Source: Pratylenchus scribneri (Eukaryota; Nematoda; Chromadorea; Rhabditida; Pratylenchidae). From it: a stretch of 64,000 bases of DNA. This document shows, piece by piece, positions 1-64,000 of this stretch (its first letter is position 1; each line of letters opens with the position of its first letter). The notes beneath the pieces were generated by a model. That model saw only the letters and a list, made by a program, of their open reading frames with translations. It had not been told where the DNA came from and did not search any database. The stretch covers positions 230,630 through 294,629 of the forward strand of contig JAQSEB010000151.1 in the NCBI GenBank assembly GCA_030063045.1, in the 5' to 3' direction. A program made the position numbers and the translations under genes.

Positions 1-3000
1 TTTTGGGCTGTGATTTGAATTTTTTGAATTTCTTTTGTTAGAATCATATACTCCATCAAAAACTACAGTCCTATCTTTTTTATTTTTTTAAAATACCTCC
101 ATATTGATTTTTTATGAATTTCTAAAATATATGACCAAAATTCAATTATGCCTATTGTATATTTGACATGTTTTGGGCTGGGATTTGAATTTTTCGAAAT
201 TCTTTTATCAGAATCATATTCTCCATCAAAAAATACAGTCCTATCTTTTTTATTTTTTAAAAATACCTCCATATTGATTTTTTATGAATTTCTAAAAAAT
301 ATGACCAAAATTCAATTATGCCTAGGGTATATTTGACATGTTTTGAGCTGTGATTTGAATTTTTTGAATTTCTTTTGTTAGAATCATATACTCCATCAAA
401 AACTACAGTCCTATCTTTTTTATTTTTTAAAAATACCTCCATATTGATTTTTTATGAATTTCTAAAAAATATGACCAAAATTCAATTATGCCTAGGGTAT
501 ATTTGACATGTTTTGGGCTGTGATTTGAATTTTTTGAATTTCTTTTGTTAGAATCATATACTCCATCAAAAACTACAGTCCTATCTTTTTTATTTTTTAA
601 AATACCCCCATATTGATTTTTTATGAATTTCTAAAAAATATGACCAAAATTCAATTATGCCTAGGGTATATTTGACATGTTTTGGGCTGTGATTTGAATT
701 TTTCGAAATTCTTTTATCAGAATCATATTCTCCATCAAAAAATACAGTCCTATCTTTTTTATTTTTTAAAAATACCTCCATATTGATTTTTTATGAATTT
801 CTAAAAAATATGACCAAAATTCAATTATGCCTAGGGTATATTTGACATGTTTTGAGCTGTGATTTGAATTTTTTGAATTTCTTTTGTTAGAATCATATAC
901 TCCATCAAAAACTACAGTCCTATCTTTTTTATTTTTTAAAATACCCCCATATTGATTTTTTATGAATTTCTAAAAAATATGACCAAAATTCAATTATGCC
1001 TAGGGTATATTTGACATGTTTTGAGCTGTGATTTGAATTTTTTGAATTTCTTTTGTTAGAATCATATACTCCATCAAAAACTACAGTCCTATCTTTTTTA
1101 TTTTTTAAAAATACCCCCATATTGATTTTTTATGAATTTCTAAAAAATATGACCAAAATTCAATTATGCCTAGGGTATATTTGACATGTTTTGGGCTGTG
1201 ATTTGAATTTTTTGAATTTCTTTTGTTAGAATCATATACTCCATCAAAAACTACAGTCCTATCTTTTTTATTTTTTAAAATACCCCCATATTGATTTTTT
1301 ATGAATTTCTAAAAAATATGACCAAAATTCAATTATGCCTAGGGTATATTTGACATGTTTTGGGCTGTGATTTGAATTTTTTGAATTTCTTTTGTTAGAA
1401 TCATATACTCCATCAAAAACTACAGTCCTATCTTTTTTATTTTTTAAAAATACCCCCATATTGATTTTTTATGAATTTCTAAAAAATATGACCAAAATTC
1501 AATTATGCCTAGGGTATATTTGACATGTTTTGAGCTGTGATTTGAATTTTTTGAATTTCTTTTGTTAGAATCATATACTCCATCAAAAACTACAGTCCTA
1601 TCTTTTTTATTTTTTAAAATACCCCCATATTGATTTTTTATGAATTTCTAAAAAATATGACCAAAATTCAATTATGCCTAGGGTATATTTGACATGTTTT
1701 GAGCTGTGATTTGAATTTTTTGAATTTCTTTTGTTAGAATCATATACTCCATCAAAAACTACAGTCCTATCTTTTTTATTTTTTAAAAATACCCCCATAT
1801 TGATTTTTTATGAATTTCTAAAAAATATGACCAAAATTCAATTATGCCTAGGGTATATTTGACATGTTTTGGGCTGTGATTTGAATTTTTTGAATTTCTT
1901 TTGTTAGAATCATATACTCCATCAAAAACTACAGTCCTATCTTTTTTATTTTTTAAAATACCCCCATATTGATTTTTTATGAATTTCTAAAAAATATGAC
2001 CAAAATTCAATTATGCCTAGGGTATATTTGACATGTTTTGGGCTGTGATTTGAATTTTTCGAAATTCTTTTATCAGAATCATATTCTCCATCAAAAAATA
2101 CAGTCCTATCTTTTTTATTTTTTAAAAATACCTCCATATTGATTTTTTATGAATTTCTAAAAAATATGACCAAAATTCAATTATGCCTAGGGTATATTTG
2201 ACATGTTTTGAGCTGTGATTTGAATTTTTTGAATTTCTTTTGTTAGAATCATATACTCCATCAAAAACTACAGTCCTATCTTTTTTATTTTTTAAAATAC
2301 CCCCATATTGATTTTTTATGAATTTCTAAAAAATATGACCAAAATTCAATTATGCCTAGGGTATATTTGACATGTTTTGAGCTGTGATTTGAATTTTTTG
2401 AATTTCTTTTGTTAGAATCATATACTCCATCAAAAACTACAGTCCTATCTTTTTTATTTTTTAAAATACCCCCATATTGATTTTTTATGAATTTCTAAAA
2501 AATATGACCAAAATTCAATTATGCCTAGGGTATATTTGACATGTTTTGAGCTGTGATTTGAATTTTTTGAATTTCTTTTGTTAGAATCATATACTCCATC
2601 AAAAACTACAGTCCTATCTTTTTTATTTTTTAAAAATACCCCCATATTGATTTTTTATGAATTTCTAAAAAATATGACCAAAATTCAATTATGCCTAGGG
2701 TATATTTGACATGTTTTGGGCTGTGATTTGAATTTTTTGAATTTCTTTTGTTAGAATCATATACTCCATCAAAAACTACAGTCCTATCTTTTTTATTTTT
2801 TAAAATACCCCCATATTGATTTTTTATGAATTTCTAAAAAATATGACCAAAATTCAATTATGCCTAGGGTATATTTGACATGTTTTGGGCTGTGATTTGA
2901 ATTTTTTGAATTTCTTTTGTTAGAATCATATACTCCATCAAAAACTACAGTCCTATCTTTTTTATTTTTTAAAATACCCCCATATTGATTTTTTATGAAT

Positions 3001-4419
3001 TTCTAAAAAATATGACCAAAATTCAATTATGCCTAGGGTATATTTGACATGTTTTGGGCTGGGATTTGAATTTTTCGAAATTCTTTTATCAGAATCATAT
3101 TCTCCATCAAAAAATACAGTCCTATCTTTTTTATTTTTTAAAAATACCTCCATATTGATTTTTTATGAATTTCTAAAAAATATGATCAAAATTCAATTAT
3201 GCCTAGGGTATATTTGACATGTTTTGGGCTGTGATTTGAATTTTTTGAATTTCTTTTGTTAGAATCATATACTCCATCAAAAACTACAGTCCTATCTTTT
3301 TTATTTTTTAAAATACCCCCATATTGATTTTTTATGAATTTCTAAAAAATATGACCAAAATTCAATTATGCCTAGGGTATATTTGACATGTTTTGGGCTG
3401 TGATTTGAATTTTTTGAATTTCTTTTGTTAGAATCATATACTCCATCAAAAACTACAGTCCTATCTTTTTTATTTTTTAAAATACCCCCATATTGATTTT
3501 TTATGAATTTCTAAAAAATATGACCAAAATTCAATTATGCCTAGGGTATATTTGACATGTTTTGGGCTGGGATTTGAATTTTTCGAAATTCTTTTATCAG
3601 AATCATATTCTCCATCAAAAAATACAGTCCTATCTTTTTTATTTTTTAAAAATACCTCCATATTGATTTTTTATGAATTTCTAAAAAATATGATCAAAAT
3701 TCAATTATGCCTAGGGTATATTTGACATGTTTTGGGCTGTGATTTGAATTTTTTGAATTTCTTTTGTTAGAATCATATACTCCATCAAAAAATACAGTCC
3801 TATCTTTTTTATTTTTTAAAATACCCCCATATTGATTTTTTATGAATTTCTAAAAAATATGACCAAAATTCAATTATGCCTAGGGTATATTTGACATGTT
3901 TTGGGCTGTGATTTGAATTTTTTGAATTTCTTTTGTTAGAATCATATACTCCATCAAAAACTACAGTCCTATCTTTTTTATTTTTTAAAATACCCCCATA
4001 TTGATTTTTTATGAATTTCTAAAAAATATGACCAAAATTCAATTATGCCTAGGGTATATTTGACATGTTTTGGGCTGTGATTTGAATTTTTTGAATTTCT
4101 TTTGTTAGAATCATATACTCCATCAAAAACTACAGTCCTATCTTTTTTATTTTTTAAAATACCCCCATATTGATTTTTTATGAATTTCTAAAAAATATGA
4201 CCAAAATTCAATTATGCCTAGGGTATATTTGACATGTTTTGGGCTGTGATTTGAATTTTTTGAATTTCTTTTGTTAGAATCATATACTCCATCAAAAACT
4301 ACAGTCCTATCTTTTTTATTTTTTAAAATACCCCCATATTGATTTTTTATGAATTTCTAAAAAATATGATCAAAATTCAATTATGCCTAGGGTATATTTG
4401 ACATGTTTTGGGCTGGGAT

Positions 4420-7400
4420 TTGAATTTTTTGAATTTCTTTTGTTAGAATCATATTCTCCATCAAAAAATACAGTCCTATCTTTTTTATTTTTTTAAAATA
4501 CCCCCATATTGATTTTTTATGAATTTCTAAAAAATATGACCAAAATTCAATTATGCCTAGGGTATATTTGACATGTTTTGGGCTGGGATTTGAATTTTTT
4601 GAATTTCTTTTGTTAGAATCATTTTCTCTATCAAAAACTACAGTCCTATCTTTTTTATTTTTTTAAAATACCCCCATATTGATTTTTTATGAATTTCTAA
4701 AAAATATGACCAAAATTCAATTATGCCTAGGGTATATTTGACATGTTTTGGACTGGGATTTGAATTTTTTGAATTTCTTTTGTTAGAATCATATTCTCCA
4801 TCAAAAAATACAGTCCTATCTTTTTTATTTTTTTAAAATACCCCCATATTGATTTTTTATGAATTTCTAAAAAATATGACCAAAATTCAATTATGCCTAG
4901 GGTATATTTGACATGTTTTAGGCTAGGATTTGAATTTTTCAAAATTCTTTTAAAAGAATCATATTCTCCATCAAAAAATACAGTCCTATCTTTTTTATTT
5001 TTTTAAAATACCCCCATATTGATTTTTTATGAATTTCTAAAAAATATGACCAAAATTCAATTATGCCTAGGGTATATTTGACATGTTTTGGGCTGGGATT
5101 TGAATTTTTTGAATTTCTTTTGTTAGAATCATATTCTCCATCAAAAAATACAGTCCTATCTTTTTTATTTTTTTAAAATACCCCCATATTGATTTTTTAT
5201 GAATTTCTAAAAAATATGACCAAAATTCAATTATGCCTAGGGTATATTTGACATGTTTTGGGCTGGGATTTGAATTTTTTGAATTTCTTTTGTTAGAATC
5301 ATTTTCTCTATCAAAAACTACAGTCCTATCTTTTTTATTTTTTTAAAATACCCCCATATTGATTTTTTATGAATTTCTAAAAAATATGATCAAAATTCAA
5401 TTATGCCTAGGGTATATTTGACATGTTTTAGGCTAGGATTTGAATTTTTTGAATTTCTTTTGTTAGAATCATATACTCCATCAAAAAATACAGTCCTATC
5501 TTTTTTATTTTTTTAAAATACCCCCATATTGATTTTTTATGAATTTCTAAAAAATATGACCAAAATTCAATTATGCCTAGGGTATATTTGACATGTTTTG
5601 GGCTGGGATTTGAATTTTTTGAATTTCTTTTGTTAGAATCATATTCTCCATCAAAAAATACAGTCCTATCTTTTTTATTTTTTTAAAATACCCCCATATT
5701 GATTTTTTATGAATTTCTAAAAAATATGACCAAAATTCAATTATGCCTAGGGTATATTTGACATGTTTTGGGCTGGGATTTGAATTTTTTGAATTTCTTT
5801 TGTTAGAATCATATTCTCCATCAAAAAATACAGTCCTATCTTTTTTATTTTTTTAAAATACCCCCATATTGATTTTTTATGAATTTCTAAAAAATATGAC
5901 CAAAATTCAATTATGCCTAGGGTATATTTGACATGTTTTGGGCTGTGATTTGAATTTTTTGAATTTCTTTTGTTAGAATCATATACTCCATCAAAAACTA
6001 CAGTCCTATCTTTTTTATTTTTTAAAATACCCCCATATTGATTTTTTATGAATTTCTAAAAAATATGATCAAAATTCAATTATGCCTAGGGTATATTTGA
6101 CATGTTTTGGGCTGGGATTTGAATTTTTTGAATTTCTTTTGTTAGAATCATATTCTCCATCAAAAAATACAGTCCTATCTTTTTTATTTTTTTAAAATAC
6201 CCCCATATTGATTTTTTATGAATTTCTAAAAAATATGACCAAAATTCAATTATGCCTAGGGTATATTTGACATGTTTTGGGCTGGGATTTGAATTTTTTG
6301 AATTTCTTTTGTTAGAATCATTTTCTCTATCAAAAACTACAGTCCTATCTTTTTTATTTTTTTAAAATACCCCCATATTGATTTTTTATGAATTTCTAAA
6401 AAATATGACCAAAATTCAATTATGCCTAGGGTATATTTGACATGTTTTGGACTGGGATTTGAATTTTTTGAATTTCTTTTGTTAGAATCATATTCTCCAT
6501 CAAAAAATACAGTCCTATCTTTTTTATTTTTTTAAAATACCCCCATATTGATTTTTTATGAATTTCTAAAAAATATGACCAAAATTCAATTATGCCTAGG
6601 GTATATTTGACATGTTTTAGGCTAGGATTTGAATTTTTCAAAATTCTTTTAAAAGAATCATATTCTCCATCAAAAAATACAGTCCTATCTTTTTTATTTT
6701 TTTAAAATACCCCCATATTGATTTTTTATGAATTTCTAAAAAATATGACCAAAATTCAATTATGCCTAGGGTATATTTGACATGTTTTGGGCTGGGATTT
6801 GAATTTTTTGAATTTCTTTTGTTAGAATCATATTCTCCATCAAAAAATACAGTCCTATCTTTTTTATTTTTTTAAAATACCCCCATATTGATTTTTTATG
6901 AATTTCTAAAAAATATGACCAAAATTCAATTATGCCTAGGGTATATTTGACATGTTTTGGGCTGGGATTTGAATTTTTTGAATTTCTTTTGTTAGAATCA
7001 TTTTCTCTATCAAAAACTACAGTCCTATCTTTTTTATTTTTTTAAAATACCCCCATATTGATTTTTTATGAATTTCTAAAAAATATGATCAAAATTCAAT
7101 TATGCCTAGGGTATATTTGACATGTTTTAGGCTAGGATTTGAATTTTTCAAAATTCTTTTAAAAGAATCATATTCTCCATCAAAAAATACAGTCCTATCT
7201 TTTTTATTTTTTTAAAATACCCCCATATTGATTTTTTATGAATTTCTAAAAAATATGACCAAAATTCAATTATGCCTAGGGTATATTTGACATGTTTTAG
7301 GCTAGGATTTGAATTTTTCAAAATTCTTTTAAAAGAATCATATTCTCCATCAAAAAATACAGTCCTATCTTTTTTATTTTTTAAAAATACCTCCATATTG

Positions 7401-7817
7401 ATTTTTTATGAATTTCTAAAAAATATGATCAAAATTCAATTATGCCTAGGGTATATTTGACATGTTTTAGGCTAGGATTTGAATTTTTCAAAATTCTTTT
7501 AAAAGAATCATATTCTCCATCAAAAAATACAGTCCTATCTTTTTTATTTTTTTAAAATACCCCCATATTGATTTTTTATGAATTTCTAAAAAATATGACC
7601 AAAATTCAATTATGCCTAGGGTATATTTGACATGTTTTAGGCTAGGATTTGAATTTTTCAAAATTCTTTTAAAAGAATCATATTCTCCATCAAAAAATAC
7701 AGTCCTATCTTTTTTATTTTTTTAAAATACCCCCATATTGATTTTTTATGAATTTCTAAAAAATATGACCAAAATTCAATTATGCCTAGGGTATATTTGA
7801 CATGTTTTAGGCTAGGA
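4420..7817. repeat. Ten-monomer higher-order repeat, two copies (~1699 bp)
   Basis: A rare variant (ggactggg in place of ggctggg) occurs at 4750 and again at 6449, exactly 1699 bp apart, and the neighbouring monomers repeat in the same order, including the aaaattcttttaaaag variant that follows. This marks a duplicated block of ten monomers. Boundaries are approximate. Confidence 0.7.
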
Positions 7818-10800
7818 TTTGAATTTTTCAAAATTCTTTTAAAAGAATCATATTCTCCATCAAAAAATACAGTCCTATCTTTTTTATTTTTTAAAAATAC
7901 CTCCATATTGATTTTTTATGAATTTCTAAAAAATATGATCAAAATTCAATTATGCCTAGGGTATATTTGACATGTTTTAGGCTAGGATTTGAATTTTTCA
8001 AAATTCTTTTAAAAGAATCATATTCTCCATCAAAAAATACAGTCCTATCTTTTTTATTTTTTTAAAATACCCCCATATTGATTTTTTATGAATTTCTAAA
8101 AAATATGACCAAAATTCAATTATGCCTAGGGTATATTTGACATGTTTTAGGCTAGGATTTGAATTTTTCAAAATTCTTTTAAAAGAATCATATTCTCCAT
8201 CAAAAAATACAGTCCTATCTTTTTTATTTTTTTAAAATACCCCCATATTGATTTTTTATGAATTTCTAAAAAATATGACCAAAATTCAATTATGCCTAGG
8301 GTATATTTGACATGTTTTGGGCTGGGATTTGAATTTTTCAAAATTCTTTTAAAAGAATCATATTCTCTATCAAAAACTACAGTCCTATCTTTTTTATTTT
8401 TTTAAAATACCCCCATATTGATTTTTTATGAATTTCTAAAAAATATGACCAAAATTCAATTATGCCTAGGGTATATTTGACATGTTTTGGGCTGGGATTT
8501 GAATTTTTTGAATTTCTTTTGTTAGAATCATTTTCTCTATCAAAAACTACAGTCCTATCTTTTTTATTTTTTTAAAATACCCCCATATTGATTTTTTATG
8601 AATTTCTAAAAAATATGATCAAAATTCAATTATGCCTAGGGTATATTTGACATGTTTTGGGCTGGGATTTGAATTTTTTGAATTTCTTTTGTTAGAATCA
8701 TTTTCTCTATCAAAAACTACAGTTCTATCTTTTTTATTTTTTTAAAATACCCCCATATTGATTTTTTATGAATTTCTAAAAAATATGACCAAAATTCAAT
8801 TATGCCTAGGGTATATTTGACATGTTTTGGGCTGGGATTTGAATTTTTTGAATTTCTTTTGTTAGAATCATATTCTCCATCAAAAAATACAGTCCTATCT
8901 TTTTTATTTTTTTAAAATACCCCCATATTGATTTTTTATGAATTTCTAAAAAATATGACCAAAATTCAATTATGCCTAGGGTATATTTGACATGTTTTGG
9001 GCTGGGATTTGAATTTTTTGAATTTCTTTTGTTAGAATCATTTTCTCTATCAAAAACTACAGTCCTATCTTTTTTATTTTTTTAAAATACCCCCATATTG
9101 ATTTTTTATGAATTTCTAAAAAATATGACCAAAATTCAATTATGCCTAGGGTATATTTGACATGTTTTGGGCTGGGATTTGAATTTTTTGAATTTCTTTT
9201 GTTAGAATCATTTTCTCTATCAAAAACTACAGTCCTATCTTTTTTATTTTTTTAAAATACCCCCATATTGATTTTTTATGAATTTCTAAAAAATATGACC
9301 AAAATTCAATTATGCCTAGGGTATATTTGACATGTTTTAGGCTAGGATTTGAATTTTTTGAATTTCTTTTGTTAGAATCATATACTCCATCAAAAACTAC
9401 AGTCCTATCTTTTTTATTTTTTTAAAATACCCCCATATTGATTTTTTATGAATTTCTAAAAAATATGACCAAAATTCAATTATGCCTAGGGTATATTTGA
9501 CATGTTTTAGGCTAGGATTTGAATTTTTTGAATTTCTTTTGTTAGAATCATATACTCCATCAAAAACTACAGTCCTATCTTTTTTATTTTTTTAAAATAC
9601 CTCCATATTGATTTTTTATGAATTTCTAAAAAATATGACCAAAATTCAATTATGCCTAGGGTATATTTGACATGTTTTAGGCTAGGATTTGAATTTTTTG
9701 AATTTCTTTTGTTAGAATCATTTTCTCTATCAAAAACTACAGTCCTATCTTTTTTATTTTTTTAAAATACCCCCATATTGATTTTTTATGAATTTCTAAA
9801 AAATATGACCAAAATTCAATTATGCCTAGGGTATATTTGACATGTTTTGGGCTGGGATTTGAATTTTTTGAATTTCTTTTGTTAGAATCATTTTCTCTAT
9901 CAAAAACTACAGTCCTATCTTTTTTATTTTTTTAAAATACCCCCATATTGATTTTTTATGAATTTCTAAAAAATATGATCAAAATTCAATTATGCCTAGG
10001 GTATATTTGACATGTTTTAGGCTAGGATTTGAATTTTTTGAATTTCTTTTGTTAGAATCATATACTCCATCAAAAACTACAGTCCTATCTTTTTTATTTT
10101 TTTAAAATACCCCCATATTGATTTTTTATGAATTTCTAAAAAATATGATCAAAATTCAATTATGCCTAGGGTATATTTGACATGTTTTAGGCTAGGATTT
10201 GAATTTTTTGAATTTCTTTTGTTAGAATCATTTTCTCTATCAAAAACTACAGTCCTATCTTTTTTATTTTTTTAAAATACCCCCATATTGATTTTTTATG
10301 AATTTCTAAAAAATATGACCAAAATTCAATTATGCCTAGGGTATATTTGACATGTTTTAGGCTAGGATTTGAATTTTTTGAATTTCTTTTGTTAGAATCA
10401 TATACTCCATCAAAAACTACAGTCCTATATTTTATAGTTTTTTAAAATACCCCCATATTGATTTTTTATGAATTTCTAAAAAATATGATCAAAATTCAAT
10501 TATGCCTAGGGTATATTTGACATGTTTTAGGCTAGGATTTGAATTTTTTGAATTTCTTTTGTTAGAATCATTTTCTCTATCAAAAACTACAGTCCTATCT
10601 TTTTTATTTTTTTAAAATACCCCCATATTGATTTTTTATGAATTTCTAAAAAATATGATCAAAATTCAATTATGCCTAGGGTATATTTGACATGTTTTAG
10701 GCTAGGATTTGAATTTTTTGAATTTCTTTTGTTAGAATCATATACTCCATCAAAAACTACAGTCCTATCTTTTTTATCTTTTTAAAATACCCCCATATTG

Positions 10801-11400
10801 ATTTTTTATGAATTTCTAAAAAATATGACCAAAATTCAATTATGCCTAGGGTATATTTGACATGTTTTAGGCTAGGATTTGAATTTTTTGAATTTCTTTT
10901 GTTAGAATCATTTTCTCTATCAAAAACTACAGTCCTATCTTTTTTATTTTTTTAAAATACCCCCATATTGATTTTTTATGAATTTCTAAAAAATATGATC
11001 AAAATTCAATTATGCCTAGGGTATATTTGACATGTTTTAGGCTAGGATTTGAATTTTTTGAATTTCTTTTGTTAGAATCATATACTCCATCAAAAACTAC
11101 AGTCCTATCTTTTTTATTTTTTTAAAATACCCCCATATTGATTTTTTATGAATTTCTAAAAAATATGATCAAAATTCAATTATGCCTAGGGTATATTTGA
11201 CATGTTTTAGGCTAGGATTTGAATTTTTTGAATTTCTTTTGTTAGAATCATATACTCCATCAAAAACTACAGTCCTATCTTTTTTATTTTTTTAAAATAC
11301 CCCCATATTGATTTTTTATGAATTTCTAAAAAATATGACCAAAATTCAATTATGCCTAGGGTATATTTGACATGTTTTAGGCTAGGATTTGAATTTTTTG

Positions 11401-14128
11401 AATTTATTTTGTTAGAATCATTTTCTCTATCAAAAACTACAGTCCTATCTTTTTTATTTTTTTAAAATACCCCCATATTGATTTTTTATGAATTTCTAAA
11501 AAATATGACCAAAATTCAATTATGCCTAGGGTATATTTGACATGTTTTGGGCTGGGATTTGAATTTTTTGAATTTCTTTTGTTAGAATCATTTTCTCTAT
11601 CAAAAACTACAGTCCTATCTTTTTTATTTTTTTAAAATACCCCCATATTGATTTTTTATGAATTTCTAAAAAATATGATCAAAATTCAATTATGCCTAGG
11701 GTATATTTGACATGTTTTGGGCTGTGATTTGAATTTTTTGAATTTCTTTTGTTAGAATCATATTCTCCATCAAAAACTACAGTCCTATCTTTTTTATTTT
11801 TTTAAAATACCCCCATATTGATTTTTTATGAATTTCTAAAAAATATGATCAAAATTCAATTATGCCTAGGGTATATTTGACATGTTTTGGGCTGTGATTT
11901 GAATTTTTTGAATTTCTTTTGTTAGAATCATTTTCTCTATCAAAAACTACAGGCCTATCTTTTTTATTTTTTTAAAATACCCCCATATTGATTTTTTATG
12001 AATTTCTAAAAAATATGATCAAAATTCAATTATGCCTAGGGTATATTTGACATGTTTTGGGCTGTGATTTGAATTTTTTGAATTTCTTTTGTTAGAATCA
12101 TATACTCCATCAAAAACTACAGTCCTATCTTTTTTATTTTTTTAAAATACCTCCATATTGATTTTTTATGAATTTCTAAAAAATATGATCAAAATTCAAT
12201 TATGCCTAGGGTATATTTGACATGTTTTGGGCTGGGATTTGAATTTTTCAAAATTCTTTTAAAAGAATCATATTCTCCATCAAAAAATACAGTCCTATCT
12301 TTTTTTATTTTTTTTAAAATACCCCCATATTGATTTTTTATGAATTTCTAAAAAATATGACCAAAATTCAATTATGCCTAGGGTATATTTGACATGTTTT
12401 AGGCTAGGATTTGAATTTTTCAAAATTCTTTTAAAAGAATCATATTCTCCATCAAAAAATACAGTCCTATCTTTTTTTATTTTTTTTAAAATACCCCCAT
12501 ATTGATTTTTTATGAATTTCTAAAAAATATGACCAAAATTCAATTATGCCTAGGGTATATTTGACATGTTTTAGGCTAGGATTTGAATTTTTCAAAATTC
12601 TTTTAAAAGAATCATATTCTCCATCAAAAACTACAGTCCTATCTTTTTTATTTTTTTAAAATACCCCCATATTGATTTTTTATGAATTTCTAAAAAATAT
12701 GACCAAAATTCAATTATGCCTAGGGTATATTTGACATGTTTTAGGCTAGGATTTGAATTTTTTGAATTTATTTTGTTAGAATCATTTTCTCTATCAAAAA
12801 CTACAGTCCTATCTTTTTTATTTTTTTAAAATACCCCCATATTGATTTTTTATGAATTTCTAAAAAATATGACCAAAATTCAATTATGCCTAGGGTATAT
12901 TTGACATGTTTTGGGCTGGGATTTGAATTTTTTGAATTTCTTTTGTTAGAATCATTTTCTCTATCAAAAACTACAGTCCTATCTTTTTTATTTTTTTAAA
13001 ATACCCCCATATTGATTTTTTATGAATTTCTAAAAAATATGATCAAAATTCAATTATGCCTAGGGTATATTTGACATGTTTTGGGCTGTGATTTGAATTT
13101 TTTGAATTTCTTTTGTTAGAATCATATTCTCCATCAAAAACTACAGTCCTATCTTTTTTATTTTTTTAAAATACCCCCATATTGATTTTTTATGAATTTC
13201 TAAAAAATATGATCAAAATTCAATTATGCCTAGGGTATATTTGACATGTTTTGGGCTGTGATTTGAATTTTTTGAATTTCTTTTGTTAGAATCATTTTCT
13301 CTATCAAAAACTACAGGCCTATCTTTTTTATTTTTTTAAAATACCCCCATATTGATTTTTTATGAATTTCTAAAAAATATGATCAAAATTCAATTATGCC
13401 TAGGGTATATTTGACATGTTTTGGGCTGTGATTTGAATTTTTTGAATTTCTTTTGTTAGAATCATATACTCCATCAAAAACTACAGTCCTATCTTTTTTA
13501 TTTTTTTAAAATACCTCCATATTGATTTTTTATGAATTTCTAAAAAATATGATCAAAATTCAATTATGCCTAGGGTATATTTGACATGTTTTGGGCTGGG
13601 ATTTGAATTTTTCAAAATTCTTTTAAAAGAATCATATTCTCCATCAAAAAATACAGTCCTATCTTTTTTTATTTTTTTTAAAATACCCCCATATTGATTT
13701 TTTATGAATTTCTAAAAAATATGACCAAAATTCAATTATGCCTAGGGTATATTTGACATGTTTTAGGCTAGGATTTGAATTTTTCAAAATTCTTTTAAAA
13801 GAATCATATTCTCCATCAAAAAATACAGTCCTATCTTTTTTTATTTTTTTTAAAATACCCCCATATTGATTTTTTATGAATTTCTAAAAAATATGACCAA
13901 AATTCAATTATGCCTAGGGTATATTTGACATGTTTTAGGCTAGGATTTGAATTTTTCAAAATTCTTTTAAAAGAATCATATTCTCCATCAAAAAATACAG
14001 TCCTATCTTTTTTATTTTTTTTAAAATACCCCCATATTGATTTTTTATGAATTTCTAAAAAATATGATCAAAATTCAATTATGCCTAGGGTATATTTGAC
14101 ATGTTTTAGGCTAGGATTTGAATTTTTC
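11401..14128. repeat. Eight-monomer higher-order repeat, two copies (~1364 bp)
   Basis: The variants aatttattttg (11401 and 12765) and ctacaggcctatc (about 11950 and 13314) both recur at a spacing of 1364 bp, with the same monomer order between. The aggcctatc variant then continues to spread as single monomers to about 17240. Boundaries are approximate. Confidence 0.7.
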
Positions 14129-17100
14129 AAAATTCTTTTAAAAGAATCATTTTCTCTATCAAAAACTACAGGCCTATCTTTTTTATTTTTTTAAAATACC
14201 CCCATATTGATTTTTTATGAATTTCTAAAAAATATGATCAAAATTCAATTATGCCTAGGGTATATTTGACATGTTTTAGGCTAGGATTTGAATTTTTCAA
14301 AATTCTTTTAAAAGAATCATTTTCTCTATCAAAAACTACAGGCCTATCTTTTTTATTTTTTTAAAATACCCCCATATTGATTTTTTATGAATTTCTAAAA
14401 AATATGATCAAAATTCAATTATGCCTAGGGTATATTTGACATGTTTTGCGCTGTGATTTGAATTTTTTGAATTTCTTTTGTTAGAATCATTTTCTCTATC
14501 AAAAACTACAGTCCTATCTTTTTTATTTTTTTAAAATACCTCCATATTGATTTTTTATGAATTTCTAAAAAATATGATCAAAATTCAATTATGCCTAGGG
14601 TATATTTGACATGTTTTGCGCTGTGATTTGAATTTTTTGAATTTCTTTTGTTAGAATCATTTTCTCTATCAAAAACTACAGGCCTATCTTTTTTATTTTT
14701 TTAAAATACCCCCATATTGATTTTTTATGAATTTCTAAAAAATATGATCAAAATTCAATTATGCCTAGGGTATATTTGACATGTTTTAGGCTAGGATTTG
14801 AATTTTTCAAAATTCTTTTAAAAGAATCATATTCTCCATCAAAAAATACAGTCCTATCTTTTTTATTTTTTAAAATACCCCCATATTGATTTTTTATGAA
14901 TTTCTAAAAAATATGATCAAAATTCAATTATGCCTAGGGTATATTTGACATGTTTTAGGCTAGGATTTGAATTTTTCAAAATTCTTTTAAAAGAATCATA
15001 TTCTCCATCAAAAAATACAGTCCTATCTTTTTTATTTTTTTTAAAATACCCCCATATTGATTTTTTATGAATTTCTAAAAAATATGATCAAAATTCAATT
15101 ATGCCTAGGGTATATTTGACATGTTTTAGGCTAGGATTTGAATTTTTCAAAATTCTTTTAAAAGAATCATTTTCTCTATCAAAAACTACAGTCCTATCTT
15201 TTTTATTTTTTTAAAATACCTCCATATTGATTTTTTATGAATTTCTAAAAAATATGATCAAAATTCAATTATGCCTAGGGTATATTTGACATGTTTTAGG
15301 CTAGGATTTGAATTTTTCAAAATTCTTTTAAAAGAATCATATTCTCCATCAAAAACTACAGTCCTATCTTTTTTATTTTTTTAAAATACCCCCATATTGA
15401 TTTTTTATGAATTTCTAAAAAATATGATCAAAATTCAATTATGCCTAGGGTATATTTGACATGTTTTGGGCTGTGATTTGAATTTTTTGAATTTCTTTTG
15501 TTAGAATCATATACTCCATCAAAAACTACAGTCCTATCTTTTTTATTTTTTTAAAATACCTCCATATTGATTTTTTATGAATTTCTAAAAAATATGATCA
15601 AAATTCAATTATGCCTAGGGTATATTTGACATGTTTTAGGCTAGGATTTGAATTTTTCAAAATTCTTTTAAAAGAATCATATTCTCCATCAAAAACTACA
15701 GTCCTATCTTTTTTATTTTTTTAAAATACCCCCATATTGATTTTTTATGAATTTCTAAAAAATATGATCAAAATTCAATTATGCCTAGGGTATATTTGAC
15801 ATGTTTTGGGCTGTGATTTGAATTTTTTGAATTTTTTTGTTAGAATCATATACTCCATCAAAAACTACAGTCCTATCTTTTTTATTTTTTTAAAATACCC
15901 CCATATTGATTTTTTATGAATTTCTAAAAAATATGATCAAAATTCAATTATGCCTAGGGTATATTTGACATGTTTTGGGCTGTGATTTGAATTTTTTGAA
16001 TTTCTTTTGTTAGAATCATTTTCTCTATCAAAAACTACAGGCCTATCTTTTTTTATTTTTTTAAAATACCCCCATATTGATTTTTTATGAATTTCTAAAA
16101 AATATGATCAAAATTCAATTATGCCTAGGGTATATTTGACATGTTTTGGGCTGTGATTTGAATTTTTTGAATTTCTTTTGTTAGAATCATATACTCCATC
16201 AAAAACTACAGTCCTATCTTTTTTATTTTTTTAAAATACCTCCATATTGATTTTTTATGAATTTCTAAAAAATATGATCAAAATTCAATTATGCCTAGGG
16301 TATATTTGACATGTTTTGGGCTGTGATTTGAATTTTTTGAATTTCTTTTGTTAGAATCATTTTCTCTATCAAAAACTACAGGCCTATCTTTTTTTATTTT
16401 TTTAAAATACCCCCATATTGATTTTTTATGAATTTCTAAAAAATATGATCAAAATTCAATTATGCCTAGGGTATATTTGACATGTTTTGGGCTGTGATTT
16501 GAATTTTTTGAATTTCTTTTGTTAGAATCATATACTCCATCAAAAACTACAGTCCTATCTTTTTTATTTTTTTAAAATACCTCCATATTGATTTTTTATG
16601 AATTTCTAAAAAATATGATCAAAATTCAATTATGCCTAGGGTATATTTGACATGTTTTAGGCTAGGATTTGAATTTTTCAAAATTCTTTTAAAAGAATCA
16701 TATTCTCCATCAAAAACTACAGTCCTATCTTTTTTATTTTTTTAAAATACCCCCATATTGATTTTTTATGAATTTCTAAAAAATATGATCAAAATTCAAT
16801 TATGCCTAGGGTATATTTGACATGTTTTAGGCTAGGATTTGAATTTTTCAAAATTCTTTTAAAAGAATCATATTCTCCATCAAAAACTACAGTCCTATCT
16901 TTTTTATTTTTTTAAAATACCCCCATATTGATTTTTTATGAATTTCTAAAAAATATGATCAAAATTCAATTATGCCTAGGGTATATTTGACATGTTTTGG
17001 GCTGTGATTTGAATTTTTTGAATTTCTTTTGTTAGAATCATATACTCCATCAAAAACTACAGTCCTATCTTTTTTATTTTTTTAAAATACCCCCATATTG

Positions 17101-20100
17101 ATTTTTTATGAATTTCTAAAAAATATGATCAAAATTCAATTATGCCTAGGGTATATTTGACATGTTTTGGGCTGTGATTTGAATTTTTTGAATTTCTTTT
17201 GTTAGAATCATTTTCTCTATCAAAAACTACAGGCCTATCTTTTTTTATTTTTTTAAAATACCCCCATATTGATTTTTTATGAATTTCTAAAAAATATGAT
17301 CAAAATTCAATTATGCCTAGGGTATATTTGACATGTTTTAGGCTAGGATTTGAATTTTTCAAAATTCTTTTAAAAGAATCATATTCTCCATCAAAAACTA
17401 CAGTCCTATCTTTTTTATTTTTTTAAAATACCCCCATATTGATTTTTTATGAATTTCTAAAAAATATGATCAAAATTCAATTATGCCTAGGGTATATTTG
17501 ACATGTTTTGGGCTGTGATTTGAATTTTTTGAATTTCTTTTGTTAGAATCATATACTCCATCAAAAACTACAGTCCTATCTTTTTTATTTTTTTAAAATA
17601 CCTCCATATTGATTTTTTATGAATTTCTAAAAAATATGATCAAAATTCAATTATGCCTAGGGTATATTTGACATGTTTTAGGCTAGGATTTGAATTTTTC
17701 AAAATTCTTTTAAAAGAATCATATTCTCCATCAAAAAATACAGTCCTATCTTTTTTATTTTTTTAAAATACCCCCATATTGATTTTTTATGAATTTCTAA
17801 AAAATATGATCAAAATTCAATTATGCCTAGGGTATATTTGACATGTTTTAGGCTAGGATTTGAATTTTTCAAAATTCTTTTAAAAGAATCATATTCTCCA
17901 TCAAAAAATACAGTCCTATCTTTTTTATTTTTTTAAAATACCCCCATATTGATTTTTTATGAATTTCAAAAAAATATGATCAAAATTCAATTATGCCTAG
18001 GGTATATTTGACATGTTTTAGGCTAGGATTTGAATTTTTCAAAATTCTTTTAAAAGAATCATATTCTCCATCAAAAAATACAGTCCTATCTTTTTTATTT
18101 TTTTAAAATACCCCCATATTGATTTTTTATGAATTTCAAAAAAATATGATCAAAATTCAATTATGCCTAGGGTATATTTGACATGTTTTAGGCTAGGATT
18201 TGAATTTTTCAAAATTCTTTTAAAAGAATCATATTCTCCATCAAAAAATACAGTCCTATCTTTTTTATTTTTTTAAAATACCCCCATATTGATTTTTTAT
18301 GAATTTCAAAAAAATATGATCAAAATTCAATTATGCCTAGGGTATATTTGACATGTTTTAGGCTAGGATTTGAATTTTTCAAAATTCTTTTAAAAGAATC
18401 ATATTCTCCATCAAAAAATACAGTCCTAACTTTTTTATTTTTTTAAAATACCCCCATATTGATTTTTTATGAATTTCAAAAAAATATGATCAAAATTCAA
18501 TTATGCCTAGGGTATATTTGACATGTTTTAGGCTAGGATTTGAATTTTTCAAAATTCTTTTAAAAGAATCATATTCTCCATCAAAAAATACAGTCCTATC
18601 TTTTTTATTTTTTTAAAATACCCCCATATTGATTTTTTATGAATTTCTAAAAAATATGATCAAAATTCAATTATGCCTAGGGTATATTTGACATGTTTTA
18701 GGCTAGGATTTGAATTTTTCAAAATTCTTTTAAAAGAATCATATTCTCAATCAAAAACTACAGTCCTATCTTTTTTATTTTTTTAAAATACCCCCATATT
18801 GATTTTTTATGAATTTCAAAAAAATATGATCAAAATTCAATTATGCCTAGGGTATATTTGACATGTTTTAGGCTAGGATTTGAATTTTTCAAAATTCTTT
18901 TAAAAGAATCATATTCTCCATCAAAAAATACAGTCCTATCTTTTTTATTTTTTTAAAATACCCCCATATTGATTTTTTATGAATTTCTAAAAAATATGAT
19001 CAAAATTCAATTATGCCTAGGGTATATTTGACATGTTTTAGGCTAGGATTTGAATTTTTCAAAATTCTTTTAAAAGAATCATATTCTCCATCAAAAAATA
19101 CAGTCCTATCTTTTTTATTTTTTTAAAATACCCCCATATTGATTTTTTATGAATTTCAAAAAAATATGATCAAAATTCAATTATGCCTAGGGTATATTTG
19201 ACATGTTTTAGGCTAGGATTTGAATTTTTCAAAATTCTTTTAAAAGAATCATATTCTCCATCAAAAAATACAGTCCTATCTTTTTTATTTTTTTAAAATA
19301 CCCCCATATTGATTTTTTATGAATTTCAAAAAAATATGATCAAAATTCAATTATGCCTAGGGTATATTTGACATGTTTTGGGCTGTGATTTGAATTTTTT
19401 GAATTTCTTTTGTTAGAATCATATACTCCATCAAAAACTACAGTCCTATCTTTTTTATTTTTTTAAAATACCTCCATATTGATTTTTTATGAATTTCTAA
19501 AAAATATGATCAAAATTCAATTATGCCTAGGGTATATTTGACATGTTTTAGGCTAGGATTTGAATTTTTCAAAATTCTTTTAAAAGAATCATATTCTCCA
19601 TCAAAAAATACAGTCCTATCTTTTTTATTTTTTTAAAATACCCCCATATTGATTTTTTATGAATTTCTAAAAAATATGATCAAAATTCAATTATGCCTAG
19701 GGTATATTTGACATGTTTTAGGCTAGGATTTGAATTTTTCAAAATTCTTTTAAAAGAATCATATTCTCCATCAAAAAATACAGTCCTATCTTTTTTATTT
19801 TTTTAAAATACCTCCATATTGATTTTTTATGAATTTCTAAAAAATATGATCAAAATTCAATTATGCCTAGGGTATATTTGACATGTTTTAGGCTAGGATT
19901 TGAATTTTTCAAAATTCTTTTAAAAGAATCATATTCTCAATCAAAAACTACAGTCCTATCTTTTTTATTTTTTTAAAATACCCCCATATTGATTTTTTAT
20001 GAATTTCTAAAAAATATGATCAAAATTCAATTATGCCTAGGGTATATTTGACATGTTTTAGGCTAGGATTTGAATTTTTCAAAATTCTTTTAAAAGAATC

Positions 20101-23100
20101 ATATTCTCCATCAAAAAATACAGTCCTATCTTTTTTATTTTTTTAAAATACCTCCATATTGATTTTTTATGAATTTCTAAAAAATATGATCAAAATTCAA
20201 TTATGCCTAGGGTATATTTGACATGTTTTAGGCTAGGATTTGAATTTTTCAAAATTCTTTTAAAAGAATCATATTCTCAATCAAAAACTACAGTCCTATC
20301 TTTTTTATTTTTTTAAAATACCCCCATATTGATTTTTTATGAATTTCTAAAAAATATGATCAAAATTCAATTATGCCTAGGGTATATTTGACATGTTTTG
20401 GGCTGTGATTTGAATTTTTTGAATTTCTTTTGTTAGAATCATATACTCCATCAAAAACTACAGTCCTATCTTTTTTATTTTTTTAAAATACCTCCATATT
20501 GATTTTTTATGAATTTCTAAAAAATATGATCAAAATTCAATTATGCCTAGGGTATATTTGACATGTTTTAGGCTAGGATTTGAATTTTTCAAAATTCTTT
20601 TAAAAGAATCATATTCTCCATCAAAAAATACAGTCCTATCTTTTTTATTTTTTTAAAATACCCCCATATTGATTTTTTATGAATTTCTAAAAAATATGAT
20701 CAAAATTCAATTATGCCTAGGGTATATTTGACATGTTTTAGGCTAGGATTTGAATTTTTCAAAATTCTTTTAAAAGAATCATATTCTCCATCAAAAAATA
20801 CAGTCCTATCTTTTTTATTTTTTTAAAATACCCCCATATTGATTTTTTATGAATTTCAAAAAAATATGATCAAAATTCAATTATGCCTAGGGTATATTTG
20901 ACATGTTTTAGGCTAGGATTTGAATTTTTCAAAATTCTTTTAAAAGAATCATATTCTCCATCAAAAAATACAGTCCTATCTTTTTTATTTTTTTAAAATA
21001 CCCCCATATTGATTTTTTATGAATTTCTAAAAAATATGATCAAAATTCAATTATGCCTAGGGTATATTTGACATGTTTTGGGCTGTGATTTGAATTTTTT
21101 GAATTTCTTTTGTTAGAATCATATACTCCATCAAAAACTACAGTCCTATCTTTTTTATTTTTTTAAAATACCCCCATATTGATTTTTTATGAATTTCTAA
21201 AAAATATGATCAAAATTCAATTATGCCTAGGGTATATTTGACATGTTTTAGGCTAGGATTTGAATTATTCAAAATTCTTTTAAAAGAATCATATTCTCCA
21301 TCAAAAAATACAGTCCTATCTTTTTTATTTTTTTAAAATACCCCCATATTGATTTTTTATGAATTTCTAAAAAATATGATCAAAATTCAATTATGCCTAG
21401 GGTATATTTGACATGTTTTAGGCTAGGATTTGAATTTTTCAAAATTCTTTTAAAAGAATCATATTCTCCATCAAAAAATACAGTCCTATCTTTTTTATTT
21501 TTTTAAAATACCCCCATATTGATTTTTTATGAATTTCTAAAAAATATGATCAAAATTCAATTATGCCTAGGGTATATTTGACATGTTTTAGGCTAGGATT
21601 TGAATTTTTCAAAATTCTTTTAAAAGAATCATATTCTCCATCAAAAAATACAGTCCTATCTTTTTTATTTTTTTAAAATACCCCCATATTGATTTTTTAT
21701 GAATTTCTAAAAAATATGATCAAAATTCAATTATGCCTAGGGTATATTTGACATGTTTTGGGCTGTGATTTGAATTTTTTGAATTTCTTTTGTTAGAATC
21801 ATATACTCCATCAAAAACTACAGTCCTATCTTTTTTATTTTTTTAAAATACCCCCATATTGATTTTTTATGAATTTCTAAAAAATATGATCAAAATTCAA
21901 TTATGCCTAGGGTATATTTGACATGTTTTCGGCTGTGATTTGAATTTTTTGAATTTCTTTTGTTAGAATCATATACTCCATCAAAAACTACAGTCCTATC
22001 TTTTTTATTTTTTTAAAATACCCCCATATTGATTTTTTATGAATTTCTAAAAAATATGATCAAAATTCAATTATGCCTAGGGTATATTTGACATGTTTTA
22101 GGCTAGGATTTGAATTTTTCAAAATTCTTTTAAAAGAATCATATTCTCCATCAAAAAATACAGTCCTATCTTTTTTATTTTTTTAAAATACCCCCATATT
22201 GATTTTTTATGAATTTCTAAAAAATATGATCAAAATTCAATTATGCCTAGGGTATATTTGACATGTTTTAGGCTAGGATTTGAATTTTTCAAAATTCTTT
22301 TAAAAGAATCATATTCTCCATCAAAAAATACAGTCCTATCTTTTTTATTTTTTTAAAATACCCCCATATTGATTTTTTATGAATTTCTAAAAAATATGAT
22401 CAAAATTCAATTATGCCTAGGGTATATTTGACATGTTTTGGGCTGTGATTTGAATTTTTTGAATTTCTTTTGTTAGAATCATATACTCCATCAAAAACTA
22501 CAGTCCTATCTTTTTTATTTTTTTAAAATACCCCCATATTGATTTTTTATGAATTTCTAAAAAATATGATCAAAATTCAATTATGCCTAGGGTATATTTG
22601 ACATGTTTTGGGCTGTGATTTGAATTTTTTGAATTTCTTTTGTTAGAATCATATACTCCATCAAAAACTACAGTCCTATCTTTTTTATTTTTTTAAAATA
22701 CCCCCATATTGATTTTTTATGAATTTCTAAAAAATATGATCAAAATTCAATTATGCCTAGGGTATATTTGACATGTTTTAGGCTAGGATTTGAATTTTTC
22801 AAAATTCTTTTAAAAGAATCATATTCTCCATCAAAAAATACAGTCCTATCTTTTTTATTTTTTTAAAATACCCCCATATTGATTTTTTATGAATTTCTAA
22901 AAAATATGATCAAAATTCAATTATGCCTAGGGTATATTTGACATGTTTTAGGCTAGGATTTGAATTTTTCAAAATTCTTTTAAAAGAATCATATTCTCCA
23001 TCAAAAAATACAGTCCTATCTTTTTTATTTTTTTAAAATACCCCCATATTGATTTTTTATGAATTTCTAAAAAATATGATCAAAATTCAATTATGCCTAG

Positions 23101-26100
23101 GGTATATTTGACATGTTTTAGGCTAGGATTTGAATTTTTCAAAATTCTTTTAAAAGAATCATATTCTCCATCAAAAAATACAGTCCTATCTTTTTTATTT
23201 TTTTAAAATACCCCCATATTGATTTTTTATGAATTTCTAAAAAATATGATCAAAATTCAATTATGCCTAGGGTATATTTGACATGTTTTAGGCTAGGATT
23301 TGAATTTTTCAAAATTCTTTTAAAAGAATCATATTCTCCATCAAAAAATACAGTCCTATCTTTTTTATTTTTTTAAAATACCCCCATATTGATTTTTTAT
23401 GAATTTCTAAAAAATATGATCAAAATTCAATTATGCCTAGGGTATATTTGACATGTTTTGGGCTGTGATTTGAATTTTTTGAATTTCTTTTGTTAGAATC
23501 ATATACTCCATCAAAAACTACAGTCCTATCTTTTTTATTTTTTTAAAATACCCCCATATTGATTTTTTATGAATTTCTAAAAAATATGATCAAAATTCAA
23601 TTATGCCTAGGGTATATTTGACATGTTTTGGGCTGTGATTTGAATTTTTTGAATTTCTTTTGTTAGAATCATATACTCCATCAAAAACTACAGTCCTATC
23701 TTTTTTATTTTTTTAAAATACCCCCATATTGATTTTTTATGAATTTCTAAAAAATATGATCAAAATTCAATTATGCCTAGGGTATATTTGACATGTTTTA
23801 GGCTAGGATTTGAATTTTTCAAAATTCTTTTAAAAGAATCATATTCTCCATCAAAAAATACAGTCCTATCTTTTTTATTTTTTTAAAATACCCCCATATT
23901 GATTTTTTATGAATTTCTAAAAAATATGATCAAAATTCAATTATGCCTAGGGTATATTTGACATGTTTTAGGCTAGGATTTGAATTTTTCAAAATTCTTT
24001 TAAAAGAATCATATTCTCCATCAAAAAATACAGTCCTATCTTTTTTATTTTTTTAAAATACCCCCATATTGATTTTTTATGAATTTCTAAAAAATATGAT
24101 CAAAATTCAATTATGCCTAGGGTATATTTGACATGTTTTAGGCTAGGATTTGAATTTTTTGAATTTCTTTTGTTAGAATCATATTCTCTATCAAAAACTA
24201 CAGTCCTATCTTTTTTATTTTTTAAAAATACCTCCATATTGATTTTTTATGAATTTCTAAAAAATATGATCAAAATTCAATTATGCCTAGGGTATATTTG
24301 ACATGTTTTAGGCTAGGATTTGAATTTTTCAAAATTCTTTTGTTAGAATCATATTCTCCATCAAAAAATACAGTCCTATCTTTTTTATTTTTTTAAAATA
24401 CCCCCATATTGATTTTTTATGAATTTCTAAAAAATATGATCAAAATTCAATTATGCCTAGGGTATATTTGACATGTTTTAGGCTAGGATTTGAATTTTTT
24501 GAATTTCTTTTGTTAGAATCATATACTCCATCAAAAACTACAGTCCTATCTTTTTTATTTTTTAAAAATACCTCCATATTGATTTTTTATGAATTTCTAA
24601 AAAATATGATCAAAATTCAATTATGCCTAGGGTATATTTGACATGTTTTGGGCTGTGATTTGAATTTTTTGAATTTCTTTTGTTAGAATCATATACTCCA
24701 TCAAAAACTACAGTCCTATCTTTTTTATTTTTTTAAAATACCCCCATATTGATTTTTTATGAATTTCTAAAAAATATGACCAAAATTCAATTATGCCTAG
24801 GGTATATTTGACATGTTTTAGGCTAGGATTTGAATTTTTTGAATTTCTTTTGTTAGAATCATTTTCTCTATCAAAAACTACAGTCCTATCTTTTTTATTT
24901 TTTTAAAATACCCCCATATTGATTTTTTATGAATTTCTAAAAAATATGACCAAAATTCAATTATGCCTAGGGTATATTTGACATGTTTTAGGCTAGGATT
25001 TGAATTTTTTGAATTTCTTTTGTTAGAATCATATACTCCATCAAAAACTACAGTCCTATCTTTTTTATTTTTTAAAAATACCTCCATATTGATTTTTTAT
25101 GAATTTCTAAAAAATATGATCAAAATTCAATTATGCCTAGGGTATATTTGACATGTTTTGGGCTGTGATTTGAATTTTTTGAATTTCTTTTGTTAGAATC
25201 ATATACTCCATCAAAAACTACAGTCCTATCTTTTTTATTTTTTTAAAATACCCCCATATTGATTTTTTATGAATTTCTAAAAAATATGACCAAAATTCAA
25301 TTATGCCTAGGGTATATTTGACATGTTTTAGGCTAGGATTTGAATTTTTTGAATTTCTTTTGTTAGAATCATTTTCTCTATCAAAAACTACAGTCCTATC
25401 TTTTTTATTTTTTTAAAATACCCCCATATTGATTTTTTATGAATTTCTAAAAAATATGACCAAAATTCAATTATGCCTAGGGTATATTTGACATGTTTTG
25501 GGCTGGGATTTGAATTTTTTGAATTTCTTTTGTTAGAATCATTTTCTCTATCAAAAACTACAGTCCTATCTTTTTTATTTTTTTAAATACCCCCATATTG
25601 ATTTTTTATGAATTTCTAAAAAATATGACCAAAATTCAATTATGCCTAGGGTATATTTGACATGTTTTGGGCTGTGATTTGAATTTTTTGAATTTCTTTT
25701 GTTAGAATCATATACTCCATCAAAAACTACAGTCCTATCTTTTTTATTTTTTTAAAATACCCCCATATTGATTTTTTATGAATTTCTAAAAAATATGACC
25801 AAAATTCAATTATGCCTAGGGTATATTTGACATGTTTTAGGCTAGGATTTGAATTTTTTGAATTTCTTTTGTTAGAATCATATACTCCATCAAAAACTAC
25901 AGTCCTATCTTTTTTATTTTTTTAAAATACCTCCATATTGATTTTTTATGAATTTCTAAAAAATATGACCAAAATTCAATTATGCCTAGGGTATATTTGA
26001 CATGTTTTAGGCTAGGATTTGAATTTTTTGAATTTCTTTTGTTAGAATCATATTCTCTATCAAAAACTACAGTCCTATCTTTTTTATTTTTTAAAAATAC

Positions 26101-29100
26101 CCCCATATTGATTTTTTATGAATTTCTAAAAAATATGACCAAAATTCAATTATGCCTAGGGTATATTTGACATGTTTTAGGCTAGGATTTGAATTTTTTG
26201 AATTTCTTTTGTTAGAATCATATTCTCTATCAAAAACTACAGTCCTATCTTTTTTATTTTTTAAAAATACCCCCATATTGATTTTTTATGAATTTCTAAA
26301 AAATATGACCAAAATTCAATTATGCCTAGGGTATATTTGACATGTTTTAGGCTAGGATTTGAATTTTTTGAATTTCTTTTGTTAGAATCATATACTCCAT
26401 CAAAAACTACAGTCCTATCTTTTTTATTTTTTTAAAATACCCCCATATTGATTTTTTATGAATTTCTAAAAAATATGACCAAAATTCAATTATGCCTAGG
26501 GTATATTTGACATGTTTTGGGCTGGGATTTGAATTTTTTGAATTTCTTTTGTTAGAATCATATACTCCATCAAAAACTACAGTCCTATCTTTTTTATTTT
26601 TTAAAAATACCCCCATATTGATTTTTTATGAATTTCTAAAAAATATGATCAAAATTCAATTATGCCTAGGGTATATTTGACATGTTTTAGGCTAGGATTT
26701 GAATTTTTCAAAATTCTTTTAAAAGAATCATATTCTCCATCAAAAAATACAGTCCTATCTTTTTTATTTTTTTAAAATACCCCCATATTGATTTTTTATG
26801 AATTTCTAAAAAATATGATCAAAATTCAATTATGCCTAGGGTATATTTGACATGTTTTAGGCTAGGATTTGAATTTTTTGAATTTCTTTTGTTAGAATCA
26901 TATACTCCATCAAAAACTACAGTCCTATCTTTTTTATTTTTTAAAAATACCCCCATATTGATTTTTTATGAATTTCTAAAAAATATGATCAAAATTCAAT
27001 TATGCCTAGGGTATATTTGACATGTTTTAGGCTAGGATTTGAATTTTTTGAATTTCTTTTGTTAGAATCATATACTCCATCAAAAACTACAGTCCTATCT
27101 TTTTTATTTTTTAAAAATACCCCCATATTGATTTTTTATGAATTTCTAAAAAATATGATCAAAATTCAATTATGCCTAGGGTATATTTGACATGTTTTAG
27201 GCTAGGATTTGAATTTTTTGAATTTCTTTTGTTAGAATCATATACTCCATCAAAAACTACAGTCCTATCTTTTTTATTTTTTTAAAATACCCCCATATTG
27301 ATTTTTTATGAATTTCTAAAAAATATGATCAAAATTCAATTATGCCTAGGGTATATTTGACATGTTTTGGGCTGTGATTTGAATTTTTTGAATTTCTTTT
27401 GTTAGAATCATATACTCCATCAAAAACTACAGTCCTATCTTTTTTATTTTTTTAAAATACCCCCATATTGATTTTTTATGAATTTCTAAAAAATATGACC
27501 AAAATTCAATTATGCCTAGGGTATATTTGACATGTTTTAGGCTAGGATTTGAATTTTTTGAATTTCTTTTGTTAGAATCATTTTCTCTATCAAAAACTAC
27601 AGTCCTATCTTTTTTATTTTTTTAAAATACCCCCATATTGATTTTTTATGAATTTCTAAAAAATATGACCAAAATTCAATTATGCCTAGGGTATATTTGA
27701 CATGTTTTGGGCTGGGATTTGAATTTTTTGAATTTCTTTTGTTAGAATCATTTTCTCTATCAAAAACTACAGTCCTATCTTTTTTATTTTTTTAAATACC
27801 CCCATATTGATTTTTTATGAATTTCTAAAAAATATGACCAAAATTCAATTATGCCTAGGGTATATTTGACATGTTTTAGGCTAGGATTTGAATTTTTTGA
27901 ATTTCTTTTGTTAGAATCATATACTCCATCAAAAACTACAGTCCTATCTTTTTTATTTTTTTAAAATACCTCCATATTGATTTTTTATGAATTTCTAAAA
28001 AATATGACCAAAATTCAATTATGCCTAGGGTATATTTGACATGTTTTAGGCTAGGATTTGAATTTTTTGAATTTCTTTTGTTAGAATCATATTCTCTATC
28101 AAAAACTACAGTCCTATCTTTTTTATTTTTTAAAAATACCTCCATATTGATTTTTTATTAATTTCTAAAAAATATGATCAAAATTCAATTATGCCTAGGG
28201 TATATTTGACATGTTTTGGGCTGTGATTTGAATTTTTTGAATTTCTTTTGTTAGAATCATATACTCCATCAAAAACTACAGTCCTATCTTTTTTATTTTT
28301 TTAAAATACCTCCATATTGATTTTTTATGAATTTCTAAAAAATATGATCAAAATTCAATTATGCCTAGGGTATATTTGACATGTTTTAGGCTAGGATTTG
28401 AATTTTTTGAATTTCTTTTGTTAGAATCATATTCTCTATCAAAAACTACAGTCCTATCTTTTTTATTTTTTAAAAATACCTCCATATTGATTTTTTATGA
28501 ATTTCTAAAAAATATGATCAAAATTCAATTATGCCTAGGGTATATTTGACATGTTTTGGGCTGTGATTTGAATTTTGAATTTTTTGAATTTCTTTTGTTA
28601 GAATCATATACTCCATCAAAAACTACAGTCCTATCTTTTTTATTTTTTTAAAATACCCCCATATTGATTTTTTATGAATTTCTAAAAAATATGACCAAAA
28701 TTCAATTATGCCTAGGGTATATTTGACATGTTTTGGGCTGGGATTTGAATTTTTTGAATTTCTTTTGTTAGAATCATTTTCTCTATCAAAAACTACAGTC
28801 CTATCTTTTTTATTTTTTTAAAATACCCCCATATTGATTTTTTATGAATTTCTAAAAATATGACCAAAATTCAATTATGCCTAGGGTATATTTGACATGT
28901 TTTAGGCTAGGATTTGAATTTTTCAAAATTCTTTTAAAAGAATCATATTCTCCATCAAAAAATACAGTCCTATCTTTTTTATTTTTTTAAAATACCCCCA
29001 TATTGATTTTTTATGAATTTCTAAAAAATATGATCAAAATTCAATTATGCCTAGGGTATATTTGACATGTTTTAGGCTAGGATTTGAATTTTTCAAAATT

Positions 29101-32028
29101 CTTTTAAAAGAATCATATTCTCCATCAAAAAATACAGTCCTATCTTTTTTATTTTTTTAAAATACCCCCATATTGATTTTTTATGAATTTCTAAAAAATA
29201 TGATCAAAATTCAATTATGCCTAGGGTATATTTGACATGTTTTAGGCTAGGATTTGAATTTTTCAAAATTCTTTTAAAAGAATCATATTCTCCATCAAAA
29301 ACTACAGTCCTATCTTTTTTATTTTTTTAAAATACCTCCATATTGATTTTTTATGAATTTCTAAAAAATATGACCAAAATTCAATTATGCCTAGGGTATA
29401 TTTGACATGTTTTAGGCTAGGATTTGAATTTTTTGAATTTCTTTTGTTAGAATCATATTCTCTATCAAAAACTACAGTCCTATCTTTTTTATTTTTTTAA
29501 AATACCCCCATATTGATTTTTTATGAATTTCTAAAAAATATGACCAAAATTCAATTATGCCTAGGGTATATTTGACATGTTTTGGGCTGGGATTTGAATT
29601 TTTTGAATTTCTTTTGTTAGAATCATATTCTCTATCAAAAACTACAGTCCTATCTTTTTTATTTTTTTAAAATACCTCCATATTGATTTTTTATGAATTT
29701 CTAAAAAATATGACCAAAATTCAATTATGCCTAGGGTATATTTGACATGTTTTAGGCTAGGATTTGAATTTTTCAAAATTCTTTTAAAAGAATCATATTC
29801 TCCATCAAAAACTACAGTCCTATCTTTTTTATTTTTTTAAAATACCCCCATATTGATTTTTTATGAATTTTTAAAAAATATGACCAAAATTCAATTATGC
29901 CTAGGGTATATTTGACATGTTTTGGGCTGTGATTTGAATTTTTTGAATTTCTTTTGTTAGAATCATATACTCCATCAAAAACTACAGTCCTATCTTTTTT
30001 ATTTTTTTAAAATACCCCCATATTGATTTTTTATGAATTTCTAAAAAATATGACCAAAATTCAATTATGCCTAGGGTATATTTGACATGTTTTAGGCTAG
30101 GATTTGAATTTTTTGAATTTCTTTTGTTAGAATCATATACTCCATCAAAAACTACAGTCCTATCTTTTTTATTTTTTAAAAATACCTCCATATTGATTTT
30201 TTATGAATTTCTAAAAAATATGATCAAAATTCAATTATGCCTAGGGTATATTTGACATGTTTTGGGCTGTGATTTGAATTTTTTGAATTTCTTTTGTTAG
30301 AATCATATACTCCATCAAAAACTACAGTCCTATCTTTTTTATTTTTTTAAAATACCCCCATATTGATTTTTTATGAATTTCTAAAAAATATGACCAAAAT
30401 TCAATTATGCCTAGGGTATATTTGACATGTTTTAGGCTAGGATTTGAATTTTTTGAATTTCTTTTGTTAGAATCATTTTCTCTATCAAAAACTACAGTCC
30501 TATCTTTTTTATTTTTTTAAATACCCCCATATTGATTTTTTATGAATTTCTAAAAAATATGACCAAAATTCAATTATGCCTAGGGTATATTTGACATGTT
30601 TTGGGCTGTGATTTGAATTTTTTGAATTTCTTTTGTTAGAATCATATACTCCATCAAAAACTACAGTCCTATCTTTTTTATTTTTTTAAAATACCCCCAT
30701 ATTGATTTTTTATGAATTTCTAAAAAATATGACCAAAATTCAATTATGCCTAGGGTATATTTGACATGTTTTAGGCTAGGATTTGAATTTTTTGAATTTC
30801 TTTTGTTAGAATCATATACTCCATCAAAAACTACAGTCCTATCTTTTTTATTTTTTAAAAATACCTCCATATTGATTTTTTATGAATTTCTAAAAAATAT
30901 GATCAAAATTCAATTATGCCTAGGGTATATTTGACATGTTTTGGGCTGTGATTTGAATTTTTTGAATTTTTTTTTTAGAATCATATACTCCATCAAAAAC
31001 TACAGTCCTATCTTTTTTATTTTTTTAAAATACCCCCATATTGATTTTTTATGAATTTCTAAAAAATATGACCAAAATTCAATTATGCCTAGGGTATATT
31101 TGACATGTTTTAGGCTAGGATTTGAATTTTTTGAATTTCTTTTGTTAGAATCATTTTCTCTATCAAAAACTACAGTCCTATCTTTTTTATTTTTTTAAAA
31201 TACCCCCATATTGATTTTTTATGAATTTCTAAAAAATATGATCAAAATTCAATTATGCCTAGGGTATATTTGACATGTTTTAGGCTAGGATTTGAATTTT
31301 TTGAATTTCTTTTGTTAGAATCATTTTCTCTATCAAAAACTACAGTCCTATCTTTTTTATTTTTTTAAAATACCCCCATATTGATTTTTTATGAATTTCT
31401 AAAAAATATGACCAAAATTCAATTATGCCTAGGGTATATTTGACATGTTTTAGGCTAGGATTTGAATTTTTCAAAATTCTTTTAAAAGAATCATATACTC
31501 CATCAAAAAATACAGTCCTATCTTTTTTATTTTTTAAAAATACCTCCATATTGATTTTTTATGAATTTCTAAAAAATATGACCAAAATTCAATTATGCCT
31601 AGGGTATATTTGACATGTTTTAGGCTAGGATTTGAATTTTTCAAAATTCTTTTAAAAGAATCATATTCTCCATCAAAAACTACAGTCCTATCTTTTTTAT
31701 TTTTTTAAAATACCCCCATATTGATTTTTTATGAATTTCTAAAAAATATGATCAAAATTCAATTATGCCTAGGGTATATTTGACATGTTTTAGGCTAGGA
31801 TTTGAATTTTTTGAATTTCTTTTGTTAGAATCATTTTCTCTATCAAAAACTACAGTCCTATCTTTTTTATTTTTTTAAAATACCCCCATATTGATTTTTT
31901 ATGAATTTCTAAAAAATATGACCAAAATTCAATTATGCCTAGGGTATATTTGACATGAGCAGCATTTAGTCCAATTTTGGAGCGGAAAAATCAATAATCC
32001 ACCAGCCCTATCCTATCCGCATGATTGA

Positions 32029-32060
32029 CCAATTAAATGACCAATTGGTCATTTAATTGG
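32029..32060. repeat. Perfect 32-bp palindrome in the left terminal repeat
   Basis: The half-site ccaattaaatgaccaa is followed directly by its exact reverse complement. The same palindrome occurs in each right-end copy (52062-52093, 52492-52523, 52922-52953), so it is conserved although the surrounding repeat has diverged. It could form a hairpin during replication or bind a dimeric protein; neither is demonstrated. Confidence 0.9.
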
Positions 32061-32166
32061 ACATCATTTAATTATTGATATTTTTGACACAATTTTTAAG
32101 AAAATTAATTGATTACGCTTTTTAAATAAATAATAATAAAATAAATAATAATTTTTTTAATTTTCC

Positions 32167-32250
32167 AAAAATTACCCACCCCGACCGGGAATCGAACCCA
32201 GCCATTCCCAAATCCATAGCCTTCACCTTTCGACTATTCAGCTAATTGGT
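32167..32250 (-). other. tRNA-like segment with Pol III A and B boxes (left end)
   Basis: On the minus strand the T-arm CTGGG-TTCGATT-CCCGG is a perfect 5-bp stem with a 7-nt loop and contains the B-box consensus ggttcgattcc (32188-32198). An A-box-like segment (ttagctgaatagtcgaaagg) lies upstream, and a T5 run follows (32167-32171), as a Pol III terminator would. The acceptor stem is not convincing, so this is a tRNA-derived promoter module rather than a working tRNA. It reads outward, towards the satellite. Confidence 0.65.
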
Positions 32251-32252
32251 GA

Positions 32253-32489
32253 GCGAACATTCAATTTTGCCCATATACCCCATCCATCCAATTCCCTTCC
32301 TTCCCACTGCATCCCCCTCTAGTATTTCGCTCTCTGCATCCTATCTGCATCCTGTCTGTCCTTCAATTATCGAGAATAATTGAGCATTGGGCGGACGGAC
32401 TATCGTGGAGGACCCTAATTATCTCCTAGAGAGAAAATTGATTTATTTCTCCAATTTGACAATAAACAAAATATATTTCTGAAAACAAC
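32253..32489. other. Subterminal non-coding region and 5' leader of first gene
   Basis: No open frame. The C-rich stretch 32270-32370 (repeats of ctgcatcc/tttcgctc type) resembles the subterminal sequence inside the right end. AT-rich DNA next to the first ATG at 32490 probably holds the promoter of the 32490-33471 gene; I see no clear TATA box. Confidence 0.5.
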
Positions 32490-33471
32490 ATGTCTCATTT
32501 TTTTCGAGAAAACATTCGCATTTATTGCTTAAAAAAAGTTGGCATAATTCAAACTGAAGAACCTTCAATGTTTCGTTCAACATCACCAATTCATCGTTCA
32601 AAATCGCTTCCTCCAATTCTTTCTCTGCAAGCATCAAAGACAATTCCATCGCAATTCGACGACCGATTCCATTCAAACAAAACCCTGCAAGAATTTATCA
32701 AAACCGGCAAAATCACTTCTGACATTGAATATTCTCGTGAATGGGACGAATTTTTGCGACTTGGCGCCCTGGACAGCAAATTCAAGGAATTAAAACTTTC
32801 GGAGGAATACAAATTCAAGGACTACCCTGAATTTTTTGTCGAGGACTTGGTATTCGATATCGGCATTGGGTATTTTATCCTTTCTCCCACAAAATATACA
32901 CCTATTTAGTGATCCGACCGGATTTTTGGATTTGATCGAATTCAAATTTGTGGAGGACGACACCCCACCATTTATCATTGACATTTGGGAAATGTATGCA
33001 TTTTACCCCGGAGTCCCAAAAGGTAAATTACAAAAATAAAATGACTAATAAAAATCAACAATTTTAGAAGGGAAGATACTTGATTGGGGCGGAAAGGAAG
33101 TGAAGCTTCTTCCCGGCTATGTGGAGCAACCGCCCGAAGTGCCGCATGACGGCGGAATTATTGTTGGGCCGGGAAATAATCTTCTCAAATTTGGAATCCA
33201 AAATGGCCAATATGAATTCGACATCACCATTCATTTTCCCGAAGAAGGAACACGATCAAGGACCGAGGGAATCAGAATTGAAAAGCGCAAAATGGTCGGT
33301 TAAAAAACGGAAAAAAATTATTTTTACATATACACATTTTTAGAATTCCCAGAAAAATGCCGACGATGTGCCGTGTTCTTCAACTTTAAAAGAAGAAGAA
33401 GAATAAAAATTGAAGAAGATTTGATGCGCCCGCATTTTGTCAAATCGAATAATGGCATTTTGATATGTTGA
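32490..33471 (+). CDS. Polinton accessory protein of unknown function, 4 exons
   Basis: I do not recognise the family. Four exons join in frame: 32490-32869, 32910-33022, 33068-33298 and 33344-33471, giving 283 residues. The three introns are 40-45 bp with GT donors (gtattt, gtaaat, gttaaa) and TTTAG or TTTTAG acceptors. Without splicing every frame is closed, and with it the phases 2, 1 and 1 fit. The first third is serine/proline-rich and basic; the middle holds an acidic stretch (DYPEFFVEDLVFDIG) and a probable beta-rich region with DWGGKEVKLLPGY; the last exon has KCRRC and a basic run of arginines, then a TGA that overlaps a polyadenylation signal AATAAA (33471-33476). It sits between the left terminal repeat and the ATPase. 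Exon 4 is the least certain part. Confidence 0.6.
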
Positions 33472-33532
33472 ATAAAAAATCTTAAAATTTTTTTTGAAAA
33501 ATAAATTTAGAAAAGGAATTAGCTTTTAGAGA

Positions 33533-33544
33533 GGTCTATTTAAG
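33533..33544 (+). promoter_or_regulatory. TATA-like promoter GGTCTATTTAAG upstream of the ATPase
   Basis: Variant of the GTCTATATAAA motif found before three other gene blocks of this element. It lies 36 bp before the ATPase start codon, in non-coding DNA. Function is inferred from repetition and position only. Confidence 0.5.
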
Positions 33545-33579
33545 CAATCATTCCATGGATAAATAATACAGACAAAAAA

Positions 33580-34197
33580 ATGTTTTTTTCACCCTTCACT
33601 CTAATTTTGGCTGGAGCCACTGGCTCGGGCAAAACTCAATGGTTGCTGAAACTCCTAAAGCATAGAGATCAATTGATTGATCCCGCACCTCAGAAAGTGC
33701 TCTATTGCTATGGAGAGTTGAATGACGCAATAATGCGCTTGAAAACCGAAGAGGGAGTGGAAACGCATAATGGCGTTCCGGATGCGGAAATGATAAAATC
33801 CATGCCCAAACCTCTTTTGTTAATTTTGGATGATCTGATGTTGGACACAAAAAATGATTTTCTTGACCTCCTTTTTACACGTGGCTCACACAATTGGAAT
33901 ACCAGTGTTGTGTTTGTGACTCAATCCATATTCGGCAAGAATATTCGTACGGCACGAAGTAATGCCCACATACTTGTTTTGATGCGTAGCCCCTCCTCCG
34001 AATTGCAATCAAAAACAATTGGTTCACAGCTCTTTCCCCGAAGATTGAATTATTTTTTGGAAGCATGGACGGATGCAACCCACGAACCCTTTTCATATTT
34101 GGTCATCAATATGCACCCAAGTGCACCGGAATATTTGCGCCTGTCGACCGACATTTTCCCCAGGGAGAAGCAAAAAATTTATCTTCCCATTGATTAA
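33580..34197 (+). CDS. ATP: Polinton genome-packaging ATPase (A32/FtsK-HerA type)
   Basis: Motor that would drive element DNA into preformed capsids. Residues 11-19 are the Walker A loop AGATGSGKT; residues 79-85 are Walker B LLLILDD with paired aspartates at 84-85; VFVTQS near 112-117 fits the sensor strand; RTARSNA downstream offers an arginine finger. The 205-residue length fits Polinton and virophage packaging ATPases. The start at 33580 is the first ATG after the upstream promoter-like motif and leaves the short N-terminal strand before Walker A that the family has. No intron. The frame is intact with all motifs, so the protein could be active. The next gene begins 72 bp downstream after its own TATA box. 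Confidence 0.93.
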   Translation: MFFSPFTLILAGATGSGKTQWLLKLLKHRDQLIDPAPQKVLYCYGELNDAIMRLKTEEGVETHNGVPDAEMIKSMPKPLLLILDDLMLDTKNDFLDLLFTRGSHNWNTSVVFVTQSIFGKNIRTARSNAHILVLMRSPSSELQSKTIGSQLFPRRLNYFLEAWTDATHEPFSYLVINMHPSAPEYLRLSTDIFPREKQKIYLPID

Positions 34198-34214
34198 TTG
34201 ATTGACCACATACG

Positions 34215-34226
34215 GGTCTATATAAA
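34215..34226 (+). promoter_or_regulatory. TATA promoter GGTCTATATAAA before the five-ORF block
   Basis: Identical core (GTCTATATAAA) occurs at 38949 and 40885. Transcription would start about 30 bp downstream, so the in-frame ATG at 34269 is a likelier start for the next protein than the one at 34239. The five following ORFs (34269-38926) have no other copy of this motif between them. Confidence 0.6.
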
Positions 34227-34268
34227 TGCAAAAAATCAATGAAAATATTCCTCCACAAAACTGATAGA

Positions 34269-34628
34269 ATGACATATCAATTCAGTCCATATATACGAGA
34301 TAATTTAGAATTTTTGCAAAAGCTAGCAAAAACAAAATCAGATAAAAAGAAAAACGCGCTTATATTGAACGCAAACGCCGATCAAATTTTGGCAATTGTT
34401 GAAATTTGTGCAAACATTTTGCGCTACAATTTCATTTTAACTCCACAACAGAAAAAACGTTTAATAAAATTTGCCGACTATTATCGCGCAATTGCTCGGG
34501 CACGCACCGAAAAGACTGCACGTAATCGTATACAACAGGGTAGTGGTTTGGCGCTGGGTGCAATTCTATTGCCCATTGTCGCTACATTGGCTGAACATTT
34601 GGTCAAAAAAATATTACCACAACAATGA
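34269..34628 (+). CDS. Conserved small Polinton protein with hydrophobic C terminus
   Basis: 119 residues from the ATG at 34269 (129 if the ATG at 34239 is used, but that lies only 13 bp after the TATA box). The body is helical and basic, with a LILNANADQILAIVEICANIL helix and a PQQKKRLIKFADYYR segment. The C terminus has RIQQGSGLALGAILLPIVATL, a glycine then a hydrophobic membrane-like helix. This layout matches a protein I recall in many animal Mavericks (basic body, then QxGG plus a leucine-rich tail), which some compare with small adenoviral core or membrane-active proteins; that comparison is not secure. Its stop overlaps the next start in ATGA (34625-34628). Confidence 0.65.
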   Translation: MTYQFSPYIRDNLEFLQKLAKTKSDKKKNALILNANADQILAIVEICANILRYNFILTPQQKKRLIKFADYYRAIARARTEKTARNRIQQGSGLALGAILLPIVATLAEHLVKKILPQQ

Positions 34629-35539
34629 GATACACCCGAAAAATGATCATGATTCCAGAGGCGGAATACCGGACCCTTTTGAATTTGATGACCCGTACAG
34701 GGGATGATTTACATAATGAGAAGGCCAAATTGGATGCAAAAATTGCCACCACATTGGATAATCCCAAATTGAATCCTGACTTGAAACAGAAACGATATAA
34801 TGCCCTCTATAAACAGAGGAGACAAATGAGGGATATGATTGAGAATCGCCCTCAAAAAGTTGTGATCCAAAATCCAAAAACAGTTCCACCAAATGTGGCA
34901 CCCTATTTGGGATTGACCACCACCACAGGTACCACTCTAAATGCAATTGATCCAACAAGTGCCAATGAAGATGAGAGGAAAAAGATTGTCAGACGAGCAT
35001 CCACATTGGGATCGACCTCAGGAAGTGATGAAAAATCTTCCATTTACACATCATCTTCATCTGTACCCAAAGAAGAAGATGGCTCAACACAATATGAATC
35101 GGCTTTAACACCTTCCGAACATGACTATAGAATGCCAGCCAAATCACGTAAAAAGCTAATTGCATTGGTAGAAGCAAATCCACAAAGATTTGGTGTTGCC
35201 CCAAACGGTCAAATCCTGAGCAACAAAAAATTGCGTATCAAAGAGAGCCACTTTAAAGATTCCATAGATTATATTGCTGGCATGCGTGACTCTCCACCTC
35301 GCGGCCATAAATTTTTTGATCAGGCCCTCCGGAGGGATCCAGAAGCGCAAAACATAATCATGGGAAATTTTGCCGGACAATCCGGTCAAGGTAAAAAGCA
35401 TAAAAAGCTAAGATTTGCTACCACCAACACAAAAGTCGGGATTATAAAAACACCAGGTCTTCAGAGAATAGCCCAAGCACCATCTCAAAAACAAAACAAC
35501 AACATCAAATTTAGACCACAATTATGGGCAAAACTCTGA
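34625..35539 (+). CDS. Conserved Polinton protein of unknown function (304 aa)
   Basis: Three parts are visible. Residues 1-75 are a charged helical region beginning with an IPEAEY segment. Residues 85-165 are low-complexity and Thr/Ser-rich. Residues 170-245 are a compact domain with RKKLIALVEANPQRFGV, an NGQIL turn and a HKFFDQALRRDP helix. The C terminus is strongly basic with GQGKKHKKLRF. A protein with an FGV-x-NGQI domain of this kind, encoded near the integrase, is common in Mavericks as I recall it; its role is unknown. The basic tail suggests a DNA- or capsid-associated protein. The start overlaps the previous stop by four bases and its end overlaps the integrase start by 16 bases. 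Confidence 0.6.
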   Translation: MRYTRKMIMIPEAEYRTLLNLMTRTGDDLHNEKAKLDAKIATTLDNPKLNPDLKQKRYNALYKQRRQMRDMIENRPQKVVIQNPKTVPPNVAPYLGLTTTTGTTLNAIDPTSANEDERKKIVRRASTLGSTSGSDEKSSIYTSSSSVPKEEDGSTQYESALTPSEHDYRMPAKSRKKLIALVEANPQRFGVAPNGQILSNKKLRIKESHFKDSIDYIAGMRDSPPRGHKFFDQALRRDPEAQNIIMGNFAGQSGQGKKHKKLRFATTNTKVGIIKTPGLQRIAQAPSQKQNNNIKFRPQLWAKL

Positions 35540-36645
35540 TTAACAATTTGCTGACCACACTTTTTTACAAGCTAAAATCTCCGGCTAGTTATAGTGGAAT
35601 ACAGGCACTTTATACCGAAGCAAAGAAACACGACCCTAAAGTGACTCTGAAAGATGTGGAAACATTTTTGCACAATGAGCGCACATGGACATTGTATAAA
35701 CCTGCCAGAAAGCGCTATAAGCGACTAAAAACCATTCCCTCGGGACTGAACACGGATTGGCAATGCGATTTGTGCATTTTTGATGACTTTAAAGATCAAA
35801 ATGATCAATACCGTTACTTGCTGGTTTGCATTGATGTGTTGAGCCGTAAAATTCATGTGGCGCCTGCAAAGACAAAGCGGAGCGAGGATATGATTGATGC
35901 ATTCAACCGGGTGTTCGCCAAATCTCAGGCTCTCCCACATAAACTCTATTCCGATTCAGGGGTGGAATTTCAGGCCAAAAAAATGTTGGAATATTTCCAG
36001 CAAAAGCAAATTTTGAAGCGTGTAATGTACAGCCCACATTTACATGCTGGAGTGGTGGAACGAGCCAACAAGACAATAAAGCTTCGGCTGTACAAATATT
36101 TTAGCCAAAATAACACTACACGATGGGTGGAAGCTGTTCAAAAAATTGTCGATGGCATAAACAATAGTGTGAATCGAACAATTGGAATGACACCAAACCA
36201 GGTCACCTATGAAAATGCTCAATCACTTTGGCAGAGGCTATATAAGCAGGAAGAAGATGAAGAAGAAAAACAACAATTGCAAAATAAATTTGCGCCTGGA
36301 GATATTGTACGTATAGCTAAAGAGAAGGGCACATTTGGACGATCATTTCATCCAAATTATACGGACGAACTCTTTCGAATCACAAAAGTGAATCCCACCA
36401 ATCCGCCATCCTATAGAATTGAGGATTTGGAAGGTAACAAGATTTTAGGCATTTTTTACGCACCAGATTTGGTCAAAACCACATTGGACACAACACATCG
36501 CATTGCAGAAGTGTTGAGAACACGAAAACGAAAAGGTGTGGTAGAGCATTTTGTACGCTGGGTGGGCTATTCCGACAAGCATAACAGTTGGATCAAAGAC
36601 TCAGATTTGGTTACCACCACCACCACTCCAACAATAACCGAATGA
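35524..36645 (+). CDS. INT: Polinton integrase (retrovirus-like DDE) with chromodomain
   Basis: Inserts the element into host DNA by strand transfer. The 373-residue protein has an N-terminal helical region (1-70), an rve catalytic core (about 75-235) and a C-terminal chromodomain-like part (about 325-365, with VRWVGYSDKHNSW). The catalytic triad is D82 (in WQCD), D144 (in LYSDSGVEF) and E179 (in VVERANK); the 34 residues between D144 and E179 give the DD35E spacing. A basic/acidic linker precedes an SH3-like segment (FAPGDIVRIAKEKG). No frame break or missing catalytic residue is seen. Chromodomains in such integrases are known to guide insertion to methylated histone H3, which fits the neighbouring satellite. 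The start lies inside the previous ORF; the next ORF begins 6 bp after the stop. Confidence 0.95.
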   Translation: MGKTLINNLLTTLFYKLKSPASYSGIQALYTEAKKHDPKVTLKDVETFLHNERTWTLYKPARKRYKRLKTIPSGLNTDWQCDLCIFDDFKDQNDQYRYLLVCIDVLSRKIHVAPAKTKRSEDMIDAFNRVFAKSQALPHKLYSDSGVEFQAKKMLEYFQQKQILKRVMYSPHLHAGVVERANKTIKLRLYKYFSQNNTTRWVEAVQKIVDGINNSVNRTIGMTPNQVTYENAQSLWQRLYKQEEDEEEKQQLQNKFAPGDIVRIAKEKGTFGRSFHPNYTDELFRITKVNPTNPPSYRIEDLEGNKILGIFYAPDLVKTTLDTTHRIAEVLRTRKRKGVVEHFVRWVGYSDKHNSWIKDSDLVTTTTTPTITE

Positions 36646-36651
36646 ATAGCA

Positions 36652-38451
36652 ATGGACTCATTTTACATTACCCTACCCAGCAATGATCCATCCTATGAGA
36701 ATAATAAGACGAGTCTTTTTACGGTCAGGCTACCCGAAACACTGGAGCTCGACAATGCATGGACCGTGTCACTCTCCTCAATCATTTATCCAATCTCATT
36801 TGCCACACTTGGTGCGGAAGATGAGCAATATGTCATAGTCACTTATTTGGACCCAGAGGATAAGCAAAAATCTGAAAAAATTATGATACCCTCCCTTAAC
36901 TTCCATACAATCAAAGAGATGGAACAGAACATAAATGCTCTTATTCATCAGTATTTTACGCGCCGCTCCGCAGAGAAGGGCACAACCTCATTGGGCTATG
37001 CAGAAAGCAGCACAAATCCATCCAGAATGAGAAGATCTAAGGCAGAAACACAACAACGAGAACAACAACTCACTCAAATTCAAGAAAGCCCAGAAATTGA
37101 GGCAAAATTGGCAGCATTAAAACAACAATCCAAAAATCAACCACAGCAACAGCAACAAGCATTCACTCCAATCCAGGAAACTGCTGATATTCAGGCTAGA
37201 GTGGAAAGGGAAAAAGCTGAAAAACTTCGAATGGCAAAAGGTGCAGCAGAAAGAGCTTTGCGAGACACTGGGAAAAATTATCAAAAAATGCTGGAATTCA
37301 TCACAAAGGCAACAAGCGCACTTGACAAAATCAATTTGCAATTGACCGAAAAGCGAGTGGGAGAAAACACTGCACAATTGAATGAAAAAATTTTAAAAAT
37401 CAGGGAGGAATTGGCCAAGCTACAAGCTCTAGGGCATAAACTCTACGAACAATTTAATGATACGCAAAAGGCAAAGGATGAAACATTGCGAGAGGTAGAA
37501 ACAAGGAATTTACCAGCTGCAAGACGTGGGGCAGACAAGGCAAAAAGACATTTGGCAGATTCCAATCAATCCCTCCAAAATGGAATCAAAATCGATGAAC
37601 AATTGAACAAATTAAATGGGGAAGCCTTTGCCATACTCCAATCAATGCCGCCGAAAGAAGAATCACCAATAGCGATTGGGCAGCAACAACAGCCAATAGC
37701 CGTCACCTCTACTGGTGAAGAAAAGAAATTGGAACCACTGGAGGAGCAGCAATCCATAAAGGATCAAGTCACTGAATTGCAGCAACAACGTAAAAAGCAG
37801 CAGCAGCAACAAAAACAATTGGTACAAATTGAAGAAGACGAACGAATCCAAGAGCAATTGGCAAAATTACAGCAGCAGCAACGGGAATTACTCAAATTTT
37901 CCGAAGATCAACCATCACAACCGGAACCAATAGCATTGGCCCAATTCAAAAAGCCAATAGATGAGGACCGATTTGCGGATGTACGCCAACTTTTTCATAC
38001 TGACCCAAATGCAAAGGTCATTTTCCGATTTGATGAAACAATGCAAAAATTTATTGCCTTTTTTGAGGACCGTATCCAACATGTGGAACTCTCACCCGAG
38101 CTAGCCTATGCGCTGGGATACAGTAATCAATTGTTTGTAATGAGTGGATTTTATGCACAATTTATGCCTACTCTATCGGGTGGAATCAAGCAACTCTACG
38201 TTTACAGCCCAATTGTGGAACAATCCATTGTGGGAAATGAGAAAGCACCACTTTTACGAGTTGTGAATGTAATTGGCGAGCCGGGACAAGTCCAAGAGGC
38301 TATATATAGCTCAGAATATCATTATCGGTTGCAGAATAAACGTATTTCTGAAATTACAATTGAAATTCGTTCAGCAACAGGAAAATTGGTAAAATTTGCC
38401 TGGGGAAATACCCTCGTCACATTGCATTTTAAAAGATCACTTTTCATGTGA
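36652..38451 (+). CDS. Penton/minor-capsid-like Polinton protein with coiled-coil insertion
   Basis: 599 residues. The N-terminal 1-105 (FYITLPSNDPSYENN, then a VRLPETLELDNAW strand and SSIIYP) and the C-terminal 441-599 (ELSPELAYALGY, LYVYSPIVEQSIVGN, ending in GNTLVTLHFKR) match the conserved FYxTLPSN protein of Mavericks, regarded as a minor capsid or penton-like component. The middle (about 110-440) is unusual: glutamine-rich, with long charged helices and repeated variants of QLTQIQESPEIEAKLAALKQQ, predicting coiled coils. This insertion roughly doubles the size I expect for the family and could form a spike or tether. AATAAA follows within 20 bp of the stop, just before the next start. 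Assignment as penton is by pattern memory; membership in the Polinton capsid block is firm. Confidence 0.75.
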   Translation: MDSFYITLPSNDPSYENNKTSLFTVRLPETLELDNAWTVSLSSIIYPISFATLGAEDEQYVIVTYLDPEDKQKSEKIMIPSLNFHTIKEMEQNINALIHQYFTRRSAEKGTTSLGYAESSTNPSRMRRSKAETQQREQQLTQIQESPEIEAKLAALKQQSKNQPQQQQQAFTPIQETADIQARVEREKAEKLRMAKGAAERALRDTGKNYQKMLEFITKATSALDKINLQLTEKRVGENTAQLNEKILKIREELAKLQALGHKLYEQFNDTQKAKDETLREVETRNLPAARRGADKAKRHLADSNQSLQNGIKIDEQLNKLNGEAFAILQSMPPKEESPIAIGQQQQPIAVTSTGEEKKLEPLEEQQSIKDQVTELQQQRKKQQQQQKQLVQIEEDERIQEQLAKLQQQQRELLKFSEDQPSQPEPIALAQFKKPIDEDRFADVRQLFHTDPNAKVIFRFDETMQKFIAFFEDRIQHVELSPELAYALGYSNQLFVMSGFYAQFMPTLSGGIKQLYVYSPIVEQSIVGNEKAPLLRVVNVIGEPGQVQEAIYSSEYHYRLQNKRISEITIEIRSATGKLVKFAWGNTLVTLHFKRSLFM

Positions 38452-38470
38452 ACAACAAATTTAATAAAAA

Positions 38471-38926
38471 ATGACGCATGTTTTCATTGATCCAGACAAT
38501 TTGAACTGGTTAGGAATGGTGGCTGCCCAAGAGGGTCGAGGTCCCGCCCTCGCCTCTCAACAGCAACGATATTTTCAGGGTATCCGTTATCAAAGGGGTA
38601 CTGGGGTATTGGGAGCAATTGGACGATTCCTGATGCCCATTGCCAAAAATATTGCCTCAGCTGTGGGAGAAGAGGGATTGGCTGCCGGCACAAAAGCTCT
38701 GAGCGACATTACACAAGGCAAAAACGTAAAGGAAGCACTGATGGAACACTCCAAACAGGGATTGGCCAACATTGCAGGTAAACTCCAACAATGTGGCAAA
38801 GGTGCTGCGCGGAAAAGAGGCCGCCCTAAAGGATCGACAACAAAGAAAAAAACGGTAACACTAGTGGCACCAAAAAGTCAAGCCAAAAGACGGCGGCGAT
38901 TAGATCAATTGACCCCATATTTTTGA
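38471..38926 (+). CDS. Basic Polinton virion protein (YQRG type, pVI/core-like)
   Basis: 151 residues with three regions: a short N terminus ending at YFQGIRYQRGTG (about 34-45), an amphipathic Gly/Ala-rich helix (VLGAIGRFLMPIAKNIASAV) followed by an ALSDITQGKNVKEAL segment, and a lysine/arginine-rich tail with AARKRGRPKG and KRRRRLDQ. The YxGxxYQRGxG start plus LPxxKxx helix is a recurring Maverick pattern; the amphipathic helix recalls adenoviral protein VI and the basic tail a DNA-condensing core protein. Function is inferred. It starts 19 bp after the penton-like ORF and ends 22 bp before the next TATA box. Confidence 0.75.
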   Translation: MTHVFIDPDNLNWLGMVAAQEGRGPALASQQQRYFQGIRYQRGTGVLGAIGRFLMPIAKNIASAVGEEGLAAGTKALSDITQGKNVKEALMEHSKQGLANIAGKLQQCGKGAARKRGRPKGSTTKKKTVTLVAPKSQAKRRRRLDQLTPYF

Positions 38927-38948
38927 TCCGCCCACACACCCAGCCCCA

Positions 38949-38961
38949 TGTCTATATAAAG
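38949..38961 (+). promoter_or_regulatory. TATA promoter TGTCTATATAAAG before the capsid gene
   Basis: Second exact GTCTATATAAA copy, 51 bp before the major capsid start. It lies in a short non-coding gap between the basic protein and the capsid gene, so it likely drives capsid and protease. Confidence 0.65.
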
Positions 38962-39011
38962 GATAAAAATTTTGAATTTACTGTAAGAAAATAGTATCAT
39001 TTTTTTCAAAA

Positions 39012-39782
39012 ATGACTACACTTAAAAAAATTGATTCGGAGAGCAGTGCTGGTGTGGATGTTGGTTTGATAAATTTTTTCGAGCTTCCCGCAACAAATGT
39101 GGCCGTAAACCGAACCACAATTAGGCAACTCCTCCCAATTGCGGCACTCTCCCAAGAGGGACCATACACTTTCCGAATGTTTGCCGATAATCAATTCATC
39201 GATTTGGGTCGAACTTATCTCTATTTGGGTTTGTCTCTTCAAAAAAAGTCTGCCGGTAATTGGATTAGCATTTCGGATACGGTGGAGGATGATAAACATG
39301 CCGGAGTGATCAATAATTTGGGCCATAGTTTTGTGAAATCACTAAAGTTGAGCATCAATGGGATTGAATGTTTCGATTCCGGTCCGCTCTATGCTTACCG
39401 CGCGTACATTCTACAAGAGTTGGGCCTATCGCATGAGGTGCGCAATGGTTTGTATGAGGCAAATTGCTATGCCCTAGATGATTCACCACAAAACCATTTT
39501 AATGGTTCAGGATTTCGGAAACGGACGAAACGATTCTCGAATGGACAATTGTGCGAAACCATGGTCAAACTCAATTTTGATTTGGCCAAACAGAATAAGC
39601 TGATGCTAAACAATGCGGATTTGATTTTCACAATCCATCGAAATTCTGATGATTTCCTCCTACTCACACCCGAATATGTGATAAAGGGAGTAGCTCCAGC
39701 TGCAGATACAACCCACCAAAACGCACAAGAATACAGGATAAAGGTGCATGATGTTCAGCTATTTTGGCCTGTATGGATTTGA
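39012..39782 (+). CDS. MCP: Major capsid protein, N-terminal part (frame broken at ~39760-39780)
   Basis: Double-jelly-roll hexon-like capsid protein of Polintons, the main shell building block. This frame covers the first jelly roll: an N-terminal strand region with INFFELPATNVAV, FRMFADNQFIDLGRTYLYLG, the SLKLSINGIECF strands and a YAYRAYILQEL segment that I recognise from Maverick capsid proteins, ending with YRIKVHDVQLF. At that point the frame meets TGA (39780-39782) while the homology continues at once in the next frame (ending 40387). Either a one-base indel has inactivated the gene or the two parts are joined by ribosomal frameshifting; I see no good slippery heptamer. The rest of the gene is well preserved, so the break is recent or an artefact. 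Confidence 0.9.
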   Translation: MTTLKKIDSESSAGVDVGLINFFELPATNVAVNRTTIRQLLPIAALSQEGPYTFRMFADNQFIDLGRTYLYLGLSLQKKSAGNWISISDTVEDDKHAGVINNLGHSFVKSLKLSINGIECFDSGPLYAYRAYILQELGLSHEVRNGLYEANCYALDDSPQNHFNGSGFRKRTKRFSNGQLCETMVKLNFDLAKQNKLMLNNADLIFTIHRNSDDFLLLTPEYVIKGVAPAADTTHQNAQEYRIKVHDVQLFWPVWI

Positions 39783-40387
39783 CCCAATCACTGCAAAATG
39801 CAATTGCAAAACAGCTGGAAAGCACACCGGCTAAATTTCCAATGCGCCGCATTGAGTGCCGAAATGTATACCTCGATAAAGGTCGTATCGATTTGGCTCA
39901 TAACATTTTTGTGAACATACTCCCCCGTCGTCTGATCATTGCCTTCACTGCAGCGGATGCCTTTTCAGGCACCAAAAAGAAATCACCTTTCGAATTTGTG
40001 CCCGCAAATTTGCGCACTCTGAGTGTAGAGGCAAATGGAAACACCTACCCATCGACCCCATATGCTTTGGATTTTGGCAACAATCGTTATCTGCGCACAT
40101 TTGTGGACATGTATGCAGGCTTGGGAATGGACGAAGGCGATCGGACAATGTCCATTAATTTGCAACGATTTTTGAACGGATGGTGCTTCTATGTGATCCC
40201 GATGCAAAGCACACTTGAGGACTATGGCCAAAATTTTGAGATCATTCGCAACGGGACCACATGCATAAAGCTTCACTTTAATGAGCCTATAAATGATTCG
40301 ATGGAAATGCTGGTAATTGGAGAGTTTGATTCCATTCTCTCAATCGATTCGGCACGTGTATTGAGCTCAGATAATAGCGTAGTCTAA
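39752..40387 (+). CDS. MCP: Major capsid protein, C-terminal part (second frame)
   Basis: Continues the double-jelly-roll protein in a frame shifted by one base. The frame is open from 39752 (a TGA sits at 39749). Typical second-domain features are SLQNAIAKQLESTPAKFPMR, the IECRNVYLDKG strand, NIFVNILPRRLIIAF, a DAFSGTKKKSPFEF loop and NLRTLSVEANG. The order and spacing fit Maverick capsids up to the C terminus, where a FNEPINDSMEMLVIGEFDS strand closes the fold. There is no ATG at the junction that would suggest an independent gene (first in-frame ATG at 39773). The protease gene starts 16 bp after its stop. Confidence 0.88.
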   Translation, partial: CSAILACMDLTQSLQNAIAKQLESTPAKFPMRRIECRNVYLDKGRIDLAHNIFVNILPRRLIIAFTAADAFSGTKKKSPFEFVPANLRTLSVEANGNTYPSTPYALDFGNNRYLRTFVDMYAGLGMDEGDRTMSINLQRFLNGWCFYVIPMQSTLEDYGQNFEIIRNGTTCIKLHFNEPINDSMEMLVIGEFDSILSIDSARVLSSDNSVV

Positions 40388-40403
40388 AAGCAACAAAACA
40401 AAA

Positions 40404-40895
40404 ATGGTTGTTCTACTAGAGGGTATGAACGGAAGACAGCTGGAACGAATTTTACGTGCAAACAAGCACACACAAAAATGTTTTTTAGGAGTTTATGCTG
40501 CGGACAATTTGCCCCACTCTAAAAAATATCCCCACTGTTTTGTAGCAAATACCGATCCCCACTATCGGAAAGGCAAACATTGGATTTCCATTTGGGTAGC
40601 AAGCCCTCATAGCGCCGAATATTTTTGCTCTCTGGGTGAACCACCAAATTCAAATTTTCAACAATATTTGAGCGCATTCAAATCGGTAAAAGTAAATAAT
40701 AGACAAATTCAAGCAAATTTGGAAGACACATGCGGTCATTATTGCATTTATTTTTTGACATGTCGTGCCCAGGGCCAAACATTCCCTCAAATTATGCAAA
40801 TCCTTTGGCGTACGCGTGCCATGTCGGATATGCTGGTAAAATTTTTTGTTCACCATTTGAATGTTTCCTCATCAACACCAAACCTGTCTATATAA
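40404..40895 (+). CDS. PRO: Adenain-like capsid maturation cysteine protease
   Basis: Would cleave capsid precursor proteins during virion maturation (adenovirus protease/Ulp1 fold). In the 163-residue protein the family motifs are in order: H59 in GKHWISIW, the AEYFCSLGEPP segment (71-81), Q103 and C110 in the block DTCGHYC. The Q-to-C spacing of seven equals that of the adenovirus enzyme. One oddity: the position after AEYF that usually carries the catalytic Asp/Glu is C75 here, so the acid of the triad appears missing. Length is slightly short but normal for Polintons. The end overlaps the next promoter-like motif (40885). Likely cotranscribed with the capsid gene, 16 bp upstream. Confidence 0.88.
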   Translation: MVVLLEGMNGRQLERILRANKHTQKCFLGVYAADNLPHSKKYPHCFVANTDPHYRKGKHWISIWVASPHSAEYFCSLGEPPNSNFQQYLSAFKSVKVNNRQIQANLEDTCGHYCIYFLTCRAQGQTFPQIMQILWRTRAMSDMLVKFFVHHLNVSSSTPNLSI

Positions 40896-40898
40896 AAG
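40885..40898 (+). promoter_or_regulatory. TATA promoter TGTCTATATAAAAG before the membrane-protein gene
   Basis: Third exact GTCTATATAAA copy. It overlaps the last codons of the protease and lies 38 bp before the ATG at 40936, which supports that start rather than the in-frame ATG at 40861 inside the protease gene. Confidence 0.6.
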
Positions 40899-40935
40899 AT
40901 CAAAAAAAAAATTTTCAAAAATAAAAATCACAAAA

Positions 40936-41901
40936 ATGATGAACACAAATATTGTTATTATTATTATAATCATTGCATTATTATTTTTCGCCATCACACC
41001 TTTATTTGCATTCATAATTGGCCATAGAGCGTATAGATTGCTCGAGGGCCAAACAATTATGGATCAAAACAATAGTTTTGATCAGCGCTATTTGATCCAT
41101 TCTAAGAGGAATAGACCCTTTGTGTTTCCATACAATAATAGAGCTGTTTGTATTTTGGATACTCAAAATGGCAATGGCCATATTCAAATCCATTTGGAAT
41201 CTGCCTATACATTCCATGCATCTGCCCCAAGAATATTGGAACATAAACCGGGTTCTTCGAGCAAATTTCATGCCTGTTTTGAGCATGACCACCATTCATT
41301 TCTAATCTATCAAAATGGTGAGAACAATAATGAAACCCATATGATCAGAAGCGGAAATGAAAAGGTGTTCAAATTTTTTGACGAATATGTGCGATTCATA
41401 TTTGATCATCTACAATCCCGATTAAACATTCAAATTGATGATCAATGGTTGTATAGAATAAATCTCGATGCACTCATTTCCAATTTTTGGTCTCCCTCCA
41501 TACAATGGGGTAGTAAAAATGCCCGTTTACTCTTGGAACCCGTTACGCGATTGCCCGAAAATCAAGACGGAATGATTGTGAACGGAATGCTCTATTGGAT
41601 CCATGGGGATACAATTTACACAAGACATTTGCAATTGGAACAAGAGAGGCTGTTCGTATCAAAAATTGGGGCCAACAAATTTGGATTCATTCCATTTCCT
41701 CTTTCCACCATTGATGATCCTATTTTGATAGCATCCTCTTCCACTAATATACCCCACAATGCCAGTTTACATAATTGTATTGCCGTATATTTGGCCATCA
41801 TAAAGGCATGCATAATTGCCCTTTTGGTTTGGTTGTATCGTAAACCAATTCGGGAAAGTATTCGAAAAAAATTTAAAAAATCCTCTACATCTTCTATCGT
41901 C

Positions 41902-41960
<59 letters not shown>

Positions 41961-42081
41961 TTCCGATGATGCGGGACAATTTGAGCTCTCTGGGGGCATT
42001 TATCCAACAGCACCTCTCTTTTTGGAAAATTTCCAAAAAATGAATAATGACAATAAAAATTTGAGAGATTTAGAGAAATAG
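40936..42081 (+). CDS. Two-helix membrane glycoprotein candidate of the Polinton
   Basis: 381 residues, no recognised family. Residues about 5-28 form a very hydrophobic helix (six isoleucines in a row, then ALLFFAITPLFAFIIG) that is a signal peptide or signal anchor. Residues about 30-278 form a probable outside domain with several N-x-S/T sites (QNNS, NNET, PHNAS) and few cysteines. Residues about 281-301 (CIAVYLAIIKACIIALLVWLY) are a second membrane helix, followed by a basic stop-transfer stretch RKPIRESIRKKFKK. A run of about 19 asparagines lies in the tail, coded by an AAT microsatellite. Position at the end of the capsid block suggests an envelope or entry/egress protein, but this is inference from topology only. 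The start follows its own TATA box. Confidence 0.65.
41902..41958 (+). repeat. AAT microsatellite coding poly-asparagine
   Basis: About 19 perfect AAT triplets in frame inside the cytoplasmic tail of the membrane protein. A likely site of length polymorphism. Confidence 0.95.
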
Positions 42082-42225
42082 AGTATTGGATATATTGTCA
42101 TTTTAGAGTATTGAATAAGTGTGAATTATCCACAACTTTTTTGGCAAATTTCCAAAAATTGAATAATGACTACAAAAATTTGAGAGATTTAGAGAAATAG
42201 AGTAATGGATAAATTGTCATTTTCA
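42018..42225 (+). repeat. Direct duplication of the membrane-protein 3' end
   Basis: About 90 bp around 42018-42106 (aatttccaaaaaatgaataa through attgtcatttt) recurs at about 42139-42225 with few mismatches. The first copy codes the C terminus and stop of the membrane protein; the second is 3' non-coding. A G-run of 13-14 bases follows at 42297-42310. Confidence 0.8.
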
Positions 42226-42322
42226 CTCAGAGAATAAAATGATGGAAAACCAAATTAGGCGAGGGAATGAGAAACGGAGACAAAAGCATTAATAAGGGGG
42301 GGGGGGGTGGGGAATAGTTCAA

Positions 42323-42333
42323 GAGTATAAAAG
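42323..42333 (+). promoter_or_regulatory. TATA box GAGTATAAAAG before the PAZ region
   Basis: Standard TATAAAAG 32 bp before the ATG at 42365. It lacks the GTC prefix of the capsid-block promoters, so it may belong to a different expression class. Confidence 0.5.
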
Positions 42334-42364
42334 CTAAACATTTTAGGTTTCTGAACTCATTTTG

Positions 42365-42745
42365 ATGCTTGGCACCCATTTTTTCCATCAACATTTAACT
42401 CAAGAGCAATTTTTCCGAAACTTTTCCACAAATCCAGAGGCCCAACTTCCAATTCCCATCCATCTTTGTGCACATCCAATCCCCACTTATTTGCGGCATA
42501 TAAAAGAGTGTGAGATCATCGATTTTGTACGACCCTACGGTGATCACATAGATTCACTCATTTGCATCTGCGTGCCAACAATCATCGATCCACCCGTCTA
42601 TTCGCTCAATCCATTGGAACTTTTTGAGGAAATTCAAAATTGCTGGCACGAATATATTTATTTGCCACTCGATCAAATTCAAATATGCCCATACAACGAG
42701 GATCATCAAATCTGCCAATATCGAAGAAGTCATCGCCTCCAATGA
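42365..42745 (+). CDS. Hypothetical 126-aa ORF overlapping the PAZ gene start
   Basis: I do not recognise it. The frame opens at the first ATG after the TATA box and has balanced composition: an N-terminal THFFHQHLTQEQFF helix, IPIHLCAHPIPTYLRH, then DSLICICVPTIIDPPVYSL. It ends at TGA 42745, 61 bp inside the PAZ frame, in a different frame. Two readings are possible: an independent overlapping protein, or the N-terminal part of the PAZ protein joined by splicing or frameshifting. A phase-compatible GT-AG pair does exist near 42730-42761, but the intron would be only about 32 bp, shorter than the others here. Confidence 0.4.
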   Translation: MLGTHFFHQHLTQEQFFRNFSTNPEAQLPIPIHLCAHPIPTYLRHIKECEIIDFVRPYGDHIDSLICICVPTIIDPPVYSLNPLELFEEIQNCWHEYIYLPLDQIQICPYNEDHQICQYRRSHRLQ

Positions 42746-43383
42746 AACGACAAAGAGCAGCATCATTAATCAAACATCTATGTGAATATAACAAAATTTA
42801 TAAAGATGGAGATGGAAGCAAATTGGCCGAAGCGTTTCGAAAAAATGGCCGAAAAATCCAGGATTATGTTGGCCAATTGGATTTGCGCACCAATCACCTC
42901 CGCCCTGAATGGAAGAATTTTTCAATTCAAGCTGCATTCATCACCCGCAAATCAGCCCATGCTCTAATGGCCTTCAAAGGGGAAATGCGTGTTTCGGTCC
43001 AACAATTCTACTTTTTACGACATCGGCTCCGTCTTCGCTTTCCGCAACTCCCGTGTGTGGCTGTCAAGGGAGGCAATTGCCATGTGTCCTTCTACCCATT
43101 GGAAGTGATCAATGTGATCATACCAGACAAAAATGAACAAGAGGAAGAAGAAGAAGAAAAGGTATAATGATTTTGATTTTAGCATTTTTCATAAATTTTT
43201 CCAAAAATTTAGATGTCAATGTCCACCACTGCCGATGCCACAACTCAAACCGACGACGAAAATGGCTATGATAATGATGATGATGCTGAGGAAGAAGAGG
43301 ACAGTACAGGCTTTGATGAGGGAGAAGAATTTCGACAAGAGGAAGCAAAGATTGTAATCAAAATGGCAATGATGACATTTTAA
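42685..43383 (+). CDS. PAZ-domain protein (Argonaute-type small-RNA 3'-end binding)
   Basis: Stand-alone PAZ domain with an acidic tail. Two exons, 42685-43161 and 43213-43383, intron 51 bp (gtataa...atttag), phase 0, 215 residues. Residues about 27-146 follow Argonaute PAZ domains: KLAEAFRKNGRKIQDYVGQL, an ITRKSAHALMAF strand, then SVQQFYFLRHRLRLRFPQLP and CV...FYPLEVINVI at 104-144, which aligns without gaps to the conserved block of human AGO2 around H316 and the YPHLPC motif. H113 matches AGO2 H316; the Y311 position is F108. No PIWI, MID or N domain accompanies it, so it cannot slice. The C-terminal exon is Asp/Glu-rich. PAZ domains hold the 2-nt 3' end of small RNAs; a free PAZ could sequester host guide RNAs or interfere with Dicer or Argonaute. 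Function is inference; family call is firm. Confidence 0.82.
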
Positions 43384-43660
43384 AACACACAAAAGAATCA
43401 ATATCACTATTGTAAACAACTATTTAAATTGGATAAATTTGATTGGGTTTGTGCCCAATTCGTAAAATTAAAAATCAACAAATGCTTTATGCTTTCTAAA
43501 TGCTAAGGTTAACAATGTTTTTTTCAACAAAAATCATTTCAAAAAATCATTCATTCATCATCATCATTCATTGATGGTGCCGGAATCCATTTACCATCGG
43601 CGCTGATGGATGACAATGCAAATGGACTGCATAGATTTCGCAGCAAAATTTCCTGCAATT
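43384..43660. other. Intergenic gap between convergent PAZ and helicase genes
   Basis: AT-rich, no coding frame. Contains a catcatcattcattcatcatcatc simple repeat (about 43545-43572). Serves as the 3' end of both convergent genes. Confidence 0.6.
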
Positions 43661-45198
43661 TTATTCAAATTTGGGATGGGTGGAATTTTTCAATTCTTCC
43701 CTCTCTACCTCTTGGGCATTTTCAACAAAAATGCGCAAGCCAATCATCCGTCGAAGTCGGCTAAAGGCGGTATAACACATTCCCTCCGCAAAAAGGAAAC
43801 TTTTTGCTGGCATATAGATTCCCAATCGATCCACTGTTTGAGATTGGCCTTTGTGGATGGTTGTGGAGAATGCCAAACGTATTGGAAATTGCATTCTCCG
43901 AATGACTCCATCTTTTATTTGCTGATTCATTGCCTGTCGATAAATTTTGTGTTGCTTTCCATTGAGGTCCTCACAGATTAGTGCATTGCTTTTGTCATTT
44001 GATTTATAGATTAATCGTGTACCATTTGCCAAACCATTTTCAACACTGACATTTTTCAACAGCATGACAATGGCCCCACTTTTCAGCTAATGTTGAAAAA
44101 ATTGGGTTTTTCTAACCATTTTCAAAAAAAATACGCACCTTCAATCTTTTTGGTGGTATTTTGGACAATTCCTCTTCCGGTGGCGTTTCCATTCCCTTGG
44201 CCAACGTGTCATTGGCTTCAAACCATTCTTCCACCCCATCAATCATGTTCAAAGCAATTTCATTTACATAATTGACCCCTCGATTTGTGGGTGTAATGAT
44301 CAGTCCTTCATTCTCCTTCATTTCCTCTCCAAAGACAAATTTGATCAATTTTTCAATGTTGTTGACAGTGTTTTGCTGCGGAATTTTAACCCACTTCACT
44401 TGTCCAGTGCCAATCTATATGAATTTTTTGCACAAATTTAATTAAAAAAATAATCAAAAAAATTTACATTACGAAGCCATTGATTGAAATCCGGATCGCC
44501 TGATTGGCGCATTTGCTCTTTCAATTCAACATGGTAAAATTGTTTCATGATATTGGCAGAGGCATAGATGCTATTTTTATTTCCTGTTGGAGGCACAAGT
44601 TGCATTCTATCGCCACCAAGGAGTACTGATTTGCCACCAAATGGTTGATCATTTTCGCAATATTTTCGCAACTTTTGATCAACGCAGTGAAGGACTTTGA
44701 CATCCAGCATGGAAACCTCATCAAAAATTAGGATTTTAGCCTTTTTGATTGCTTCAGATGGGGCTTTGTCGTTGGCATCCGGATTGGTGGCGCAAAAAAT
44801 TGATAAGCCAAATGTGGAATGGACAGTTGAACATTTTTCAATCGTGGTCGCGGCAATCCCAGTGGATGCACAAATCACAGCGCCAATGCCCTATTTTATT
44901 ATTTTTTTTGAAAAATCTGCCCAGAAATGAATACCATAATTTCAGCTGCTTTACAAATCTTCTTGTACAAATGGGTTTTTCCAGTGCCTGCCTCGCCATG
45001 TAGCATCACCAGTAAAGGTTTCGTTTTTTCCTTGTCTTCTTGGCCACCATTTTTTTCTTCCATCAACTTTCCAAACACCAATGAAAAGACACGTAGTTGA
45101 TCGGGATTCAAATCGCCAATCAATGCTTGAACTTCAGCGGGGAATGTCATCGTCGGCTCGACCTCAATCATTGGTGGCTCCAAACATTGGCCCATCAT
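43661..45198 (-). CDS. Pif1/RecD-like SF1B DNA helicase, 4 exons
   Basis: 5'-3' DNA helicase. Exons in transcription order: 45198-44935, 44890-44468, 44414-44139, 44086-43661; introns 44-53 bp, all phase 0, giving 462 residues. Motifs in order: Q-like NPDQ (31-34), Walker A GEAGTGKT (68-75), Ia STGIAAT (98-104), II FDEVSML (D145, E146), III GGDRMQL (180-186), IV LKEQMRQ, then in exon 4 SGAIVMLLKN, V TTIHKGQSQTVDRL and VI YTAFSRLRR. These are the Pif1 family motifs and none is missing. It is more compact than cellular Pif1. In this element, which lacks a visible polymerase B, it is the only replication enzyme. A TTTCAATTTAG acceptor sits 12 nt before the ATG (45212-45211), usable for trans-splicing. 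Confidence 0.88.
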
Positions 45199-45256
45199 TT
45201 TTGATCCAAACTAAATTGAAAATGAAAATTTTCATTCATCATTTGTTATTATTCTT

Positions 45257-45586
45257 TCATTTTGGTTCTTTCATTTCTTCATCCGCCGCTGCGCCCTTCT
45301 TGCCAATTGCTTTGCTGCTCGATGATTCTTGTTGTTGTTGGCCAGCCACTTCATCGGCTTTTGCGGTGGATGGTGATATTCCCAAAAAGCGCATTTTGTA
45401 TGAGAGCGATTTATTTGTTGCACGGCAATTGGGGCAGAGGTGCAATTCCACTTTGCATCCTTCCTGTTCACCCAGGTCCACAACTTTACAAAGGTTGCGA
45501 TCTTCGCGGCAAATTGTAAAGGGACCAATAAGGTGATGGAGCTGGATGAGTGTGAAATCCGATTTGGGGTTATTTTTTTCGGCCAT
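45257..45586 (-). CDS. Small cysteine-motif protein upstream of the helicase
   Basis: About 109 residues from the ATG at 45586 (MAEKNNPKSDF); an in-frame ATG at 45667 would give 136. The family is not recognised. It has CREDRNLC and HLCPNCRATNK, a CPxC pair with nearby cysteines that could bind zinc, then a Gln/Ser/Ala-rich end with EEMKEP. Its stop is 58 bp before the helicase start, on the same strand, with a splice-acceptor-like sequence between; this looks like a two-gene operon. Alternatively it is a 5' exon of the helicase, but the only donor available (gtggct) is poor. Confidence 0.5.
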   Translation of the reverse strand: MAEKNNPKSDFTLIQLHHLIGPFTICREDRNLCKVVDLGEQEGCKVELHLCPNCRATNKSLSYKMRFLGISPSTAKADEVAGQQQQESSSSKAIGKKGAAADEEMKEPK

Positions 45587-45667
45587 ATTTATTATAGGTG
45601 AGGTGGTATTGAAAACGTTTGAATTTGGATTATTGCTTGGGGAAAATAAATGAAAAATCGCATACAA

Positions 45668-46326
45668 ATTTGAAATTAATATGGAGAATTTTATAAATGA
45701 TTGCTAATCGGTTTTTTACGAATATGGAAATGATTGGCTCTCGGGCTGGATAATTAATTGACCCCAAAAAATCCAAAATTATTCATATTCCAGAGAAAAA
45801 TGAGAATGTCTATGTGTTGCACACACATTTCTTGATGAAAATTATAGATGATTGTTTTTGATGATCGCGTTCCTTCATTTTTTCCTTGTGTGGATATGTG
45901 AATTTTCTTGTTTTTATATTCCCTTCTATTAATCTAATGGAAAAAAATATTCCACAAATTCACTTTGACTGACTGAGTGCGCAAGGCAATTATTACATTG
46001 GAGCCTGAAATTTGAAGGAATAATTTTATTCCTCCTTTCAATTATGTTAATGGACTAAAATTCCCTTTGAATAAGTGCGTGTGCAAGGCAATTACCGTGT
46101 TGGTCGCACACAACTTTTTACTATGAAAGAATAATAATATAGTATATTTTGTGTGTTCATTTATAGCAAACAAAAATATTTTTGAGCAAAAATACGTATA
46201 TTTGAATTTTGATGGAACCTTTTTCTCCCCCATTTTTAAATCAAATTGGTAGGTTCAAATTGATGAATTTTTTATTAGCCCCCTTCACCAGTACAACAAT
46301 GTGCCCTTTGTCTGTCCCGGGCAGTA
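45668..46326. promoter_or_regulatory. Divergent intergenic region between helicase operon and zinc gene
   Basis: No convincing coding frame. A motif gtgcgcaaggcaattattac at about 45978 returns as gtgtgcaaggcaattaccgt at about 46079, about 100 bp apart, as a paired regulatory site might. Otherwise AT-rich. It must hold promoters for the minus-strand helicase operon and the plus-strand zinc gene. Confidence 0.4.
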
Positions 46327-46749
46327 ATGGCACCAACGAGCTTGGTAACTCCTGCTTTCTATTGTCCTCACAAATTTTGTGAAGCGCACGCTTCGACAAT
46401 CTTTTTGGATGCACATAGAAAGCAGGAGTTTGGTTCGATCGACACTGGAACCCCTCAATCACTCCATTACAAATGCCCAGTGTGCGGATTGCTGTTTATT
46501 GTAAGCACACTAATTTTTTTGAAATATTTCTGGTCAAATTTAGAGCTGGATTTATTGGTCAGAGCCCATACGCATTTACTATGCAAATGTGGAACAGCAG
46601 CAGCAACTCCAAGTCAGTTTAATTAAATAATTCAATGTTTTAATAAATGTTTTTAGCCATCTTCATCATCATCCACAAAACTTACTCCACTCTACACAAT
46701 TGTTGAGGAACAACAAGAACAAAAGAGTGAAGGCAAAATTCAAAAATGA
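46327..46749 (+). CDS. Small putative zinc-binding protein, 3 exons
   Basis: Exons 46327-46500, 46544-46612 and 46657-46749 join in phase 0 to give 111 residues; introns are 43-44 bp with gtaagc and gtcagt donors and TTTAG acceptors. Cysteine pairs FYCPHKFCEAH (13-21) and YKCPVCG (49-53) resemble a zinc ribbon or treble clef. An aromatic segment ISWIYWSEPIRIYY follows, then a Gln/Ser/Glu-rich tail. I do not recognise the family; transcription-factor-like or adaptor roles are possible. An unspliced reading would stop early with an unlikely hydrophobic tail, which favours the spliced form. The antisense frame here is a shadow. Confidence 0.55.
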
Positions 46750-46933
46750 AGACAAAATTGGCCGAATAAATGATATTTTAAAATCTTGTTGAAAAAACAG
46801 AAAAACTTTTTTACCTGATTAATTGAATACAAAAACATTTGATTTTTAGGTTTATTAAAATGCAAAAATAATTTGAAAAAATGCTAGTGAATAAGAATTC
46901 AATCCATGAATTATTATATTTTGTTAGGAAATT

Positions 46934-48050
46934 TTAAATATAGGGAGTGTCATAAATAACTTCATCATCATCTCGATTTTGATTTGTCGAATTTGGAAAT
47001 GAAATTACAGCATATGGCATTTCCATTGGTGGTGGTGGTGGCATTTCCTGCTGTTCAGGAATAGGAGGCAATTCCCGTCTGGACCATTCTCCTCCCAAAG
47101 GCAATTGTGGATTAGGCATTTGTTGCTGTTGTAGTTGCCGAATTAAAGCTGCCGGTGGTAAACCCTGGTTTAAAATTGAGCAACGTGGAATAATTGGCAA
47201 TGCAGATTGAAGACCCATTTTCCATTTTCCAATGAAAAAGCCAATCTGAAATTCCCATAATTTTTAATGGCAAAAAAATTGTGACAACCAGAAAAAAGAA
47301 AATGGCAAATAAAATTGCAGCCAAAATTAGGGCCTGTAATTATATCCAAAAATCAAAAAAAATATTCTGAAAAAATCTACCCAAGAGGGTATTGCCAAAA
47401 GCCAATTTTGATGATTCCCATTCATTTCTTCCTCCAAATTTTGTTCGTGACATGACATTTTTGTAGTAGTCGATCCCATTTTCAGTGTTGTAATTGATGA
47501 TGATGATGGAATTGTTGTTGTTGTGCCCAATGTAATTTTATTGTCTGGAATTGTTGTTGTTGTAGTTGATTCAATTTTGTTGTCTTCTTCATCTTCGCTT
47601 GAATCTCCAAATTTTATTAATTTTTGCGTTGTTGTTGTTTTTACTGTTGATGATGATGATGATGATGAAGGATTTGTATTGGCCATTGCTGCTTGAATAC
47701 CATTGCATGGACAAAATTCCACAACTAAATGGATTTTAAATATTTTTGAGGCAAAATCATATGAAATTTGCCTAACATTACAATTGTGTAATTTAATTGA
47801 ATATTTCATTTTTAATGTCATAATAATTTAATTGTTATTTTTATTTGTTTAAAATACTATATTCATATTCATATGGTGCTTAATCAGTTGTCCAAAAATT
47901 ACCCTCATCCAAATTGATAAAATTTTGGTCACAAATGGCAAAACCAGTGTAACCGAAAAGACGGAAACATGTTGAATTATTTTTGACCAAATAGAGTTGG
48001 GTATGAATGGAATGGAAAAGCATAATTGTGAATAATATAAAAAGCTTCAT
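46934..48050 (-). CDS. Mucin-like type I membrane protein with proline/tyrosine tail, 4 exons
   Basis: Exons in order: 48050-47903, 47724-47381, 47333-47289, 47245-46934, phases 1, 0, 0, giving 282 residues. Residues 1-18 (MKLFILFTIMLFHSIHTQ) are a clear signal peptide. A short Cys-containing segment follows (TCFRLF, AICDQ, EFCPCNG), then a Ser/Thr-rich, probably O-glycosylated stalk (about 66-140). Residues 165-186 are one membrane helix that is complete only after splicing exons 3 and 4 (ILAAILFAIFFFLIGFFIG). The 96-residue tail has LPPIPEQQEMPPPPP and VIYDTPY, resembling SH3/WW-ligand and tyrosine motifs that recruit trafficking or budding factors. It could be a virion surface protein; no homologue is recognised. 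The 171-bp first intron is the least certain junction. Confidence 0.6.
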
Positions 48051-48379
48051 TTTATTATTATTATCAATAATTTGTGATTGGAATGATGGATGTGAATCAA
48101 TAATAGAGGAGAAGATAAAAAGCTTACAATAGATTAAATCAACGCTGCCATAAAGCCATTCAATTCGTGTCGACTAGGAATGGAGTGATCAAATTCCATG
48201 GAATATAATAATAAAGAAAAGTAAATAGTAATTATGGAGCAGCAAATTAAACATTTTAAATTATCACATTTATTTATCATTTACATATATATATTTTGGC
48301 TTTATCCAATTTATTGCTATAATTTTGAATGTTCTAGCACTAGTTTGAACATATAATAATTCTTTTTGCCATCAAATTA
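48051..48379. promoter_or_regulatory. Upstream region of the type I membrane protein gene
   Basis: AT-rich, no coding frame. Contains the promoter of the minus-strand gene by position; no clear TATA box found. Confidence 0.35.
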
Positions 48380-48660
48380 GCCTACTAGGGCATTTGACTC
48401 CTATATGCATTCTTCTCAGCCACCCGCCTAGTAGGTGTTTTGACTCGTATATGCATTCCTCTCAGCCACCAGCCTAGCAGGGCAATTCCCTCCTATATGC
48501 ATTCTCCTCAGCCACCAGGCTAGCAGGGCATTTTCCTCCTATATGCATTCTCCTCAGCCACCAGGCTAGCAGGGTATTTTCCTCCTATATCCATTCTCAG
48601 CCACCAGCCTAGTAGGGCATTTTCCTCCTATATACTTTCTTCTCAGCCAGACTCAGTAAG
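48380..48660 (+). repeat. 46-bp minisatellite, about six copies
   Basis: Units of about 46 bp built on ctcagccaccaggctagcag and tcctatatgcattctc; copies at 48494 and 48540 are exactly 46 bp apart. The same unit appears near the right end (51655-51800) and inside each right terminal repeat. Confidence 0.9.
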
Positions 48661-48681
48661 AGGATGGACCGACCATCCAGT

Positions 48682-48712
48682 TCCTCTTTTCTCTCAATGA
48701 GAGAAAAAGGGG
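48682..48712. repeat. Hairpin inverted repeat (cctcttttctctc/gagagaaaaagg)
   Basis: Near-perfect stem of about 12 bp with a 3-nt loop. A perfect version lies at 51607-51635, and the flanks (ttctcagccattcgcctagtagga) are shared, so the two loci are copies of one subterminal segment. The plus-strand frame 48664-48948 across it is mostly repeat-derived and I do not call it. Confidence 0.7.
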
Positions 48713-48760
48713 AATTGGTCGTATCTCCTTTCTCAGCCATTCGCCTAGTAGGATCTTTCG

Positions 48761-49054
48761 CACGAATCTCTTCCTACTCCCTCATCATATTTTTTCTCTG
48801 CTTGCCACAGAGATTTGTGGCTATTTTCTTCTCAATGGTCATCATTTGTTTGTTGTTTTGGTCAGTCAATGTCCAAATAGAATGCGCGCGCAAATTTTTG
48901 TGTTCCTATGGTTTGACTCAAAACCATCCAACAATGTCCAATCGATGACCCCGTACATTTATTTTGCCAAATTATTCATTTCTGCTTATTGTAATATCAT
49001 GAATTTCCAATATTTTGATTATTTTTGATTGTTTTTAGAAAATTAATTTAAAAA
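48761..49054. promoter_or_regulatory. Upstream region of the JmjC gene with splice-acceptor-like site
   Basis: No supported coding frame. A T-rich acceptor (attgtttttag, ending about 49038) lies 17 nt before the JmjC ATG and could serve as an SL trans-splice site or a 5'UTR intron end. Confidence 0.4.
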
Positions 49055-50933
49055 ATGTCTTCAAAATTCGATATTTCTGCATTCGTCAAAGCCAACGCGC
49101 AAAAGGGAATGCAAAATGGATTTGTAATAATGAAAGAATTGCCAGCAAAGCCGCCAAAGGTCACAATGGAAAAGTTATTGTCGAAAAAGCTGGACAATTT
49201 AATGTAAGTTTTTTTGCTTAAATGAATAAAATATTTCTTATCCGTTCAGAAAAATCTCATTTGAACGAACAAATGTGGAAGGGGCATATCACCGGATCGT
49301 GCAAAAGATGCCTGGCCAACGAACAATTGGAGAATTTCAAGCAGGCCTTTGGCATCAAACACCCTTTTGTTTGGATGGTTGGTTAAAAATCTTAAAAAAA
49401 TATTTTTAAAGATTAAAGAGTGAAATTAAAATATGGATAGATATTAAGATAAAATTCATTGTTTTAAATTTATTTATCAGATATTGATATTAATTTTATT
49501 TAAATTGGTTCAGAAATGATGAATTTTGGTGGTTCATTTTTGATAATAATAAATTTAAAATTAGAATCTATCAAATGAAAAATTTATTAATTGATGTTTT
49601 CTTGTGCATGAATTAAATTGGCCAATTTTTAGATTTTTGGCGGCTCATGCACCTTGAAGATCGTGAGCAACCCTTGCTTTATCCGCAAGATTGCAATGGA
49701 AGCATATATTCCTATCACGAGCCGTTCAATTTGCACCTGAAAGGCTTGCCAAATTTGCTTGGCAGCATCTGGGAACGATGGAATGGCATCAACAAGCCGA
49801 TGCTCTACGTTGGTGCCAAAAACACATGTTCATCCTTGCATTTGGAGGACATGATGTTTTTTTCCATATTCTACCTCCATTATGGAGCTGTAAGTTTATG
49901 ATTAAAATTGAATTTTTATGAAATGTAATTTAGTTTATTTTAATTAATTAATAATTTTTAAAATTTTACAGAATAAAATATGGCTTGTTGTGGCACCAGC
50001 GGATTGCTGGAAATTGATTGATGCTTTGGTCGCCGCCTTTCCCGAGGAGGCCGAAGCTTGTGCCGAATTCTACAGGCACAAGTCAATCAATGTGACTGAA
50101 GAATTTCTTCGGCGCCATGACATCAGGTAAATAATTACTCATTTATAATTTTTTAAAATGATTTTTTTTCAGATATGAAAGGGTGATCCAGAAGCCAGGG
50201 CAAATTATGATCAGTAAGTTTATCATTTAAAATGGGTAATAATAATATTTTAATTTGGAAAGAATTCTGATTTTCATTTGGGAAAATTTTTGTTTTTTTT
50301 TTTTGAAAATATGTAAAATTGATTTTTGAATGAATTTTGATTTTGGAAATTTTCTCAAATAATATTGGTTAAAATTTTTAATTTATGCTCAATTTTTTAG
50401 CCTTTCCCTTGGCCTTTCATCAAGTGATGAATGAAGGCTTCAACATTGGCGAAGCCGTCAACTTTGCCACAGAAATGTGGCTGCCATTTGCACATGTGGC
50501 CGGCAAATGCCAATGCAAGGACCAGGCACTGAGTATATGGTTTGATTGGGAGAAAGCATTTGGAGTTAAGAAAATTGAGGTGGAAAATAAAAGGAAATAT
50601 TGTGAGAGCATTTTGGCTCAATATAATAATAATGATTCTTCCACTTCCGCCCCTTTTTCATCATCTTCTCTCCCCTCTTCCTCTTCATCATCTGTCCCTT
50701 CTTCCTCCTCTTCATCTGTTCCTCAATCATCTTTCCCATCCACATCGGCACTTCCACAAAATCCTCCATTCTATTGTGCCGAATGTAAATACCAATATGG
50801 CACTCGCAATGAATATACTAGGCATTTGCAAACTAGTTCAATTCATTGTAAATCAAATTATGAATGTAATATTTGTGGCTTTACCTTTACACGCCCAGAT
50901 TCGCTGACTAAACATTTAAAAACCCATAAATAA
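49055..50933 (+). CDS. KDM4-like JmjC histone demethylase with two C2H2 zinc fingers
   Basis: Six exons: 49055-49203, 49250-49377, 49633-49889, 49972-50126, 50173-50213, 50401-50933; all phases fit, 420 residues. The JmjC domain (about 105-290) carries the iron ligands H162, E164 and H250, 2-oxoglutarate residues Y118 and K180, cage residue Y151, and the KDM4-specific zinc site C208, H214, C280, C282. Spacings H162-H250 (88), E164-C208 (44) and H250-C280 (30) equal those of human KDM4A. The Asn198 position is F172 and the S288 position is A262, as in KDM4D. No JmjN domain is visible. A Ser-rich linker (323-362) leads to two C2H2 fingers (369-391 and 399-419). KDM4 enzymes remove methyl groups from H3K9me3 and H3K36me3; here the fingers would target it. 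A natural candidate for protecting the element from heterochromatin. Confidence 0.85.
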
Positions 50934-51364
50934 TTGTAATTTTTTATATTTTTGATTGAATGGAATAAATTTAAATAAAATTTGATTAATATTTTTAATA
51001 ATTTATTATTATTTGATTTAATATTGGATTTTATAATTATTATTTGAATTAATATTGGATATTTATTATTTTGGATATGATACTTAATTCCAGCTGTTCT
51101 TCTTTGATTCCAAATGTTGAATAATTTGGTTGCATTTATTGGTATAAATTTGGGTTATATAAATTTTATAATGATTTTAGTATCATCAATTTTCAATTTA
51201 ATTTTGACTTTTCTGATTTGAATTGCATAATTTTGGCAATTCTGATTTTATTGAGGCTATTCTGATTTTATCTCCATTAATTTTGTGATTTAATTTTGGT
51301 TGTTCCGAATTTAATTCTGATTTTTATGGTTTAATTTTTGGTTTTTAAAATTTATTTTTGGCTT
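50934..51364. other. AT-rich 3' flank without genes
   Basis: T-rich on the plus strand with loosely repeated tctgatttta and taatttattattatt words. Holds the 3' end of the JmjC transcript; nothing else seen. Confidence 0.5.
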
Positions 51365-51392
51365 AAAATATTTAATAAGTGGGTGCACAATC

Positions 51393-51519
51393 CCGCCCAA
51401 TAACGGGCGGGAAGGGTAAGCCAAAAGCCTCCACCTGGCCTGGAATTGAACACAGGTGGGTCACCTCTAAAGACGAGAAGTGAATGGCTCCACTTAGCCA
51501 TTCGGCTAAGGGGGCTTAC
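51393..51519 (-). other. tRNA-like (SINE-like) segment with 3' hairpin
   Basis: On the minus strand, GTAAGCC (51519-51513) pairs with GGCTTAC (51422-51416) as an acceptor-like stem; CTTAGCC-GAAT-GGCTAAG is a perfect D-arm-like hairpin; CACTTCT/AGAGGTG forms an anticodon-arm-like hairpin with a 7-nt loop; GTTCAATTCC matches the B box. Length (104 bp) and a weak T stem exclude a normal tRNA. A GC hairpin CCCGCCC/GGGCGGG (51393-51412) follows. Likely a tRNA-derived SINE head inside the element. Confidence 0.55.
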
Positions 51520-51584
51520 AGATTGGTCAGTTAATTTATTTAATTTATGCCAATGAGGGAAAATTAAGAGGGAAAGTGATTTTT

Positions 51585-51734
51585 GCCTGGAGGATGGCCA
51601 GCAGTTCCCCTTTTCTCTCAATGAGAGAAAAGGGGAATTTGGCGCATCACCATTCTTCTCAGCCATTCGCCTAGTAGGACATTTGACTCGTAGATCCATT
51701 CCTCTCAGCCACCCGCCTAGTAGGTGTTTTCCCT
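51585..51734 (+). repeat. Subterminal repeats: perfect hairpin and 46-bp minisatellite units
   Basis: 51607-51635 is a perfect 13-bp stem (cccctttTCTCTC type) with a 3-nt loop. It is followed by two or three degenerate copies of the ctcagccacccgcctagtagg unit seen at 48380-48660. Confidence 0.75.
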
Positions 51735-51880
51735 CCTATATCCATTCCTCTCAGCCACCCGCCTAGTAGGGCATTTCCCTCCTATTTCGTTTCTTCTCAG
51801 CCAGTTGGAATGAGACGTATGTGTGAGGGAAGGGAATTTAGGAGGGAAAATATATGGGTGAGAATATTTATTCCTTCATC

Positions 51881-51960
51881 AATTGACCGAATAGTCGAAA
51901 GGTGAAGGCGATGGATTGGGGGTGGCTGGGTTCGATTCCCGGTCGGGATGGGTAATTTTT
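51881..51960 (+). other. tRNA-like Pol III module, right-end copy 1
   Basis: Same structure as the left-end module: GAC-GTC D-arm-like hairpin, perfect T-arm with B box ggttcgattcc, T5 terminator. Reads outward. Confidence 0.6.
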
Positions 51961-52310
51961 GGAAAATTATAAAAATTATTATTTATTAATTGAAAATGTA
52001 TGTCAAAAATTGCTATTTAATTAAAATTGTGTCAAACAAATATCAATTAATTAAATGATGTCCAATTAAATGACCAATTGGTCATTTAATTGGCCAATCA
52101 TGCGGATAGTATAGGGCTTGTGAATTATTGATTTTTTCGCTCCAAAATTGGACTAAATGCTGCTCCTATATCCATTCCTCTCAGCCACCCGCCTAGTAGG
52201 GCATTTCCCTCCTATTTCGTTTCTTCTCAGCCAGTTGGAATGAGACGTATGTGTGAGGGAAGGGAATTTAGGAGGGAAAATATATGGGTGAGAATATTTA
52301 TTCCTTCATC

Positions 52311-52390
52311 AATTGACCGAATAGTCGAAAGGTGAAGGCGATGGATTGGGGGTGGCTGGGTTCGATTCCCGGTCGGGATGGGTAATTTTT
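52311..52390 (+). other. tRNA-like Pol III module, right-end copy 2
   Basis: Identical to copy 1, offset by 430 bp. Confidence 0.6.
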
Positions 52391-52740
52391 GGAAAATTAT
52401 AAAAATTATTATTTATTAATTGAAAATGTATGTCAAAAATTGCTATTTAATTAAAATTGTGTCAAACAAATATCAATTAATTAAATGATGTCCAATTAAA
52501 TGACCAATTGGTCATTTAATTGGCCAATCATGCGGATAGGATAGGGCTTGTGAATTATTGATTTTTTCGCTCCAAAATTGGACTAAATGCTGCTCCTATA
52601 TCCATTCCTCTCAGCCACCCGCCTAGTAGGGCATTTCCCTCCTATTTCGTTTCTTCTCAGCCAGTTGGAATGAGACGTATGTGTGAGGGAAGGGAATTTA
52701 GGAGGGAAAATATATGGGTGAGAATATTTATTCCTTCATC

Positions 52741-52820
52741 AATTGACCGAATAGTCGAAAGGTGAAGGCGATGGATTGGGGGTGGCTGGGTTCGATTCCC
52801 GGTCGGGATGGGTAATTTTT
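52741..52820 (+). other. tRNA-like Pol III module, right-end copy 3
   Basis: D-arm-like gaccgaatagtc at 52745-52756, B box at 52789-52799, terminator T5 at 52816-52820. Reads towards the flanking BEL/Pao fragment. Confidence 0.6.
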
Positions 52821-53024
52821 GGAAAATTATAAAAATTATTATTTATTAAGTGAAAATGTATGTCAAAAATTGCTATTTAATTAAAATTGTGTCAAACAAA
52901 TATCAATTAATTAAATGATGTCCAATTAAATGACCAATTGGTCATTTAATTGGCCAATCATGCGGATAGGATAGGGCTTGTGAATTATTGATTTTTTCGC
53001 TCCAAAATTGGACTAAATGCTGCT

Positions 53025-53574
53025 ATCATTACGTGAAGAAGCATTTGAGCTCTCACAAAATTATGGGTCAAATCCGAGAAAAACTGAATCATCTCAAAAT
53101 AATTTCAACAGAAATAATAATAATAATTCGCAACGAAGATTCATTAAATATGATAACCAAAATGAAAGTCATTTGATGACAATGGCAACGATGACGGATC
53201 AAAATAAAAATTATTCGAATACTTATAATGAAAATAATAAAAAACATTTTAAGCAAAATAATTCTGATAATAAAAAGAAATATACCTGTATATTCGATGG
53301 TTCTGAAAACCACTCTAGCAAAAATTGCCCAAAATACACAGATTATGAAGCAAGAAGCAAACGATTAAGTGAATTAAAAAGATGCGAACGATGTTTAACT
53401 ATCGGACACAATATAAAATCGTGTTCTAAAAAAGATGTTAAATGTAAAAATTGTGAAAAACCAGGACATTATCAATTAATATGTAGAAACTTATGGAGAA
53501 CAAATAAAAATACGAATGAAAATAAAATAAACAATAACAATGATCAAGAATCAAACAATCCAAATCAAGATTAA
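53025..53574 (+). pseudogene. gag: BEL/Pao retrotransposon gag fragment (zinc-knuckle region)
   Basis: An open frame runs out of the Polinton end (its apparent ATG at 53017 belongs to the terminal repeat) and codes an Asn-rich stretch, then a cysteine-rich block: CIFDGSENHSSKNCPKY, RCERCLTIGHNIKSC and KCKNCEKPGHYQLIC. This triple CxxC/H series with RLSELKRCERC between is typical of the C-terminal part of BEL/Pao Gag. The N-terminal Gag and the whole pol region are missing, so this is a truncated relic. Its 5' side was replaced by the Polinton end. The frame then stops at 53572-53574. Confidence 0.75.
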
Positions 53575-54719
53575 AAAATGCAAAAAATTGCCTCAGGAGA
53601 AAATGCTAAGCATAGTAAAAACAATAATATCATTACCCCATAAAAAATAAAAAAAAATGCATTTTTTAATATAATTTATTTACCTCTTTATTAATATTAA
53701 TTTTAATATGAATTAAGTCTAATCATCTGTCCAAATAAAAATTAATATTGTAAAATTAATTCATCGATTTCCTCTTTATAAATTGCACTAATGAAAATCC
53801 ACTCCATAAGAAAATACTTTTCAATTATTCAAACCCAATATTAATTTAATAGAAATACCATCATCTCATATAATAAAATACAAAACAGATTTAATCAATA
53901 ATAAACACCCTAAGAAATATCTTAAATCAATATCAGTCACACAAGAAAAATTCATATTCACTTAAGAATAACAAGCAATATAAATAACAGCTATCCAAAT
54001 GCCACAAGTAAAATAAATTTATAGTAAATTCTCTCATCTATCTGGCATATTTATTCAATATCTTTGGATTTTATAAAAGATTAATCATCTCAACCCTAAA
54101 CAAAACTGAATTCACTATGAAATTCCTATAATACTATATGAGAATATCAACTTTATTCTCAATAATATCTATTATCACAAAATAACTCTAGAAATTAACT
54201 TAATCTACAAAAATAAGACATATTTTGACCCAAACTTAAATACCCAAATCCTACTGTAATTACATCCAAAACTTATACCTAAAAATATTAATTCCCGAAA
54301 TAAAGTTGATCAAATATATTGCAAAATAGAAATTATCAATCCCAAATCCATTCACAATCTAATATTAGGTTCAAACTTAATAATGAAATTACCCAATCCC
54401 TCAAATTCAGATCCCACTTAATCCCTTTTCTTTCCATACAAATCTTACTCGCTCTCATTTCCAAATCCCACCCTCTCCCTTTCAGATCATGTAGTACAAT
54501 TGATACAAAATTGAAGATGGCCATGCTCATCAAATGCACAAAATACAACCAGTTTTTAACTACATTTACCTCAACGACATCAATTAAGGACAATCAGGAT
54601 CTTCAGGAAGAATTATTCGTAAACAGTGACAAATCATTTCAAATCATAATGAATTCAAGCAATAAATTCCAGTGATGTGATGTGGAGAGATTTGAAAAAC
54701 AAACTAAATTCGGCGGGAA
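53575..54719 (+). other. G-poor, A/C-rich decayed retroelement region
   Basis: No supported protein. The plus strand is depleted in G and rich in A and C, unlike the DNA further right, which suits internal retroelement sequence. A purine-rich cggcgggaa at 54711-54719 lies directly before TGTCGC and could be the polypurine tract. Confidence 0.4.
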
Positions 54720-55390
54720 TGTCGCAAAAAGCGAAGTAAATCGATTAAAAGAAAAAGAAATATATTTAATATTTGATTAAAACTATTTATAATTAATTTA
54801 TTATTCCGAATTATTCCAAAATCAATTTATTGTTTGTTAAAAATAATTAATTCCAATGATGACTCATCATTTCCTTTTTATTTCTTATCATTTTTAAATG
54901 ATGACTCATCATTTTTTATCATACTTAACCTATTCACGTGATTATCACGTGTTTATTTCGAAATAATTTTATCTCTTATGATGACTCATCATATTCACGT
55001 GATGAGTCATGTGTTAATTTCGCAATAATTCAGTCTAAAAATAGAACAAAAACACGTGACTGTCTGGAAATATTTCATCATAATGTTAATTAATATAAAA
55101 ATAATTTCTATAACCTTAATTGTGAATATGTATGTCTAACCATCAGCCGACTATATAAGGCGATGGAAAATTGTAAAAATTCAGTTTTCCCAAATTATTA
55201 AGTTCATTTTTTATATAAAATTAAATTCCTTCCAATTAATAAAATTGAATAAAAGCTTTAATTAATTCGGGCCTAGCCCATCCAATTTCATTTTAAATAA
55301 AGGCCACGAGCCTTAGGAAAAGACTGATAGTCTTAATAGGAAATCCCAGGTGATAAATTTAATTTCTTAAATTAAATTTACCGGGCGACG
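54720..55390 (+). repeat. Candidate BEL/Pao 3' LTR
   Basis: Starts TGTCGC just after a polypurine-like tract and may end near GCGACG (55385-55390), an imperfect inverse of the start. Inside are three ATGATGACTCATCAT palindromes, several CACGTG boxes, a TATA box tatataag at 55152 and AATAAA signals near 55240-55252, in the order of U3, R and U5. There is no second LTR for comparison, so the right boundary is a guess. Confidence 0.4.
54856..55058. promoter_or_regulatory. AP-1-like and CACGTG site cluster (LTR enhancer)
   Basis: TGACTCA cores in the palindrome ATGATGACTCATCAT at 54856-54870, 54898-54912 and 54978-54992, a fourth related site TGAGTCA at about 55003, and CACGTG at 54935, 54946, 54996 and 55053. 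Clustered bZIP and bHLH/SKN-1-like sites just upstream of a TATA box suit a U3 enhancer. Confidence 0.55.
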
Positions 55391-56511
55391 AGCTCTCAAT
55401 TTTCAATTAATTGTGTTAATATTATTGGAGAGTTCAAAACTCTTCCAATATTTATTTTTAAAAGCTAGAATCTCTTTTACATTAGATTAATTTTATCGAT
55501 GCTATGTCGATTCCACAAATTTTTGATTACATTTGAAATTATTTCAACAATTCCTATTAGAATGCCAAAAGGACTCAAGAAATTCAAATAACCATTGTGG
55601 AATTTGTAAGATTAATAGGGTCTATTTTCTATTCTATATATATAAATTAGAACTTTTTAATTAAGCAACAATTTTCATGATGATAGCTAATTTTTTTGAA
55701 ATCAATTCTCATAAATTTTTAATTTTATTATATTAAAATTATTTCAAATTTAAATCAGAAATATTTAACTGTAGAATTTTAAAATCACTCATATTTGTAG
55801 AATTGATTATATTACTATGTCTAATTTGTAATCAACCAAGGAACAAATTTTTGTCTTCTAACTTATAATATTATAGTATTTTGTTCTTTTGTATTTCAAA
55901 GTATGAAGATTAAAAAAGTATATAATTTTATACCGAAACAAATATAGGGTAAAAAGAAAAATATAATATAATAACATTAAAATTAAAATAAGATAGGTAT
56001 TTACGAATTATGATATAAAGAGAAAGAGGAGAAAGATAACAATTTGAAAGGCATTAAGCCTTTTTAATTTTGAATATCCAACATAATAATGCCATCCAAA
56101 TCCTTTCGTTCAAATTTGAATATCTGCAAATATAAAATTGGGAATAATAAAAATGTTAATATATTTTTTTAATTCAATTGATTATTTTTGAGTTGGCATA
56201 GCCCTTGAAAATTACATTGATTATTTGAAAAAAACTTGTTTTCCATATTTTTGTGTGTTAAGTATATATGAGTATTTTATATTATTAGGAAGGTTTTGGA
56301 ATTTTCTTTAATTTATTTTATACTACTATAATATTTTAACTAAAAATTTTTAGTAAAAAATTTTCTAAAAAAAATTCATTAAAAAGGAAAAAAATTTGTA
56401 TTTTATTTTTTAAACAAAAATTTAAATATTGGAAAATTATTGGCAATTTTTTTTGTTCCTCTAAATTTGGACCGTTTAATTATTATATAAATATAAAAAA
56501 TATTAGATAAT
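55391..56511. other. AT-rich DNA without recognisable features
   Basis: Stop-dense in all frames, no repeats or gene motifs seen. Confidence 0.5.
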
Positions 56512-56923
56512 TTAAATTAAAATATTTTTAGAACAAACTTTATTGGACACTTGGAAAAAGAAGTTGTTGTCAGCACAAAATTGTAAATCCGCCTCAAAAT
56601 TGATACAATTTTCACCATTATTTTTTACACCGTCCCAAATGGATAATCCAATTCCATATTTATCATTGCAAAGTAATTTAATAGTATATTCGGCAAATTG
56701 TTTGTTTGATTGTACACAGACTCTTCCAACCTTTGCCTCATTTTCTATTGATTTTTTAATTATTAAATAATTATATTTATTTGTCAAATAAAGGAAGATG
56801 TTTATTTTAGAATTTATAGATAAATTAGAACTTATGCTTGAATCTAGGATGTAGTTTAAATACTTTATTTTTTCTATTAATGACCCGGGGTTATTAATTT
56901 TCAGAGACCCCATAGAAAGGGTT
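56512..56923 (-). CDS. Orphan exon of an unknown host gene
   Basis: Minus-strand frame of about 135 codons up to the MITE boundary (the frame runs further only through transposon sequence). It has non-repetitive, protein-like composition: KYLNYILDSSISSNLSINS, FLYLTNKYNYLIIKKSI, VCVQSNKQFAEYTIKLLCND, then SIWDGVKNNGENC and ADLQFCADNNFFFQ. AATAAA overlaps the end of the frame. I do not recognise the family. The 5' portion is probably cut off or interrupted by the MITE, so the gene may be broken. Confidence 0.4.
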
Positions 56924-56931
56924 ATTAATAG

Positions 56932-57799
56932 GGTTATATGACTTTTCCGGCTCGGACTTTTCCGCCCCGGACTTTTCCGGCTGAAAATCGGACTTTTCCG
57001 GCCCAAAATCGGACTTTTCCGGCCACAATTCGGACTATTCCGGCCCATTTTTTTAAAATGAAATTTTCCGGCTCGGACTTTTCCGGCCCAAAATCGGACT
57101 TTTCCGGCCACAATTCGGACTATTCCGGCCCATTTTTTTAAAATGAAATTTTCCGGCTTGGACTTTTCCGGCCCAAAATCGGACTTTTTCGGCCCAAATC
57201 AGACTTTTCTGGCTCTTTTTTTTCAAAATTCTTATTTTTTTCAAATTTTTTGGAAAATAATTAAACAAAACATAATAATAAAAAATCCATGAAATTCAAT
57301 TTTATCAATTAAAAAACATCCAAATCAATCAATATATTCATTAATTTGTGGTCCCTAAAAGGGGGGCCTTTTGGGTTGTCAGAAAAAAATTTTTAGTTCC
57401 AATTTTCATTCCCCTTTTTAGTTACCTCTTTAGAGACCACAAATTAATGAATAAAGTGATTGATTTGGATGTTTTTTAATTGATAAAATTGACATCTGTT
57501 AATTATTTTTCATTTATTTATATTTTATCAATCATGTCCATTTGAATTAGAAAGTTCACTTTTGTATAGAAATTAACATTTTCCAAAAAATTGGAAAAAA
57601 TAAGAATTTTGAAAAAAATGAGCCGGAAAAGTCTGATTTTGGGCCGGAAAAGTCCGAGCCGGAAAAATTTCATTTTAAAAAAATGGGTCGGAATAGTCCG
57701 AATTGTGGCCGGAAAAGTCTGATTTTGGGTCGGAAAAGTCTGATTTTGAGCCGGAAAAGTCCGGGGCGGAAAAGTCTGATCCGGAAAAGTCGGAGCACC
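56932..57799. mobile_element. 868-bp hairpin MITE with 8-bp target duplication
   Basis: Inverted repeats GGT-----GACTTTTCCGG (left) and CCGGAAAAGTC-----ACC (right) flank a palindromic body. The outer arms are 20-22-bp minisatellites of cggacttttccggcccaaaat; the inner arms are a unique inverted repeat (attaatttgtggtc against gaccacaaattaat) around a short spacer near 57390. Target duplication ATTAATAG lies at 56924-56931 and 57800-57807. No ORF of its own. Eight-base duplications suggest hAT-like mobilisation. Confidence 0.8.
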
Positions 57800-57807
57800 A
57801 TTAATAG

Positions 57808-58019
57808 AGAGGGTTTCTAAGAGCGAGAATTTATTAATAGGAAAATAAATACATTAGACTAGATTTAATAATATATCGGTCATCTCTCATCGCTATTTTG
57901 GCAAAGAAAGCCTTTAAGAATATTGGCATTAATTTTTTTTTAATTTGGTTGTTTTACTAAAATTCAGCTGTGAAAATTACTCCAAGACTCGAATTAAATA
58001 AAGTAATTTATTACTATAT
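57808..58019. other. AT-rich gap downstream of the FLYWCH gene
   Basis: No coding frame or repeat seen. Confidence 0.5.
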
Positions 58020-60964
58020 TTAAATTATTATATTTAAATCTTTAAATTTACTTATTTCCATCGCGCATATATGCAAAGCTAAGCGTCGATAATATTTTAC
58101 ATTATTTGAATCTGTATAAATTGCAATCCGTCCTTTACACTGTGTTCTATTCAGGCATCGCCAATAATCTGGTTTAATTTTGCCTGGATTTTCTTTATTT
58201 AATCTTTGTTTGTCATGAGAATATAAATAATTTTTAAATTTTCTTTTGTATATCAATTCGCTCCATTCCTTTTCTAAATTAAAATATTTTTTGGAAAAAT
58301 TTTAATTAAATTTATATTTCAAAAAGAATAAATAAATTATGCCACAAAATTTAGTTTTTTATTAACTTTTTCTGTTCGAATTTAATTTTTATAAAATATT
58401 TCACACGGAATTTATTTAAATAATTATTTTTATTATAAGATAATTTAAAATATTTATATTTTTACCTACCTGTTAGTTTGTCTAATGTCGATATTTTTGA
58501 TTTTAAATCAGAAACTGAAAATAAAATAATTTAAAAGATGCCATTGAAATAAAATATAAATAAAATAAAATAATTTAAAAGATGGCATTGAAATAAAATA
58601 TAAATAAATCGGAAAATATTTTTATGAAAATATTCAAAATAATAAATAAATAGTAGTAGTAATATTATATCAATAATTTGTTTATATTGGTATTAACAAA
58701 TTTTTGAATTTAATATCATCGGCTCAATTCTATCTCAGTTTATTATTTATTACAATAAAAGATTACTTTATTATTAAAGCCAAAAATTTTCATTCTATAA
58801 AAATAAAAAAAAATTATAGACTTTATTGTAATAATTATCATAAGATTTTTAATTTAGGAAATAATCTATAAAGAAACAGAATTCTTAAACTATAAAAATT
58901 TAAATATAAAATAATTATAGTAAAGTATACTTACATCTTATTGTCATTTCATTTTTCCGATCCTCTGGATTTAATGGCCTTATAAGCGTAATTTTAGTGC
59001 CAAAATTTTCCGGTAATTCTATGGCTTGTGGAATTGGCGAAAATTTGGATGATTGTGATGATTGAATTTGCGTAAATTTTTGTGATTGAGAAATTTCATG
59101 TAATTTTTTTGATTTTGTAGATTGATCAGCCTTCTGTATTGGATGAACGGGTTCGTTTAAAACACTCGTTTGTTGAGGCGAAATTATTTCATCATCTAAT
59201 TAAAAAATTATTTATTTGATAAAACAATTAATAATAACCTTATTCCCTTTATGTGTATTTTAATCACCTTATGGGCATTTTGGAGATAATTATGATTTTG
59301 AGATTATTTTTGATACTTTGACATCTTGATAAGATGAGACAATTTTTTTTATCATGAGAGAAAAAAAGAGGACCAAAGGCGTTTATGTTTATGGTGACAT
59401 TATTATAAAACTTATATATAGCTCTATGCCGAATGTTACCATTTTTTAGGTAAATATTAGAGTTAAGCAGTATCGGTATTTTGGGCCAAAGTCGGTATTG
59501 GCCGGTATCAGCCTAGTCGGTTTCCGGTATCTGTATTGGATTCTGGGTCGGTAACCGGAGGTATCGGTATTAGTCATTATTTCAGTATTTGATGGAAAAA
59601 TGGCAAAAAAAAATTTATAAAATCAATTTTATCTTTAAAAATACAAAAAATAATTCTCGTTTTATTGCAAATTAGGCTGAAATGTCATTTTGAAGAAAAA
59701 TTGAAATTTGGCTAGAAAAAAAAATTTAAAATTTAGCCAAAAAAATAACATTTTATGGGGTGCTTGTCAATACCGATTAATACCGAGTTGGAAAATCGGT
59801 AACTGTATTACCGATGTATGTATCGGTTTTTGCCAAATCGGTATCGATATTGGCCAAAGGCCGGTATTTTGGTATCAATACCGACTGTTATCCCGATAAC
59901 GCTTAACCCCCCTAGTAAATATTCCAATATTATATTGTATATTATTCAAATAATTATAAAATCATTAGAATTCATACCACCATCAACTTCCATCCTTGAT
60001 ATTTTCCTCTTTTTTTCGGCATTAGTAGAATGTGAAGTAGAAATTGATGGTATATTATGTGGCGTCTCTGTTTCTAATTGCTTTAAGAATTCATAAAATT
60101 GTTCTTCTGAATTCATGCTAACTTTTCGGGATACTGGCTCACTATTTTTATATGATTCAAAGTCGACTAAATAAAATAATTAATTATATTTTTATATATT
60201 TGTTTTACATTGTGGTGTTAATGGATATTCAGGCAAATTTTGTGGCATTTTTTGTGCTGATATTATTTCTTCATCTAGAAAATAAATTTTTTTTAATTAT
60301 TAAAATAATTTTTTTTTTAAACTGTTTGTAATGCTTCCGTGCTTTTGCTTTTTGTTTGGGTTAAATTCTTGTGATTCGCTTTGTTGATCTGCCATCATCA
60401 AAGATAATTGTTGCTGCTGCTTTTGCAAATGTTGCTTTTCCATAATTTTTTTCTCTTCATTTCTTTGTTTCCTTTTTTCAAAAAATGTTCCAAGTGATTG
60501 TTTAATTTTTGCTAAAAATGATAATTAAAAATATTTAAATTTTATATTCATTAAATCATTTGATTTTTAATTATTTCCAAAAATACATATTTTTATTAAT
60601 TTTTATAAATGAATAAACCATCTTGTTCTCGTTTCCTTTGCTGTTCCGTTTCCGCCATCATCCGCATCATCATTTGTTGATCTTCGTTTTCATGATGTCC
60701 ATGTTCCAATAATTGTCTGTACATTTCATAATGTTGCTGTTGTTCTTCTGCTGATCGATTTAATTGTGATTGGTAAAAGTCTGGTTTGTAATTGACATTT
60801 TGCAAATTAGTTTGTTTCAGATTATCATCGACGTGTGTTCCGAATGCGTTAGAGGATTCCAAAATACGGAAATTCTCATCACCAATACCAAATGTCAAAT
60901 TTTCGAATAGATGAGAAGAAAAAATTAATAAATAGAAACAAAATGTATTTGCCAGTTTCTTCAT
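58020..60964 (-). CDS. FLYWCH-type zinc-finger gene, 7 exons, one frame break
   Basis: Exons in order: 60964-60619, 60512-60323, 60274-60209, 60166-59978, 59195-58935, 58514-58470, 58273-58020. Phases from the second exon on are all 1 and fit exactly. Joining exon 1 to exon 2 meets a stop at a run of seven A (60480-60486 on +); one base fewer would keep the frame, so an indel, sequence error or other first exon is possible. Exon 1 starts with a signal-peptide-like MKKLANTFCFYLLIFSSHLF and continues Gln/Glu-rich. NLS-like PNKKQKHG and AEKKRKISR follow. DEEIIS and DDEIIS begin two neighbouring exons, suggesting exon duplication. The last exon is FLYWCH-like: YWRC, QCKGRIAIY and a terminal HIC in place of the usual HxH. 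DNA-binding regulator, perhaps secreted if exon 1 is right. Confidence 0.6.
59458..59914. mobile_element. 457-bp hAT-like MITE in an intron of the FLYWCH gene
   Basis: Ends TAGAGTTAAGC and GCTTAACCCCCCTA form imperfect inverted repeats starting TAG; both arms are rich in tatcggtatt/aataccgata words that pair with each other. The 8-bp duplication gtaaatat lies at 59450-59457 and 59915-59922. TAG termini and 8-bp duplication suit hAT. It has no coding capacity; the short plus-strand frames here are shadows. Confidence 0.7.
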
Positions 60965-61240
60965 AATATTTTCTTTAATTTATATAATCTACAATTATTA
61001 AATTATATATTTATTTAACCTTACATAGCTATTATAGAATATGGTAAAAATATTTAATGAAATCATTTATAAATTTATTTTTTAGTTGTTATATTAGATT
61101 CCACAGAAGGACCCGCAATCGTTCGGTTCATTTTTTTAAATTTCATACACTAATTTTGGAAAAAAAAAATTAAATAATTAGATATTTTCTTCTCTATAGT
61201 AAAAGCTTAATTATCTTATTATTTTCTAAATTACCATCAT
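60965..61240. other. Upstream region of the FLYWCH gene
   Basis: AT-rich, no gene. Contains the presumptive promoter by position only. Confidence 0.4.
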
Positions 61241-61754
61241 GGGCAGGATTGACATCTCCAAACATAAATATTTCATTCGGATTCAAAAATGGCAAAAATT
61301 CGGTAAAAAAGAGTTTGGGTCTTACGGGGAATCGGGGTATGAGGAGTAGGGGAATTTGACCGAAATTTTGTGGGACCGTAAACTTGTATTAACTAAAATT
61401 CGAATTTCATTCAATCTGGCCTAGAGCTCTAGGCCCATTGAAGAATGAAATGATATATTGGCCAGCTAATAATATCGGTAAAGCAATTCATTCAAAGCTC
61501 ATGGGTTTTTTGGCCAAATCGATTGAACCTATCTTGAGTGGATGTAGGTTGGCCGGCGCACGGCAAATGAAGCTCTTCGATGAATTATGAAATATAGAGT
61601 GAGGTCAGGCGACTCCTTTTTATTTGGGGAAAGGCATTGGAATTCCATTGCTTGGAGGGGAATTAGAGTGACTTAAATGAATATAAATCAATTGAGAGCC
61701 CATGGATTATTATGGCTAGAGAGATTAGTGGATATTCCATATTGCCTATGACTT

Positions 61755-61860
61755 TATGCCAATGGATTGCGGCTTGATTGGTTTGAGGGGATATTGCTTG
61801 GAGGCTCTACGCCAATGAATTGTGTGACTTGATCGGTTCGAGAGGATATTGCGTGCGGTT
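61755..61860 (+). repeat. Two-copy ~56-bp direct repeat
   Basis: atgccaatggattgcggctt...gaggggatattgc and acgccaatgaattgtgtgac...gagaggatattgc are about 56 bp apart and share most bases. They lie in a locally GC-richer stretch (61250-62150). Confidence 0.6.
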
Positions 61861-62142
61861 AAGAGGAAAGCTCTCGAAGTCCTTCTCCATTCAAATTGGC
61901 CACCTCAGGTGACATGCGGTCGAGCGGTTTGTCTTCAATGCTTCCCTTTGCGCGAGGAGATAATAAAATTGCATAGGAAAAACTGCCCAATTTGCCAAGG
62001 GCCCAATCGAAAACAAATTCTTTGTCAGTTTTCTTTTTTCTGCCCTCCCACTATTATTTATGAGAGGATTGGAGCGATTGCTTACACCATTGGAGGGATT
62101 GGATATTGCCGCTTTGGGCCGAATAAAATGATCATCTGTTGA
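61849..62142 (+). pseudogene. RING-finger-like remnant
   Basis: 97-codon frame with VTCGRAVCLQC then KNCPICQG, the second half of a RING domain (CGH-xx-C-xx-C ... CPxC), but the histidine of CGH is arginine and the first CxxC pair is absent upstream. GC content is higher than the surroundings. The frame ends with unrelated-looking residues. Best read as a decayed or partial copy of a RING gene, or one exon of a gene whose other exons I cannot see. Confidence 0.35.
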
Positions 62143-63019
62143 TTACAAACAACTACAAAATAAAACCAATTTTAATCATATCGTAAAAAAGTTTTTGGAA
62201 TGAAGAAATTTTCACAAATTCTTATTCTAATCGTCGAGCTCTTTCGAATGAAATATTATTTGCATATTTTTACTTGATTTATCAACAATTGAACTCAATA
62301 ATGCGAAATGAAATCATAATAGAACATTGAACATTTAATTGAAACTTAAACTTTTGCCAATTCTTTTATTTTCTCAGAATCTCCACCATTTTTAAGTACA
62401 TATGTCAAATTCTGATTAATTCCATTTATACAAATTATTTTTAATTATTTTTTAATATTCCTGCAGCCTTTATTAACATAAAAACTTTCTAAATAAATAT
62501 TTTAATTTTATCTTTATATAAAATACTTGAAAAATTTTAAAAATAAATGTATATTTATTTATTACTTGAATAAAATTCTCAAAAATAAGCTGTGCATATA
62601 TATGTCTAAACTAAAATTTTGTTCTAAAAAATATATATTTTATGTCTGATCTATTCCTTCTTGTTTAATCCATTTGCAATCTTAAAATTACAAATGCAAT
62701 TAGAATATTTGGGAACAATTTTTGAGTCGATTGTTAATATCAAGATCATTTGAAAATTAAATCAAATGGCATTTAGAGGAATGGGAAGAATTTGCACAGG
62801 TTCTTCAACTTAAGAGGTAAATTCGATTTATTTTGAGAATAATTTGATTTTTTATCAGCCGAGGAATTAATTGGTTGGAATAAAATGTTGAAATCTGAGA
62901 TTTTCCATTGCTTTCTTAATTATTGTACTGCCATTATTTCTTCTTACTTTTCGCTAAATATCGGCGAATTTTGCCTTTAATGATTGCCCATATACCGGGG
63001 TAATTTTCCATTTTATTTT
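62143..63019. other. AT-rich DNA without recognisable features
   Basis: No coding frame above chance, no repeat. Confidence 0.5.
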
Positions 63020-63214
63020 TTATACAAACTTGGCTGTATAGCTTACAGAATTTAATAGTTCGGCATTTCTCTTCCACAACTTATTGTCTTTGTCAACGTG
63101 TCTTTCGTGGCCAAATATTCTTGTTCCATTTAGAATTGCGTCCAGCTTACTCTTATTAGCATTTAGCCAATGTGGACAAGAAATACCTACATTTTTTGAA
63201 TTATAGTTACTCAT
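63020..63214 (-). CDS. Hypothetical small ORF (64 aa)
   Basis: Complete ATG-to-stop frame with balanced composition (GISCPHWLNANKSKLDAILN, GHERHVDKDNKLWKRN). No family recognised; WLNANKSKLDA could be part of a larger spliced protein. Weak support. Confidence 0.2.
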   Translation of the reverse strand: MSNYNSKNVGISCPHWLNANKSKLDAILNGTRIFGHERHVDKDNKLWKRNAELLNSVSYTAKFV

Positions 63215-63342
63215 AATTTAGTACAATGAAAGATAGCATTTATGTATAAAATTCTATCAAAATTTATGGAACAGTGAAAAATCCAAATTTCAGAAGGTAA
63301 AAAAGACAGATAGAAAATTCTCTCGGCACTATCCCATTAGCG

Positions 63343-63419
63343 GGGGGGGGGGGGCAAGTCAATAACGTGGGGGGGGGGGGTGGGGCAGGTCAATAACGGG
63401 GGGGGGGGGGGGGGGTGGG
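63343..63419 (+). repeat. Poly-G tracts
   Basis: Three runs of about 10-18 G separated by caagtcaataacg and caggtcaataacg, with the capacity for G-quadruplexes. Copy number may be inaccurate in such runs. Confidence 0.9.
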
Positions 63420-63439
63420 GCAGCCGATTTACACTAGTG

Positions 63440-63635
63440 TTCGGCACGAGACGAGATCTCGGCGAGATTTTCCGAGATATCGGACTGAGATTTTTTCGAG
63501 ATATCGATCGCAATATCGTCTCGGTCAATTTTTGGAAAAACCGAGATTTTTCGAGACCGAGATTTTCCCGAGATATCGATCTCGGTCTCGTCTCGGTCGA
63601 CTTTCAATATCGTCGAGATTTCCCGAGATTCGAGA
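63440..63635 (+). repeat. Degenerate cgagat/tcgatctcgg repeat
   Basis: Words cgagat, gagatttt and atatcgatc recur every 10-25 bp and pair with their complements; resembles the outer arms of the hairpin MITEs in this region. The open frames across it are by-products. Confidence 0.65.
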
Positions 63636-63689
63636 TTTGTCAAAACGTGCATTTTTGGTCTAAAATTTATTGCTTCGGGCTATTTTTGG

Positions 63690-63960
63690 CAAAAATTTTT
63701 CCCTAACGGGAGCATTTTTGGCTGAAATTTTTCCCTAACGGGAGCATTTTTGGCTGAAATTTTCCCTGACGGGAGCATTTTTGGCTGAAATTTTTCCTTA
63801 ACGGGAGCATTTTTGGCTGAAATTTTCCCTGACGGGAGCATTTTTGACTGAAATTTTCCCTGATGGGAGCATTTTTGGCTGAAATTTCCCTGATGGGACT
63901 ATTTTTGGCCGAAATTTTCCCTGATGAGAACATTTTTGGTTAAAATTTTCACTATCGGCG
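63690..63960 (+). repeat. ~31-bp minisatellite, about eight copies
   Basis: Units gggagcatttttggctgaaa plus ttttccctaac or ttttccctgac repeat with 31-33-bp spacing and decay at the right. Confidence 0.9.
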
Positions 63961-64000
63961 CAAAAAAATGATTTGGAGAAATGTTATTATTGAATCCCAT

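Follow-up and report, generated by a model that had tools for sequence, protein, structure and literature searches.

Nematode Polintons, also called Mavericks, have reportedly been described by Jeong et al. 2023. The element analysed here, from a contig of Pratylenchus scribneri, is a Polinton, a virus-like transposon, and resembles them in having terminal inverted repeats, an rve integrase and an A32-like ATPase, probably also an adenain-like protease and capsid-like genes, and in PolB, which is present in its sister element C21. It differs from them in a PAZ-only gene, found near most integrase places of this genome, in a PIF1-like helicase gene in the clade to which the element belongs and, in some elements, in a gene that combines a JmjC domain with C2H2 zinc fingers. 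We know of no PAZ-only, PIF1-like helicase or JmjC-C2H2 genes in descriptions of nematode Polintons. Among viral suppressors of RNA silencing, the familiar ones that sequester siRNAs have unrelated folds; they share with the present protein the proposed capture of small RNAs, whereas here the domain is Argonaute's own. Isolated Argonaute PAZ domains of human and Drosophila structures have the same fold and the same conserved His of the R-H pair, but the protein of the element comes without MID and PIWI, has an acidic tail and is encoded by a mobile element.

Captured dioxygenases have been described in two other systems. Endogenized giant viruses of Amoebidium carry KDM4-like genes with the JmjC domain only, which the authors suggest to counteract host chromatin (PMC11244446). 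These are likewise KDM4-type JmjC genes captured by a DNA virus and devoid of PHD and Tudor domains, whereas here the carriers are Polintons, and C2H2 fingers and a PAZ partner are added. Fungal DNA transposons of several lineages carry a captured TET/JBP dioxygenase that presumably removes a silencing mark; this putative eraser differs from the present one in acting on DNA methylation, in belonging to another dioxygenase family and in having no small-RNA component (PMC12730594).

The window, by which we mean the whole stretch of 64,000 nucleotides analysed, contains the following features.

31957-32307, plus strand: left terminal inverted repeat, pairing with 51821-53024
33580-34197, plus strand: A32-like packaging ATPase (Pox_A32 1.1e-6, above the Pfam cut-off)
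35524-36645, plus strand: rve integrase (rve 8.7e-10, Pfam)
39012-40387, plus strand: capsid-like gene, in two overlapping frames in this copy
40404-40895, plus strand: adenain-like protease (Peptidase_C5 0.005, weak, below the Pfam cut-off)
40861-42081, plus strand: membrane protein gene, conserved beside PAZ in clade A
42362-42745, plus strand: conserved open reading frame, in a different frame from PAZ and overlapping its start
42685-43383, plus strand: PAZ-only gene in two exons, 42685-43161 and 43213-43383, with a predicted intron at 43162-43212 between them
43661-45201, minus strand: PIF1-like helicase gene, in pieces (PIF1 1.1e-21, Pif1_2B 5.9e-5, Pfam)
45229-45233: junction at which a 6.7-kb block is absent by comparison with the C21 sister
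48379-48649: 46-bp tandem repeats to the left of the JmjC gene
49055-50933, plus strand: KDM4-like JmjN/JmjC gene, in several predicted exons
50760-50930, plus strand: pair of C2H2 zinc fingers with which the JmjC gene ends (zf-C2H2 2.8e-10, Pfam)
51650-51803: 46-bp tandem repeats to the right of the JmjC gene
51821-53024, minus strand: right terminal inverted repeat, made up of a 430-bp unit in three tandem copies

The long terminal inverted repeats characteristic of Polintons are present, at about 83% identity between the left and the right end, and so are the packaging ATPase and the integrase by which Polintons are recognised; the integrase gene additionally has a chromodomain match slightly below the cut-off (Chromo 2.9e-5, Pfam). 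As the preliminary description had stated, the PAZ and JmjC genes both lie within this one set of repeats. No matching short repeat that could be a target-site duplication was found at the outer ends, the right end being rearranged into its three repeat copies. PolB is found in the lineage, since C21, whose integrase is 99% identical to that of the window, has a DNA_pol_B_2 match (2e-8) in the 6.7-kb block, and the first piece of the PIF1-like helicase gene was located through identity to this same sister. The comparison indicates that the window copy is a deletion derivative of its PolB-bearing lineage. The copy is damaged, with the PolB block gone and the capsid-like gene split, which in 16 of 18 clade places is a single open frame of 459-485 codons. 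The label "capsid-like", which refers to the jelly-roll capsid proteins of Polintons, is given by position and by conservation across lineages only; the window stretch 39012-39782 has no Pfam match, and the C63 relative has no capsid match either.

The PAZ-only gene encodes a protein of 160 residues, for which AlphaFold2 predicts, with good confidence, a retained PAZ fold. A Foldseek search with this structure matched RNA-bound human Argonaute PAZ, with 113-121 aligned residues, 2.1-3.0 Å and 21-25% identity among the six top matches, and the sequence profile agrees, so that the stand-alone Argonaute-type PAZ domain first noted from the sequence alone holds up. The two top-ranked PDB entries, 8thq and 1si2, are isolated PAZ domains in complex with RNA or an siRNA-like duplex, and a lone PAZ is thus able to hold an RNA 3' end. 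The gene ends at 43383 and is followed by the PIF1-like gene on the opposite strand, without MID or PIWI between them; the product is therefore a PAZ-only protein and not an Argonaute.

The exons of the JmjC gene match KDM4A/4D and yeast Rph1, which, together with the zinc-finger match, bears out the JmjC demethylase-like gene with C2H2 fingers that had been proposed; domain searches thus recover both partners of the pair. The last exon consists of the fingers, with no Pfam match to the PHD or Tudor domains of animal KDM4A-C, and the gene is for that reason called KDM4-like and not placed as a KDM4 member.

Counter-silencing by small-RNA capture and demethylation is the best reading of this pair, given the fold and the residues, and we put its probability at about 0.55. 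By prediction, the lone PAZ protein holds host small RNAs at their 3' ends and would act as a sink or decoy for them, while the JmjC protein would be an active H3K9 demethylase, directed by its zinc fingers to the DNA of the element and stripping silencing methyl marks from its chromatin, so that both proteins would blunt RNA-guided silencing of the element. On this reading, PAZ would serve these Polintons as a constant defence, to which JmjC would be an exchangeable addition close to the right end. In Meloidogyne incognita, H3K9me3 is reported to be enriched on every transposon order except SINE (PMC8685519).

PAZ is a recurrent and conserved gene of Polintons in this genome. It lies within 15 kb of at least 80 of 110 integrase places and at least 99 of 150 protease places, where about 3% would be expected, and, conversely, at least 157 of 212 PAZ places (108 + 49) have an integrase, protease or capsid-like place at a distance of no more than 15-20 kb. 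Seven PAZ families were read in their genomic context, and in several lineages PAZ adjoins the capsid-like, protease and membrane-protein genes. A gene so common near hallmark genes could serve replication or packaging, for instance by holding the DNA or RNA of the element at its 3' ends, as PAZ folds do, and have nothing to do with silencing, which counts against the reading we prefer. This life-cycle role seems unlikely to us, if still a serious competitor: a PAZ within 15 kb is lacking at up to 30 integrase and up to 51 protease places, and a BEL/Pao-like retroelement with an envelope in the same genome, whose replication differs greatly, also has one. In a PAZ tree of 28 rows with long branches, a single origin of mobile PAZ is neither rejected nor demonstrated (AU p 0.22 and 0.27, or 0.43 with the BEL/Pao row in the correct frame). 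In the two families tested, dN/dS of 0.04-0.42 indicates purifying selection on PAZ. Clade A, with 12 of 17 copies compared, gave 0.12-0.42 in 65 of 66 pairs; for clade B, with 7 of 13 copies compared, 19 of 21 pairs fell at 0.04-0.27 and two were saturated.

JmjC is, by contrast with PAZ, an optional, exchangeable gene near the right terminal repeat. A gene with the same exons occurs at five places; four elements have the KDM4-like JmjC-C2H2 gene no more than 14.2 kb from PAZ, and in a fifth it is a different JmjC gene that lies within this distance. Of the 17 clade-A PAZ copies, only 5 were found to have JmjC as a neighbour. The gene adjoins terminal-repeat DNA in the three elements read there (at the right repeat in the window, C21 and C110). 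The co-occurrence asked for in the preliminary description is thus seen in five related Polintons, but the idea of a single fixed module fails, because PAZ is common at the frequencies given above and JmjC is optional. Recurrence of the pair, together with the purifying selection that relatives show on PAZ and on the measurable JmjC exons, is the opposite of absence from related Polintons and neutral decay, the outcome named beforehand as grounds for giving the proposal up.

Whether JmjC contributes through catalysis bears on the preferred reading. The positions that we take to be Fe and Zn ligands are invariant in the five copies, whereas, as a point against that reading, all five window-type copies have Phe in place of the Asn of KDM4A "SIN", presumably a 2-oxoglutarate contact. 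This substitution, and the C13 element, which keeps PAZ and in which no JmjC gene was found, would suit a JmjC gene that is a passenger, or whose product regulates through its zinc fingers without catalysis, PAZ alone mattering for escape from silencing. We doubt this, in view of the ligands, of a dN/dS of 0.143 between the pooled JmjC exons of C63 and C110, and of the different JmjC gene beside the terminal repeat of C21, in which the Asn is kept ("SIN"). Pooled dN/dS is saturated in five of six pairs, and purifying selection is suggested for those JmjC exons that could be measured. Between C126 and C192, the JmjC exons differ by about 6 nonsynonymous and 14 synonymous changes and the zinc-finger stretch by about 16 and 8, respectively (Fisher p 0.033, one pair); the dN/dS of the fingers, 0.435 in the one measurable pair, is under 1 and so is no demonstration of positive selection. 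Between the window and the other copies, the first JmjC exon is as diverged as the fingers (33-42% against 27-40%), and exon 3 has no relative in the protein database.

Capture of small RNAs by PAZ would depend on its putative 3'-end pocket. The His that follows Arg and aligns with the R-H pair of AGO2 is kept in at least 90% of 19 family members; we take the pair for R315/H316, which is mutated in entry 11gj. Several aromatic positions of the AGO2 pocket are kept or swapped. Some positions are changed, which counts against our preferred reading: Tyr or Phe replaces the Leu ahead of PLE, and the Tyr of the KRKY stretch is lost. The match to Argonaute spans the whole domain, including the helical part preceding the barrel, as would be expected if PAZ were a dominant-negative fragment competing for Argonaute partners through protein contacts and not through RNA. 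That explanation appears quite improbable, as the positions kept best include the His of the pocket and the core stretches "PC" and "P.E", which is what retained RNA binding predicts. The idea that PAZ and JmjC are host fragments in decay, acquired by accident, to which the damage in the window copy might lend some colour, is hardly credible given recurrence across diverged lineages and purifying selection.

Returning to counter-silencing, a wider picture can be drawn, to which we give somewhat less than even odds: the Polinton PAZ may be a standing suppressor of RNAi that has become a hallmark gene, the BEL/Pao-like element would use it likewise, and a subset of Polintons would add a KDM4-type eraser, guided by its zinc fingers and housed in an exchangeable slot by the right repeat, thus fighting silencing at two levels, the small RNA and the chromatin mark. 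What is new in this picture is that PAZ is recurrent in Polintons and JmjC optional. If the reading is right, a mobile-element family that keeps Argonaute's domain for binding small-RNA ends among its conserved genes would be, to our knowledge, a new way to counter RNAi, and the persistence of large virus-like transposons in nematodes despite RNA-guided silencing would become experimentally approachable; the PAZ part is directly testable, the protein being small. Precedents for counter-silencing concern DNA methylation (fungal TET/JBP, PMC12730594) and chromatin (giant-virus KDM4-like genes, PMC11244446). No PAZ gene in Polintons appeared in the literature searched, among the papers listed, at the level of titles and abstract openings and with subscription journals largely outside its scope; a search for Polintons with JmjC returned one paper, the giant-virus work (PMC11244446), and PMC11071308 makes no mention of PAZ, Argonaute, Meloidogyne, demethylase or RNAi.

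Some minor observations concern the surroundings and relatives of the PAZ gene. The frame at 42362-42745 was considered as a GTSF1-like CHHC RNA-binding finger (score 0.0075, under the Pfam cut-off), and this was dropped because the His is absent in several relatives. A TGA upstream of the PAZ start was considered as a recoding signal and set aside, lying in an out-of-frame stretch that precedes the start. Phage records contain no relative of PAZ, and six pattern matches in viral contigs include none. The closest named relative of PAZ is from Heterodera trifolii, and the host DNA is AT-rich in composition.

The safest conclusion is that a PAZ-only protein, PAZ being the domain with which Argonaute holds the 3' ends of small RNAs, is encoded by a conserved gene of this genome's Polintons, some of which also carry a KDM4-like JmjC gene with C2H2 fingers as an optional partner of PAZ; both observations are new. 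Across the assembly (227 Mb in 276 contigs), the Pfam PAZ search gave at least 138 places and the search with the window protein at least 150, or at least 212 when both were merged. PAZ lies within 15 kb of an integrase at 80 or more of 110 places (111 matches, two being pieces of one gene), and within 15 kb of a protease at no fewer than 99 of 150 places, against about 3% expected in each case under an even spread. Among the 212 PAZ places listed, 108 are within 20 kb of an integrase or protease marker, a further 49 of 104 have a capsid-like gene no more than 15 kb away, as detected with a query taken from a different lineage; host Argonaute-like places and seven PAZ stretches that sit in long open frames are among the other 55. 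In the clade of the window element (at least 90% identical), at least 17 of the 19 integrase places have a PAZ, while those on contigs C43 and C153 are without one among the matches listed.

Six stand-alone PAZ families besides the window type were each read in genomic context. In clade B a protease adjoins all 13 copies fetched; the neighbours are an ATPase and an integrase at C87, a protease, capsid-like genes and PolB at C63, and a protease and capsid-like genes at both C155 and C60. At C93 the PAZ frame is interrupted, and an ATPase, an integrase and a PolB under the cut-off are found beside it; this Polinton also carries a thymidine kinase gene (C93:9500-13500; Pfam TK 6.4e-37). For PAZ of clade A, the window type (12 copies), pairwise dN/dS falls between 0.12 and 0.42 in 65 of 66 pairs, no value being listed for the remaining pair, which is below 55% identity; for clade B (7 copies) it falls between 0.04 and 0.27 in 19 of 21 pairs, and the other two are saturated. 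Outside this genome, 18 related proteins were found; one of them, a 210-aa protein of Heterodera trifolii, is placed with the C87 family in the tree (support 100/97).

In the window (C151:230630-294629), GC content is about 24% at first and rises to 38-42% at 32 kb, and a satellite array stops at the left terminal repeat of the element, the right flank being non-satellite; no target-site duplication was seen at the element's ends. The element encodes an ATPase of the Pox_A32 type, an rve integrase whose chromodomain is near threshold, an adenain-like protease that is a weak match, capsid-like genes identified as such from their position and conservation, a membrane protein, and the PAZ, PIF1-like helicase and JmjC genes. 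The ranges assigned to PAZ and JmjC in the preliminary description agree with start-to-stop gene models, in which the splice sites are predicted.

1-31957: satellite array, 170-bp unit, 188 copies
31957-32307: left terminal inverted repeat
42362-42745: ORF conserved in clade A, overlapping the PAZ start in another frame
42685-43383, plus strand: PAZ gene
43661-45201, minus strand: PIF1-like helicase, beside PAZ in window-type Polintons
48379-48649 and 51650-51803: 46-bp repeats flanking the JmjC gene
49055-50933, plus strand: JmjC gene (JmjN/JmjC, two C2H2 fingers)
51821-53024: right terminal inverted repeat, three tandem copies

A genome search with JmjC exon 3 found 11 places, five of them clear (the window, C126, C192, C110 and C63:476050), and exons 1, 3, 4 and 6 and the finger stretch were matched in all five. 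JmjC is downstream of PAZ on the same strand in four of these, at a distance of 13.8-14.1 kb, or 6.9 kb in the window copy, which is itself without a 6.7-kb block; at C63:476050, PAZ was not found nearby among the matches listed. The sister element C21, with an integrase 99% identical to that of the window, has a different JmjC gene at the corresponding place, 14.2 kb from PAZ. In the window, C21 and C110, terminal-repeat-like DNA comes after JmjC, the stretches at C126, C192 and C63 ending earlier. The pairing of PAZ and JmjC within a Polinton, previously proposed as a counter-silencing module, thus recurs beyond the window, but JmjC is only optional: the C13 element carries PAZ together with terminal-repeat-like DNA, and no JmjC was found in the stretch read there. 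In the stretch read at C16, neither JmjC nor terminal-repeat-like DNA was found. The 46-bp repeats are related to DNA that adjoins the right terminal repeat and, lying on both sides of JmjC, could permit exchange of this slot by recombination. A JmjC with a C2H2 finger is also present at C60:137390; in this region (C60:130000-139117), a nearby ORF resembles by eye part of the block that lies between PIF1 and PolB in C21 and has no Pfam match.

In an alignment with KDM4A, Rph1 and KDM4D, H..E (exon 3) and H, C, C (last exon) are invariant in the five JmjC copies, and the C and H of 'C....RHK' (exon 4) in seven rows, C21 and C60 included; we take these residues to be the Fe and Zn ligands. In place of the KDM4A motif 'SIN', all five copies have 'SIF' or 'SLF', and this alteration of the active site at one position would speak against a counter-silencing role for JmjC. 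No Pfam match to PHD or Tudor domains was obtained in the gene; its combination of JmjC with C2H2 fingers resembles that of yeast Rph1 and plant REF6. Between C126 and C192, differences are few in the JmjC exons and more frequent in the fingers (Fisher p 0.033; one pair, rounded counts), and the finger dN/dS of 0.435 indicates, for this pair, weaker constraint rather than demonstrable positive selection. Between the window and the other copies, exon 1 is as divergent as the fingers.

The simplest function of the PAZ protein would be the capture of small RNAs, because a lone PAZ is able to hold RNA 3' ends, as known structures indicate, and that of the JmjC protein would be removal of a methyl mark. 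The host, if like Meloidogyne incognita, would mark transposon orders except SINE with H3K9me3, as reported for that species (PMC8685519). Precedents for mark removal are the KDM4-like genes of endogenized giant viruses (PMC11244446) and the TET/JBP genes of fungal transposons (PMC12730594); among the literature matches listed, none was found for small-RNA capture by PAZ. Alternatively, PAZ could serve the Polinton in replication or packaging. At C223:247472, a PAZ stretch above the cut-off (Pfam 9.4e-7) is part of an open frame of some 3,300 codons (C223:242500-252500), in which integrase domains and an envelope resembling Phlebovirus G2 (Phlebovirus_G2 1.4e-55) precede it, a layout that is presumably that of an envelope-bearing BEL/Pao retroelement, and six other PAZ places are in long frames of 785-3606 codons. 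If these six resemble C223, two unrelated kinds of mobile element in one genome carry PAZ, which would favour a host-directed function over a role in replication.

Relative to C21, a block of about 6.7 kb is missing from the window copy at the 45229-45233 junction; in C21 (region C21:2845400-2857000) this block holds PolB. Identity to C21 drops from 99.5% in the 583 bp on the left of this junction to 91% in the 3 kb on its right, a jump suggesting that elements have recombined with each other. The capsid-like gene of the window copy is split into two overlapping frames; it is a single open frame of 459-485 codons in 16 of 18 places of the clade, the window copy and C164 being the exceptions, and some copies in the clade combine PAZ and PolB with an uninterrupted capsid-like frame. 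To the right of the window element, an ORF at 53017-53574 has zinc-knuckle-like cysteines and is gag-like by eye. On C63, PAZ copies at 11769, 31914 and 52058 are 20,145 and 20,144 bp apart, with capsid-like genes equally spaced; this triplet is a head-to-tail array of Polintons.
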